64,000 nucleotides of DNA, taken from positions 3,472,001 through 3,536,000 of the forward strand of contig JACTVC010000003.1 in the NCBI GenBank assembly GCA_018417955.1, written 5' to 3'. The translations under genes and the position numbers were made by a program. This DNA is from Laccaria trichodermophora (lineage: Eukaryota; Basidiomycota; Agaricomycetes; Agaricales; Hydnangiaceae). This document shows, one piece after another, positions 1 through 64,000 of this stretch; position 1 is the first letter of the stretch, and the number at the start of each line of letters is the position of its first letter. The notes beneath the pieces were generated by a model. It saw only the letters and a list, made by a program, of their open reading frames with translations, was not told the origin of the DNA and did no database searches.

Positions 1-143
1 AAATCCATCTGGAGGCCACTTGGATTCCATCTGGAGTCCATATGGACTCCTGATGGATTTTAAACAAAATTGTAGGTTGAGGTCTTTTCAGATGGAGTCC
101 ATCTGGAGTCCACATGGAATCCGTGGGGGAGGGTAAAGTACAC
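1..143. mobile_element. Right terminus of an iterated-TIR (KDZ-type) element
   Basis: The segment is built from degenerate iterations of 'ATCTGGAGTCCA' and ends in GGGTAAAGTACAC. That is the inverse of the terminus shared by elements A-F in this window. The rest of the element lies before the window, so no target-site duplication can be tested. Only the end is present, with no coding capacity. Confidence 0.7.
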
Positions 144-437
144 AAACGAGATGTAATTTGAGAGGATGAACTTGATCCAGTCAGTAAATCTGGATGTTGT
201 GCCTTACGAGGGCAGGGCAGATGGATGGCAGAGGTGTCAAGTGCTATGACTGTGTATGTGGGTTTACAGCTGAGTTGAATGGTTAACATTGATAGGCAAT
301 TGACTGCACGATTTACAGACCACGTACCTCATTGGCAAGTCTTTGCGAGTCCCTGGAGGGTGAGTGAACAGTGAGCCAAACAAGTGTCAATTTTGAGTTG
401 AAAAGTGGACGTCCACTTTTCAGTTTAAAATTGTTGC
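144..437. other. Unassigned spacer
   Basis: No open frame, repeat or RNA signal that I can support. A short inverted sequence around 385-425 (AAAGTGGACGTCCACTTTT) forms a hairpin, but nothing ties it to a function. Confidence 0.4.
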
Positions 438-1064
438 TTGTTTGGTTCAGATCATGTGAGGCTGGATAACTTTGGGAACGCTGAGCGCTATACAGGACAT
501 GGGGTCATGGAGATGGCGGAGGACATGGACAAGGTATATTTTGGATTTCCCTTCCTTTTCCTCTCTCGTTGCATCATGACTGTTACTGGATGGTATTTAG
601 GAAGGGCGTCGCTTCAAGTTGGACTCCCTCTCCATGCTCCCCTCACAACCAGCACAGTGCCACAAACTCAGAAAAATCCACTGCCGTCGTCATCCTTGAA
701 GTACTCGCCAAAGTCGGCTGGATGTCTGTGTCCCTGTCTACTCCAGGATCTGGAAACAGCTCAGCAACAAAAGATCCAACACGTCCTTCGCTCAGCATGT
801 GTGAAACCTGGACACAGAATTCTCAAATTTGGCCGTGGATGGGGAGGCTCACCCATTGAGGTTTGTGCACTATGAGCAATCTTTTCCTAATTCATCTGAC
901 TAGTTTGAACTCATGCTACATGTTCTTTTGGATGTGAAGCTGATAGATTGATGTTATCAAAAGGACAGAATTCAAGTCCACATTCTTGATTACTGTGAAA
1001 TTCCAGTCCAATTTGAAAAGGCTTTTGATGCTTTTGTCAGTATCAAAATTCTTGGAAACACCAT
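438..1064 (+). pseudogene. Cyclopropane-fatty-acyl-phospholipid synthase-like remnant
   Basis: Two patches read like the SAM-binding region of fungal cyclopropane/mycolic-acid synthases, which transfer a methylene group from SAM onto unsaturated phospholipid acyl chains. At about 745-860 the frame reads 'LETAQQQKIQHVLRSACVKP' followed by GHRILKFGRGWGGSPIEV. This matches the family pattern AQxxKIxHVLRxARVKPGxRxLEFGxGWGGLAIE, with the acidic residue of motif I changed to K. At about 962-1060 a second patch contains DRIQVHILDYCEIP and FDAFVSI, as in the family DRIxVHxxDYRDxP...FDAFVSIEM. Stops and a frame change lie between the patches, and the catalytic C-terminal half is not visible. I infer a dead fragment, possibly carried here by a transposon. 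Confidence 0.6.
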
Positions 1065-2057
1065 TGTGTTGTCAGGCTTGCTGCTATAGTTTCAAAACTC
1101 AACTCTATGTCTCACTCCACTGGAAATGCACCTGCGTCAACAACAAGTGTTAACACAAACAGCACTACAGCTCGGAATCTGAATACCTCAGAGCTTAGCA
1201 TGGCCATGGAGAGGAATCACGTAGCAGCACTCAGAATGATCAGACGTCCCACAGGTCTTCAGGAACAATTCCTCAAATCCTGCGTTCGGGGACAGCGGAC
1301 CCACATTCGACAGCTCATCAAGAATAAAAGCTATTCATTCCATCAACGATCGATGCAGGCCTCCTCTTCTCACCTTTCGCTTCTTGCTGATTCTCAATCA
1401 TTCTCTGGCACTCCCATGCTTAAAACACCTGCCTTGACTGTAATCCTCTTTTGCTTGAACAGGTAAAATCACATATGACATACATCCAAATGCTGCTTAA
1501 TTGTTTATGCATCTGATGTCCACTACTTACAGTGCAAAACTCAAGTTGTACTCCGGTTTTCATTGCAAGGTGGATGACCATAACGACATTCTGCAGGAGC
1601 AGGAGCAAGTCCTCGATTCCACAAGAAAGCAATTGGTCAAGGAAAGTGGCAATGTTCTCAGATGTGCTTCAACCATTTTGGGACAATGAGACCTATTTTC
1701 TACTGATTCTCTGCCCTGCTTATGAACAACTCACCTTCTTTTTGCTAAGCTGTATTTGATTATGTGTTGCCCTTGTGCAAAACCGTTTGGAGATCACATG
1801 CTGAATGAGGACACAGTGCACAATCTGTTGAAATTTAGATCTGAGGTTGGATAGAAGGGAAACTACAGCAAATGATTCCCTAAATTCTATATAATGCCAT
1901 GGCATTAATAGACATATAAAAAACACCAGGACTCGTATTGCCATGCGAAGCAATGGCCCACAGCCCACAATCAATCTATGTAAGAGCAGGGTTTGGTTGG
2001 CATTTTAAGAACTGGGAAAGTGGGTGATTGGGAAAAATGTGATTTCATTTCTCTACA
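1065..2057. other. Unassigned region
   Basis: Several short open frames exist (for example 1107-1466, serine/threonine rich), but none resembles a family I know and their codon use looks random. A spliced continuation of the synthase remnant cannot be excluded for the first few hundred bases. Confidence 0.35.
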
Positions 2058-2325
2058 GAGGTCTTATCAGTGCCCCCCTAATTCCTGCCAGAATCTGGTC
2101 ATTCCAGTGGAATAAAATTTGGCAGGAAGGCCTGCTATTTTTATCATTCTGGTGTTTTGTTATTCTGGCAGAATTTGGGCATTCTGGAGTTGAGACTGGA
2201 ATGTTCTGCAGAATCGGCAGGAACAGAATCCAATGGAATCTGGTTGTTTGTTTATTTACTTTACTCCTGTTACCAAACAAAGGCAATGTTACCAAACAAA
2301 CACAACCTGTCCTTTCCATAACCAC
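2058..2325. mobile_element. Truncated end of a B-type iterated-TIR element
   Basis: Starts with GAGGTCTTATCAGTG and continues with iterations of 'ATTCCAGTGGAAT' type, then a segment with two copies of TTACCAAACAAA. It is an inverted, diverged copy of the right end of element B (about 18075-18340). No matching opposite end is visible nearby, so it is a one-sided fragment. Confidence 0.7.
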
Positions 2326-3155
2326 CACAGCGCACCTTTGGGTGCAAAGCCTGCTACAGTGATTATGTAAACATAGCGACCAATTCCAACAATGGTAGAA
2401 ACCAATGTCAATTGTTTACAAATTTGAAGGCATAGTACAATATTGATAAATCACAGTGTTTGGTTTGGTGCCACTGTTGAGAGCCTTGAATGTGTATCAA
2501 TTATTGTCGCCTTTGGTGTCAGAATGGTCTTCACAGATTGACACTCTCCTGACAAGATGGCCCTTCAGCACTGTGCGGTTGCAAGACATGAGGTGTCTTT
2601 GTCATGCTCCACTGGATGTGTCCAATTCCTTTCAAAGTTTCGAGTTGACGTTGAGTGGCTGGGCAGCAGATTTTGGGATGATTGAGGACATCACTTATGA
2701 TCTTGTACCCCCTATTTGCTAACATGGTGATTGAGTTGGTATCAAGTGGATAGCAATACACATAAGTGGTGTGTTGCTGCAAAGCCTTCTGGAATCTGGA
2801 TAGGATATAGTGAAACAAAGTGTTCGCTCAATATAAAATTCATTGAGGCCATGTGATTTACAAATTAAATAACACTGCTCATCACTCGGCCTTTGGCCAG
2901 CTCCTTGCAGTGGTAGACGGTGGAGGAACATGAGGAAGGAAGGGCTCAAACCCAAACTGAGTCAGAGGGGGGCCAAACATGGCTAAACTTACCCATGCAA
3001 GAGCTTTGGTGGCTCATAGGATAAGACCCACTAACTATGTAGCAGGCATCATCATCCTCTTCCCCACCTCCATCCATGACCACCCACCATGGGCTAGAAC
3101 AACAGTCATGATGACACCATGAACCACAATGACACCACACCACCCAACAACAAAG
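2326..3155. other. Unassigned region
   Basis: No convincing gene. Open frames on both strands are short and overlap each other. From about 2960 the sequence becomes rich in CCAC/CATGAC runs of the kind that also flank the two MITEs to the right. Confidence 0.35.
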
Positions 3156-3163
3156 GCTGATGA

Positions 3164-3726
3164 TAGTGTTTAAAAGTCTGGTTTGGTCCGGTTTTTTGAT
3201 GCCCAGGGGCATTAACCATAACTGTAACTGGTCTGCCTTTTCCCCAGAAGTCAAAAGACCAGACCAGACTACAAAAAGACCACTGACCATGGTTTTTTGC
3301 AGTCTATAGACCAGTTTCAGTCTGCATCGGTTTTAACTGGTTTATGACCGGTCTTTAGGCCTTATTTTAAAAATATGAATTGGTAAATTTATTGACATCT
3401 CTATTAGCTTCAAAACGAGCCCAAGGACGTTGAATTCCGTTAGGAATTGGTGCTTCTATAAAATAAGTCTGGTACATCTATTATTTCCAAAATTAATTTA
3501 CATTTTAATTCATATCTCTCTTGTCGTTTGACCAAATTGTACATTCTTGGGTGCGTTTTAAATGGTATTTAAGGGGCTACAAATGACCAGTTCATGTTAA
3601 CCAGTTTTTTTGCAGTCTTTACATCTCAAAAATAAAAAGACCGAACCACAGGTCCAGTCTTTTGCAGTCTTGGTCTGGTCTGGTTATGGTCTTTTTCCAG
3701 TCACGAGACTGGACTTCCAAACACCA
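3164..3726. mobile_element. hAT-type MITE, copy 1
   Basis: Begins TAGTGTTTAAAAGTC and ends with the inverse of TGGTGTTTGGAAGTC. The subterminal regions hold multiple GGTCTGGTC/GACCAGACC motifs. It is flanked by GCTGATGA (3156-3163) and GCCAATGA (3727-3734), an 8-bp duplication matching at 6 of 8 positions. TAGTGTT ends with an 8-bp TSD are typical of hAT elements. There is no coding capacity. Confidence 0.65.
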
Positions 3727-4048
3727 GCCAATGACCACCCAAAAATGGGCATGGACACAGATCATGAACATGGCAGGTGCCACATCTATTGGTGACATGG
3801 CAACGAGATGACAAGGCAATGTGGCGATGAGGCAAAGGGACAACAAGGCAAAGAGGTGACATAGCAACAAGACAATGAGGCAACAAGACAATGATAAACG
3901 ACAATGGCCCATGTTGTTGTTCCTCCTATTTATGATGTTGTGAGTCCTTCCCCCCAATTTCAGTGCTGACAAGACATTCAGGTGCCACATTGCCCACAGC
4001 GACGTGGCAACAGGATGACAAGCAATATGTAACATTGTTCATCATCCA
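3727..4048. other. Spacer between two MITEs, low-complexity CA/GAC-rich
   Basis: Holds imperfect 'GACAAGGCAA' / 'ACATGGCAACGAG' repetitions and no gene. It seems to be the continuation of the sequence before 3156 once the MITE is removed. Confidence 0.4.
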
Positions 4049-4681
4049 TAGTGTTTGAAAGACCAGTCTAGTCCAGTTTTTACCTCAAAATGAAGCAACT
4101 GGCAACCACAACCACAACTGGTCCAGATATTAAGGGACCACAACCGGACCCTTTTAGACCAGTCCTAATTGGCCCACAACACAAAAGAAACCAGTCCAGA
4201 TCGGTTGCAACTGGTCTTTTGTTGAATATTCTATTGTACCACAGAAACTAAATATTACCTCATGTACATAGCATACATAGATAGATATTTTAATTCTCTG
4301 TAGACTGATTAAAAGTTTAAGCAATTCCATGAAGGTTTGACTGAGATATGGTAAAAACGGAAATGATAAAGATTCAAATTGTGTATAAAAATGTTTTTGG
4401 CCATATTTCAACCAATTCTGGACCGTTTTTGATGATTGAGGGACCAAAAATTAAGTAAGAATGTGTGCAAGTAAGGTCCAACACGTGATGGGATGAAAGA
4501 CCAGTTGCAACCAGTCTAAACTGGTCTTTTTTGTTTTTTAAATATTTACAAAAACATGGCAACTGGCAACTGGACTGACCACAAATGTGGGCAACTGCAA
4601 CTGGAAAAGACCGGACTGTGGTTCCATCCAGTTCAGTCCTATGTATATTCTCAGTCCTGTAGACTGGACCTGCAAACACTA
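4049..4681. mobile_element. hAT-type MITE, copy 2
   Basis: Begins TAGTGTTTGAAAGACC and ends CAAACACTA, with inner GACCAGTC/GACTGGTC repeats like copy 1. Flanks ATCATCCA (4041-4048) and GTCATCCA (4682-4689) match at 7 of 8 bases, so this is an 8-bp TSD. It is non-coding. The internal sequence differs from copy 1 apart from the ends and the GGTCTGG-type motifs, so the two are siblings rather than a recent duplication. Confidence 0.72.
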
Positions 4682-4888
4682 GTCATCCACAGTCACCTAA
4701 CGACCCATTCAATGACCCCCACCACTACCTGCCACAATCACACCACCACCACCACCCAACTCACAGCCCATTGCCACATCACCCAACACAACATGGCAAC
4801 ATGGCAACCAGATGATGACAATGACGAGGTGGTGGGAATCCCACCTGCTGCCTTGCTTTTTTCATTCATTTCTGTGAGGACGACAACC

Positions 4889-5496
4889 TGTTGTTACTAT
4901 ACAGCTCGTAATCTTTGGTGTACTCCTATGAGTATACAAGTAGTCAGTAGAAATTGAATACAAATGAATAACTACCTGGGTTACCAAAGAAGACACGAGC
5001 AGGACTGTGGGGTTCTGTAAGTATCTTTGAAGTAAAGGGAGACCTTGAAACTGAGTAAGAACTTGAGTACCAGACTGCCAAATGATTAGAGCAAGTCTTT
5101 AATCATATGTGATGTTAGCGCAAAGCATAACAATCTTAGGACAGCTTCAGACTGGGTAGCGCAAAGCCTTACCTGGTCCTACAAGTACTGCTTGTGCTTA
5201 CAGCAGTTCTCAGATATGAGAGTAAAGTGGGGTAAAAGTTAAGAGATGTCTCTCTTGCATTCAAAGAGGCAGTATTTATATACATGGGATATTCTACACT
5301 ATTCTACAATGTTCCAATGAGTCAGTATGACTTGCACATTCCATGTGCAAGGTTGAGTCAGGAATCCAAGTTGTTTGGTTGCACCTTGCTTGCCAAACAT
5401 TCCTCTCATTCAAGTCAATACTAACTTATGTGTCAGAAGTAGAGGACACCAACTATATGCACATGCAAATGTCATATTATGAACAGTACCATAACA
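4889..5496 (-). mobile_element. Probable 3' LTR of a Ty1/copia-type retrotransposon
   Basis: Read on the minus strand, a polypurine run GAAGACAGGGGGGGATA (5497-5513) is followed directly by TGTTATGGTACTG. The segment contains a TATA box (TATATAAATA, about 5272-5283) and ends ...AACAACA, so it has TG...CA ends and LTR promoter structure. To its right (5514 to about 5990) lies non-coding 3' sequence of the element, in which I recognise no pol domain. A second LTR is absent, so this is a broken copy. Confidence 0.5.
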
Positions 5497-5513
5497 TATC
5501 CCCCCCTGTCTTC

Positions 5514-6004
5514 TGCTTCTGATGCATTCTTCCTGTTGCATGACATGTCCAACAACATGCTGTGGGGTTTTGGCCAAATTTTCATCACTACCATCTTTGC
5601 AATGCAAATTAAAAAGGGCTGATGTCTGTTGCCAGGGTTCAGATTCCCATCTGTAAAATGTGAAATTTGCTGATGGTTTCATGCCATTTGAAAGCAATAT
5701 GCTTGATATTTTTGCAGCTGCTTGGAATATGCAAGTTGTAATTCTTCTGAATGCCAAAATCTAGCCTGGCTTGTGTCCATAAGTGTGTGACTGAGTTAGA
5801 ATACAACATTGCATGATAGAATGAATTGAGTTTGTAGAGTCCAGTGATTAAGGAGTCTATGTTTGATTTCTTTCAGATGGTTCCATAGGCTTTGAGATGA
5901 GCATCAGATGTTGATCGGATTGAGTAGGGCCAATCCAAGGAAGCTGTAGAGATTTGGTATTGGAAAGAGTCAGGAATGGGTGATTTGTGGCAGTGATAGT
6001 GATG
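5514..6004 (-). other. Likely 3' internal remnant of the copia-type element
   Basis: The minus-strand frame covering 5410-5757 shows no catalytic motif. Position next to the polypurine tract suggests retrotransposon 3' sequence. The unit is cut at 6012 by the insertion of element A. Confidence 0.35.
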
Positions 6005-6295
6005 GAGAAAGTCAGTACTTTACCATCCCCCACATAATCCACATGGACTCCACTGGATTCCACTGGATTCCACTGGACTTCACTACATACTGGCAATATC
6101 CACAAAACTGGACTCCACTGGACTGCAAGCACAAAACTGGACTGGACTGGACTGCAAATCACAAAACTGGACTGGACTGGACTGCCACAGACCTAAGTTA
6201 ATCCAGAATTCCTGAACTTAAACTTCAAAACAAATAATAAAATTGAAGTATATTTATTAATTAAATTAATTAAATTTACATAGATTCTATGTTAC

Positions 6296-7260
6296 AGAGG
6301 GGGAAGGGAAAGGGAAAGGGAGGGGAAAGGGAAAGGGAGGGGGAAGAGAGGAATGAATAGAGGGGGGAGGGAGCAAGGAAGGGGGAAGGAAAGGGAGGGG
6401 GGGAGAGAGGAGCAAGGAAAGCGGGAGGGGGGAAAGGGGGAGAGAGTGAAGGGGGGAGGAAGTGGAGGGGAGTGGGAGTGGTGAAGAGAGGAGGTAGTGA
6501 TGGGGGGAGGGAGTGGAGGGGAAGGGTGATGCTGCTGGGCCCTGGTCACCGTTCAGCACTGGTGTTGGTGGTGGTGGGTGCCTGTTGTTTTTCGTGGCTG
6601 TATCGTTTTTCAGGTGTGGTGGGGGCAGGGTTTTCGTCGGTGCTCGTTCGTCATCCTCACATCTCGTCATTGTCCTTGCATGTCCTTGTGTCGTCGTCTT
6701 CGTGTGTTGTTGACCCTGTGTGTAGTCATTGTCATCACATGTCGTTGTTGTCATTGTGTGTCATTGTCATCGTCGCGTGTTGTCATTGGAGTGTGTTGTC
6801 ATCCCAGCATGTAGTCATTGTTGTTGTTGTGTGTCATCGTCCTCGCATGTTGTCATCCTTGTGTGTTGTCATCATCCTTGTGTATCATCGTCCTCACGTG
6901 TTGTCGTTGTCCTCATGTGTTGTCGTCTTCATGTGTTGTCATTGTTGTGTGTCATTGTCCTCCTCATGTGTTGTTTTCATTGTTGCGTGCCGCTGGCGCC
7001 TGTTGTGGTGAGAACGGGGCATTGGGGTGGTGGGGCAGACATACCCTTGGCCCATGACGTTGCCATGTCATGGGTGCCATCCCTCATTCTTGGCCTGTCC
7101 TTCCACATAGGTGTGGGCATGGGCGTTGTTGGCGTGGGCATGGGTGGCATTGGTGTGGGCGGCATTGATGTGGGCGGCCTTGGCGTGGGCGGTGATAGAG
7201 GTGGTGGTGGTGGAAGGGAATGGGATGGTCACAGAAGTGTGACCATGCTGCAAACAGGAG
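6296..7260. repeat. Polypurine tract and GTC/TGTT-rich low-complexity block of element A
   Basis: 6296-6530 is an almost uninterrupted run of G and A on the plus strand (GGGAAAGGGA type). 6540-7000 is T/G-rich with iterated TCGTCATTG/TGTTGTC. 7100-7210 has repeated GTGGGCGGC-like units. The long frames across this block are products of composition, not genes. Equivalent blocks occur in elements B, C, D and F. Confidence 0.75.
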
Positions 7261-7348
7261 ATGTGACGATATGGCACACCCTCAAGTAAGTCACATGACC
7301 TCAACCCACAGACTGAACAAAATCATAAATCCTTATCGCAGCTATCAC

Positions 7349-7721
7349 TGTAAGGGCGTGATAGTGTACACCGCTAATACATACGTGATCTAGAACCATC
7401 GTGTTTACTCATGTTTGCCCTATTCTGTATAGTGTTGCATTCATAACAAATATACTCACTTTGCAACCACATTATACATTACATGTGGACAGAGTCACCC
7501 CATTTCTATACAGCTAGGCAGCCTTATGCCTCCCCTCTGGGATACAAGAGTCCTGCGCCGGGTGACCACACCCCAGTTCCTGGGTCACAGGATATCCTCC
7601 ACGTGGTGTCGCCTTGCGGCACCACTTTACTATCTCTCTCCCGCGTGCCCCGGATATTCTCTGCCGCCATCTCGCACTCACGCCTTCGTCGAGAAGTCCC
7701 GATCAGCCCTACAGTTTCACA
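7349..7721 (+). repeat. 5' LTR
   Basis: TG...CA ends, 373 bp, direct copy of 14616-14988. The transition into the interior is ...TTTCACA then ATGGTGGGGGCACTGC. The latter is where a primer-binding site should lie, but I cannot name the matching tRNA. Confidence 0.9.
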
Positions 7722-10700
7722 ATGGTGGGGGCACTGCGGACTTCATCAAGATGAAGTCCTGGAGTGCAATGACTGGGAGAAACTACATAAGGCAAGTCTG
7801 ATTGACAGATCCTGTCAACTCACGACAGTTTCCAGATTTCCTGAATCCCAAGTAAACTTAAACCCTAAAACAGGTGAGAAAACCGTTGACCATGCCTCGC
7901 ATGATGCTCCCACACCCTCGTTAGCGCGAATACCCACTGCTTTCAAGGGCAATGGCTCTGTATCTCCTTTGCCCACGTTAGCGCCAATACCCGCTGCTTC
8001 CAAGGGTAACAACTTGGCTACAACAAACAACGGTTCTAGGCTTTCAATAACCCCGGCAACCTCAAAGACTCAACCTCTCCCAACCGACACGAGCTATGCC
8101 TGCGGCAGTTGCGTGAAAAACTGCCACCGTCAGGGCCTTGAAAGCTGGAACTCCCACTTGCAGTCGAGCTTTCAACTGCACGAAAATGAGTCGACCATCG
8201 ACCTATCCAGACAATTCCCCCCAGAAACCTTGTCAGCATGACGTCTCGCAGCCTCCGAGGGCGACAGCGTCCCTCAGCTGATTGACAGCTCATCACCCTC
8301 GATTACTCTGTGTGAAAACGAGAAGACCGTTGGCCACGTCCCACACAACGTTTCCACTCCTTCCCCATTTGTGTTAGCGCGTATACCCGCCGCTTTCGAA
8401 GATAACATCCTGGCCACAAGTGACGCCATCTCTACACCTTTCCAACCCACGTTAGCGCATATAACCGCTGCTTCCAAGGACAATATCCTGGCCACGAAAG
8501 TGGACGTCGTTCTCGTACCCTCTGTACCTACCATAGTGCGACCACACGCTGCTTTTGGAAGTAATCACCTCACTACGTCGGACAATGGCTCCATGCTTTC
8601 GATTACCCTGACAACATTGGAACGATCCCTCCCTTCCGACACAAGCTATGCCTGTTACGGTTGCGCGAGGAATTGCCATTGTCAGGACTTGGAAGATCAG
8701 AGTTTCTCCCTGCAATTGAAGCAATCAGTCATACTTCAACGTCGCCCTCTCATCTGTACAAATCCTCAATGGTGCCAAGATGAGCCAAACATCGGCTCAT
8801 CCAATCAAATCTTCCTGGAAACCTCATTAGCGCGAAATCTCGCAGCTTACAAGGAAGATAGCGTCCCTCAGATGATCGACAGTACCTTGTCTTCGATTAG
8901 TCTACGTGAAGACGAGGCGACAAGCTATCAGTCTGCTCAAGTCATTCCCATGCCCTCAATAGTGCAGATAATCACCGCTTCCGAGGGTAACAACTCAGCT
9001 GCGGTGAACATCGACTCTGTGCCCTCCATGCCGATGACAAAAAAGAGTTCTACAACCTCTATGACTCTGATGACATTAGGACAACTAGACCTCAGTGATC
9101 TGTATTCCCCGAATCTACCAATTATGGGAAACATCACGATGAAACCAACTCTTTCAGCCGATACGAGTTACATTCGCTGCAGTCGTACAAGGAACAGCCT
9201 CCCTCAATGCCTTATGAACAGGAACTCCCTGGTCCCGACAATCCTAATGATAGCATCCCTGGAGGAAATTCCTCCCCATCAACGCCCTAATCATCAACCA
9301 CCACCATTCAAGCCAGGCGGTCGTGAACAGACCTTTCCACTACCTCACTCGATAATTTCGATAGCTCTTACCATAGGGGATAGCGACCCCATCCACATGT
9401 CCTGGCAACTCCCTAGATGTCAACCATTGTTGCTTAATCTGGGCAACTGCTGGCAAACCTCTCCTTTACCCTATTCAACGAGTTCAACAGCTTACCCCGC
9501 AAATGACGACAACCCCTGCCACAAGCTTTGCAATGTCCGTAACTCTGCTGATCATGAATCCGTGAATCTGGCAAGGACTGAGGAGCATAGCCTCAAGGCT
9601 ACCTTTCCCTTGAATGGTGACCCCTCGCCGATACCTGAACCTACTTTTATAGGACGTCGTGCTATAGGTCATTCGAGTCTTAACCCTGAACGTGTTGCTT
9701 GGCAAAGAGCGGATCACGTATTTGCGCCTGGTAGGAGTGTGACCAAATTGCCTGAAACAGGACTCATTCCCAGTAAGAGTACGACTAAGCTTGCTGCTCA
9801 TAAGAGCATGATCTCCCGTAGGAACCACTTCGGCGACGCCTATTACCCTGCAAGTCATGATCTCATAACAATGACAACACCTAGTGGAGGAAGGGGAGAA
9901 GGAGTGACAAGGGAAGAGAAATATGTCCCTGATACCGTCTTCCTCATAAGCAACAGTCTTCCTCCTCTGTCGAACTCCTTACATTTGGAATCACACTCGC
10001 TAGTCAAGTCCAAACTAGTGGGTCCAATCTCAAATTCCGCTGCTACCCAAAGCGCGAAACACATATCCTTACCCGGTAAAGGTGCGACTAAGACTCCCGC
10101 TGCTCTGGGAAGTGCGAACGACTCCGAGACGACCATCTTCAGCAAGATGTCTCAGAAGCCTTTGTCTCCCCGTGCGACTTTGCTCGTTGACGACCGCCCA
10201 ATGGCTCAATCTAAGACTACGGCTGATGAAACTCAAGCGTCTTCGTCAAGTCGAATTGAGGAAGAAGACGAGCTGGAAACAATGTCAGAAGGTTATGAGA
10301 GTATGTTCGAACCTCATGCAGTCCCCCTGGATCTCAAAGTCGTCTCCATCTCAAATACGGGCCATGTGCCCCTATACAGATTCGTGCTGATGAGTCCTCT
10401 CACCCTGGGTGATATGAAATTAGAAGGAATGCACCTAAACCCCATTACTACTTCGAATACAAATTGTTTGACTGGTCCCAGCGAGGGTGCTATTAAACTA
10501 CCTGCTGCTTTTGTTAGCGCAACCAATTGTAATCCCAAACCGACTGTCCAACATAAGACTAACCGAAAGTCTTCGACAGTGGGCGCGACATGGCTCGCTG
10601 CCTCCGGACTAGGTTCATGGACACTGCTAGTAGACTTAATTCCAATGACTATGGGGGACAAGAACAATCAGCGAAAGTTCAGTGAATTGAAATTCAAGGA

Positions 10701-13700
10701 TAGCGAAACCCAGACTTCCTCATTAAATCTAACTGAAGCAAGGAATGAGCTGGATAACAGGGGAAGAGAGCATGACGGTTCATTCAAGTTTAGCACCATC
10801 TTTTGGGACAAGGAGGAGACCAAGGATTTACCCTTCCAAGCGGAGCCTACTCCCACGTCAACAGAGATTATCTTCGGACTCTTCGACTTCGCTATAAGTG
10901 ATAATGTTCCGTTCCCATTAAGGCCAATAAACGAAACGTTCTCGCCCCGAATTACAGACAGACATAATCGATCATGGAATTTAATTGAGCAAGTACATAA
11001 GACTCTGAAGGCCCATCTACGGGAACACATAGACACAGCTAAACGAAATTTTGCTGGTCACGATGTCAGCATGAAGGATCTAGCGAGATGTATCAATCTG
11101 AGTGTCTTTTACCGAGTCGAACTCAGCCTACTGTTGAAACCTTCACAAGTAACTGCGATCATCGATCAAGTTCTACAAACCCTAGCCAAATCTGTCCTGG
11201 ATCACCAGTTTACTTCTTTACAACTGCTAGCTTCTAGCATGAGCCGAATCGAGATTCCCATACCATGCCGAATGAGTTCGACAGCCCCTTTGGACTGCGC
11301 TGTCCCTGAAAAGGCGAACTTGATGCCTGCACTGGATAAGGGTACAACCAAAACACTCGCTGCTCTCGAGAGCGCGAACAGCCTTAGAGACAACTCCTGC
11401 AACGCCGACTACTCCATTAGTTGCGATCTCATAAATCTGTCGATAACTAGGAAGAAAAAGGGAGAGGGAGCGGCAACGGAAGAAGAATATGATCCCAAAA
11501 CTGCTTTCCTCATGAGCAGCAATCCCTCCCCTCTATCCAACCCCTTACCTCCAGAACCGTGCTTGCTGTTCAACTTTGGTTCATCAGGCCCATCCCTGAA
11601 TCGTATCACTTCCCGAAGCACGGATCGAACACCTATGCCAGGCAAGGACTCGATTGAGGCGATCGCTAATCAGAAGAGCTCAATCCTCCCCAAACCGATT
11701 GCTCCCAGCAATATGTCTGAGGAATTCTCCGCTGTCTGCACAGAACGGCTCGCTGCTGCAGGCGCCACTATTCGATGTGGAATCGAAGGTGACAGAGCAC
11801 TAGTGTCATCGTCAATTCAATTCAAAGGAGAAAGTGAGTTGGAAATGGCGATGGTAGAGCATGAGGACTTGACGGAGTTCCATGAGATCTTCTGGGACAT
11901 GGAGAATGTTATCCTCACCAATCACTCCCTCATAACTGTATCAAAGCCGGTACTCCTAGATCCCTATTCCTTGGATATCATAACCTTTGAAGAAACATCC
12001 TCCAAACCTACTGTCCCTCAGAACGAAAATCGAATACCCATGGCTGGTGAAAGCACTACCGGCAAATCAAGCATAAGGGAAATAACCTTGCCCGTCGCCC
12101 CCTCGAGCAAGAGAAGAATATCTGCTCCCAGTAGGAGTGAGAAAAAGACGCCCCAAAGACCTTCCACCGTTAGCGCAGATCAGCTCGCTGCTTCAGATAC
12201 GGCTTCACAGAGTAGAGTTAAGGATGATAAGGCTCAAGCCTCTTCGTCGCGTCGAATCAAGGAAGAAAACGAGCTGGAGATGATAACCATAGGACGTGGG
12301 GGTTTACCTGAGTCTCAAGCGGTCTTCTGGGACAACAAGAACACCAATAGCGCTCCCTATACGAACGACAAATTCATGTCATTGATGGACTCCATACTCC
12401 CGAGTCCTCTTCCTTTAGAGGATTCCACCCTGGCAAGATTACTCGTCTACCCCGCTGCTTCTATAAGCGCGAATAGAACACTTACGCCTTATCGTCGAGT
12501 CTTGTGGAATCATAACCCTTCCCCTCAGCAAGTTTCGACTCTCCATTCAAGCCAAACAGAAGTATTAACTCCTTACCCCAACCAGTCACACAGTCTGACA
12601 GCATCCATAAAACGTCTGTCAGGGAGATTACGAACCAGAAAGGAGTGTTATGACCGAAACCATGAGGATTACACTACTCACTGTACGCGACCTTGCCCAA
12701 GAAGGCCCAAGAGGACTAGTGGAGGGACACGGATCCAAAGACTCGCTCGAGGATGGTTTTGGATGAAGCAATTCTTTCACTCATCTACCAACTTTCAGAT
12801 CTACTTCAGAAATCTTGCCAGATGCAACTGAACGATATCTTTAGATGAGACGACCTCCTTTGAAAACTTAGAACGTCAATTCTTGATGCTCCAACTTTCA
12901 TTTGAAAGGGAAGGATCTGGACTCCCGAGAGGTCCACTAGCTTCCGTCTTAGAGCCAAATCACGCGCGTAATACCGCAGCGGATGAAGCTCAGAATTTAA
13001 GAGTGTTCCCTTCAGAGCCAAGCGCAACGACTATTTTTATATCAGTTAGATGTTCCGCACAGCGATTTCCTGAAGCAGGAAGTGTCAATGCTTTGGAAAT
13101 CGGAGATCACTCTAACAAAATAACGACTATAAAAGGGTTAATAACGACCTCGGTGACCACCTCCTCAGACCACTCTGTGCTTGCGAGGTTATGGATCTCC
13201 TATGCCCCTAGACGGTGGGAAACGTCATCGACTCTGGGTCTCGCCTATCTCTTTCATGATAGCAACTACGTGAGAATCAAGGGCCAATCCCGTTTTCTAA
13301 ACAAAGAATACATTTGAAACTGGATTAACGACTTCGGCAAAAGGGCCTTTCATTCGGTTCTATGGATTATACACTTAGTAGCTGGACGAATAAATAAAGG
13401 ATCGCCTGTTTCCTGGCCGCAAGTCGAGCTCTATGAGAGGCTTGCGCTACACCCCTGGAATGACCCTTCGCGCGCTGTGCACGCAGCAAAGGTAAGGACC
13501 GATGAGACGGAAGTCGAACTAGATTCCAATGTCTCACACAAGAAGGCTGTTAAGAAGGGAGATGTAGGCTTCTCTAGCAATGTTAAGGTTAAACCCATCG
13601 ATGAGCTGTCCCAGGCTAGAGGGTCAAAGGCTGTGCACAAGGAGTTCTCATGTATTGAAACAAGGAATAAAGTAATCCTCGAACCGAACAAATTTAAAGT

Positions 13701-13746
13701 GAACCCTGAACCGCCACGTTCCCGCTGCTCCGAATTCAGAACCTGA
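7722..13746 (+). pseudogene. Giant repetitive protein of a non-autonomous LTR element (about 2,000 codons)
   Basis: One frame stays open from within the LTR (7483) to 13746 apart from three TGA codons (8239, 12829, 13318). Each is explainable as CGA changed to TGA. The longest uninterrupted part is 8371-12831 (1,486 aa). No known retroviral or host domain is recognised. The N-terminal third is a roughly three-fold repeat with LARIPAA..., DTSYACxxCxxNC and ETxLAR marks; two copies keep a C-x2-C-x3-C cluster. The C-terminal part repeats an acidic unit ending in IFWDKE / IFWDME / VFWDNK (codons about 810, 1173 and 1318 from 8371). A pair of blocks around 'EGVTREEKYVPDTVFL' and 'EGAATEEEYDPKTAFL' shows another internal duplication. 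There is no signal peptide or membrane segment. The start codon is uncertain because no in-frame ATG follows the LTR closely. It may be a gag-like structural protein, but that is inference. Confidence 0.72.
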
Positions 13747-13960
13747 ACCTGTTGCTGCATGTGAGACTGCAAGCCCGAAAGTTACGATAATCAATCCGGT
13801 GCTATACAGCGACGAGCCGCTTCCTGTTTTGAATCGCCGAAATAAATTGCAAGCTGAAGTCTCACCTTGATCAGACCTCTATCCACATGCCCTTCCTCTC
13901 TACTGCGGAAACCAAGTACCATTTCATTATCTAAGATCTCCTCCTCCTCTCCATCGCCGC

Positions 13961-14476
13961 ATGTATCCGTCATCGCTTGGACAACCTCCCTCTCCTAGCA
14001 ATCAAAATTTATTCACTTCCTACTTCAGGCTCCCTGTGTCTGATAGAGAAACGAAGCTAGTCTCACCTCTACCATCAGTTCCTCATACTCCTGCCACTAC
14101 TAGAGTGCCATGTAAGACCTCGCTGCCAGACGGCGTGGACATAGCTGCACCGAACTATCACCTTCTCAGCACCTTAATGACAGAGTTGATGATGGTAGTC
14201 ACTGCTCTTCAGGTGTTGTGTACCCTACATAAAAAGCTGGAACTCCACTTGAATTTCATCTCCCTCCTGCCTGTTCTCAGCCGCCACTCTTATTACGAAT
14301 GGCAGCAACGTGACACGACTCAATCTATGACCTTAGTTTCTAAGCTTACCAAACCGCCTGCTTTGACCCCAGTGAATGGTCTAGAACTTGTCAGGCTGAA
14401 GGAGTCGGATCTCCTGGGTTTAATGACCCAAAAGCCCAGGTCAGAAACGAAATCGTTACAAACGAACTACTTCTAG
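13961..14476 (+). pseudogene. 3' open frame of the LTR element, unknown product
   Basis: A 171-codon frame, shifted relative to the giant frame, in the last part of the retrotransposon interior. It is proline- and serine-rich at the start and contains a hydrophobic stretch (LMTELMMVVTALQVLC). Codon use resembles the giant frame, so it is probably its continuation after a frameshift between 13746 and 13961. No family is recognised. Confidence 0.4.
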
Positions 14477-14602
14477 GGAGAAAGCTACGCAAGACTCGAA
14501 AGAAAAGAACTGTAAATCCAGAAGCTATGAACGATGTGATGCCGAACTCGACAACCAGAGGAGGAGAGCCGCTCAACTGTTCTTGGGACAATGCTTCAAT
14601 CT

Positions 14603-14615
14603 CACGGGGGGGCTT
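14603..14615 (+). promoter_or_regulatory. Polypurine tract of the LTR element
   Basis: CACGGGGGGGCTT lies immediately upstream of the 3' LTR start (TGTAAGG), where plus-strand DNA synthesis of a retrotransposon is primed. Confidence 0.6.
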
Positions 14616-14988
14616 TGTAAGGGCGTGATAGTGTACACCGCTAATACATACGTGATCTAGAACCATCGTGTTTACTCATGTTTGCCCTATTCTGTATAGT
14701 GTTGCATTCATAACAAATATACTCACTTTGCAACCACATTATACATTACATGTGGACAGAGTCACCCCATTTCTATACGGCTAGGCAGCCTTATGCCTCC
14801 CCTCCGGGATACAAGAGTCCTGCGCCGGGTGACCACGCCCCAGTTCCTGGGTCACAGGATATCCTCCACGTGGTGTCGCCTTGCGGCACCACTTTACTAT
14901 CTCTCTCCCGCGTGCCCCAGATATTCTCCGCCACCATCTCGCACTCACGCCTTCGTCGAGAAGTCCCGATCAGCCCTACGGTTTCACA
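14616..14988 (+). repeat. 3' LTR
   Basis: Direct copy of the 5' LTR with about seven transitions over 373 bp, followed by the TSD ATCAC. Confidence 0.9.
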
Positions 14989-14993
14989 ATCAC

Positions 14994-16220
14994 TGACCCA
15001 CACTATATGTAAATTATAACCTTTCCATTCATTGATCATTAAAATTGTAAGTTTATTGTATAGTCTATTTTCACTTTTTTAGTAGTATTCATATATAAGA
15101 ATAATAATATACTGGAACATCAGCAGTTTAGCAATTTGCTTTTTTTAGCTTGTGCAAGCCACTACAAGTCAAAAAAGGCTGAAAAGTGCCAAGCCAAAAA
15201 GCTGAGTCTCAATATGAAAAAGCTGATTTCTTGTCATCAACAAAAAAGTCAAAAAACGTGAAAAAAAGCTAAGAAAAAGTTGTGGAAGTCAAGTTGGAAA
15301 GCAGATGTAATCGATACTTGGTGCTACAACAAGTGTATATGAGTCTCACTACACTACATGATTTTTGACATTGGGTAGCAAAAGACCTGGTAGAAAACGA
15401 AAGAGCTTAGGAGAGTAAACAGATGGGAGATGCTGGGAAACATTACCTCTAGCCCAGATGGAGAATCCAACCCAAAATGTATAGAGGGACAAGGAAAGCA
15501 CATAAAGCAAAGGAGGGGAGTCAGAATAACTAATTGATAAACAAGGGTAGTAGAGTGCATACCTCGCACGATGCTCTACCTGCTGACTTCAATACAGTGA
15601 CCATGTCTGCATCACAACAAGACTACAACGTCTCAAATCGATTGAGGGTGGGCCATGCCAATGGAAGGTGGTGGGTATGTATGGAGCTTGTGGCCTGAAT
15701 GTGCAGGTCGATATGGAGGTGACGTGGACGTTCAGCGTGCATGCAATTGCTGAGTATATGCCATCATTGTCGGAGTCTGGAAATCAATAACAACAAAGTT
15801 ACTTTGTCACACATCACCTGCGCCACTCTCTCACTTTCACACCATGAGTGCCGACATCAAAGCAAATTCTGCTGCAGGGCCTACTTCCGGGCTGACCATG
15901 TTGGGTGTTATAATCATAGCAGAAGGTATGTGCCATGTAGCGAACCATAGGCTCAGTTGATGACTGATTTGCAGGAGGTTGTTGCAGGTCGTCAGAGCTC
16001 AATGCCCATTGTTATATTTGGCATATAGACTGTAATGGAATCTTCTAAGGGAAGGATGAAGGTGTTTGAGTTTAAAGAGATTGTATTTAGATAGTTTCAC
16101 TGCTCCCCAGCATGGTACAATTTACAGTAGAATAACTTGTAAGCTTTTGCACTTTTCTGCTTGCCACTAACAGTTGACAAGTGGAAAAGCAGCAAAAAGT
16201 AGACAAGTAAATTGTTATCT
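14994..16220. other. Interior of element A, right part; no gene
   Basis: A-rich stretch with many AAAAAGCT/AAGCC repetitions at 15140-15305, otherwise unremarkable. No frame has recognisable content. It belongs to element A because it lies between the inserted retrotransposon and A's right terminus. Confidence 0.5.
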
Positions 16221-16406
16221 TGCTGATGAATGACTGGAATCCACTGGACTGGGACTGGACTCAGGAAAGTGGCTGGCAGTCCAGTGGGAGTCCACTGGAC
16301 TGGACTCCAGTGGACTGGGCATTCTGCCAACCAATCTGGCCTGGTAAGAGGGCTACTGGAGTCCACTGGAGTCCATATGGATTACATGGGGGAGGGTAAA
16401 GACCTT

Positions 16407-16810
16407 GAGAAAGTGATCAATATTTACCAATGTAGTAGTAGGATGTGGCCGCAAAGATCGTGTTTGCGAAAGAGTTGGGTAATGGGCAAATTGGACAGGA
16501 TTGTGTGAGAGAAATGAAAGATCATCCTCTGGAGCCTTGACAATGGTCTGCCAGTAGATCAGTGATCTTGGGTCACGGTGCGACTGGTCTGAGTCAGTAT
16601 CAACCTAGTTGACTGCCATGGATTTGACTGCTCAAAAGGTTTGTGGCACTGAATAACACTGTGACCGTCAGCTTGGAACAACTGACCAGTATCATGAGAC
16701 TTATTGTTAAACTTTAACTGCATTGGCAATGGAGTAAGCAAGGAAAGGGTGGATAGGATAACAAGGATGGGACTTGAAGTGGACATTGAAGTCACCTGGC
16801 TAACCGATCC
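16407..16810. other. Unassigned, 3' flank of the disrupted minus-strand gene
   Basis: Begins with the right TSD copy of element A. Short frames only. By position it may be 3' untranslated sequence of the gene ending at 16811. Confidence 0.35.
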
Positions 16811-16901
16811 TCATACAGTCATTTCCCCCCCAGGCTTCAACAATCCAGCTGCAGCACTACATGGATGGTTGAAGTGGTCAAATGCCAGCAGGCCATTTTG
16901 C

Positions 16902-18340
16902 CAGTACTTTACAGTGCCCCACCCATTCCAGCAGGAATCCACAGGAATGGGACAGGAATCCACAGGAGTCCTCAGGAATTCTCAGGAATCCTCAGGAATC
17001 CACAGGAATGGGGCCAGAATACAACAGATACAACACCTTCTCTTTGTGCTAGATACATTCACACTAATATACACTTCTTCACACTGACTTAAAGGATATC
17101 AACACTTTCTTATAAAATTTATATATTAAAATTCAAATATACATCTAATTTACTATTTTCTAAGCTAAATGAAGGGGCAGGAAGAAAGGGGGGGAGGGGG
17201 AGAGGAAGGAAGGAAGGGAGGGACAGGGAGTGGTGTGGGGCTGTCATCAGGATAAGGAAGGGAGGAAGGGGGGAGGAAGGGGGAGGAAGGAAGGGAGGAA
17301 GGAAGGGAGGAAGGAAGGAAGGAAGGGAGGGACAGGGAGTAGTGTGGGGCTGTGATCAGCATAAGAAAGGGGGAGGAAGGGAGGGAGGAGGGACAGACAA
17401 TGGTGTGGGGCAGGCCCTGGGGAGGGGGGAGAGAGTGGTGGGGACTGATAAAGGGGGAGGGGGTGGTGCTGGGCCTCGTCGTCCATCATTGCCGTCGTCC
17501 TGTGTCATCGTTTTGTCGTCATCGCGTTGTCGTCGTCGTTTTGTCATCACGTTGTCGTTGTCGTTGTCGTGTGTCATCATTTGGACATGGATGTTGTCGT
17601 TGTCGTTGTCGTGGTCTTTGGTGGGGTGCTGCTTGCCATTTGTTGATCGTGGTGGTAGTGGGCACTCCTGGGTGGCAGTGGGCGCTGGTCGGCATTGTTT
17701 GATGGTGCTGGTGGGTGCGTGGTGTGTTTTTCGTGGCTGGCTGGTGTGGTGGTCGTGGTTGGAGCCATCGTTGGTGCTGTGGGGCCTCGTTTGGTTGGTG
17801 ACGTGGCATTGTGGCATTCGCATGGTGGGCGCTCGTGGATGGTGGTGGGCGCTGGTCGCCGTTGGTTGATGGAGGTGCTCGTGGATGGTGGTCGGTGCTT
17901 GTGGATGGTGCTGGCGCCACGTCGTTGTCGTTGTCCGTTTCGTTGCCACGTCGCTGGCCGTGGTCGTCGCTGTTCGTTGCTGGGGTGGTCATGGCCGTTG
18001 TTGGGTCGTGTGGCGTTGTTGTCATTGTTGCTGTTGTCAATGTGGTTGGTGGTGGGTGGAAAGGAAAGGGTATTGCATTTGTTTGGTAACGTTGCCATTG
18101 TTTGGTAACAAAAGTAAAATAAACAAACAAAGTACCAGATTCCGTTCCATTCCGTTCCTGTCAGTCCTGCGGAACATTCTGGTCTCAATTCCGGAATGCC
18201 CAAATTCCGCTGGAATGGTAAGGCACTGGAATGACAAAAATAGCAGGCCTCCCTGCCAAATTTCATTCTTCCGGAATCCACTGGAATCTGCAGGAATGAC
18301 CGGATTCCTGCAGGAATTAGGGGGGCACTGATAAGACCTC
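16902..18340. mobile_element. Element B: iterated-TIR element, 1.44 kb
   Basis: Left end CAGTACTTTACAG, right end the inverse of GAGGTCTTATCAG. Both continue into iterations of CAGGAATCCACAGGAAT type. The TSD is CATTTTGC at 16894-16901 and 18341-18348, perfect over 8 bp; the base before (C) also matches. Interior: polypurine tract 17170-17460, then a GTCGTT/GTGG-rich block to 18050, then a segment with two TTTGGTAAC copies. The large minus-strand frames here are composition artefacts. Non-coding. Confidence 0.87.
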
Positions 18341-19439
18341 CATTTTGCTCATGAGATGCCATAGACATTGCTGGATGTTCTCTACAACATATGATACCAA
18401 CATTTGTTGATGTAAGAATGGCAATATGAAGAGTGGAGTCAATGGACGTCACTTGTGATACACTAAGCCTATGAACTTGAAGTTGATTAAAGTCCCTCAT
18501 GCATGAAAACAGTGAGGTGAGGGCAGATCGAGGCAACGAAACCACAAGTTTGGGCATCTGGATGACCAGCAGTACATTGGACATTACATCGTATGAAACT
18601 TGAGAGTTGCACAAACCTAAACCTCCCAAGGCCCATATAAGAACTTTGACCATCCCTCTAGCATCTCGTGTGGCTGTTGTTCCATCCAATTTGGAGGATC
18701 TGGTGTCAAGTGGGGTGATACACATGCCAGAAAGAATCCAAGGCTCACCAGAAACTGTAGTGCTTTGATAGTACCCACATCTCCTTTCAAGTCTGAGTAC
18801 TGTCGATCTGGTTGTGCATAGGAATTGAGTGTTCTTGTTGTGGGCAGGCAAGCTTGTGAGGAAGGTGGGAACAAGGCCAGCCCCACAATGTGTAATGCTC
18901 GCTTGCATAGTTTGATGATGTAGGCGTTACTTGCATTGAAGTATTGCGAAGATGAAGAGGTCACATTGGCTGTGGATTGACTAATGTCAGCACAAGGTTT
19001 TACCTCAAAGACTTCCCCCCTGGGATCGATGCACTCTTGATTCGGATTCTGGTCTATACAGTATACCAAATCTGATGTGCTAGATCCCCAGATCCATGTT
19101 GAAAGACGCATCGAGGTCTTTACGCTGCCACTGCTTTTCCGAGCGGACTCCGGCCGGACTCCGTCAGACTGAGGGTATTCAGAACAGACATTTTTTCTGC
19201 TTTGCAACTACAGCAATTTTCTGGTGAATGTCCGAAGCTTTTCTGAGCATTTCTGGTCGGACCTCTAAGTCCGTTGGACTTTTCCAACGGACTTCCGACG
19301 GACTAACAGCAAACTAGCAGCCAGTCCACTGGAAATGACAGGCAAGCACCAACGGAATTCCAGTGGACAAATCTAACAGAAGTCCAACAGAAGTCCAACG
19401 GAATTCCAACAGACTGTTCTTATTATAATTATATAATAT

Positions 19440-19537
19440 AAAAAAATGCAACATCATGGAATTGAACACTGGACCTCAGGCACTGAAGAATATTCAACAC
19501 AACGCTGAACCAGCTGGACTAAGGCAGCTTTGATATA
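19440..19537 (-). ncRNA. tRNA-like Pol III unit in element C
   Basis: On the minus strand an A-box-like TAGTCCAGCTGG (19510-19521) is followed 40 nt later by a B-box-like GTGTTCAATTCC (19458-19469). Eleven bases further comes a run of seven T (19440-19446), a standard Pol III terminator. I could not fold a full cloverleaf with confidence, so this is a tRNA-derived unit rather than a working tRNA. Confidence 0.6.
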
Positions 19538-20279
19538 GATAGGTGTTTTACATTATACATACCTACTATTTGACCGCCTTCCTAGAATGGTCATCGGCAA
19601 ACGCCAACACGTGATTTTCCCATCATCAATGATCCACATCTCTCTTCCTCAACCATCATCCATCCCCAGCGGCGACGACAATCCAGCGTCGTCTGACGGC
19701 GACGACGCACGGCGACGTTGTCTGCGCAAAGTGAGTGCCCAGACCCACCCTAACCATCCCACCCCAACCTAGCTCATCTGACCACCAACAGACGACGACA
19801 CGCACTGACAGCCCACCACGCCCACCAGCACCCACAAACGGCCACGACAGCCCACCGACCCACGACGACACGACACGATGACGTGTCAACGACACGCAAC
19901 GCGGACGGCGTGATGACACGACGACGTGTCAACGACATGCGACACGAACAACACAACGACACGACGACGTGTCAACGACGCGCGACGCGGACAACACAAC
20001 GACACGATGACGTGTCAACAACGCCTGCCGACGAGACAACAATGAGGCGACGACAACGCCCAAGGAGAATGAAAGGCAACAACGACGTGAAATGGCGACA
20101 CGACAGACGACGACACGACACGGACGACGACATGACGACGACGACGACACGACGACGATGACACGACATGCGAGGACGACGACAAAACACGCGACGCGAG
20201 GACGGCGACACGACGCAACGCAATAACGCGTCAACGATGCGCGCCAATGACCACGTGCGAACGGGGATGAGGGCCCAGC

Positions 20280-20790
20280 ACCACCATTCCCTCCCCCTCT
20301 ATCAGTCAATGCCCACCATCCCCTCCCCCCTCCATTACTCACCACTCCCTCCTCTCCCTTGGTGCTCCCCACTCCCTCCTCCTCCCTTGCTGCTCCCCAC
20401 TCCCTCCTCCTCTCTTGCTGCTCCCCACTCCCTCCTCCTCTCTTGCTGCTCCCCACTCCCTCCTCCTCCCTTACTCCCTCCTCCTCTCTTGCTGCTCCCC
20501 ACTCCCTCCTCCTCCCTTACTCCCTCCTCCTCCCTTGCTGCTCACCATTCCCTCCCCACTCCCTCCTCCCTTACTCCCTCCTCCCTTGCTGCTCACCACT
20601 CCCCACTCCCTCCTCCTCCCTTGCTGCTTACCATTCCCTCCCCCCTCCCTTTCTGTTCCTCCCCCCTCCCTTTCTGTTCCTCCCCCCTCACTTTTTGTCC
20701 CTTCCCCCTCACTTTTTGTCCCTTCCCCCTCACTTTTTGTCCCTCCCCCCTCCCTTTCTGATCACCACCCCCCCCCACTCCCTCCCCCTT
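20280..20790. repeat. Polypyrimidine tract of element C
   Basis: More than 500 bp of CCTCC/CTTGCTGCTC/CCCTCACTTTTTGT tandem units on the plus strand. Examples are repeated CTCCCTCCTCCTCCCTTGCT blocks and three consecutive TCACTTTTTGTCCC units. Open frames of Pro/Ser/Leu repeats here are artefacts. Confidence 0.8.
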
Positions 20791-21503
20791 CTCTGTAACA
20801 TAGAATGTAGTAAAATGAATTTATGTAGTTATAAAATATACTTTGTTTTTTAAACCTCCATGTCTTAAGGAATTTAGCATAAGGTCTGACCAGGGCCTGA
20901 CTTGTTTAGATTTACTTATAAGAATTGCAGACTGGACACTGAAAATCTGTTGGAAGTTGTGCCTTTTTTGCTTAGAAGTCCATCGGAAGTCCGTCAGAAG
21001 TCCAGCGGAAGTCCAGCAAACTGATGACTTAGCAAGTATTACTGGTTTCTGCCTCTGTCCATTGGAAATCCAGCGGAAGTCTGGCGGATGTCCAACAGAC
21101 ACAAAATCCGGCCAGTCCAACCACTTCTTGCTTCTAAGTGGCTTGAGCAGACTTTCACTGGACTTTGCCTGGACTAGCAGCGGAATCCAACCATTTCCAA
21201 CGGACTTCCAACGGACAGTCCACTGAGTCCATCGGAAATGGCAGGGTCCGATGAAAGTCCGTCGGAGTCTGTCGGACAAGCAGTGGGAGTGTAAAGTACT
21301 GGACGCATCAGTGGTCTGAGAAGTGCCACTTTGAGTGCTGTGCTGAAAACTTGTGCTGCCATGAATTCCGAAGAGTCACCATCACTGTTGCCAAACTCTG
21401 TGGGTTCCGTGGTAATCAATTTCAGCCATAGCACTGGACCTGCTGAGAGCGAGAGCTTGTAATGGAAGCCAAGAGAAGGCAGCAAGGACACTATTTCCAG
21501 CAT

Positions 21504-22561
21504 AATGTTATCAGATATAGTGTGAGAAGCCTTGGGACAAGCATTCCTATTACTTGCTAAGTGCAGAATTCATTGTGTTTGGTGAGTGACTGGGGAAAGA
21601 CATGAAAAATGAGTTTCAACATTGCGTACCAAGCTTCTGGTAGGTGGAACTTCCTCCAAAATTTCTGGAAACACATTGAGAGTTCCCAAGACCTTTTGAC
21701 TGGTTTGTGACTTGGAAAGGATCACAGGTAGGTTAGACAACATATCCGAACATTCTGCACAAGCGAAAACGCAAGGAGATGGAGAGTGTGAAGGAGGACG
21801 TGGCGAGAAGTGAAAACTTTGCATATACTTGGCATGTGGGAATGGTCGTCTATAATGGGCATCTGTTCATCGATGTTCAGTGTCAATGTCTTGCACGAAT
21901 CCTGTGGGGTACATGGCAGATGAGGTTCTTCATGTGTAGGAAAGGGATCAGTCTTACACACTGAGTTTCCACTGCATGAAACCTTCTGCAAACTTTCAGA
22001 AGGCCTGTCGTAGTTCAAAACACCTTTGGACAGTAGCAATGGCGTGTTTGTACTTGATAGACGAATCATTGGTGATCTCAAAAGTGTCATAGTGACAACT
22101 CAAAGTCATGGAGGGTTGGATGGATGTGGTTTGGTGATGTGTCAAGGAGTGAATACTTCTCGATAATCTGGCACATGGGAACTTGAATAGGTGTCTGCAA
22201 CGTGCACTTGTTCATCAATGTTGAATGTTGATGTTTTCCATGAATCCCAAGAGGTACATTGAGACTTGGAATTCACAAGTTGACTTGACATACTCTCCGC
22301 TAAGGGGATAACAAGATCATGAGGCGAGGAATCTGTCGAATCTGAGCAAAGTTGAAGGGTCTGTATTACGATGGGACTGGGCTGGCATGTGTTAGAGGGT
22401 TCTGTGCATGAATCGTGTTGGTGACAGTGCTTACCAGTCCCTTCTAAAGCACCCTGGTGATGACTCAATGTGTTCAAAGCCACACATTTAGTGTCCATCG
22501 TAGATTCAGATGCTTCTCGAGGTATGTTGTAGGTTCTATCGCTAGGAACAGGGTCCGATTA
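21504..22561 (-). other. Diverged tandem duplication upstream of the disrupted gene
   Basis: Two minus-strand segments about 340 bp apart (about 21810-21960 and 22150-22290) are related. One encodes SCKTLTLNIDEQMPIIDD, the other SWKTSTFNIDEQVHVADT, each followed by a VFT-like end. They may be exons of the gene that continues at 21503 or an older duplicated fragment. No domain is recognised. Confidence 0.35.
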
Positions 22562-22818
22562 CAATACTTTCCATTCCTCCACTGATTCCTACCAGAATCC
22601 AGGAATTCCGGTAGGAATGGACAGGAATCCAACAGGAATCAACAGAAATTGAATACTAGGACTTTTGGTTAATTAAGTTTGGACCCTGAATCTCCTTATT
22701 TAGGTCAGACAAATAGAAGTGTAGCACTAAATCTTTTACTAAACCAAGGCATAAGACATGACTAGTTACTTACTAATACATCACTTTTCCAATTTTCATT
22801 TTCATGGATTTATTTATT

Positions 22819-25584
22819 TCAATCAGATTCAGAGACATTAGATTCTGCATGTTGTTCATCCAAACCCAAGTCTTCATCATCACCATTAATCTCCTGAGAC
22901 TTTGCTTTGCGTTTCTGTTGAGTGAGGACATGCTTTGTGTGATAAAACAACATTGCATGTAAAAACCAGTTGAAATTTCCAGGTTTCATGCATTTGAGAA
23001 TTGGCTCAAATCCACCAAGCCATGCATTCAATTGTTCACATACTTGGGTATTGAATGCTCGCTTAGCATGTGGACGTCCATTGTCATCAAATTCAATGAT
23101 GACAAGGTTTGGAGCTGAACCATCACCAGGAGAAGGATTGCAATATGTTTGGCAAAGAAAATCAGTTACACGATGGGTAATATAGTGGAAAGTATCAACA
23201 ATAAATCTTGTTGTGTGTTTCCATATTGCATCCCAACTTCCATTGCTAACAGCAGTTCGAAAAACTTGACATGCTTTGTCAATACAGATATAGTCAGGGC
23301 AAGATTCTGGCATTGGATAAACAGCTTCTAAAAAGCACAAAATATTTGTTGTTGACTCAGACCTATCAAACTTTGTCCATGCAATTACAACACCACATGG
23401 GGCACAAATGGTTTCCACACAGTAGAATCGTGCTGAACTAAATAGTTAGGAGGTAAAGGTGGTTCCTCATTAGCATCATCATGGCGCTGTGGGTTTGGTC
23501 CTCTTCTTTGTGGATTCCAAGGTTGAGCTTCCCCAGGCCTTTGTAACATTCTCCGAATACCTGAACGAGTTTGACGAGTTTGATATTTTGTAAATTTTCG
23601 CCACTCTGCCTGATGTCCTTCACATGCAGAGGTGTCTCCAAATCTGTTGTTTGTACAGTCACATACAAGGCATCGGGACCCATATTCTTCATTGTGCACA
23701 TCACACAATGAGGCACCACAAGAATTTGAAAGATCATTTACACAATCATCAATTGCACAATGCTATAAATGTCAAGTTAGTAATTATTATAGTCAGAATA
23801 ACCTTTAAATGATTCACCGTTGGTCCCATAACAACTCCATCAAGTACAACCATTGTGACATTTCTTTTGTCAACATCCATATCATCATCAGAGTTATCCT
23901 GAGAGGTAGGAGATGCTGGGCATGGTTGGGTGGAACTCTGTTATCTTCTGCCAAGGGTGGTACAGCTTGATTTTCATCAACTCCCACTACAGCTGCAGGA
24001 TCATTCATAACAGCATCACTAGCTTTCTTATATGGCTGACTACATTCACTGCATGCATGCTGATCTGCTGCTCTGATAATTCCCTGTTCCCCTAAAAGAT
24101 CAAATGCCTGTGTAGTGACTTCTGTTATGTTCAAAGGATCATTGAGTTCTAGGTCAATCTTGGATTCTGCTGCAATTGTGCGCAAAGAATCTTGTACAAA
24201 GGCCTGCCAAATGTGAGCACGGGATAGATTTGTTGACTTTGTTCCATAGGTAACATTCCAATATTGTGAATATGCAGAAGCAGAGCCATGGAAGCTATAC
24301 ATTGCATTGATCACAGAGCTTGAAAACAATCGATCCACCCATAGATTACTGCCAATTTTTAGATACTTTGCTGAGTTGAGGTAAACTCGCTTTGGTTGCT
24401 TAGCTCCACCAAACTCATCAAAAAAGTGTTCATGATCTGCAGAATAAGATGTTTCACGATCTGGACATTTTGCTGTCAAAACTGAAACCTTTTTATAGAT
24501 TTTGTGATCTTTAATCAATGTCACTGAGGGTATGTCACGTTTCCATGTGGCTTGCACCAGTGATCTGGGCTTACATGTTGCTGTTCCACACACAAGTGAT
24601 CCTGGACATATCATATGAACAGGCTGAAGAGCTTTCTGGGAAACAGGAAGTAGCTTTCCCATGTAAGCATCTTGGTCATCATATGGAGTTAAATTCAAAT
24701 TGACAGCCATATCATTCAGCTTTCCTGCAACCAGCTTGACCTTGTCATGGGGGGTTGAATCATCCTCATCTTCATCACTATATAAGGAAATAGCTGTGGA
24801 GCCCAATTGATCAATCAATGCCCTAGCTAAAGCAATCATCCATCCAGTGGTCTGAGTCTTGTTTTCACCTTGGAATTCTGGGTGTTGTTGTCGAAAATGG
24901 AGATTCAACAAGTCCACATTTTCTGTAATTGTGAATAAAAGGGTCAAGACAGTTGCCAAAGAGATGTTAGATCCAAAGGTTGATTCAATGATTTGATTAA
25001 ATGCAGAAAAAGATATTACGCTCAATTCTGTAAACCAATTAATTCCATTAGTTAAAATTGAAAACAAAACAAAAAAACAAAAAAACAAAAAAACAAAAAA
25101 ACAAAAAAACAAAAAAACAAAAAAACAAAAAAACAAAAAAACAAAAAATAAATAAAACAAGAGAAATTAAAATACACACGGCTGGAGATGAGCAGGAGTG
25201 CCCTTGGCATTCTCCACTTTGTCTTCATGCTGATGATCAGCCCATGTCTTTCTACTGCAAGTGGTGAGGGAGCTAAAAGAGACAAAGCTGAGAAAAATGA
25301 AATAAATACCTCTTTTTCCCCTTGGCCCCAGTTTTCTTCCCCTTCCCCTTCTTCCCTCCTTTCTCTGCATCATTTGACTCCTCTACAGCAATGGCAGCAT
25401 CATCAATGTCATCATCACCATCATTCCCAACAGTCTTGTTGTGCTTGTTAGCTGACTCATCAGCATTGGATTGCTATCGCTTCCAGCTGGTGGACTTAGG
25501 TTTGGCAGGCACAACAGGTAGAGCAGCAGTACGGTTGGCAGCTTGCTGGTCACGGGCACTCATTGGTGGTGGAGATGGAGCCAT
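22819..25584 (-). pseudogene. KDZ-superfamily transposase with CxC5/CxC6-like cysteine clusters
   Basis: Start ATG at 25582-25584 in an ACCACCATGG context. Exon 1 is lysine-rich at its end (GKKGKGKKTGAKGKK). A second short exon ends ...GTPAHLQP, followed by an intron (about 25028-25176) filled by an A7C microsatellite. The main exon runs from 25027 down to about 23814. It holds a cluster with CPGSLVCGTATCKP, then YSADHEHFFDEFGG, then CSECSQPYKKASD. The next exon has HCAIDDC...CDVHNEEYGSRCLVCDC. The last part (23418-22819) carries likely acidic catalytic positions in YICIDKAC, FIVDTFHY and CEQLNAWLGGFE. The architecture matches fungal proteins described as CxC5/CxC6 cysteine clusters associated with KDZ transposases, which cut and paste their element. 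One TAG stop near 25476 in exon 1 suggests this copy is damaged, unless that stretch is spliced out. The lysine-rich acidic C-terminus ends ...ESNVSESD. Confidence 0.7.
25061..25147. repeat. (AAAAAAAC)n microsatellite in a transposase intron
   Basis: About eleven tandem 8-bp units. Because a GTGTGT donor and a TTTACAG acceptor flank it on the minus strand, it lies within an intron. The hydrophobic FFVFLFFC frames through it are not protein. Confidence 0.85.
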
Positions 25585-25675
25585 GGTGGTGGTTGGGAAG
25601 CAAGAGGTGATCTCAAAAGACGCCATCATCAAACATGGGTCTAGGGTTCCAAGGTTTCACCAAATACATTAACAA

Positions 25676-25701
25676 AAGGGTCCAGACAAGTCTGGACCCT
25701 T
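25676..25701. other. Perfect inverted repeat upstream of the KDZ gene
   Basis: AAGGGTCCAGAC, two bases, then GTCTGGACCCTT: 12-bp arms with a 2-nt loop, about 90 bp upstream of the KDZ start codon. It could be a protein-binding palindrome or a hairpin; no function can be assigned. Confidence 0.5.
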
Positions 25702-26800
25702 GCTCAGACATTCAACAAGTTACAAGACAACGGCAAATGACAACATTTGTTGTCATTCGCCATTTGGTGGCCATGCCGCTGTTAGCGACATGACACCAGA
25801 GGGAACGTAAAAAAAAAAACTACATGTACTAAAGTAGCTAATATACAAAAAAGCCAATGGAATTAACAAAAAGAAATCTGTGGAAGGAATAAGTAAAATA
25901 AAAGATAACGACGGACGACGCACCTGTCGCGTCGTTCGTCATTCAGATGGGGATGTGGCACATGCAAAAAAAAGCGGACAGCAACCTATATAATAAACAT
26001 GACAATGAACAACGACGGATGTCGTCCATCGTCAGGTTGCCACATCACCTAGACTTCGTGTCAGAGAAAAAACGTGAAGGGAGGGGGGCTTGCTCACCTG
26101 GGCCTCATTCATCCCAATAGACGAGGACGGCAGATGGTGATCTGTCACCATCCGCCGTCTGGTTGCCATGTCGCGTACTGCACAGTATGCGACATGGCAC
26201 CTGAATTCTGTATATGACGACGACGCATCATCTATGATATGCATCAGGTAAGTACAGGGACGAAGGGGGCACAACTTAGCTGGTTGCCATGCCTGGCAGT
26301 CCTTTCCACCTCATGAACAATGACTTCTGGTCGTTGTTCAGGTTGTCTGGTCAGCCTCACGTATGGGCGCACCGTCCCCATCTCCGTGCCATTGCATCGG
26401 CGCCCAATTCCCATGTGACGTGGCGTCGCCTGGGTAGTTGTTGTGTGGGCATTGATCCTCATTTTGTTGTGTGGGCGCTCGTTTTGCTGTGTTGGGGTGG
26501 TGTAGTTGTCATTGGGTGGTGGGCGACAAACGTAGATGGCGGTGGTGCTCGGTTCACCGTGTGGGCGCTCGTTTGTTGTGTGACGTGGCGCTCGCGTGTC
26601 ATCCTTGCTGCGTTGTGACGTGGGGTTGTCGTTGACAGTGGTGGGTGACAAAGGTGGATAGCGGTGGGTGACGACGGTGGATAGCGGTCGGCGTTGGTGA
26701 AAGTGGGTAGGGGGTGGATTGACGTGAGCGATGACGGGGGGAGAGGAACAAGAAAGGAATAGGGTTGAGGGTTGATGACAACGCCCAAATTGAGTCTCGG
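25702..26800. repeat. GACG/GTGG-rich non-coding part of element E
   Basis: Contains repeated CGACGGACGACG/CGTCGTTCGTC-type inverted pieces (25905-26035) and a GTGGGCG...TTGTTGTG block (26400-26720). Frames over this stretch are low complexity. It corresponds in position and composition to the similar blocks in elements A-D and F. Confidence 0.5.
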
Positions 26801-27063
26801 CAAATGCCGACACTTGATTTGTGTGGGCGTTGTCAGCGTTCCATCAACGGATTCCGTTCCGGATCCATTCCGGACATCATTCTGTCTGTCTGATTCCAGG
26901 AACCATTCCAGCAGAATCGGAATTCCGTTCTGGATTCCTTGGAATTATTTGATCAATTTGGCAGGGCCCTCTGCCAAATATGATTCCTCTGGAATTCCGG
27001 GAATTGCCTGGATTCCGCTGGATTCTGGCAGGAATCAGTGGAGGACAATAAAGACCTCGCAAA

Positions 27064-28120
27064 CGTGTTGAAAGCTCTCCATTCAAATTCCGTCTTTTGA
27101 TCTGTATAATTTCCTGGGTATTTCTTCTCATCCTGATCATCATCAATACCATGCTCAGTGAACAAGTCCTCCATTTGGTCAATGAATCTCAACCACTCAA
27201 TGGGTTTTTCCTTGTCAAAATTAGGGGCTCCTCAGGAGCCTGGCAATGGCATCGGTCTAGACGACCTTCTGCTTCCTGTAGTAGGAACTTCATCTTGGGT
27301 ATTATTGTAATGGACTATCTGTGCGTTAAATGCGGGAGCTGTCGATGAAAGCCGTATGGCGAGCTGGAATGGTAATGGTGTGAAGACCCAGGTGCAATCT
27401 TGGTTGCAACTTGGTCCAAAGAGAGGAAGACTGGGGAAATGAGACTGGATGTGGGCATATCCTAGCTAGGGTTGAGATCACTCTGGAAATCCAAAGCTAC
27501 AACCCCTGCTACCTCTTGGGAAATCCACAAGAGGTTGGATACAGACACAGAAAGGGATAGCACTGCAGATCTGATAAGATCTGCCCTGATCAACTGGTGC
27601 TGACACTTGTTCTCTTGGAGCAGAGTGTCAGTGACCTGTTAATACACAATAACACTTGCCTATTGGTTTGAGCTACGATAGAATGCCTGCTAGAAAGCAA
27701 TAGATGCAGTGGTGGTAGAGATGTAAGAAGGTAAATTGTCACATGACTACTACTGACAAATGTAGAGAGGAGTCAGGTGATACAAATGCTAAGTAATGGA
27801 AAGTAAATGATATAGAGAAAGGGTAGGATCTCATATCACTGCTACAATTATCTGGCATGTTTATAATATTTCTTTGGGCTAACGAGTTCGGGTTTATATT
27901 ATCAGATGCCCTAACAGTTTTTCTACGAGGGACACGAGGAGGTGGTTGGGATACTGTCTCTGTTCTTAATGGAAACCTTTGCGCTACTGCTGGTGCAGAT
28001 GGCTTAGCTTTTCGTTTAGGTGGAGGTGGTAAACCTGACGATTCCCCTGCTTTAATAGAGTTTGCTGTCTGTCTGATTTTTGGTGCTGTGGTGAACGGCT
28101 CTGCACTAGCATTTTAAATT
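27064..28120 (-). pseudogene. Gag N-terminal remnant of an LTR retrotransposon
   Basis: Reading leftward from the primer-binding site, one frame (28120 to 27858) gives a basic, proline-rich leader (PPPPKRKAKPSAPAVAQRF). Further on, 27290 to 27064 reads SRPMPLPGSGAPNFDKEKP then WLRFIDQMEDLFTEHGI and DEKKYPGNYTD. That resembles the capsid-like gag domain of basidiomycete Ty3/gypsy elements. The frame ends at the right edge of element E, so the rest is lost or displaced. Non-coding sequence lies between 27290 and 27850. Confidence 0.6.
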
Positions 28121-28223
28121 GCTTCAAACGCTAGTTGTATTTTAATTTAAACTTTTGTTTAAATGGATGATCCCATAGATCACTATTCTTTCAAGTCTTT
28201 GCTTTATTAAAAACAAAAGGAGA

Positions 28224-28241
28224 CCCTCGCGGTGGGCTCCA
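28224..28241 (-). promoter_or_regulatory. Primer-binding site
   Basis: On the minus strand TGGAGCCCACCGCGAGGG starts two bases after the LTR end. Its complement ends in ...GGGCTCCA, as expected for a tRNA 3' end with CCA, so it can prime minus-strand synthesis. Confidence 0.6.
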
Positions 28242-28243
28242 GA

Positions 28244-29283
28244 TGATACACTTTGCACGGGGATGAACATGAAAGTGCGAACACGCAAACAAGGATCAAG
28301 TGCATCAGGGGAAAACCCTAACACCTAACACTCACACACACACACACACACACACTATCACAATCTCGGTGCAAGAGTTTGAGGGCCTTTGGTATTAAGA
28401 AATACCTCTTTTGTCTTCTTAGGTTAAGTCTCAATAGTTTTCATAATAAAACGGGGTTTTATTATTGGGTGTGGTATTAGAATAGTTCAATAGAACAAAG
28501 TATGTCTTTCAGGGAACCTGGTTTCTCAAATGTAAAGTTCTTGAATCACAGTTTCATTAATTGACACAAAACACAAATTTATCGGACTTTTATAACTCCC
28601 TTGAGCTTTTATTATGTCACTACACTCCAAAACAAATTGTACGAGTACGCTGCCTTGTCTAAATGATACTGTGCTTAAAAACCTCTTATTCAAGTCTCCA
28701 AGTAAGTTGACTCCCAAGCACGCTGACTTCGTTCACACTGTACTTTTCTGACCACGAAGAAAACTCCTTTAATTGATTACAACTGTCCACCTCCTAAGTC
28801 TCTACTTGGAGTGCAACTAGCTGGTCAACGGGGGATGATTTCCTGCTGTTTGACCTGCCAGTGCACACTTTTTATACTCCAAAACTCATATCTATGCTTT
28901 TACATGTGTTTTTCTATGTTTTTATATCGGCCCGAATTACAAATGGCTTATACTGAACGTATGGTATATTTTGTAGTCTCTTTCTAGTGGGACACTACAG
29001 TTTTGTAGTGTTGCGTCTTTCATTTTCAAGCGCATCAATATTTGATGCGTGCGCGGAGTTTAGCCAGTGTGCTATTCTTAGCTTGGCGTGATTCCGCATG
29101 TTTCTTTTCTATGGCCTGGTGTACCGGTTTGACAGTTGGCATCAATAATGATTAACATTTCCTGATGCGTTGATGCGCATGCATACGCGTTGCCATTAGC
29201 CTTCGGTTTCCCATTATTTGCGGGTTTTTAATTAAAATGCCTTGTCTTGGCTCTGTCTGTTCATATGAGAGATATTAGTGACA
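28244..29283 (-). repeat. LTR (about 1,040 bp) of the retrotransposon whose gag lies at 27064-28120
   Basis: On the minus strand it starts TGTCACTAATATC and ends GTGTATCA, directly before the primer-binding site. A TATA-like TATAAAAAG lies about 28868-28880 in the right orientation. On its other side is AGAAGGGGC, which resembles a polypurine tract. No second copy of this LTR is visible in the window. Confidence 0.55.
28330..28354. repeat. (CA)n microsatellite
   Basis: About twelve CA units, with CACTCACA at the left edge, inside the LTR. Confidence 0.9.
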
Positions 29284-31201
29284 GCCCCTTCTGGCAATCA
29301 CAACTGGGTTTCTTATGCTTTCGTTACCACCTCATATTTGGTATCTATATTGATTGGTTCAATCCTTTTACCAACAAAATCGCAGGTGAGTTTGTTTCAG
29401 ACATCAAAGCCTCTATACATAGTTAACTCAATTTATAGGCCAAATAGCTTCATGTGGTGCAATTGTGCTATATTGCATGCAATTGCCTCTAGAAGTTCGA
29501 TTTCTTCTTGAAAATGTTTACATTGTTGGGACTACACCAATCCCCAATGCACCAGATCCATTCTCCATCTCTCATTTTGTTCAGTATATTGTCAATATGG
29601 TACAGCGAGTCAGTGGGTCAAGTATTGCCACCCACCGCAATCCACAAGGTATACCTGTGGGGGCAAGAATTATTCCAGTGATCGCAGATTTACAGGCTAT
29701 TCGCAAATTTGCAGGTTTCAAAGCCCATTCAGCAATTATGTTTTGCTGGTATTGTCTCTGTACCAACTCTGAGAAAGAAAGATTAGATTGGAAAATATGG
29801 ATCTATAGAGATGGGAATACAGTTCGAAGTCAAGCTGATGAGTGGCACAAAAAGAAATTGATTTCAGAGAAGGAAGAACTTGCAAAGAAAACTGGTGTTC
29901 GATGGACCCCAATGCATGAATTACACTACTGGGATCCTGTCATGCATGTATTGCTTGGGATTATGCACAATTCATTGGAGGGAATTCTCACACATCAACT
30001 TTGCACACTTTGGGGTATTGGGCGAAAGAATTCACTACTCAAAAACCAAGATCATGTTAGAAGAAAGGTTCACAGGAGTAGATATATCAGAATCTGGAAG
30101 TGAATTGAGTGATTTAGAGGAAGAAGCAAGAGAGCATATGCGCAGCACTTCAGAAGGACTCACAGAAAGACTTGACTCAGTAATGTTTGATGATTTCAGT
30201 GGTGATGAGGACACTCCAACTCCTCCTCAAAATCACCCTAACTTGCAACTTGACAATGATGAAGATGATGATGAAGATCCAGATTATAAGGATATTGAAC
30301 CTGACAATGTTTTCAATTTCACAGATGAAGAATTGAGGGCAATTCATCTGTGTATACAAGAGGTGGCACTTCCAACTTGGGTAGCAAGACCTCCTACAAA
30401 CCTTGGAGAAGCCAGCCATGGTAAACTCAAAGCTGATGAATATCTTGTCCTCTTTACAGTCATCTTACCTCATGTACTTCCTGGGCTTTGGTGGAGCAAA
30501 GGCAACAAGGAGCACCAACTATTTGACAGCTTCTATCACCTTATCACCTCAATCAATATCATTTGTTCATTTTCTACTTCAGATGTAGAAGCAGATGCAT
30601 ATATGGAGGCATATATCAAGTATCATAAATCAATTCAAGATCTATTTCCATATTACCCCTCCAAGCCAAATCACCACTATGCTATCTTCATCAGGTCAAG
30701 ATTGATGAGCGGATATATAGTTGCTGGACATCCCATGAAGCTAATAGTGCTATTGCATTTTACAATCCTTACCATGCTGGTTTGCAAATTACAGGATTTA
30801 TCAAAGCAATTTGGCAGATCCCACTGCATTATATTATGCAAACATTTTTATTGGTTCAGGTCCATCAAGATCTTTCAGATTCTGACAACAATCTTGCACC
30901 ATTTGCAGCACACCCACAACTGGCATCAAAACTAGTGGATGTTCAGCCCTCTGACAGATTTTTCATCATTGAACCCAGGCACATAATTACCCATCTATCT
31001 ATGTTCAGACACCCAAAAGGGACCTTTGGAATTCGGGTTAGGGAAGTGGTGGTCTTGGATGGTAAGAATCTCTGGTTGTTGCATGGAGATATGGTTGAAA
31101 AAGGATTGGGGGATATACCCCTTCGAGGCGAATGGGATGGATGGGTTGTTATGAAGTCTGTGAGAGGCCACTCTAACTATGTACCATGCCAGTCACAGTA
31201 A
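29278..31201 (+). pseudogene. Plavaka/Tnp2-type (CACTA-like) transposase remnant
   Basis: 29465-30103 contains LPLEVRFLLENVYIVG, GARIIPVIADLQAIRKFAGF, FCWYCLCTNSEKERLDW, GVRWTPMHELHYWDPV and MHNSLEGILTHQLCTLWGIG. This is the order of the core of basidiomycete Tnp2/Plavaka transposases. 29880-30935 (another frame) continues with an acidic linker, LPTWVARPPTNLGEASHGKL, TVILPHVLPGLWW and YPSKPNHHYAIF, the family C-terminal region. 30782-31201 in a third frame follows with PRHIITHLSMFRHPKGTFG. The N-terminal zinc finger and first catalytic region are missing, and at least two frameshifts separate the parts, so it is dead. It sits between a foreign LTR and the 3' end of the chromovirus. Its own CACTA termini are not visible. 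Confidence 0.72.
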
Positions 31202-31526
31202 TGCCCAGAATAAGGAGTTGGTAGTAGAGGGGTTGAGAGTGTATAGAAGTTGTCCATCTGCCTGTATGAGGGCGATAAAATCGTCTGCAGTGAGCTGATA
31301 ATTAAGGGGGTTGAGGTCTTCAGATAGGGAGTAAGTGGAGGCGAGGGACATGACATGCATGTTTGGAGAGACGGGGTTGTAAAGTTCGATGGATTGCATT
31401 GCTGAGTTAAGAGTCAGGTAATGCTAGTTGATATGCAAGATTGTGATGTGGGGAATTTGTTTGATAGAGGCCTGCTGTTCCTTCGCGTTTATATAAAAAA
31501 TCCCAACTCACCTATGTCGATATTTT
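31193..31526 (-). other. Sequence downstream of chromovirus pol with TATA box and short frame
   Basis: Right after the pol stop, the minus strand has TTTTTTATATAAACGCG. About 100 bp later comes an ATG opening a 68-codon frame (31399-31193) that runs into the Plavaka remnant without a stop. It might be LTR/promoter sequence of the chromovirus with the start of another gene. I do not recognise the peptide. Confidence 0.3.
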
Positions 31527-32840
31527 AGACTTCTTCTTTTGGAGTGCCTTGAACTTTTCCCATTCATGCAAAACTTCTGGAGCATTCTTCAAATTTTGCT
31601 TTGTCTCCCAAGTGTCGTCTTCTGGTCCATAATTGGTATAACATACACAATAGATCGGTATCTTGCATCCGTTCCTGCCTTTATGCGTGCGTTCACTTAT
31701 TATTCAATCAACCTCGTATTCTGGCAATGCATTGAAACTTAATCTATTTGTTTTAAGTTGTGGCCGCTCCCCAAACTCTTTAGGTGACTCTTGGTACCTC
31801 TCCAGATGCTCGATATTGAGTACTGGATGCATACCATATGATGCTGGCATTCAAAGACAGTAAGCGACGGCACTTATTTTCTTCGTGATTTTGAAAGGTC
31901 CTTCGTACCTTGCTAAAAATATGTCCCCCCTTCCTTTCTCTTCTCTTAGCAGGCCAAGATTTTTTCGATTTATGACAACCTTGTCCCCTTCTTCAAATTC
32001 CAAGTTGAGTCGTCCTTTGTTATATGACTTGTCTTGAAATATTTGACCCAAAAGGAGTGTGTCCTTAGCTCTCGTTCTTTCAGCAACAAACCCTTCTACT
32101 AGATTAAGTGCTTTATCATGCAGGGTTTCCCGATTGATATCCTCTGAATCCAATATCTCCATTCAATCAATGTTGGGAGCTTGACTCAAGATTGTTGTGC
32201 CAGTGATGGGTTGGAATCCTCTTAGAAGGTACGCTGGGCTGAATCCAGTAGCCGTATGTGTTGAAGAGTTATAGGATAAAGCTAGACCATCTAACATTTC
32301 ACTCCAGTTATCCTGTTCTGGACCAATGTAAGCACAAATGGAAATTTCTAGACCCTGATTCATAATCTCTGTTTGGCTGTTGGCTTGCAGATGATATGAC
32401 ATCGTTAAGGAACGTCGCATTCCCATCAATTGACAGATTTCTTTCCAAAAATCACCTCGCCACCTTGTGTCTCGATCAGAGATGACTTGTCGCGGGATCC
32501 CAAACTTTCATATAACATGTTTGAAAAACAACTTCGCGGTTTCTTCTTCTGTAACTCTTGAACTAGTGGGCACGAAGATTGCGCATTTTGTAAGTTTGTC
32601 TACTATTACCATCACATTATCAAACCCATTTGATATAGGCAGTTCGGGTATGAAGTCCATGCTAACAACCTCAAAGGGTTGTGACGGTATAGAAATAGAT
32701 TGTAATAACCCCATAGGTCCGTGCCATCTCGGTTTGGTCTTCTGACAAACATCACAGGTGTTTACAAAGATCTTGATCTCCCTGGACATTCAGGGCCAGT
32801 AGTAAGTACCGCTAATTCTGTTATAGGTCTTGAAATATCC
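31527..32840 (-). pseudogene. Integrase and chromodomain of the chromovirus
   Basis: Reads, with stops, GGYFKTYNRISGTYYWP, FVNTCDVCQKTKPRWHG (zinc-binding CxxC), VSMDFIPELPISNGFDN (first D), VISDRDTRWRGDF (second D), QANSQTEIMNQGLE (catalytic E), then a linker and GRLNLEFEEGDKVVINRKNL. The C-terminus KIPIYCVCYTNYGPEDDTWE ...LHEWEKFKAL is a chromodomain, which in chromoviruses directs integration to heterochromatin by reading histone marks. In-frame TGA codons lie at 32790-32792, 32508-32510, 32163-32165, 31851-31853 and 31704-31706. All fit CGA (Arg) to TGA. The DDE residues themselves are intact. Confidence 0.85.
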
Positions 32841-33014
32841 TCCATGCCACTAGTGGCTACCACTATTTATGATTAATCTATGACAACTGTCCAAGAGCCA
32901 TTGTGTATAATGCCACAAGTTTTATGAAAGGCATCTCGTTAGGATTGCCCATCTATTTCATTTGATTTATCACTGGAATCTTTCATAAGTTATAGGCAAG
33001 GATAATGAGATACC

Positions 33015-33900
33015 ATGGGGATATTTCATTAGGCTCTTTGGCCCTTTCATTATCATTTCTGAGACTTTTCATTAGGATATTTCATTAGGCTCCTGCGCTT
33101 TTTCATTACCATTTCTTAGAATTTTCATTAGGATATTTCATTAGGCTCCTTTGCTTTTTCATTACCATTTCTTAGAATTTTCATTAGGATATTTCATTAG
33201 GTTCCTTTGCTTTTTCATTACCATTTCTTAGAATTTTCATTAGAATATTTCATTAGGTTCCTGTGCTTTTTCATCACCATTTCATAGAATTTTCATTAGG
33301 ATATTTCATTAGGCTCCTTTGCTTTTTCATTACCATTTCTTAGAATTTTCATTAGGATATTTCATTAGGCTCCTGCGCTTTTTCATTACCATTTCTTAGA
33401 ATTTTCATTAGGGTATTTCATTAGGTTCCTGCGCTTTTGCATTACCGTTTCTTAGAATTTTAATTAGAATATTTCATTAGGCTCCTGCACTTTTTCATTG
33501 CCATTTCTCAGAATTCTCATTAGGATATTTCATTAGGCTCCTGCGCTTTTTCATTACCATTTCTTAGAATTTTCATTAGAATATTTCATTAGGCTCCTTG
33601 GCACTTTCATTAGGATATTTCATTAGAATATTTGGCCCTTTCATTATCATTTCTTAGACTTTTCATCAGGATATTTCATTAGGCTCCTTTGCTTTTTCAT
33701 TACCATTTCTTAGAATTTTCATTAGGATATTTCATTGTGCACTTTGACCCTTTCATTACCATTTCATTGAAATTTCATTAGGATATTTCATTATGCTCCT
33801 TGACATTTTCATTACGATTTTTTATATTTCTCATTAGGATATTTCATTGAGCACCTTGACAATTTCATTACTTCTCATTAGGCCCTTTGGCACTTTCATT
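33015..33900. repeat. ~57-bp tandem array (TTCATTAGGATATTTCATTAGG units), left copy
   Basis: About fifteen imperfect units, period 56-57 bp, each with two to three TTTCATTA cores and a variable GCTCCTGCGCTTTTTC segment. Inverted counterpart at about 48122-49007. Confidence 0.88.
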
Positions 33901-34254
33901 ACCGAAAACTATATAATAATGATGATATGTATCACATGGGTTGTTGGGAGGGTGGTCACATGACCAATTACCAAAAATAGTCAAAAAGCGAAAGTTGTAC
34001 CCCTGCACTGTAGCTTCCTGAATCTGGTTGAATTATGTTCTGAAGTGCTCCTGTTGTGGAGATATGAGGTAAAGGAATTCCAAAAGCATCGTGTTTTTTT
34101 TTGTTTTTTGCATTTTTTTGCATTTTTCTCCATGAAACAAAACCAAATAACATGATTCCAACACATTTAGAAAGCTAAATGAAAGGGCAACAAATATCAT
34201 ATCATGGGAAAAACTGACCAAAAAAGGAAGGTGCATTCCCTACAAGAGCAATTA

Positions 34255-34640
34255 ACACTGACAGACTACAAGAGTCAGATATAGACTACCAAGTTTACTG
34301 ATAGACTACAAACAGGTCAGACATAGGCTACAAAGTTTACTGATAGACTACAAAAGACTACAAAAGTCGGACTTAGACTACAAAAGCTTGGACTTAGACT
34401 ACAAAATTAGGGTTAGGTGAAAAGGTTTTGTAGTGTCCGCTTTTTTAGACTACAAAAGTTTGTAGTGTGTGCCTTTTCATTAGAAAAGTTTATAGTGTCC
34501 GCTTTTTTAGACTACTACAACAGTTTGTAGTGTGTGCCTTTTCATTAGAAAAGTTTGTAGTGTCCGCTTTTTCATTAGAAAAGTTTGTAGTGTCTGCTTT
34601 TTGAGGCTACAAAAGTTTGCAGTTGACATATAGTTTATAG
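34255..34640. repeat. Cluster of GACTACAAAAG / TTTGTAGTGT motifs, left copy
   Basis: More than a dozen short direct and inverted motifs (AGACTACAAAAG, AAAGTTTGTAGTGTCCGC). They are potential transposase-binding or hairpin-forming sites. Mirrored at about 47382-47767. Confidence 0.75.
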
Positions 34641-35458
34641 TGTCCTTGACTCTGTATAGGTTATGGGGATGAGGTTAAAGGATTGACATGATTTTACATA
34701 TTGCCATTGCTGCAGCATTTACTTTTGACATCATGTACAAGTTGTCTTTCACATCAAGAAAGGCTATTCTATGCCTTCATATTGATAGCTACTGTCCTAT
34801 CTCAGATCATGGTTCTAGGTCCATGTGGATATGGTTTGACAGATTAAATTGCTTTACACATTGCTACTGCCAAATGATTAGTTTTTGACATCATACCCAA
34901 GTTGCCTTTCACATCAGGACAGGCTATTCTCTGATTTCACATTGATAGTTGCTGGTGTGTCTTCACATTGATAGCTACTTGCCTGTCCCAAACATAGTCA
35001 ACTTTGATATCAGCTCTTTGAGGGCAATAGGATGAGCTGAGTGGTCCCTGGATGTATCCTCAAGTCAGGTCATGATGTAGGTTGACAATGTATTGAGACA
35101 GAACAGTAGATATTACTATGAATGGCTTTTTCTGGCTTGAAAACCAACTTAGGCATGATGTGAAAAGCTGATGATGTGGCAACACAAGTACTCATATGTT
35201 ACATTATAGTTCAATGGTACTCCACATGGTCAATTGTACCTATGTACCATAGAGCTACCCCAATGGGGCCAATGCTATCTAGACACTATTGAATAAAGTT
35301 GGGCCCAATGCATGCTTTTACCTTAAGGTGAGATAGTGTGGCCCAATTGTGAAATATCCCGCAACATTGGGCCCAATTGCTATTTAACATGTGATCATAT
35401 GCTGGACCGACAAAAAAGTAGGCCGAAAGATACATCCGAAGACAGGGGAAGGTCACTA

Positions 35459-35697
35459 CTATGACACTGATTTCTCTGCCTTCTCAATCCTTGCTTTGAT
35501 CCGAAGCTCCTCTTCCTTCAGCATGACCATAGTATCCAACTGCCTCAACTGATCCTCTATGTGTGCCATTGCCTCCAAAAGAGCATCTCAAGCTCTCAAA
35601 CCCTCCTCGTATTCCTGATGCAATACCCTGTGGGCTATTCGGGCGTATTCCAGTGGATTGGTAAGTCTTCCCACATCAGGCAACACAACATCAAAAA
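35459..35697 (-). pseudogene. Coiled-coil C-terminal coding remnant, left arm
   Basis: Minus-strand reading gives LPDVGRLTNPLEYARIAHRV, LHQEYEEGLRA, a TGA, then DALLEAMAHIEDQLRQLDTM and VMLKEEEL..IKARIEKAEK up to a TAG. Heptad-like spacing and acidic/basic alternation indicate a coiled coil. The single in-frame stop again replaces an expected arginine codon. It looks like the 3' end of a protein gene captured in the arm, perhaps of the element's lost transposase. The right arm carries the same remnant. Confidence 0.55.
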
Positions 35698-35699
35698 AT

Positions 35700-35880
35700 G
35701 ACATATAGTTTATAGTGTCCTTGACTCTGTATAGGTTATGGGGATGAGGTTAAAGGATTGACATGATTTTACATATTGCCATTGCTGCAGCATTTACTTT
35801 TGACATCATGTACAAGTTGTCTTTCACATCAAGAAAGGCTATTCTATGCCTTCATATTGATAGCTACTGTCCTATCTCAA
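35700..35880 (+). repeat. Direct duplication of 34631-34810
   Basis: The ~180-bp segment starting ACATATAGTTTATAGTG repeats the sequence at 34631 almost exactly, just inside the end of the inverted arm. It is not mirrored on the right, so it marks an internal rearrangement of the left half. Confidence 0.8.
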
Positions 35881-36560
35881 ATCATACTTGTAGGTTTATG
35901 GGGAACTGGCTAAAGGATTCACATGACTTTACACATTGATTGCTATTGCCACCAGGGCATTCAGTAGATACCCAATGGGACCATAGTAGTTCACATGGTC
36001 AATTGTCCAATGGACCATAGGGCTACCCCAATGGGCCCAATCGTAGTTGACACCATTCGGCCATAGTTTGGCCCAATGTCTGTGAGACATTAAGCAGGCA
36101 TTGTTGGGGCCAACATAACAAAACTATGAGAAGCATAATTGGGCCAAATGAGGGATACACAAAATGAATTGGGCCCATTGGGCCCAATTGAGACCCATGT
36201 TAAACTCCCAACAGCCAAGGTTGGGCCCAATATTGCAAGGCTATTAATTAGGCTATACTGCATTGTTGGGCCCAATGCTCAGTGTAACAAATGCCGAATC
36301 CAGCGGAACCATAACCCTAACCCTGGCAATCCCTGTCTAGCCACAGTCCGGGCTTATGACATCACCTCCAGCACAAAATGGGATACATATTGCAAATACC
36401 GTCGGTAGCACACATGCAGGCCATAAATCAATATTTCCATATCAGCCTGAAATCCTGTTAATTGCTTGAATTCATTTTGGGTTAAAGATAACAGCCGGAC
36501 ATACAACAGCCACCCCGGATGCATAGATAGCATGAGGCATGCTGTATCAAGGACACTTTC
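35881..36560. other. Left-only segment with TTGGGCCCAAT motifs
   Basis: Several ATTGGGCC/GGCCCAAT palindromic motifs (also in the arms at 35240-35390 and 46640-46760). The segment has no mirror image in the right half. Nothing coding. Confidence 0.5.
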
Positions 36561-36576
36561 TTTGCATTTAACGGTC

Positions 36577-37565
36577 AATACCTCCTGGAATATTGTGTTG
36601 CCTCCCAAAGACCATGTGCACTCAATAGATATAAAAACCAAAGATTTTGTCAGCTGGTTGTGCCGAAATCCCTCCAGAAATATTGTGTTGCCTCCCAAGG
36701 ACTATGTGCACTCGATAGATATAAAAACCAAAGATTTCGTCGGCTTGTAGTGCGGAAGTACCTCCGGAAATATTGTGTTGGCTCTTAGAGAATATGTCCA
36801 CTCAACACATGTTAAAACCGAAGATTTCGTCAATTCGTAGTGCTGAAATACCTCCGGAAATATTGTGTTGCCTCCCAAGGACTATGTTCACTCAATACAT
36901 ATAAAAACCAAAGATTTCGTCGGCTTGTAGTGTGGAAGTACCTCCGGAAATATTGTGTTGGCTCTCAGAGAATATGTCCACTCAACACATGGTAAAACCG
37001 AAGATTTCGTCGGTTCGTAGTGCTAAAATACCTCCGGAAATATTGTGTTGCCTCCCAAGGACTATGTGCACTCAATACATATAAAAACCAAAGATTTCGT
37101 CGGCTTGTAGTGCCGAAGTACCTCCAGGAATATTGTGTTGCCTGCCAGCAAATATGTGCACTCAATAGATATCAAAATCGAAGATTTCGTCGGCTGGTAA
37201 TGCCGAAATAACTGTGGAAATATTGTGTTGGCTCTCGGAGAATATGTGCACTCAACACATGTTAAAACCAAAGATTTCATTGGCTGGTAGTGCCGAAATA
37301 CCTCCAGAAATATTGTGTAGCCTCTCAAAGAATATGTGCACTCAACACATCTTAAAACCAAAGGTTTCATCGGTTGGTAGTGCCGAAATACCTCCGGAAA
37401 TATTGTGTTGCCTCCCAAGGACTATGTGCACTCAACAGATATAAAAACCAAAGATTTCGTCGGCTCGTAGTGCTGAAGTACCTCCAGGAATATTGTGTTG
37501 CCTCCCAGAAAATATGTGCACTCAATAGATATCAAAATCAAAGATTTCGTCGGCTGGTAGTGCCG
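36577..37565 (+). repeat. ~90-bp tandem array, left block part 1
   Basis: About eleven units, each with CTCCGGAAATATTGTGTTGC, a TATGTGCACTCAA segment, AAAACCRAAGATTTCGTCGG and a TAGTGCCGAAATA end. Units alternate between a 'CCCAAGGACTATGTGC' and a 'CTCAGAGAATATGTGC' subtype. Interrupted by element D and resumed at 42540. Confidence 0.9.
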
Positions 37566-37905
37566 AAATACCTGAGCTCTTTACACTCCTCCACCTATTC
37601 CTACCAGACTCCTACCAGACTCCCGGATTCCTACTGGATTCCTACTGGACTGGACTAGGACTGGGACAATTTTTATGTTGGCTGATCACCATACAAATTT
37701 TGTGTCCCAGTCCTGGTGGAGTCCTAGTGGAGTCCTAGTAAATTCCTACTTGAATGGTCCCAAATCACAAGGAATTGCGGATTCCTAAGGAATGGGTATA
37801 GTGGAGTCCAGTAGGAATCCAGTAGGAGTCCAGTAGGAATTTCCGAGCACTAGGAGTCCAGTGGGACCAGTAGTTTGTCACTGTTGTTGTTATTATAACA
37901 TATTT

Positions 37906-38002
37906 AAAAAAAGCACAACCACGAGAATTGAACCCTCGACATTATGTACACAGTAGCATATTACAGACACGAGCACTCTACCAGTTACACTACAATGGCT
38001 TT
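37906..38002 (-). ncRNA. tRNA-like Pol III unit in element D
   Basis: Minus strand: A-box-like TAGTGTAACTGG (37981-37992), 45 nt, B-box-like GGGTTCAATTCTC (37923-37935), ten bases, then seven T (37906-37912). Of the three copies this looks most like a real tRNA 5' half (TAGTGTAACTGGTAGAGTGC). A clean acceptor stem is not evident. Confidence 0.62.
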
Positions 38003-38099
38003 GTTATGGATATAAATTATATGCCCTACATACCAACCAGCTGACCTCTTCCCAGAAAGGACGCCGGCAAATTCCGCGAGTGGGAAATTTGCACAACCC

Positions 38100-39035
38100 T
38101 CAACCCACCATCGAAAACCTCTCTCTTCCCACCACCACCCACACCCGTGCCGCCTCGTCACCACCACCACCACCAGTCGCCGCCACCACTCACAACCGCC
38201 CATAGCCGCCACCGTACGCCATCCACGACGCCCACTGACCAACGCCACGTCACCACGATCACCCGTGGCCACCACCAGCATCAAGAACGACGCGAGAACG
38301 CCACATCACAAACAAACGAGCCGCCGGCGAGTCCGAGGCGATGAAAACGGACGATGAGGGACGATCGAGAGGATGCCACGTCGCTGATAGCGACGTGGCA
38401 ACCAAACGACGAACGACGACGACGTCGTCGTTCGTCGTCATACAAAAGTGAGTCCGCCCCCCCTCTTCCATCCCAACCCACCCCGTTAACGACAACGACG
38501 ACAGCCGACGATGACAACCGCCGACGACGATGCCCGCCCATGACGACGACTGCCAACGAGGATGCCCGCCCACGATGACGACCGCCCACAACGACGAGCG
38601 CCCATCCGACCCCGTTAACGACACCCATCACACGACGACGACGACACAAAGACAACGGGCGCCCACCACGTCGAGTGCCCACCACGTCGACCACCCACCA
38701 ATACACGACAACGCCGACACGAAGACACCGAGCGCCCACGCCGAAAGACGACGAGTGCCCACCATTACACGACGACGACGACACGAAGACGTCGAGCGCC
38801 CACGCCGATGAGTGCCCACGACGGCAAGCATTTTCCCTCCCCCTTCTCTGTCCCCTTTCCCTCCCCCCTTCCCTTTCCCTTCCCATTTCCATGTTCCCCT
38901 TTCCTTTCCCCTCCCCCTGTCCCTCCTGTCCCTTCCCCCTCTGTCCCTTCCCCCCCTGTCCCTTCCCCCTTCCTTTTCCCTCTCCCTTCCTTGTCCACCC
39001 CCATTTCCTTCTACCCCCTTCCCTGTCCTCTTCCT
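38100..39035. repeat. GACGAC-rich block and polypyrimidine tract of element D
   Basis: 38100-38830 is rich in CACCACC, CGACGACGAC and CGCCCACC. 38830-39035 is CCCTTCC/CCTGTCCCTT-type. The large frames on both strands are low-complexity artefacts. Confidence 0.75.
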
Positions 39036-39290
39036 CCCTGACCACATTAGATTTGTAGTATACTTTTTGTATATAATTATGTCTATAGTTATCAATATAA
39101 TATTCTATGCTCAAATATCAACTTTGTATGAACTTCTACAGTGGCTTACAGCGCTTTTCACATCTATGCAGAATTGCGTTTGCAAAAATTCTGCAGCTTT
39201 GGTTGTGTTTACTCATTACATCATATGTCTATTTATATAATCTTTATATATCTATGACACTTTGCCATTAGTTTCTTCATTTCCTACCTA

Positions 39291-40360
39291 AATGCCCCCT
39301 TGACACATATCTCGTGACCTCAAAGAACGGATTCCCATCTTGTTCCATGCTCAACACTACAAAGTCAAAGAAATCTGTGAAATTCTTGGTGTACGGAAGT
39401 CTCTTGTCTATCAAACTCTTGCATATCACAGGGATCACGGCGTACCTTACAACCCCGCTGCACGTTTTGCTGGCTGAGGACGACATCGAACTCTAAATCC
39501 TACAAATATAAAGCTTATCCGGAGTCTTCTAAACCAACAACACTGTTTGTACCTTGATGAGATTCAGGAGGAATTGCGCCGGCGTCGCGGTGTCTGTGTT
39601 TCTGTTCCCACCCTGCTAAGGACCCTGCGTTGCCTTCATTTTTCTCAAAAAGTTGTCTCTGCTCGTGCCCTTGAGCGTAATGAACTGGAGCGCTCCATGT
39701 TCATGAACCACATTGCAGAACTCGTGACTGATCCAGCACAGCTCATGAGTATCGACAAGGCAGCTCGCAATAGCAAGACTTCGCTTAGAAAGATGGGCTG
39801 GTCTTTGAAAGGCCAACGATGCTTCCAGTGAAGGATTTTTGTTCGTGGCCAGAGGGTTTCTATTTTACCGGTTCTCACGATTCAAGGTATCATCGCATAC
39901 GACGTTATCCCCGGCTCTGTCACCAGTGCGTGCTTCACAAACTTTGTGCGAGAACATGTGGTAAGTGAATCAATTCTTCATTATGTGCATGAAAAATTGA
40001 TATGCATTCAGATTCCACTGACCAACCCATGGCCAGGTCCCTGAAGTGTCCTTCTACTTGATAATTGCAACATTCACCATTCTGAAGAGCTTTGGCACTT
40101 GGTTGAAGATGAAGCTCGTAAGTCATTGTCAAGCTAATTCTCTGAATAATTGCCTTTGATGACTTTTAGACTGCAAACTCGTATTCTTTCCACCCTACTC
40201 ACCCAACCTCAACCCTATTGAGCAAGCTTTTTCTGCAATCAAAGCATTTCTATGTCGCAACTGGCTTGATGAGTCACTGGGTTTGATTGATCAGGCATGT
40301 GAGAGTATTACATCAAAGATGGCTTGGAATTTCTTTCGAGCTTCGGGATACGTCGTTTAG
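39291..40360 (+). pseudogene. Tc1/mariner-type (DDE) transposase, inactivated
   Basis: HTH region: DLKERIPILFHAQHYKVKEI then CEILGVRKSLVYQTLAYHRD. Catalytic domain: LYLDEIQEELRRRRG, first Asp in MSIDKAARN (the usual DE is DK here), a tract FVRGQRVSILPVLTIQGIIA, second Asp in LLLDNCNIHHSEEL, and the final acidic residue in YSPNLNPIEQAFSAIKAF, ending GYVV then TAG at 40358-40360. Introns are plausible at 39958-40010 and 40118-40168 (GTAAGT donors). TGA stops at 39475-39477 and 40042-40044 replace arginine codons, and a third stop follows the CFQ at 39831. The protein would bind the terminal repeats and paste into TA; this copy cannot be made whole. Confidence 0.82.
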
Positions 40361-40502
40361 GTTACAGTTGGACATCATTCGAGTGCATACATAATGAGAG
40401 TAATGACAGGCAGAATACTAATGGTGATATGTAATGACGGTTTAGTGGTTGCTACAGTATGTATTGAGAGTCCAACAAGGCGAAAAGCAGGAATAAACGG
40501 TA

Positions 40503-42131
40503 TCAGAAATCGTCCTCTCCCTCACAAGCATCTGAGTATTCAGCTGCCAAGACTGGGACCTGCCCTGCGGGGACCTTGACAAGCTCCTTCACCTTGTCAC
40601 AATAGTACCACCACTCATACTCATCACTACGGCCATTGTAACCCATTTCCATGCCTGAACCAAAGTACGACGCGGACCCTCCTTCAACAAACCGCTTCTC
40701 GAAACAAATGGCGTGTGTGATATCGCGTGAGGGCGATGCTATCTGCGCACACTTACATTTGGCCTCTGGGCTTGCCCACCAAGCCTCTGCACCACGCTTG
40801 AGACGAATGACGTCGCCCTCAGTAAAACCACACTTCGCAATAGCAGCGTCGGACACATAGGGGATAATATCGGGGCCATACCGACAATGAGAAAGCTGGC
40901 CCTCGCATTCGAGCGCATTGGGAATTCCTAAGTTATCTTGGGCATGGTGAAGAAAGCGTGTTAGCTTGGTAGGTGTATTTTGTGCTGGAGAGGCTGGGCT
41001 AGGGGTAGGGGGTCGGCGGATTGGGGATGGGAGATTCTTTGCACCAAGAAGGGTTGTGAGGGTCGAGAAGATAGAGGCGACGTGGCCAAGGCTGTCGGAA
41101 GGAGAATTAGTCGAGGAGCTAGAACTGTTGCTGGTTGGGCTTCGTCCAGGTAGAAGCCAGCCACGATTGGCCATATCGAAGGCCTGGCAGTTGGGAGGGT
41201 CAGAAAGGGTTGCCGTGTTGTCATACTTATAGAATGAATGAGGCAGTGGTCAGTGTTGACGAATGGATCCAAAAATGAGTCTTACCAGCACTCTGCACCA
41301 TTGGGCTAGCATGATTGGTGTGAGCGGTAGGCGCTCTCCATCATTGGTTACGTAGGTGTAGCCCGAATCGTTTGGGTTTTGATATTTCTTCTCCAAGAGG
41401 CCACGAAGGCGACCTAGTTCCCGGTCCATCGCAGTATAGCCCTAATGTGCGTGAGACCATGACTCAGCTACAGGCAAAAGCAGAACTAAGGGCTTACCTT
41501 TTCATCCTCACCACTGCCTTCATCAATCTCCTGTCCATCTGAACCGCTATCACTCTCAGAACCTGACCCACCCGCCTTGCGCTATTGCAGATTAGACCAA
41601 TACATGAATTTATTGATACTCGACGTACCTTCTTTGATGCATCCTTGATAGCATTGATGTGGACTAGGACTGTGAGCTTGTTCACCTTCTTCTCGCGCGC
41701 GTTATCGATCAAATCTTTGTATTCACTGTGCTGTTCCACATCAACAGCATCAGCTTTGCTAGATACTTGACTGTGAGTGTGCCATCAACTGATTATAAGC
41801 GAAAGACTTACGCGCGGGCTGGTGGGGTGAGAATCTTGATTGGAAACCGAGAAGACGATGTTACTGGCCTGTATTTTGTAGCAAGTCCATGAGCAGCAAG
41901 AATCTGGTTCAAAAATGAAATGTAATTGTCTTTGGTGTTATCAAAATCGTAGCTGAATTGTTTGTTCTTCGTGTCAGTCTTGAGCTTGGCCTTTGCAGGT
42001 TTACCGGTTGGAGTTTTCCCTTGTGCAGCAGGAAGAAAGACAGTGAGGGCCACAGCAACCGTGGCAACTGTGAAGGTCAAGTTTGAGGGATTGGGGGTTG
42101 GAATGAGCTCAGAGGATGGAGCGCTGGCCAT
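40503..42131 (-). CDS. Cargo protein of the Tc1 element, 474 aa, SAM-domain-like C-terminal part
   Basis: Five exons: 42131-41812, 41770-41629, 41581-41498, 41441-41286 and 41225-40503. All introns are GT-AG (38-60 nt), every junction is in phase, the sum is 1,425 nt, and there is no internal stop. Start: MASAPSSELIPTPNPS. Residues about 15-40 are hydrophobic (TFTVATVAVALTVFLPAAQG). Then come a lysine-rich stretch, a charged helix (DLIDNAREKKVNKLTVLVHI), an acidic Ser/Gly/Asp linker (SGSESDSGSDGQEIDEGSGE) and a proline/serine region. The fold-like segment YGPDIIPYVSDAAIAKCGFT / EGDVIRLKRGAEAWW resembles the end of a SAM domain (protein interaction). The C-terminal EYEWWYYCDKVKELVK suggests a second small domain. 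Function unknown. Upstream ATGs at 42245-42251 in the same frame could lengthen the N-terminus. The reading frame survives although the neighbouring transposase is dead. Confidence 0.78.
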
Positions 42132-42539
42132 CGGTTGGAAGGAAAGAGTGGGGACATTCAATGTCGTGGGGCGCTGGCACTCATATAGACGCGCTGAGGC
42201 TTCTCGCAAAAATTCTGTCAAGGGAAATGCCGAGGTAGCAAACATAACCAAAGCTACAGAATTCTAACAAACGCAATTCCGCATACATGTGAAAAGCGCT
42301 GTAAAGTCTGACTTCATGATAGAAAGTGGTTACTCCAGTAGGAATTCCATCTCTGAAACATTGTATTCACTTTGTTTAAGGTTCAATTGGAGTCCAGTAG
42401 GAGTTCAGTAGGAGTCCAATAGGAGTCCAGTAGGAGGGGAATGTGAAAATGCTTTTTTGGAAAGAATGTTGAAATCCAGTAGGAATCCGGGAGTCCAGTA
42501 GGAGTCCGGTAGGAATAGGTGGAGGAGTGATAAGTATTG

Positions 42540-43465
42540 AAATACCTCCGGAAATATTGTGTTGGCTCTCAGAGAATATGTGCACTCAACACATGTTAAA
42601 ACCGAAGATTTCGTCCGCTGGTAGTGCCGAAGTACCTCCGGAAATATTGTGTTGCCTCCCAAGGACTATGTGCACTCAATAGATATTAAAACCGAAGATT
42701 TCATCGGCTGGTAATGCCGAAATACCTCCGGAAACATTGTGTTGCCTCTCAAAGAATATGTGCACTCAACACATCTTAAAACCGAAGGTTTCGTTGGTTG
42801 GTAGTGCCGAAATACCTCCGGAAATATTGTGTTGCCTCCCAAGGACTATGTGCACTCAATAGATATTAAAACCGAAGATTTCGTCGGCTGGTAGTGCCGA
42901 AATCCCTCCGGAAATATTGTGTTGCCTCTCAAAGAATATGTGCACTCAACACATCTTAAAACCGAAGGTTTCGTCAGTTCGTAGTGCCGAAATACCTCTG
43001 GAAATATTGTGTTGCCTCCTAAGGACTATGTGCACTCAATAGATATTAAAACCGAGGATTTCGTCGGCTGGTAGTGCCGAAATCCCTCCGGAAATATTGT
43101 GTTGCCTCTCAAAGAATATGTGCACTCAACACATGTTAAAGCTGAAGATTTCGTCGGCTGGTAGTGCCGAAGTACCTCTGGAAATATTGTGTTGCCTCTC
43201 TAGAAGCCAAAGAATAGATATTAAAACCGAAGATTTCATTGGCTGGTAGTGCCGAAATACCTCCGGAAACATTGTGTTGCCTCCCACAGAATATGTGCAC
43301 TCAACACATGTTAAAACCGAAGATTTCATCAGGTCGTAGTGCCGAAATCCCTCCGGAAATATTGTGTTGCCTCCCAAAGACTATGTGCATTGAATAGATA
43401 TTAAAACCGAAGATTTCATCAGCTGGTAGTGCCGAATTACCTCCGGAAATATTGTGTTGCCTCTC
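42540..43465 (+). repeat. ~90-bp tandem array, left block part 2
   Basis: About eleven further units of the array interrupted by element D, same orientation and subtypes as 36577-37565. Two units at 43190 and 43455 end in a variant CTCTCTAGAAGCCAAAG that also opens the central loop. Confidence 0.9.
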
Positions 43466-44480
43466 TAGAAGCCAAAGTAGCTGTGAAACCCAAAGATTTC
43501 AGCTTCTGTTAGTGCCGAAATTCTTCTTTGATCTCCTGGAAACATTGCTTGACCCTCTGGGAACATTGTTTGACCCTCCAGGAACATTGTTTGACCTTCC
43601 AGGAACATTGTCTAACCATACACTACTATTCTTTCACTGTCTGGAAACATTGTTTCACCTCTGTGGAATATAGATACCCAGTATTATCATTTGTTGATCT
43701 TCTGGGCCACAATGTCATGTAAAACAAACTGTACTGAAGTTTTTTCCACCGCAGTCAAGGTTGTACATAACCTGGGGAGAATGCTTTGAGTTCACATACC
43801 AGATATGTATGAATACGATTCAACAGAAGCATGTTGACTAGTGTTTGAAAGTTAGGTTACTTAACTGGAAATTAACCATCATTCTGCAACAGCAGACTGA
43901 AACGGGGGTAAGAGAGTTGATTCATCTTTTTCTTGATCAATCAATATGTCACTGAGTAAATACTTGTCTTGTATTCCATAATCAGTGTAAAGATGAATGT
44001 CAAGACAGACAAATTTTGGAGATTTGAAAGCATTTCATGATAATACTACAAGATGAGTAAGTGCTCACTGACGCATTGATGGATCAAGAAAGAGATTGAA
44101 TGCCCTCCCTTACCCCCCAGTCTTTTTCCGGAATTGCAAGCAGATTCAGAATGATGGTCAACTTACTTCTGTTCAACCATATTGATATGTATCTGGTGTG
44201 TGAACTAAAAGGTTATGTATAACCTTGACTGGAGTGAATTTTCAACAATTTGTTTTATACTACATGGTGGCTCAGAAGATCAACCAATGATGATGGTGGG
44301 TATGAATATTCCCCAGAAGGTGAAACAACAGTTGTATATGGTCAGACAAGGTTCCAGGAAGGTCAAACAATGTTCCCAGGGGGTTAAACAATGTTCCCGG
44401 AAGGTCAAACAATGTTTCCAGGAGATCAAAGAAGAATTTCGGCACTAACAGAAGCTGAAAGCTTCGGGTTTCACAGCTAC
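43466..44480. repeat. Central inverted loop of the giant element
   Basis: 43480-43617 and 44340-44475 are inverted copies built from ~27-bp units (GGAACATTGTTTGACC). They flank about 720 bp of unique sequence (43618-44339) with no recognisable gene. This is the symmetry centre of the palindrome. Confidence 0.8.
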
Positions 44481-44489
44481 TTTGGCTTA

Positions 44490-46310
44490 TTGAAGGTGCA
44501 CATATTTTCCGAGAAGCAAAACAATATTCCCGGATGTATTTTGGCATTGCCAGCCACCGAAACCTTTGGTTTTAACATGTAGGCAACACAATATTTCCAG
44601 AGATACTTCAGAACAACCAGCTGATGAAATCTTTGGTATTAATATCTATGGAGTGCACATATTTTCTGGGAGGCAACATAATATTCCCGGAGGTACTTCG
44701 GCACTACAAGCCGACGAAATCTTCGGTTTTAACATTTGTTTAGTGCACATATTCTTTGAGAGGCAACACAATATTTCCAGAGGGATTTCGGCACTACGAG
44801 CCGACGAAATCTTCGGTTTTAACATGTGTTGAGTGCACATATTCTCCAAGAGCCAACACAATATTTCCACAGTTATTTCGGCACTACCAGCCGACGAAAT
44901 CTTCGATTTTGATATCTATTGAGTGCACATATTTTCTGGGAGGCAACACAATATTCCTGGAGGTACTTCGGCACTACGAGCCGACGAAATCTTTGGTTAT
45001 ATGTATTGAGTGCACATAGTCCTTGGGAGGCAACACAATATTTCCAGAGATACTTTGGCACAACCAGCTGATGAAATCTTCGGTATTAGTATCTATGGAG
45101 TGCACATGTTTTCTGGGAGGCAACACAATATTCCCGGAGGTACTTCGGCACTACCAGCCGACGAAATCTTCGGTTTTAATATCTATTTGGTGCACATATT
45201 TTCTGGGAGGCAACACAGTATTCCCGGAGGTACTTCGGCATTACGAGCCAACAAAATCTTCGGCTTTAACATGTGTTGAGTGCACATATTCTTTGAGAGG
45301 CAACACAATATTTCTGGAGGTACTTCGGCACTACCTGCCAACAAAATCACAATGTTTCCGGCAGTACTTCGGCACTACCAGCTGACAAAGTCTTCGGTTT
45401 TAACATGTGTTGAGTGCACATATTCTCCGAGAGCCAACACAATATTTCCACAGGTATTTCGGCACTACCAGCCAATGAAATCTTCGGTTTTAACATGTGT
45501 TGAGTGCACATATTCTCTGAGAGCCAACACAATATTTCTGGAGGTACTTCAGCACAACCAGCGGACGAAATCTTCGGTTTTAACATGTGTTGAATGGACA
45601 TATTTTCCAGGAGGCAACACAATATCCCTCAACCAGCTGCCGAAATCTTCGCTTTTAACATGTATTGAGTGCACATAGTCTTTGGGAGGCAACACAATAT
45701 TTCCAGAGGTATTTCGGCACTACCAGCCAACAAAATCTTCGGTTTTAATATCTATTGAGTGCACATATTTTCTGGGAGGCAACACAATATTCCCGTAGGT
45801 ACTTCGGCACTACCAGCTGACAAAACCTTCGGTTTTAACATGTGTTGAGTGCACATGTTCTTTGAGAGGCAACACAATATTTCCGGAGTTACTTCGGCAC
45901 TACCACCCAACAAAATATTCGGTTTTAACATGTGTTGAGTGCACATATTCTCTGAGAGCCAACACAATATTTCTGGAGGTATTTCGGCACTACCAGCCAA
46001 TGAAATCTTTGGTTTTTACATCCATTGAGTGCACATAGTCCTTGGGAGGCAACACAATATTTCTGCAGGTATTTCGGCACTACCAGCCGATGAAATCTTC
46101 GGTTTTAACATGTGTTGAGTGCACATATTCTCTGAGAGCCAACACAATATTTCCGCAGGTACTTCGGCACTACAAGCTGACAAAATCTTCGGTTTTAACA
46201 TGTGTTGAGTGCACATATTCTTTGGCAGGCAACACAATATTTCTGGAGGGATTTCAGCACTACCAGCTGACGAAATCTTCGGTTTTGACATGTAGGATTT
46301 CAATTTGAGC
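44490..46310 (-). repeat. ~90-bp tandem array, right (inverted) block
   Basis: About nineteen units of the same 90-bp repeat as 36577-43465 but inverted. Consensus on this strand is TTCGGCACTACCAGCCGACG, AAATCTTCGGTTTTAACATG, TGTTGAGTGCACATATTC, then GGCAACACAATATT. Frames in it encode short periodic peptides but differ from unit to unit. Confidence 0.9.
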
Positions 46311-46324
46311 CGAAGATCACCTCA

Positions 46325-46564
46325 TTTTTTGATGTTGTGTTGCCTGATGTGGGAAGACTTACCAATCCACTGGAATACGCCCGAATAGCCCACAGGGTAT
46401 TGCATCAGGAATACGAGGAGGGTTTGAGAGCTTGAGATGCTCTTTTGGAGGCAATGGCACACATAGAGGATCAGTTGAGGCAGTTGGATACTATGGTCAT
46501 GCTGAAGGAAGAGGAGCTTCAGATCAAAGCAAGGATTGAGAAGGCAGAGAAATCAGTGTCATAG
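46325..46564 (+). pseudogene. Coiled-coil C-terminal coding remnant, right arm
   Basis: Plus-strand twin of 35459-35697: FDVVLPDVGRLTNPLEYARI ... EEGLRA, TGA, DALLEAMAHIEDQLRQLDTM ... EKAEKSVS, TAG at 46562-46564. The same premature stop in both arms means the stop predates the arm duplication or was spread by conversion. Confidence 0.55.
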
Positions 46565-48121
46565 TAGTGACCTTCCCCTGTCTTCGGATGTATCTTTCGG
46601 CCTACTTTTTTGTCGGTCCAGCATATGATCACATGTTAAATAGCAATTGGGCCCAATGTTGCGGGATATTTCACAATTGGGCCACACTATCTCACCTTAA
46701 GGTAAAAGCATGCATTGGGCCCAACTTTATTCAATAGTGTCTAGATAGCATTGGCCCCATTGGGGTAGCTCTATGGTACATAGGTACAATTGACCATGTG
46801 GAGTACCATTGAACTATAATGTAACATATGAGTACTTGTGTTGCCACATCATCAGCTTTTCACATCATGCCTAAGTTGGTTTTCAAGCCAGAAAAAGCCA
46901 TTCATAGTAATATCTACTGTTCTGTCTCAATACATTGTCAACCTACATCATGACCTGACTTGAGGATACATCCAGGGACCACTCAGCTCATCCTATTGCC
47001 CTCAAAGAGCTGATATCAAAGTTGACTATGTTTGGGACAGGCAAGTAGCTATCAATGTGAAGACACACCAGCAACTATCAATGTGAAATCAGAGAATAGC
47101 CTGTCCTGATGTGAAAGGCAACTTGGGTATGATGTCAAAAACTAATCATTTGGCAGTAGCAATGTGTAAAGCAATTTAATCTGTCAAACCATATCCACAT
47201 GGACCTAGAACCATGATCTGAGATAGGACAGTAGCTATCAATATGAAGGCATAGAATAGCCTTTCTTGATGTGAAAGACAACTTGTACATGATGTCAAAA
47301 GTAAATGCTGCAGCAATGGCAATATGTAAAATCATGTCAATCCTTTAACCTCATCCCCATAACCTATACAGAGTCAAGGACACTATAAACTATATGTCAA
47401 CTGCAAACTTTTGTAGCCTCAAAAAGCAGACACTACAAACTTTTCTAATGAAAAAGCGGACACTACAAACTTTTCTAATGAAAAGGCACACACTACAAAC
47501 TGTTGTAGTAGTCTAAAAAAGCGGACACTATAAACTTTTCTAATGAAAAGGCACACACTACAAACTTTTGTAGTCTAAAAAAGCGGACACTACAAAACCT
47601 TTTCACCTAACCCTAATTTTGTAGTCTAAGTCCAAGCTTTTGTAGTCTAAGTCCGACTTTTGTAGTCTTTTGTAGTCTATCAGTAAACTTTGTAGCCTAT
47701 GTCTGACCTGTTTGTAGTCTATCAGTAAACTTGGTAGTCTATATCTGACTCTTGTAGTCTGTCAGTGTTAATTGCTCTTGTAGGGAATGCACCTTCCTTT
47801 TTTGGTCAGTTTTTCCCATGATATGATATTTGTTGCCCTTTCATTTAGCTTTCTAAATGTGTTGGAATCATGTTATTTGGTTTTGTTTCATGGAGAAAAA
47901 TGCAAAAAAATGCAAAAAACAAAAAAAAACACGATGCTTTTGGAATTCCTTTACCTCATATCTCCACAACAGGAGCACTTCAGAACATAATTCAACCAGA
48001 TTCAGGAAGCTACAGTGCAGGGGTACAACTTTCGCTTTTTGACTATTTTTGGTAATTGGTCATGTGACCACCCTCCCAACAACCCATGTGATACATATCA
48101 TCATTATTATATAGTTTTCGG

Positions 48122-49007
48122 TAATGAAAGTGCCAAAGGGCCTAATGAGAAGTAATGAAATTGTCAAGGTGCTCAATGAAATATCCTAATGAGAAATATA
48201 AAAAATCGTAATGAAAATGTCAAGGAGCATAATGAAATATCCTAATGAAATTTCAATGAAATGGTAATGAAAGGGTCAAAGTGCACAATGAAATATCCTA
48301 ATGAAAATTCTAAGAAATGGTAATGAAAAAGCAAAGGAGCCTAATGAAATATCCTGATGAAAAGTCTAAGAAATGATAATGAAAGGGCCAAATATTCTAA
48401 TGAAATATCCTAATGAAAGTGCCAAGGAGCCTAATGAAATATTCTAATGAAAATTCTAAGAAATGGTAATGAAAAAGCGCAGGAGCCTAATGAAATATCC
48501 TAATGAGAATTCTGAGAAATGGCAATGAAAAAGTGCAGGAGCCTAATGAAATATTCTAATTAAAATTCTAAGAAACGGTAATGCAAAAGCGCAGGAACCT
48601 AATGAAATACCCTAATGAAAATTCTAAGAAATGGTAATGAAAAAGCGCAGGAGCCTAATGAAATATCCTAATGAAAATTCTAAGAAATGGTAATGAAAAA
48701 GCAAAGGAGCCTAATGAAATATCCTAATGAAAATTCTATGAAATGGTGATGAAAAAGCACAGGAACCTAATGAAATATTCTAATGAAAATTCTAAGAAAT
48801 GGTAATGAAAAAGCAAAGGAACCTAATGAAATATCCTAATGAAAATTCTAAGAAATGGTAATGAAAAAGCAAAGGAGCCTAATGAAATATCCTAATGAAA
48901 ATTCTAAGAAATGGTAATGAAAAAGCGCAGGAGCCTAATGAAATATCCTAATGAAAAGTCTCAGAAATGATAATGAAAGGGCCAAAGAGCCTAATGAAAT
49001 ATCCCCA
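48122..49007. repeat. ~57-bp tandem array, right copy
   Basis: Mirror image of 33015-33900; units of CCTAATGAAATATCCTAATG type. Confidence 0.88.
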
Positions 49008-49181
49008 TGGTATCTCATTATCCTTGCCTATAACTTATGAAAGATTCCAGTGATAAATCAAATGAAATAGATGGGCAATCCTAACGAGATGCCTTTCATA
49101 AAACTTGTGGCATTATACACAATGGCTCTTGGACAGTTGTCATAGATTAATCATAAAAGTGGTAGCCACCAGTCTCCATGC

Positions 49182-50500
49182 ACTGCTTCCGTGATGGTAT
49201 CATGTGCCTCTTTCATGATTTCGACATGTAAGTTCTTTGGAACACATAGCCGAGTGTTTCCTGTTGAGTCCTCAAAATAGATGAGTCCCTCCTTTGAATG
49301 ATGGTACTGAGAACAGGTGGGGTTCCCTCCATTATCCGCCTTCTAACTTTCTAGTACTAGATTGAAATGAGGGTCCTTTTCGTATTTCTTGGTCATCTAT
49401 TTGAACAGTAGTCAAGAATGAACGCAATGTTGCATATGATATTTCAATCTCTTCCTTGTTTTCCAACGTTACTGATACGTTTATAGACGTATGATCAGCT
49501 TCAGGCTGGATTTCGGCATTAGCGAAATTTGTTGCTGATGTTAGCAATTTTTCCTCGAACACCGGCCCTAGTTCTTTGAACATGTCTCGTAATGGGTCCT
49601 CAACTTGCTTCAATTCAACGGGTTTACTTCATCGTCTAATGGACTTTTCTGCAGTGGTATTCGCCGTCGTAGTCGGGAAACGGGATCCACATTAGAGTGG
49701 ACTCTTCCTGCACAATTAACTATTTTGATATTAGGAAACACAGAAAATACTAACCCCCACATTAGAAGTCTTCGGTTAACATTCTGAAATGTCCTGCTCC
49801 AGGTTAACGCTGCATGGTCAGTAACAGCGAATATATTTTCTCCTTCCAAATACAGCTGAAATTTAATGAGTCCTTCTTTCAATGCTAGGGCCTCTCTCTC
49901 GGTCGGCGAGTAGTTCCGTTCAGCAGATTGTAATACCCTGGACCAGTATGCGATTACCCGTTCCACATGTACAGTGGTGTTGTCGAAATCTTTATCCCAT
50001 TCCCCTGGTTGCAGAATGTCGGAGTTTTCTTTAACTAGGTGAGTGATGAGGTCTGGGACAGGTTCTCTAGATTTGAATGTGCGTTCTAATAATTCATACG
50101 TCTTAGTTCCTCACAATTCCTTAACCTTGATTGGTTGAACTTGTTGAAGAATGGCTGCAAGTGCAAAATCACAAGCGTCAGAGTAAATACAATAGGGAAG
50201 TCCAGGCATTGCATGTGCCCGTACTGGGGCCTGCGTTAGGACTTGTTTGCAGAGATCATACGCATTTTGCTCCTCCTTTTCCCACTTCCACTTATTTCCT
50301 CGTTTCAGTCATTGGAATAACGGATGAACAATCCACGCGTAGAAAGGAACATAAGAGGAAAAGTAGACCATCATGCCCAGGAACACTTGTAAGTTGTGTA
50401 CGTTCCTGGGATTATCTAGTTGAATGATAGCATCGACCTTTTCCTTATGGGTTGATAATCCTAGTTGGGATACCTTTTGCCCAAGTAACATTAGGGACTG
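49182..50500 (-). pseudogene. RNase H and linker region of the chromovirus
   Basis: Minus strand 50290-49610 reads ...EEQNAYDLCKQVLTQA, PYCIYSDACDFALAAILQQV, VERVIAYWSRVLQSAERNYS, PTEREALALKEGL, IFAVTDHAALTWSRTF. This is the D-E-D order of Ty3/gypsy RNase H, which removes the RNA of the hybrid. 49613-49332 (EDPLRDMFKELGPVFEEKLL) is the linker before integrase. After a frame change, KEGLIYFEDSTGNTRLCVPK and KEAHDTITEAVHG lead into the zinc-binding domain, which is cut at 49181. Several frame breaks are present. Confidence 0.78.
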
Positions 50501-51292
50501 GTACCCGAAGTGTCATTTACCAGGTGATAGAGTAATTTTAGTGTCCTTAATTGCCTTGAGAACTAGTTCAGTATGATTTATATGATCTTCAAAGGACTTA
50601 GAGAAAATGATGATGTTGTCAATATATACCAGTGCAAAAATCCAGAGGTACGGAGCTAAAATTCCTTGCATAACTCTCTGGAATACTGCAGGCCTGTTAC
50701 GATACCCAAACGGCATCCTTTTAAACTGGTATAATCCTCTGTGGCTCCTGAATGCGAGTTTTTCTTGGTCTTCAGGCTTAATGCTTAATTGCGTGAATCC
50801 CGCGAGTGTGTTGAGTGTTGTTAGATATTGGCTTCCTTCCAAGGATTGAAGTATTTCATCCTGCCAGGGCAAGGGGAACTCATCTGCTATAACTCTTTCA
50901 TTTAATCTCCTGAGATCAATAACCATTCGAGGTTTGTTGTTCCTATATGCTATGAACATGGGTGCCCCCCATGGGCTTTTAGAGGGTTCTATGACACCCA
51001 ATTTAATCCACAAATCCATTTGCTTGTCGATTATGTCCCGGTTGGCAGGCAACGCTTGATAGGGTGGAATGGAGATCGGTTTTGTATTAGGGACCAGAGG
51101 GATATCTACTTCTACCGCATAATATCCTAGCCTTCCTTCAAGTCCAAATGCTTCCTTATGTTGCATTAAAACTTCTCGTAGTCGCATTGCTTGAGCAGAT
51201 GTCAGATTTGGCGAAATATCAACTTCTTCCAGTAATTGTGTTAAATTTGTAGAATCCTCTGGTGTCTCAGCGGTTTTGGGTCCTCCTTCCAA
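50501..51292 (-). pseudogene. Reverse transcriptase of the chromovirus with both catalytic aspartates replaced
   Basis: Recognisable blocks are YAVEVDIPLVPNTKPISIPP, VIEPSKSPWGAPMFIAYR, KPRMVIDLRRLNERVIADEF, LPWQDEILQSLEGSQYLTTL, FRSHRGLYQFKRMPFGYRNR and PAVFQRVMQGILAPYLWIFA. The family motif LDTLAGF is LNTLAGF (codon 50810-50812) and YIDDIIIFS is YIDNIIIFS (50615-50626). Both changes are GAC to AAC in a CpG context. Reverse transcriptases need these aspartates for metal binding, so the enzyme would be inactive even if expressed. The frame stops at 50513; the thumb/connection continues in another frame (LDNPRNVHNLQVFLGMMVYF at about 50,330-50,430). Confidence 0.88.
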
Positions 51293-51331
51293 AGGTGGCT
51301 CTGCTAGAACTTCATCAGCTGAGTAGTCCCA

Positions 51332-52535
51332 TCATGATGTATCTTGTAGATTCTTGACTTCACTTTTTGCAGTCTGCACAAAAGGATTCTCTCTGGTACA
51401 AGCCTCGTCCCTGTTCACAATACTTCGCAGTAGATTAGCATGTGCGCTAATAGCATTGTGCTCACTTTCACAGAACTGGCTTTCTTTATCCAGCCAAGTC
51501 CAAGAGTCCTGTCCCTGACTCAGGACATGCCCTGCAGGGATGGTGATCGGTCTCTGAGAGAAATTAGAGACATACACTGATGGGGATTCCTTACTTATTA
51601 GGGTATCACCGCATCCATAAATGTTCTCTGGACCACCACTTGTTGCTAATCTCTTTTCTACAAATAAAAGATCAGAATTCCCTATGAAATTAGCATGCAC
51701 CTTTACTAACTTAGTAGTTTCAGGGGCAATTTCAACAGAATATTTTGAGCAAATGTGATTGCTCGTTGATCGTTGGGTAGATCGGTGTTTTAACTTCTGA
51801 GACTTCCTGTGCTGTTTAGCTTTGAGCGCTTTAGCCGTGATATCAGGTTGCACACATAACTTAAATGCGTGGCCATCTTCGTCAATGAAGCCTGATTTAA
51901 GAGAATTATGTACCTTCTTAGAGCATCTGGATTGGCTGAATAACAAGGTGCTCTGGCCCTCTTAAGGAAATTGAATACTGGTCAGTGAAGTCATTTCCAA
52001 GGATGAAAGGCATTGACATTCCTTTAACAATATATGCTTCAACCTTTATAAGGACTGGGCCTTCTACAGTTTCGAAATATAAACTTAGTGTGACGTACCT
52101 GGTAATTATCATGTTCCCAGTTACTTGAATTAAATTTATCCATTGTCCAGTCCAGATTTTGGGTTGGACAGACATTTGCTCAAGTGTTTTCTCGGAGATC
52201 AATGTGATGTCGGAGCCTGAGTCCACAATGACTGAAATGGGCTTACCTTCCAGATCATTAAGGTAAGCTGACATCTCGGTGGCACGTGCTCCCAGAAAGG
52301 CGCATCCTGGTGGTTGGGCTAAATGTTTCTTAAGTTTGATTATTGGTTTGACTGTGTTATCTCCTTGCGTTTGCGTGTAAAACCAGGAGCCTTTCATTTC
52401 TTTCGAAAGTTTGCGATGTGTTTTGCAGTTGATAAGAGGAGGTGCCAAATGTTTGATAAATGTTGAACTTAAAGAGGGCGAGTTGGCATATGGATTCCGC
52501 AAGTTCCTCTGCCAAGATTCAGCACCTGAATACAC
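51332..52535 (-). pseudogene. Aspartic protease and protease-RT linker of the chromovirus
   Basis: 52535-51946 contains ISVIVDSGSDITLISEKTLE with the active-site VDSGSD at 52210-52227 and the family's second mark, FILGNDF. This is a pepsin-fold retroviral-type protease that would cleave the polyprotein. 51946-51332 in a shifted frame holds a lysine-rich segment and SVYVSNFSQRPITIPAGHVL, the domain often found between protease and RT in fungal gypsy elements. Confidence 0.8.
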
Positions 52536-52649
52536 TTGAGAAGTCTTTGCTATGCTTACCCCCCCCAGCTTCGATACTTCCTTTAGAGCTGAGAGGGTTT
52601 CGAAAATTCCAGATTACTGCTTACTTCTTCTTCGTCTGAGTTGCTGAAT

Positions 52650-55223
52650 CATTCGTAATAGGCGTTATCATACTCTTCTTGCACTTGGTTGTCTTCCACC
52701 ACTGTGACTACCACATTTACTCTAGTGCACTTTTCTCCTTTCCTAGTGTGCTTGCAGTCTCTGTCCCAGTGTTTCCCACTGCCGCAGTGTCGACAGGGTC
52801 ATGCACCCTTTTCCTCTGGCATACCATGGGGCAAGACGTTGGAATCATCCTTCAGAAATTGCAGGTTTGAAGTTGTTCTAGACCATCCTACAAGATTGAC
52901 ATGAGCATTCCTAAAGGGGTTGTAAGGACTTCGGCTGGAATTATCCTTGGGGTAATTTTGATTACCTTGTCGGTTTCCGCTTGGATTTGAATTTTCTCCT
53001 CCTCCTAACTTGAGGAGTGAATCCTTGTGAAATTTAACGGATAATTGGAACTGCTTGAGATTCGGGAGCAAATGAGGAGTGATAATGGGTGTCCAGTATG
53101 AAGGGGCGCCCTCCATGACCTCGTTGATTAATTCCTTATCCGTATAATTATAGACAAACTGCAACAATTCTAGTTTGCAAATAACATACTCACTAGGAAT
53201 TTCCCATCCATTGCCCATGTCGTGGTATGAGGCTCGATTCGCGCACGCCTTCTGCCTGTCAAGGAATGCTCTGTTCATATAATATTCTCCGATGGCAGAT
53301 CGTAATGAATTCCAATCTTGTTCAATTCTATCTTGTGTTTCAACACTTTGGCTATAATACCAAATTTCAGCCGATCCGGTGAGCCGCATAGGTGCCAGCA
53401 TACCTAATTGTTTGAAAACCATAGAAGACCTTTTTGCTAGGCTATTGATTTTCAAGAGCCATCATTGTAGGCTCTCCGGATTCCCATCCCATGTAGGAAT
53501 AGCATCGACCTTAAGTTTAGTATCAAATTGAGGTTCAGGAGAAGGCTTACTTGTTAAAGAAGCCAATACTTCTGGGTTAGCGTTAAAGGGGTTCTTCCTT
53601 GGATCTCCTGGTAAGGACGGCTTCCTAGGTCCTCTGGGGGGACCATTATTCCTTCCTCCATTGTCGCTATCGTCACTAGTAGCTGCACTCTACATCGATG
53701 TATTTATGGCAGCTGCCGTGGCAAAACTTGATCAGCTACCATGAGGGAATGAAATGAAATTTCATTGATTCACAGCACCCATTTCATTCAAAATGATTCA
53801 TTCTGTTTCATTGATTCACGGCAACTGTTTCATTCATTTCATTTCATTGATTCACAGAAATTACTTCATTTTTCATTTCATTCCACCACGGCAACTGTTT
53901 CATTCATTCCTTTATTGTTAGAGCTGGGAAAATTATTATGTAATTGATGTAAAATATTAAAGTGCCTTATTTGGCAACAGTATGCCTATCTTGTTATGTA
54001 TTTGAGCCTCAAATGCAAAAGTACTCCCATATGGCCTCCCACACCACTGCAGTAGGGCACAACACATATCAGGCATAATTGTATATTATTTCCTTATTTA
54101 GGTGTGTATTAAAACATCGAAATTGTTGCCTGAAAGATTGAAACAAAAATGAAATAAAGAATGAAACAAAAATTCCATGGTAAGAATGAAACAAAAAATG
54201 AAACAAAGAATGAAATAGTTGCCAGGAATAAATGAAACAGAATAAATTTCATTCTTCCTGGTAGGAATGAAGAAAGGATTGAAATGAAATGGAATGAAAC
54301 AAAAACGATTTCATTCTCCATGGCAATGAATGAAAAAAAATGAAACAGTTGCCGGGAATAAATGAAACAGAATAAATTATCTCAAATGAAACAGGTGCCG
54401 TGAATGAATGAAAACTTTGCATTTCATTCATTCACGGTAGCTGATCAAGTTTTTTTATGGCAGCTGCCATAACTACATCATGTAATTGGCAGCTACCAGT
54501 CCTATCGTCACCATCAGAATCCCCTGGGTCGCCTCCTCCTCAAGGTCGTGAATGTTGAACACTATTTCCTGACCGATGGGAATGAGAAGTGTCCGGCCTA
54601 TCATCCTCTTGAGATTCATGCATAGATCCTGATTCAAATTTTGTGGAAACTGTTGTGTGTCCTACAGAGTTTTTGGATGCTTTTACTCTGAATAACTCCT
54701 TGATTGCGTGCAACAAGTTGTTCTGAACCAGATGTCCAAATGCTGAGGTGTTCATGTTAGCAGCTGGATACAAAAAACTCGTTTTCAGCTTCTTGAGATG
54801 TGTCGAGATGCTATCCGGCTCACTATCTATAAATGTTGGCTGATAGTCTCGAACTGCCATAATAGTTGGAGTCTTGATGATAGGTTTTTTGTAAGGCGTG
54901 ACTGGAGTGGTCGACTTGCAATTTCCTCTGTTTCTGGTGAAGTCATGATGTTCCGCGATATACCCCAAGAAGTTCTCTACTTCTCTACAGTAACATGCAC
55001 CTAAGATTTCAAAGTTGTTGGTGGTCCAAAATTCATCAGCTTTACCATTCAAATCCCATTTAGGTAAGGAAGGTATACCTTTGCCACTAGATATTAGATC
55101 CTCCTCCGCTTCATTCCTGCACTTCTTGAGTTGTTGATTCAGATTTATAAGGATGATTTTTTGTAGCGCAAATCCGGCCTCATCAGTGCCGTTATTGAAA
55201 TGGTAAAGGTTAGTCAATAGTTC
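52650..55223 (-). pseudogene. Gag with CCHC zinc knuckle, interrupted by an 828-bp insertion
   Basis: N-terminal part (55223-54510) is helical and charged: LTNLYHFNNGTDEAGFALQK, FEILGACYCREVENFLGYIA, IKELFRVKASKN. After the insertion (53666 to 52799) come GGRNNGPPRGPRKPSLPG, KVDAIPTWDGNPESLQ, a TGA, WLLKINSLAKRS, then RLTGSAEIWYYSQSVETQDR and VMEGAPSYWTPIITPHLLPN, a capsid-like region. CRHCGSGKHWDRDC (52754-52795) is a C-x2-C-x4-H-x4-C zinc knuckle for RNA binding. The true N-terminus is lost at the junction with element F. Confidence 0.8.
53674..54501. mobile_element. Small foldback element related to the giant palindrome, 828 bp
   Basis: Ends CACTAGTAGCTGC and the inverse of GACTGGTAGCTGCC. 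The 7-bp TSD is CTATCGT (53667-53673 and 54502-54508). Inverted arms continue with GGCAGCTGCC and AACTTGATCAGCTACC. The interior is made of TTTCATT/AATGAAAT iterations and a unique centre (53935-54110). Terminal register and TTTCATT-rich subtermini match the giant element. Non-coding. Confidence 0.85.
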
Positions 55224-55485
55224 GAGGACTTTACACTCCTCCACATATTCTGGTTGGACTCCAGATGGACTCCGGCAGACTCCAGATGGATTACTGCTGT
55301 TCATCCAGATTTTTTCTTTGGTGGCAACCCAGCCAAATGTTAGTCTAGGATCCACCTGGACTCCAGGTCCACCATCTGGACTGCATGGACTCCACCTCAT
55401 AACACAGTCAACCAGCCAGACTCCATATGGAGTCCAGCAAGAGTTTACAATTTCTGTTTATTTATTATTGTTATTATTAGACCAG

Positions 55486-55571
55486 AAAAAAAGAATGCCA
55501 TAGCCGGGAATTGAACACTCAATCACTTGGGCAGCTATTACTACCACAATAAACCACTACACCATGAAGGC
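55486..55571 (-). ncRNA. tRNA-like Pol III unit in element F
   Basis: Minus strand: A-box TGGTGTAGTGG (55554-55564), 35 nt, B-box GTGTTCAATTCC (55507-55518), 14 bases, then seven T (55486-55492). The body starts GCCTTCATGGTGTAGTGG like a tRNA 5' end. Boxes and terminator are at the same place within the element as in C and D, but the intervening sequence differs. Confidence 0.65.
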
Positions 55572-55829
55572 TTTATTAGCCCTATAATATTTACACATCA
55601 TATACCCTCGCTCCCGGCACGTTCCGAAAGCACATTGGCTTTGTTGCCGCGTCGTTGTCTTTTGTCTTCCCACCACCACCTTCCCACAACCTTCTCACCA
55701 TCTCCAACCTCGTTCGACACATCCAACCACCATACCTCGTCCAAACCGACCTCACGACAACGGCAACCCCACGCAACAATACCACACCCCAGCAACAGCC
55801 CACAACCACCACCGAGGCTGATGACAAGC

Positions 55830-56490
55830 ACCACCCACGACACGATGACGTGTCAACGAAACGCAACAACGACAACACGCGACGCCGACGACACACGACG
55901 ACAACAACGCGACACGCGACGACAACGACAACGACGACACGCGACGTCGATGACACACAAGGACAACGACACGCGACGACGACGACACGCGAGGACAACG
56001 ACACGCGACAACAACGACGACACGCAACGCCGACAACACACGACGACAACAACGCGACACGCGACGACAACGACAACAACGACACGCGACGTCGATGACA
56101 CACAAGGACAAGGACACGCGACAACGACGACACGCGAGGACAACGACACGCGACAACGACGACGACACGCCACGACGACGATACGCCACGACGACAACGA
56201 CAACGACGACACGCCACGACGACGACACGCCACGACGACGACGACACGCCACGACGACGAACGGCCGCCCTGGAACGCCCTCCATTTCTCTTTCCCTCCT
56301 TTCCCTCCCCCCTCCATTCCTCTCTCCCTTCTCCCTTTCCCTCCCCCCTCCATTCCTCTCTCCCTTCTCCCTTCCTTTGCCTCCCCCTCCATTCCTCTCT
56401 ACCCCCTCCCTATTTCCCTTTCTCCCTTTCCCTCCCTCCATTCCTGATCACCACTCCCACCCCCCCCCCCCACTCCTTCCCCCCTCTCTG
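55830..56490. repeat. ACGACGACACGC block and polypyrimidine tract of element F
   Basis: Short-period repeats (CGACGACACGC, GACAACGACAAC) followed by CCCTCCATTCCTCTCTCCCTT units. Threonine/arginine-rich or valine/cysteine-rich frames through it are artefacts. Confidence 0.8.
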
Positions 56491-56771
56491 TAACATAGAA
56501 TGTAGTAAAATCAACTTATGTAGTTGCTAATATACTTCAATTTTCTTTGTCTCATGAAATCTAAGTATCTCAATTATCAACTTAAGGTCTAAGTCTGGTG
56601 GAATCCAGACAGAGTATACAGACTCCAGATAGACTCCACCTGGATGATCCAGAAATATAGACATTTGATTGTATGATAGTTGGACTCCATTTGGACTCTG
56701 GAAATCCAGCTGGAGTCTGCCAGAGTCCATCTGGAGTCCAACTGGACTATGTGGGGGAGTGTAAAGTACAC

Positions 56772-57694
56772 TGTTTGGTAGTAGCATCTTGGAGTGCGTT
56801 GTACCATTTCAAGGCTTCACTAAATCAGCGGCAGAGGGAATCCTGAACTTTCGGTCAGACCAATTTCACCTGCCATCAACGCAATAAATACCTGAGTAGT
56901 AAGTTTATAACCTTGACTTTGAAGAAATTCTTCAACTGTGTTGCACCATGCAGTGGCATTGGGGGAAACATGAAGAAACAGTCGGGATACGAAGTCTAGA
57001 ACTCGGATGTCAACGGCCAGGGACGGCGCAAACGGTGTGGAAGGAAATAATCCATGTTGAAGCAGCTGAATTGCGGCTGGTCGACAATTGCAAAATTGGA
57101 GTTTGAGCCTTTCAAGAACTGGTACGCACTGGTTAGTATCTCAACGCCTTGAAATCAGGAAAGAAACGTACTGCAGAAACGAACTACAATAACATCTAGT
57201 GCTCTTCTGACACACTGACAGTTGAGGGTGGTGGCTATAGCGTCCTCGGCAATTGGCAGGCGAAAGGATTCTGTCGAAGAAACCAGCCGCATGTAAGGCA
57301 TAATGAGGCGAGGGATTACTTCAGATTGCCATCGAATAGTCTGGTTTTCACGTTTTCGTCAGTGATTAGAAACACGAGAAGCCAAGTTGGCGGAAGGAGG
57401 TGAAAAGAACATGATGCCACTGGGATCTTCAAGATCACCAGTGACATCAGCAGTTTGCGAGCTGTCGGCAGAGAGTGATGAACAGCTATTGTGGGGTCGA
57501 TCACCGGCGAAGCCGACCTGTCCTGGCAATGGCTTCAGATTTCTCTGCTGGCTGAACGTTCTCTTGTCTGGTAGGAGTACCAATGGACGAATTCCACTAG
57601 GCCTGGAGAGGTAGTGGAATGTTCTACCGCTTATCGGGGTGTAAGATAATGGGCTGGAGGTTGGTGTGAAATCTTTTGGGATGCGAGGTCGCAT
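56772..57694 (-). pseudogene. KDZ transposase (CxC1-like) 5' fragment
   Basis: ATG at 57692-57694 (MRPRIPKDFTPTSSPLSYTP). After ...NLASRVSNH a TGA interrupts, then NQTIRWQSEVIPRLIMPYMR and NCQCVRRALDVIVVRFC (cysteine cluster). Across an intron follow FCNCRPAAIQLLQHGLFPST, PFAPSLAVDIRVLDFVSRLF and LHVSPNATAWCNTVEEFLQ, then FSEALKWYNALQDATTK at the junction with element F. This order (W-x-VIPRL, cysteines, LAVD-x-RVLDF, WCN, WYNxLQD) is that of the N-terminal cysteine-cluster region of basidiomycete KDZ transposases. The catalytic part is missing, cut off at 56771. Confidence 0.68.
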
Positions 57695-59236
57695 ATTGAA
57701 GAGATACGAAAAGAGGGTAGGAACACGCAGGCAAGTGGAGGGAGGAGGTCATTTGTAAAGTCAAAAAAAGGAGTGGCTTGATTTGACAAATGGGCTAGCT
57801 ATGGGGTGGCCGGCAATGTACAATCGCTCCATTGTCCACCCAGAATGGGCATCAGATAGAAATTTCGTAGATAATACAGGCTGCATTCTAAACTAGGAGA
57901 CAGTGAGACAGGCAACGCGTAGTCGAACCTGTGATGACCGACATGAAGTCGAAGTCAAACAATACGACCGACGCAAAGTCGAAGTCGCAAGGCGAATGAC
58001 GCGTAGTCAACTTCGCAAAACACGAAAGATATACCTTGAGCTAGAAGTGGGCCATTAATTAGCAAGAAAACTGTTGTTGAAAGGCGTCGTACATACCATT
58101 GAAACCATCAATACGATGAAGTGTCTCGGAAACTGGGAACACGAGTGGGACACCTTTCCGCTAGAAGTGAGCCGTCAATTTGCAAAAAAAAAAAAGGTAA
58201 AGAGTCTGAACATACTTTAAATACGATATGTTAGTGTATGGGGGGGCCATCTGGTGATAAGGGAACCGTGAAGGGGGAAGATGAGGAGGGCCAGAGTGTG
58301 AGAACAGGGTAAAGTGAAGAGAGCGGATTGGAACGAGTCAAATGATGGCGGGATAGCGGTCAAAGCTAGCATTGAGCGTTGGGGGATGGGTTGAACAATG
58401 GCGAGGGTTCTTGAGCGGTGTTGACAGCGCTCATCATCAATCGATAGGTAAGATTCTCATGCCACTTATCTGAGTCATCGATAACACCTGGCACTCATCA
58501 ACTTACTTCCATCTTCAGCTCATACGCCTTGCGCTCACCTACGTCCCTCTCCCGCTCGTACGTCCACACACTCATTATCAGACTGACTCGGTACGTATTG
58601 AGACTTTCCTACCACCATGTTTCAGCTAACATCATGGCAGGCATCCATACGTCCTTCCTCTCCCCTCCCTTCACGAAATTTGACTTCGCGTCGTTTCGTT
58701 CAATGCAACGGCTTTGACTTTGCGTCGGCTGTTCCATTTTCATTCGTGATGTTGACTTTGCGTCAATCACACCCAGATTTGACTTCGCGTCGTCTGGGCC
58801 ATCTTCTACTGTCGATTGGAAGTTGACCACATACAGGTGAACATGTGCGTATTCAGTTACTCCTTGAGAGTAACATTTTTTTGACTTACTTTACAGTCGA
58901 AAGACCTCAAGAACACTCAGGATCTCGTCCCATTCACCCAACGGTACCATCGGGGTAGAAAGGTTCGAAACCCCTGTTGCGATTGAAAACGGTGAACTCA
59001 TCTCAGGTTTTTGCAGCATACAATCGAAATTCTGGAATCTTGGAACGGCGTATGTAGACGTCTCTATTCCGATTCTACGAAATTTGACTTTGCGTCGTTT
59101 CGTTCAGTTGACGACCTTGACTTTGCATCGGTCATTCTCTTGGGACTTGGGCGTGACGTTGACTTTGCGTCGCTCACGACTGGATTCGACTTTGCATCGT
59201 CTGGGTTATCTTAGCATTATCGACTTGGGTGCCTCA
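57695..59236. repeat. Zone of repeated TTGACTTTGCGTCG motifs
   Basis: The 14-mer (variants TTGACTTCGCGTCG, TTGACTTTGCATCG) occurs about four times at 58675-58800 and four times at 59080-59208. Inverted versions occur at 57935-58015. The two direct clusters share order and spacing, producing a periodic 'DFAS' peptide in one frame. Between them are spacers with no gene I recognise. This could be the subterminal region of the KDZ element whose gene starts at 57694. Confidence 0.5.
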
Positions 59237-61736
59237 TAGTGTTGCCGCGGCTTTGGCTTTTAGCTGGTTCAAGCCACAGCTGAGCCGAAATTAAAGCCGA
59301 GCTGAGCCGAGCTGATGGATCTGGCTTGGCTACTGCTTGAGCCGGCTAGAGCCGGGATTTTGAGCCTCATCAACCACACATGCTAGTTCATTCAAAACAA
59401 ATAAAATTGGCTTTTGTTGTACATATTATTTAACTAGTAATAGAATATACTGTAAATGAACCTAAGATCATAGAAAATAGCTAAGAATTGCCCAAGACTG
59501 AGTCACCCCCCACCAAAACAGAAAATGCAACATATCTTCAGAACGCAGACACGCAAACCTCTTGTCTCTTCAGGACCTTCAAACGACACCATAGTAGATT
59601 GTAAACGAGCCCTCAACGATAAAAAAAGGTAAAGAATTGACCGAGATAGAGCTTAACCCCCCAAAACCAGAAAATGTGGAATATCTTGAGAGCGTGGACA
59701 CGCAAACCTCTCGTCTCTTTGGGACCTTCAAACAACACTAGAATACATTGTAAACGAGCCCTCAACGATAAAAAAAGGTAAAGAATTGACTGAGATAGAG
59801 CTTAACCCCCCCAAAACCAGAAAATGTGGAATATCTTGAGAGCGTGGACACGCAAACCTCTCGTCTCTTTGGGACCTTCAAACGACACTATAGTAGATTG
59901 TAAACGAGCCTTAGATCATAAGAAACGATGGAAATTTGACTGACCTAGTGTACTTGCCCCCCCAAACAGAAAATGCAATATATCTCCGGAACGCAGACAC
60001 GCGAACCTCTCGTCTCTTTGGGACCTTCAAACGACACTAGAATACGTTGTAAACGAGCCTTTAACGAAGGAGAATGATGGAGAACTCATGAAGATAGAGT
60101 ACACCCTCCTGCTGAAACTTAGCATGACAGATCTCTCATAAATATGATGGCAGATGCCTCTCGTCTCTTCAGGCCCTAAAATCGACAGCAAATAGCTGGT
60201 AATCAACACTGATTTGGTGGGAAACGGTACAGAACTCACCGAGATACAATATAGCCTCATGGTGTCTATCCAGCACCCATTACATGTTTCTTAGGGCTAT
60301 TATTGGGCTATTCACGTGCCCATTCTTAAGTTATACTATGCAGAACTCGTTTATAATTGGTGTGGTACACTACTTAAGTTTACAGTCATACATACATTGG
60401 GGGGGAGGTGAAATGGGAAAGCAAAAGAGCATCTGTCGTGTCTGAAGCACTATATATACGAGGCACTTTAGGGCGGGTTATGATCTAGGGCAGGCTTAGT
60501 GTAGATGAGGAGCCTGCCCTAGATCATAACCCGCCCTAAAGTGCCTCGTATATATAGTGCTTCAGACACGACAGATGCTCTTTTGCTTTCCCATTTCACC
60601 TCCCCCCCAATGTATGTATGACTGTAAACTTAAGTAGTGTACCACACCAATTATAAACGAGTTCTGCATAGTATAACTTAAGAATGGGCACGTGAATAGC
60701 CCAATAATAGCCCTAAGAAACATGTAATGGGTGCTGGATAGACACCATGAGGCTATATTGTATCTCGGTGAGTTCTGTACCGTTTCCCACCAAATCAGTG
60801 TTGATTACCAGCTATTTGCTGTCGATTTTAGGGCCTGAAGAGACGAGAGGCATCTGCCATCATATTTATGAGAGATCTGTCATGCTAAGTTTCAGCAGGA
60901 GGGTGTACTCTATCTTCATGAGTTCTCCATCATTCTCCTTCGTTAAAGGCTCGTTTACAACGTATTCTAGTGTCGTTTGAAGGTCCCAAAGAGACGAGAG
61001 GTTCGCGTGTCTGCGTTCCGGAGATATATTGCATTTTCTGTTTGGGGGGGCAAGTACACTAGGTCAGTCAAATTTCCATCGTTTCTTATGATCTAAGGCT
61101 CGTTTACAATCTACTATAGTGTCGTTTGAAGGTCCCAAAGAGACGAGAGGTTTGCGTGTCCACGCTCTCAAGATATTCCACATTTTCTGGTTTTGGGGGG
61201 GTTAAGCTCTATCTCAGTCAATTCTTTACCTTTTTTTATCGTTGAGGGCTCGTTTACAATGTATTCTAGTGTTGTTTGAAGGTCCCAAAGCGACGAGAGG
61301 TTTGCGTGTCCACGCTCTCAAGATATTCCACATTTTCTGGTTTTGGGGGGGTTAAGCTCTATCTCGGTCAATTCTTTACCTTTTTTTATCGTTGAGGGCT
61401 CGTTTACAATCTACTATGGTGTCGTTTGAAGGTCCTGAAGATATGACATCCATATTTCAATGCTCTCTCACATCCTCCCCCATTTTTTGCGAATTTATAT
61501 TTATATTTAAAACCCTAGGGTTTCTATTATAGTTCTATGGTTGAAATATACATTACATTGTGTATCCATCAGGTAGACAGCATTTAATTTACCCAGATTT
61601 ATGGTCACATCACTTTAAAAATTATGTGCCGGCTTGAACCAGCTTTGAGTCAGCTAAAAGCCGAGCTGAGCCACTTAAGGAAATTTAGCTGGCTTACATC
61701 AGCCGGCTCTCGGCTAGCCGAGCCGCGGCAACACTA
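59237..61736. mobile_element. hAT-type foldback palindrome, 2.5 kb
   Basis: Ends TAGTGTTGCCGCGGCT ... AGCCGCGGCAACACTA; TSD GTGCCTCA (59229-59236 and 61737-61744), perfect over 8 bp. GCTGAGCC/GGCTCAGC repeats follow each end. The core 59570-60495 and 60512-61437 are near-perfect inverted arms around a ~16-nt loop (position x pairs with 121,007 minus x). Each arm holds about four tandem ~149-bp units (marked by GGGACCTTCAAACGACAC). There is no transposase; TAGTG ends with an 8-bp TSD are typical of hAT. Confidence 0.88.
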
Positions 61737-62126
61737 GTGCCTCATTGCCTTGTGCATAATGTACACTGAAATTCCTGAGCGTTGAACTGATTCAATCATG
61801 TAACAGGCTCCAACTTCAACACATCTAACAGTGCAACTCGCAAATTGAGAGTCTTACTACGTACGTAGATATCAAACAACCGAACAACCGAGAACATTCA
61901 ACTGACTCAGATTCTGCAGCTGCAGCGAACAATTGAAATACTGTATGTAGACAATTAGATCCCTGTGTATGAAACCTAAGTACTCGTAGAAAAGCATGCA
62001 AAACTGTTCCATAACTCCTGAGTTACTGGACAGGGACCCACTCCTTCTCATTCGTAATCGAGGAAAACCAGACGAACGTATGTATCTGCTCTCACCTTTT
62101 GGTACAGCATACTAAATCCGCCACAG

Positions 62127-64000
62127 CCATACAGTGGTGCGATGGCCGGGTGGGAGCTGTTCTTCCTGGTGGATTTTTCTTCATCACCAGCCCAAACATG
62201 GACGTCGTATATGAACCGCCCCTTGGCAAAAATCGAGCAATGTTCCTTCGCCGCGACTACCGTTACGCAGATGACGACCCCCTTCTCTGGCCACAGCCCT
62301 ACGTCCCCTCAGCTTGCCATCATGGCGCAATCCCGCACCAGCCAGAACATGATGACCCAATGGATATCTTGTGGTGGAATCCCAGCCAGATGGACCTCCT
62401 TCTCAATTCCTCTGATCTAGTCCTTGGCATTGGAAAAATTCCTCAAGACCGTTTGAACCAATTTCGACAATTAGTGGGGAAGCTTCAGGACCGTGTCCAG
62501 CAATACAAATCGGACAAAGCTCATCCAACGAAGAACTCGGAAATAATCACACTATCGAACTCGTTGAGCCAGGGGCTATCTCGTCTTGAACAGCTTCCCA
62601 TGGATTTCACACAACTCAAGTTCTGTGTGGCTGAAGTCCAATGAGCATATTTAGAGTTGACGGCTGGACTAGATTATCTCTATATCTACAAACCACGAAT
62701 GGATGGGATTCTCCCACCCGCTACCGAAACTGCACAGACGATTGGTGTATTCACCATGGATTCCACTATTGCGCAAGAGTTTACGAAGGCTGGGCTCCCG
62801 GTCTGGTTCATGCGCCCCACTCATACCTTGCCTGGCGTGCGTGTTGACTCAATCGTTGAAGCAAGAAAGCCCAACGAGTTTCTTGAACTTTGTGATGCTG
62901 AAACCAAGTTCGATACTGTCTTCTGTGGTTCGGCCGACGATCCAAAAAAACGCAGGGCAATTGCGCTTCACTCATGCAAGTTTTTTTCATATTACAACCC
63001 ATTCACCCTTTATGTTGTGAAACCGAGGGAAGGCGGGTCTGGAGTACAAATGAGAATGCAGGGAAATCACCAGGCAACGCTTCCCGCACACACTCTAGAA
63101 AGTAGTCAGGGGAATAGCTCCAATCGCCGCGCCAGAGAAAATCATGTTGTGAAACCGAAAGCTGGTGCACCATGTGGGTTCTTCATTCAATGACATCTTT
63201 GCTACTGACAAACATATCTTCTGCAGACTACCGTCCTGCAAAAGGTGCAGGCGCAGGTCGTAACAAATTTCTCGAAATGTCCAGCCCACTGCTCCCACCT
63301 GCGATTGCTGTTTGGAGTAATGCTCTTGCCGCTGTTGACACAAACCCAGAGAATATCATTACTGAGGCATCCAGCCCAACCGATCAGGGATACGTATTTC
63401 CTGATCCTGGATTATTCGTTGGCTGCGCGAGTGAAGAGAAAACTACTCAATACCTTTGTCAATGGTTGCACCTTAGAACTGCCTTCATCTACCACCTTAG
63501 TACATCATCGTCATCGGCTCAGCCACTGGGGGGTCAAGTGTGGCGTGATCTCCTAAACTTCTCCGACACAAAGCAGCCCTCTGGCTCCAAGTCGACTAAG
63601 GCATCTCGGCGTACAGAAACGCTGAAGGAACTACTCGGTGATTGCTTGCATCAAACCGGCGTCGAGCTGGCCCTAAGTGACACAGATGCCCGAATGTTTT
63701 GGAGAGGGTCTGAACTCATGTCGGGTGTTCCGATTCACCACCGCATTGTCCAGGAGATTCTCTACAAGCTGTCCAGCCTCAACTTTCGCTATGAACTCTT
63801 AGCCTTGCACTCATGTGCCCAATCAGTTGACGCCGATGGCCAGGATGCCATTGTTGCTTGTTTTCCAGAGCAGTCGATGTTGGTAGTGGAGCTGGCATGC
63901 GGAAACATAGGGTTAGCTGCAGATAAGCTGGAGGACCGTCTTCCATACCTCCTTTTCATGAAGAGATTAATGTCGACATGGGCAGGCCCCATCCCAGAGG
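62127..64000 (+). pseudogene. Hypothetical basidiomycete protein, partial, with one in-frame stop
   Basis: Exon from 62127 after a likely acceptor (CCGCCACAG; donor GTATGT near 62079). It runs AIQWCDGRVGAVLPGGFFFI, EPPLGKNRAMFLRRDYRYAD and then VAEVQ followed by TGA at 62642-62644 where CGA is expected. It continues in the same frame with AYLELTAGLDYLYIYKPRMD, TIAQEFTKAGLPVWFMRPTH and FCGSADDPKKRRAIALHSCK. An intron (63173-63225, GTGGGT...CTGCAG) joins in phase to YYRPAKGAGAGRNKFLEMSS. It then stays open to the window end (QVWRDLLNFSDTKQ, FWRGSELMSGVPIHHRIVQE). I associate the AQxFxxAGLPVWFxRP pattern with a large family of uncharacterised mushroom proteins; function unknown. The 5' end is not secure. 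Otherwise the gene looks little decayed, so a single nonsense change or a sequencing error is possible. Confidence 0.6.

Follow-up and report, generated by a model that had tools for sequence, protein, structure and literature searches.

What is the 16-kb palindrome that interrupts the pol gene of a gypsy element in Laccaria trichodermophora, and how did its arms come to be almost identical? We studied it in a window of 64,000 nucleotides, the whole stretch of DNA analysed here. The original prediction, made from the letters alone, described it as one palindromic transposon with inverted arms, internal 90-bp arrays and no coding gene. Our analysis revealed instead three nested transposons, of which two are palindromes that lack genes and are linked to the little-studied Kyakuja-Dileera-Zisupton (KDZ) group. 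A second palindrome (M) lies in an outer element and is itself interrupted by a third element (X), and each of the three insertions has a target site duplication (TSD) of its own (Table 1).

Table 1. Features of the nested structure, in positions of the window
Feature	Position	Strand	Remark
Outer palindromic element, nested insertions included	32848..49174	.	read as KDZ-type from a coding copy with the same ends
Ends of the outer element			left CACTAGTGG..; right, read inward, GACTGGTGG..
TCCATGC, left 7-bp TSD of the outer element	32841..32847	+	empty site on C19
TCCATGC, right 7-bp TSD of the outer element	49175..49181	+	
Left arm of the outer element	32848..35182	+	matches the right arm almost exactly, except in the terminal 18 bp
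56-bp tandem array, left arm	33019..33871	+	
519 bp of the right end of M, inverted copy on the left arm	35183..35701	-	
Stump of the older left arm	35702..35952	+	251 bp
TTGCCAC, left TSD of M	35946..35952	+	
Element M, palindromic, with 90-bp arrays	35953..46840	.	interrupted by X; ~5.9 kb without X
90-bp array of M, part	36577..37573	+	
GAAATACCT, left 9-bp TSD of X	37565..37573	+	
Element X	37574..42538	.	remnants of a decayed DDE_3-type transposase within 39304-40357; additional ORFs on the opposite strand
GAAATACCT, right 9-bp TSD of X	42539..42547	+	
90-bp array, remaining part of the left arm of M	42539..43463	+	
90-bp array of M, inverted	44581..46293	-	
TTGCCAC, right TSD of M	46841..46847	+	
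Right part of the outer element, from the inner remainder through the centre to the right arm	46841..49174	-	presumably the template for the left arm as it now stands
56-bp tandem array, right arm	48152..49004	-	

Three insertions in a gypsy gene

The palindrome, its clean 7-bp TSD and its location in gypsy pol were predicted correctly. The inverted arms of 2.85 kb (32848-35701 vs 46322-49173) are 99.9% identical, and 90-bp arrays do lie in both orientations around a loop. The arms also carry 56-bp arrays, which were absent from the earlier description.

The 7-mer TCCATGC is common (12 occurrences in the window vs 10.7 expected), and what marks it as a TSD is where it lies and the existence of an empty site, not its rarity. 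An empty gypsy site had been proposed as a check, and an uninterrupted gypsy copy, judged from coordinates, was found on contig C19. There, C19:216221-216468 matches the left flank up to 32847 (95%) and C19:215782-216228 matches the right flank from 49174 (91%), with an overlap of 8 bp between the two matches. RT and RNase H domain matches are present in the right flank, and integrase-type matches, below their cut-offs, in the left one. We counted the last base, 49174, to the outer element because other copies show the same terminal G.

The 8-bp match at the target site led us to consider hAT as the source of mobility of the outer element. This candidate was rejected since other copies have a TSD of 7 bp, not 8, and the eighth matching base varies among them. 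Domains for hAT dimerisation are frequent in the genome (89 matches), and none lies within the coding copy described below among the matches listed.

M was inserted near the centre of the outer element, about 150 bp off its symmetry axis, which rules out an insertion exactly at the apex of the outer hairpin. The arms and the 90-bp arrays had been taken for a single design; the arrays belong to M, and the array matches listed (of 381 in the genome) all lie inside M copies. The decayed transposase pieces inside X mean that the claim of no coding gene does not hold for the structure as a whole. Among the matches listed for X, 18 of 26 begin exactly at 37574. We placed X in no family, because its TSD is the 9-bp GAAATACCT rather than the TA duplication of Tc1/mariner elements, yet a DDE_3 piece is present.

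The view that a single 16-kb palindromic transposon moved as a unit would agree with the one outer TSD and the almost continuous inverted arms, but the TSDs of M and X speak against it. Parts of the structure are also found separately elsewhere, with breaks at 35182/35183, 35953 and 37574, and no match outside the window spans 35182/35183 among the best candidates listed. We consider such a unit very improbable.

Relatives of the palindromes and the KDZ link

The absence of any other copy with the ends of the palindrome would have spoken against the original prediction, but the outer end motif occurs 218 times in the 59-Mb genome (reversed control, 0). A coding version with the same ends, for which a search had been suggested, was found at C3:744725-755617. 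This 10.9-kb copy carries both outer ends and arrays of a similar kind, is flanked by a 7-bp TSD (CAGGAAG), and has exons that match CxC2 (1.5e-40) and KDZ (3.6e-40), the KDZ match running across a stop in one frame. A perfect 7-bp TSD was observed in 12 of the 13 outer-type elements with both ends located, namely the window, 10 other sampled copies and the copy on C3; the exception, L048, has no TSD. The outer element has a TSD within the 7-8 bp by which KDZ transposons are recognized, as well as a same-end copy with a KDZ transposase.

Galileo of the P superfamily also has 7-bp TSDs. Membership of the outer element in that superfamily would fit both this TSD length and the long arms with tandem repeats, but no P-type family was found among the 8 scanned ORFs of the coding copy, which has CxC2 and KDZ. 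We rejected it as scarcely conceivable.

The link of M to the group is less direct. Its TSD is 7 bp long in both copies read (TTGCCAC in the window and ATTCATG on C67), again within the KDZ range. In all 7 spans longer than 10 kb (C9:1180622-1193944, for instance), judged by matches, a CxC2 match lies between the two ends of M, vs 0.34 expected. This count leaves out 31:124614-141637 on C31, where CxC2 is present, but only the right end of M and an inner-left piece match; counting it too gives 8 spans, with 0.38 expected. In six of the seven long relatives no KDZ-domain match is present among the matches listed (of 182 in the genome), and in the seventh, on C31, the KDZ match lies on the opposite strand from CxC2. 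Four of 11 M-like left ends of 83-84% identity have KDZ matches 5-9.3 kb inward; these four, chosen for that reason, faintly hint that M is a KDZ element. We also tried C45:1742681 as a coding M, with the left end present and a KDZ match 7.8 kb away, and dropped it because equal-score KDZ matches occur on C15 and C56 with no adjacent M end listed. Taken together, M probably belongs to the KDZ group.

Very long inverted arms, internal tandem repeats and a TSD, the features of foldback elements, are present in both the outer element and M. For both, and less directly for M, the best interpretation is a non-autonomous foldback element that belongs to KDZ transposons, because the coding copy with the outer ends has CxC2 and KDZ and the spans between M ends hold CxC2. 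We infer that KDZ transposases move both of them in trans.

Near-identical arms and the stump of an older one

The arms of the outer element differ only at 32848, 32852, 32865 and 35502, and three of these positions fall in the terminal 18 bp. The same pattern was observed in another copy, L035, whose arms differ at 1, 5 and 17 and by one indel. In 12 of 13 elements the two arms resemble each other more closely than either resembles its best match in another sampled element (1 tie).

Two segments separate the left arm from M: an inverted copy of the right end of M, followed by what is left of an earlier left arm, the stump. The segment 35699-35938 is 92.5% identical to 34624-34863, and with M disregarded the sequence of the stump continues as in other members of the family. 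A 3-bp microhomology (TGA) lies at the joint between the inverted M segment and the stump.

The best reading of these observations is that repair copying replaced the left arm with the sequence of the right one, as proposed for Galileo of Drosophila, and that this happened recently. A gene-less palindromic transposon, KDZ-related by its ends, would have inserted in the gypsy pol gene, and M would then have inserted into it, each producing a 7-bp TSD. After the arrival of M, damage near the left end, possibly a break made by a transposase cut, would have been repaired with the right arm as a template. Copying would have begun about 18 bp inside the end, covered the whole arm and continued into 519 bp of M, until the newly made strand was joined to the former left arm at the TGA, leaving the 251-bp stump. 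Hence, 35183-35701 would have joined the palindrome through a later copying event. X, with its 9-bp TSD, may have inserted into M before or after the overwriting. We infer that copying ran from right to left. One base speaks against this direction: at 35502 the left arm, unlike the right one, matches the only other copy of M that was read, and a right-arm template requires that the right arm changed there later. We regard this full scenario, from the nesting of KDZ-related palindromes in gypsy pol to the repair copying, as likely.

The nested transposons could also be as described, with arms made near-identical by assembly or polishing. Assemblers fail at near-perfect arms, and the structure is known here from the assembly alone. 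However, the terminal bases retain the two distinct end types of the family, 35502 differs between the arms, the two flanks are distinct and contain the TSD, and the copied tract stops at the stump of the older arm. Near-identical arms occur in other palindromes of the same assembly too. Such an artefact appears improbable.

A closer competitor attributes the arm replacement to a replication template switch, that is fold-back synthesis, rather than to break repair. Long palindromes disturb replication, and the microhomology at the joint is compatible with either route. Both in the window and in L035 the tract begins about 18 bp from the end, which fits a cut close to that end slightly better; otherwise the data do not discriminate between the two. 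We consider the template switch possible, although rather unlikely.

These results allow us to propose, tentatively and at somewhat less than even chances, that KDZ-group transposases sustain foldback elements of an abundant class not described before. Their ends would be kept distinct, while the interior from about 18 bp inward would be repeatedly overwritten from arm to arm, with copying that runs on into foreign DNA and doubles it. The class would comprise the 218 end motifs and, with M included, two or more mutually unrelated end types. If this is true, a palindrome can capture and double foreign DNA, in the present case the end of a different transposon, when copying passes beyond the arm, and arm overwriting becomes an engine that produces palindromes of increasing length and novel elements with arrays. 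It is worth stressing that the window preserves the presumed template, product and stump together, so that the way in which long inverted repeats are proposed to arise can be tested.

Comparison with known systems

Foldback elements have been placed in the Mutator (PMC4079207) and P (PMC3573991) superfamilies by the descriptions available to us; here a numerous KDZ-linked family and its coding relative occur in the same genome. Our literature search, which covered few subscription papers, found no report of foldback or palindromic KDZ elements. For Marasmius oreades, TIR motifs of KDZ and Plavaka elements are given in a supplement (PMC8290104).

KDZ1 of Cryptococcus neoformans is a coding element of ~11 kb with 241-bp TIRs, 8-bp TSDs and CxC1, and its long TIRs mean that inverted-repeat KDZ elements are already known; the accessible part of the report mentions no palindromic derivative (PMC12810828). 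It resembles the elements described here as a KDZ element with inverted repeats, and differs from them in having CxC1 instead of CxC2, 8-bp TSDs and coding capacity (PMC12810828).

Kyakuja elements of the KDZ group are coding, with 7-bp TSDs, 5'-CA..TG-3' termini and no TIRs (PMC12730594). The likeness to them comprises the 7-bp TSDs, the KDZ transposase of the coding copy on C3 and, in M, 5'-CA..TG-3' ends with no obvious perfect TIR. In contrast, the elements described here are gene-less and palindromic, with tandem arrays. The outer one has CACTAG..CCAGTC ends and long inverted repeats, not CA..TG ends without TIRs, and for this reason we did not file it as Kyakuja (PMC12730594).

Tetris of Drosophila virilis is likewise a foldback element with satellite-like tandem repeats in its inverted repeats; it has 8-10 bp TSDs, was placed in Mutator by its authors, and its repeats also formed satellite arrays (PMC4079207). 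Here, in contrast, the 90-bp matches lie inside M copies, among the matches listed.

Galileo is a P superfamily element of Drosophila with internal tandem repeats in its long inverted repeats, which extend by recruiting neighbouring sequence, as proposed through break repair with the other arm as a template (PMC3573991). The outer element shares with it the long tandem-repeat arms and the extension of an arm into neighbouring DNA. It differs in its transposase superfamily, in having recruited the end of a foreign transposon and in the stump that the replaced arm leaves.

Nested elements at the gypsy insertion

The 16-kb structure is real and mostly explained, and it is less exotic than the one palindromic transposon of the original prediction. 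New at its core are the numerous foldback elements linked to KDZ (Kyakuja-Dileera-Zisupton) transposons and a legible footprint of arm overwriting.

In a self-comparison of the window, we observed 99.9% identity between the inverted arms over 2.85 kb, with TCCATGC beside both outer ends. The right flank matches gypsy reverse transcriptase and RNase H, and the left flank gave integrase-type matches below their cut-offs. These results bear out the predicted palindrome with a 7-bp target site duplication (TSD) in a gypsy gene. The suggested empty gypsy site was found in the genome searched (59.03 Mb, 77 contigs; the window is C23:3472001-3536000): judged by match positions, a gypsy copy on contig C19 is uninterrupted here, matching the left flank at 95% up to 32847 and the right at 91% from 49174. 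By the same positions the two matches overlap by 8 bp. Other outer-type copies duplicate only 7 bp, and every one of them has a terminal G at its right end when this is read inward. The duplication is therefore 7 bp long, and the further matching base here a coincidence.

Features of the window (window coordinates), with related features on other contigs (C) and fetched regions (L)
Feature	Position	Strand	Description
Outer element	32848-49174		KDZ-type palindromic foldback element
Inverted arms	32848-35701, 46322-49173		
M	35953-46840		second palindromic element, nested in the outer one
X	37574-42538		within M's left array; bounded by two copies of GAAATACCT
LTR retrotransposon	7349-14988		LTRs ~373 bp at 98%, ends TG..CA, target duplication ATCAC (5 bp); open frame of 1,529 aa
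Open frame	23814-25166	minus	CxC5 cysteine cluster of KDZ transposases, 6e-24
CxC2-like match	56928-57113	minus	33.5 bits, cut-off 27
Second inverted array pair	59441-61441		unit ~150 bp, arms 78-86% identical; perhaps a third foldback element
Coding relative	C3:744725-755617		10,893 bp; both outer ends, TSD CAGGAAG
Convergent outer-type ends	C12:3331298-3343908		12.6 kb apart; candidate coding or nested copy
Convergent outer-type ends	C1:3667878-3677614		9.7 kb apart; candidate coding or nested copy
Palindrome	L045:1040-4810		3.77 kb, nearly perfect (99.4%), spacerless; related to the inner part of the outer element

The single transposon resolves into three nested elements. Matched against the genome, the left arm falls into two parts at 35182/35183. 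Palindromes elsewhere match 33000-35182, and a different repeat, which is M, matches 35183-35600 (up to 100%). Both M and X have target duplications of their own. That of M reads TTGCCAC in the window; in a 7,207-bp copy on C67, the single copy read outside the window, it reads ATTCATG. The palindromy of M comes through its 90-bp arrays. Among the matches listed, the best candidates pair M's two ends at 10 further places (98-100%, 6.0-7.6 kb apart) and at C7:231825-238590 (91% and 97%).

Of 26 listed matches to X, 18 begin exactly at 37574 and all others but one within 7 bp of it. The claim that no coding gene lies inside fails, because X carries an HTH_23-like piece (3.4e-5, slightly under cut-off) and a DDE_3 piece (2.6e-7, above cut-off), with stops and frame changes. 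We considered Tc1/mariner for X, but its 9-bp duplication does not fit; X is not assigned to any class.

A KDZ-linked family

The terminal 16-mer SACTRGTGGCTACCAC occurs 218 times genome-wide (118 forward, 100 reverse; reversed control 0). At the 100 places listed, each end reads CACTAG or GACTGG, with no mixtures. Among these places, 30 convergent neighbouring pairs lie at most 20 kb apart; 28 join one end of each type and two join two G-type ends, and 21 of the 30 measure 3.3-5.3 kb.

Seven of the 20 regions fetched have both outer-type ends, all with a perfect 7-bp TSD. Both ends are of a related type (CACTAGTA, GAGTGGTAGC) in four more, with a perfect 7-bp TSD in L044, L046 and L049 and none found in L048. 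In the other nine, one end was found in six, and the ends were not located in L045, L047 and L050.

Other copies with the same ends thus exist, as does the coding version that had been sought. The latter, on C3, has exons with CxC2 (a KDZ transposase cysteine cluster) and KDZ domains, one frame of the KDZ match running across a stop. Its arrays resemble the outer element's (74-81% identity). The stretch between them matches nothing in the window, so the inner 1.2 kb of the palindromes is not derived from it. Genome-wide we counted 182 KDZ and 150 CxC2 matches; none of 14 control genomes has any. Set beside published work on KDZ elements of mushrooms, this abundance points to a basidiomycete.

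M likely belongs to the KDZ group as well, because CxC2 lies in long M-end spans and KDZ inward of some weaker M-like ends. By match positions, all seven spans above 10 kb with both M ends matched (13.3-33.7 kb) contain CxC2, where 0.34 were expected. Among the matches listed, a KDZ domain falls in one of them (C31:415001-448661, on the strand opposite CxC2) and in none of the remaining six; the short M-like end pairs on C7 and C24 (5.7-6.8 kb) contain no listed CxC2. For four of 11 weaker M-like left ends (83-84% over ~89 bp), the KDZ matches listed include one lying 5.0-9.3 kb inward. These four ends, when read, start CAGGGCATTCAGTAG and have unrelated flanks.

Probable arm overwriting and order of events

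The window's arms differ only at 32848, 32852, 32865 and 35502, the first three being the differences that separate the family's two end types. The 5.3-kb element L035 repeats the pattern: between its 2,422-bp arms there are differences at positions 1, 5 and 17, plus one indel. We compared arms outside the arrays and centre in 21 elements (the window and the 20 regions), of which 13 yielded at least two arm stretches and eight one or none. In 12 of the 13, identity was higher within an inverted pair of the element itself (98.4-100%) than in its best match among the other elements sampled (95.3-99.8%); L033 tied. L035 and L036 have an additional third stretch at 73-83%. Part of this likeness may be due to elements that were already homogeneous when they recently transposed.

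In the window, the copied tract does not stop at the edge of the outer arm but takes in 519 bp of M as well (35183-35701); it meets the old left arm at TGA, with 35702-35952 left over. This stump is 92.5% identical to the arm (35699-35938 versus 34624-34863) and continuous with other family members across one copy of M's target site (best L039, 97.5% over 711 columns). Because the stump lies on the left, the left arm is better read as the one replaced. At 35502, the C67 copy of M agrees with the left copy and disagrees with the right: either the right arm changed after copying, or this is evidence against it as template.

Gypsy was in place first; the outer palindrome then inserted into it and M into the palindrome, ~150 bp from its axis. 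Overwriting came after M, since the copied tract includes M's end.

Comparison with known systems

Our search found no foldback KDZ element in the available parts of the literature. As far as the accessible text of each source goes, the TIRs of Cryptococcus KDZ1 measure 241 bp and its TSDs 8 bp (PMC12810828), and Kyakuja of Laccaria has 7-bp TSDs and CA..TG termini without TIRs (PMC12730594); M fits these termini, whereas the outer element does not. For Galileo, the accessible account proposes that inverted repeats lengthen through repair off the other arm (PMC3573991).
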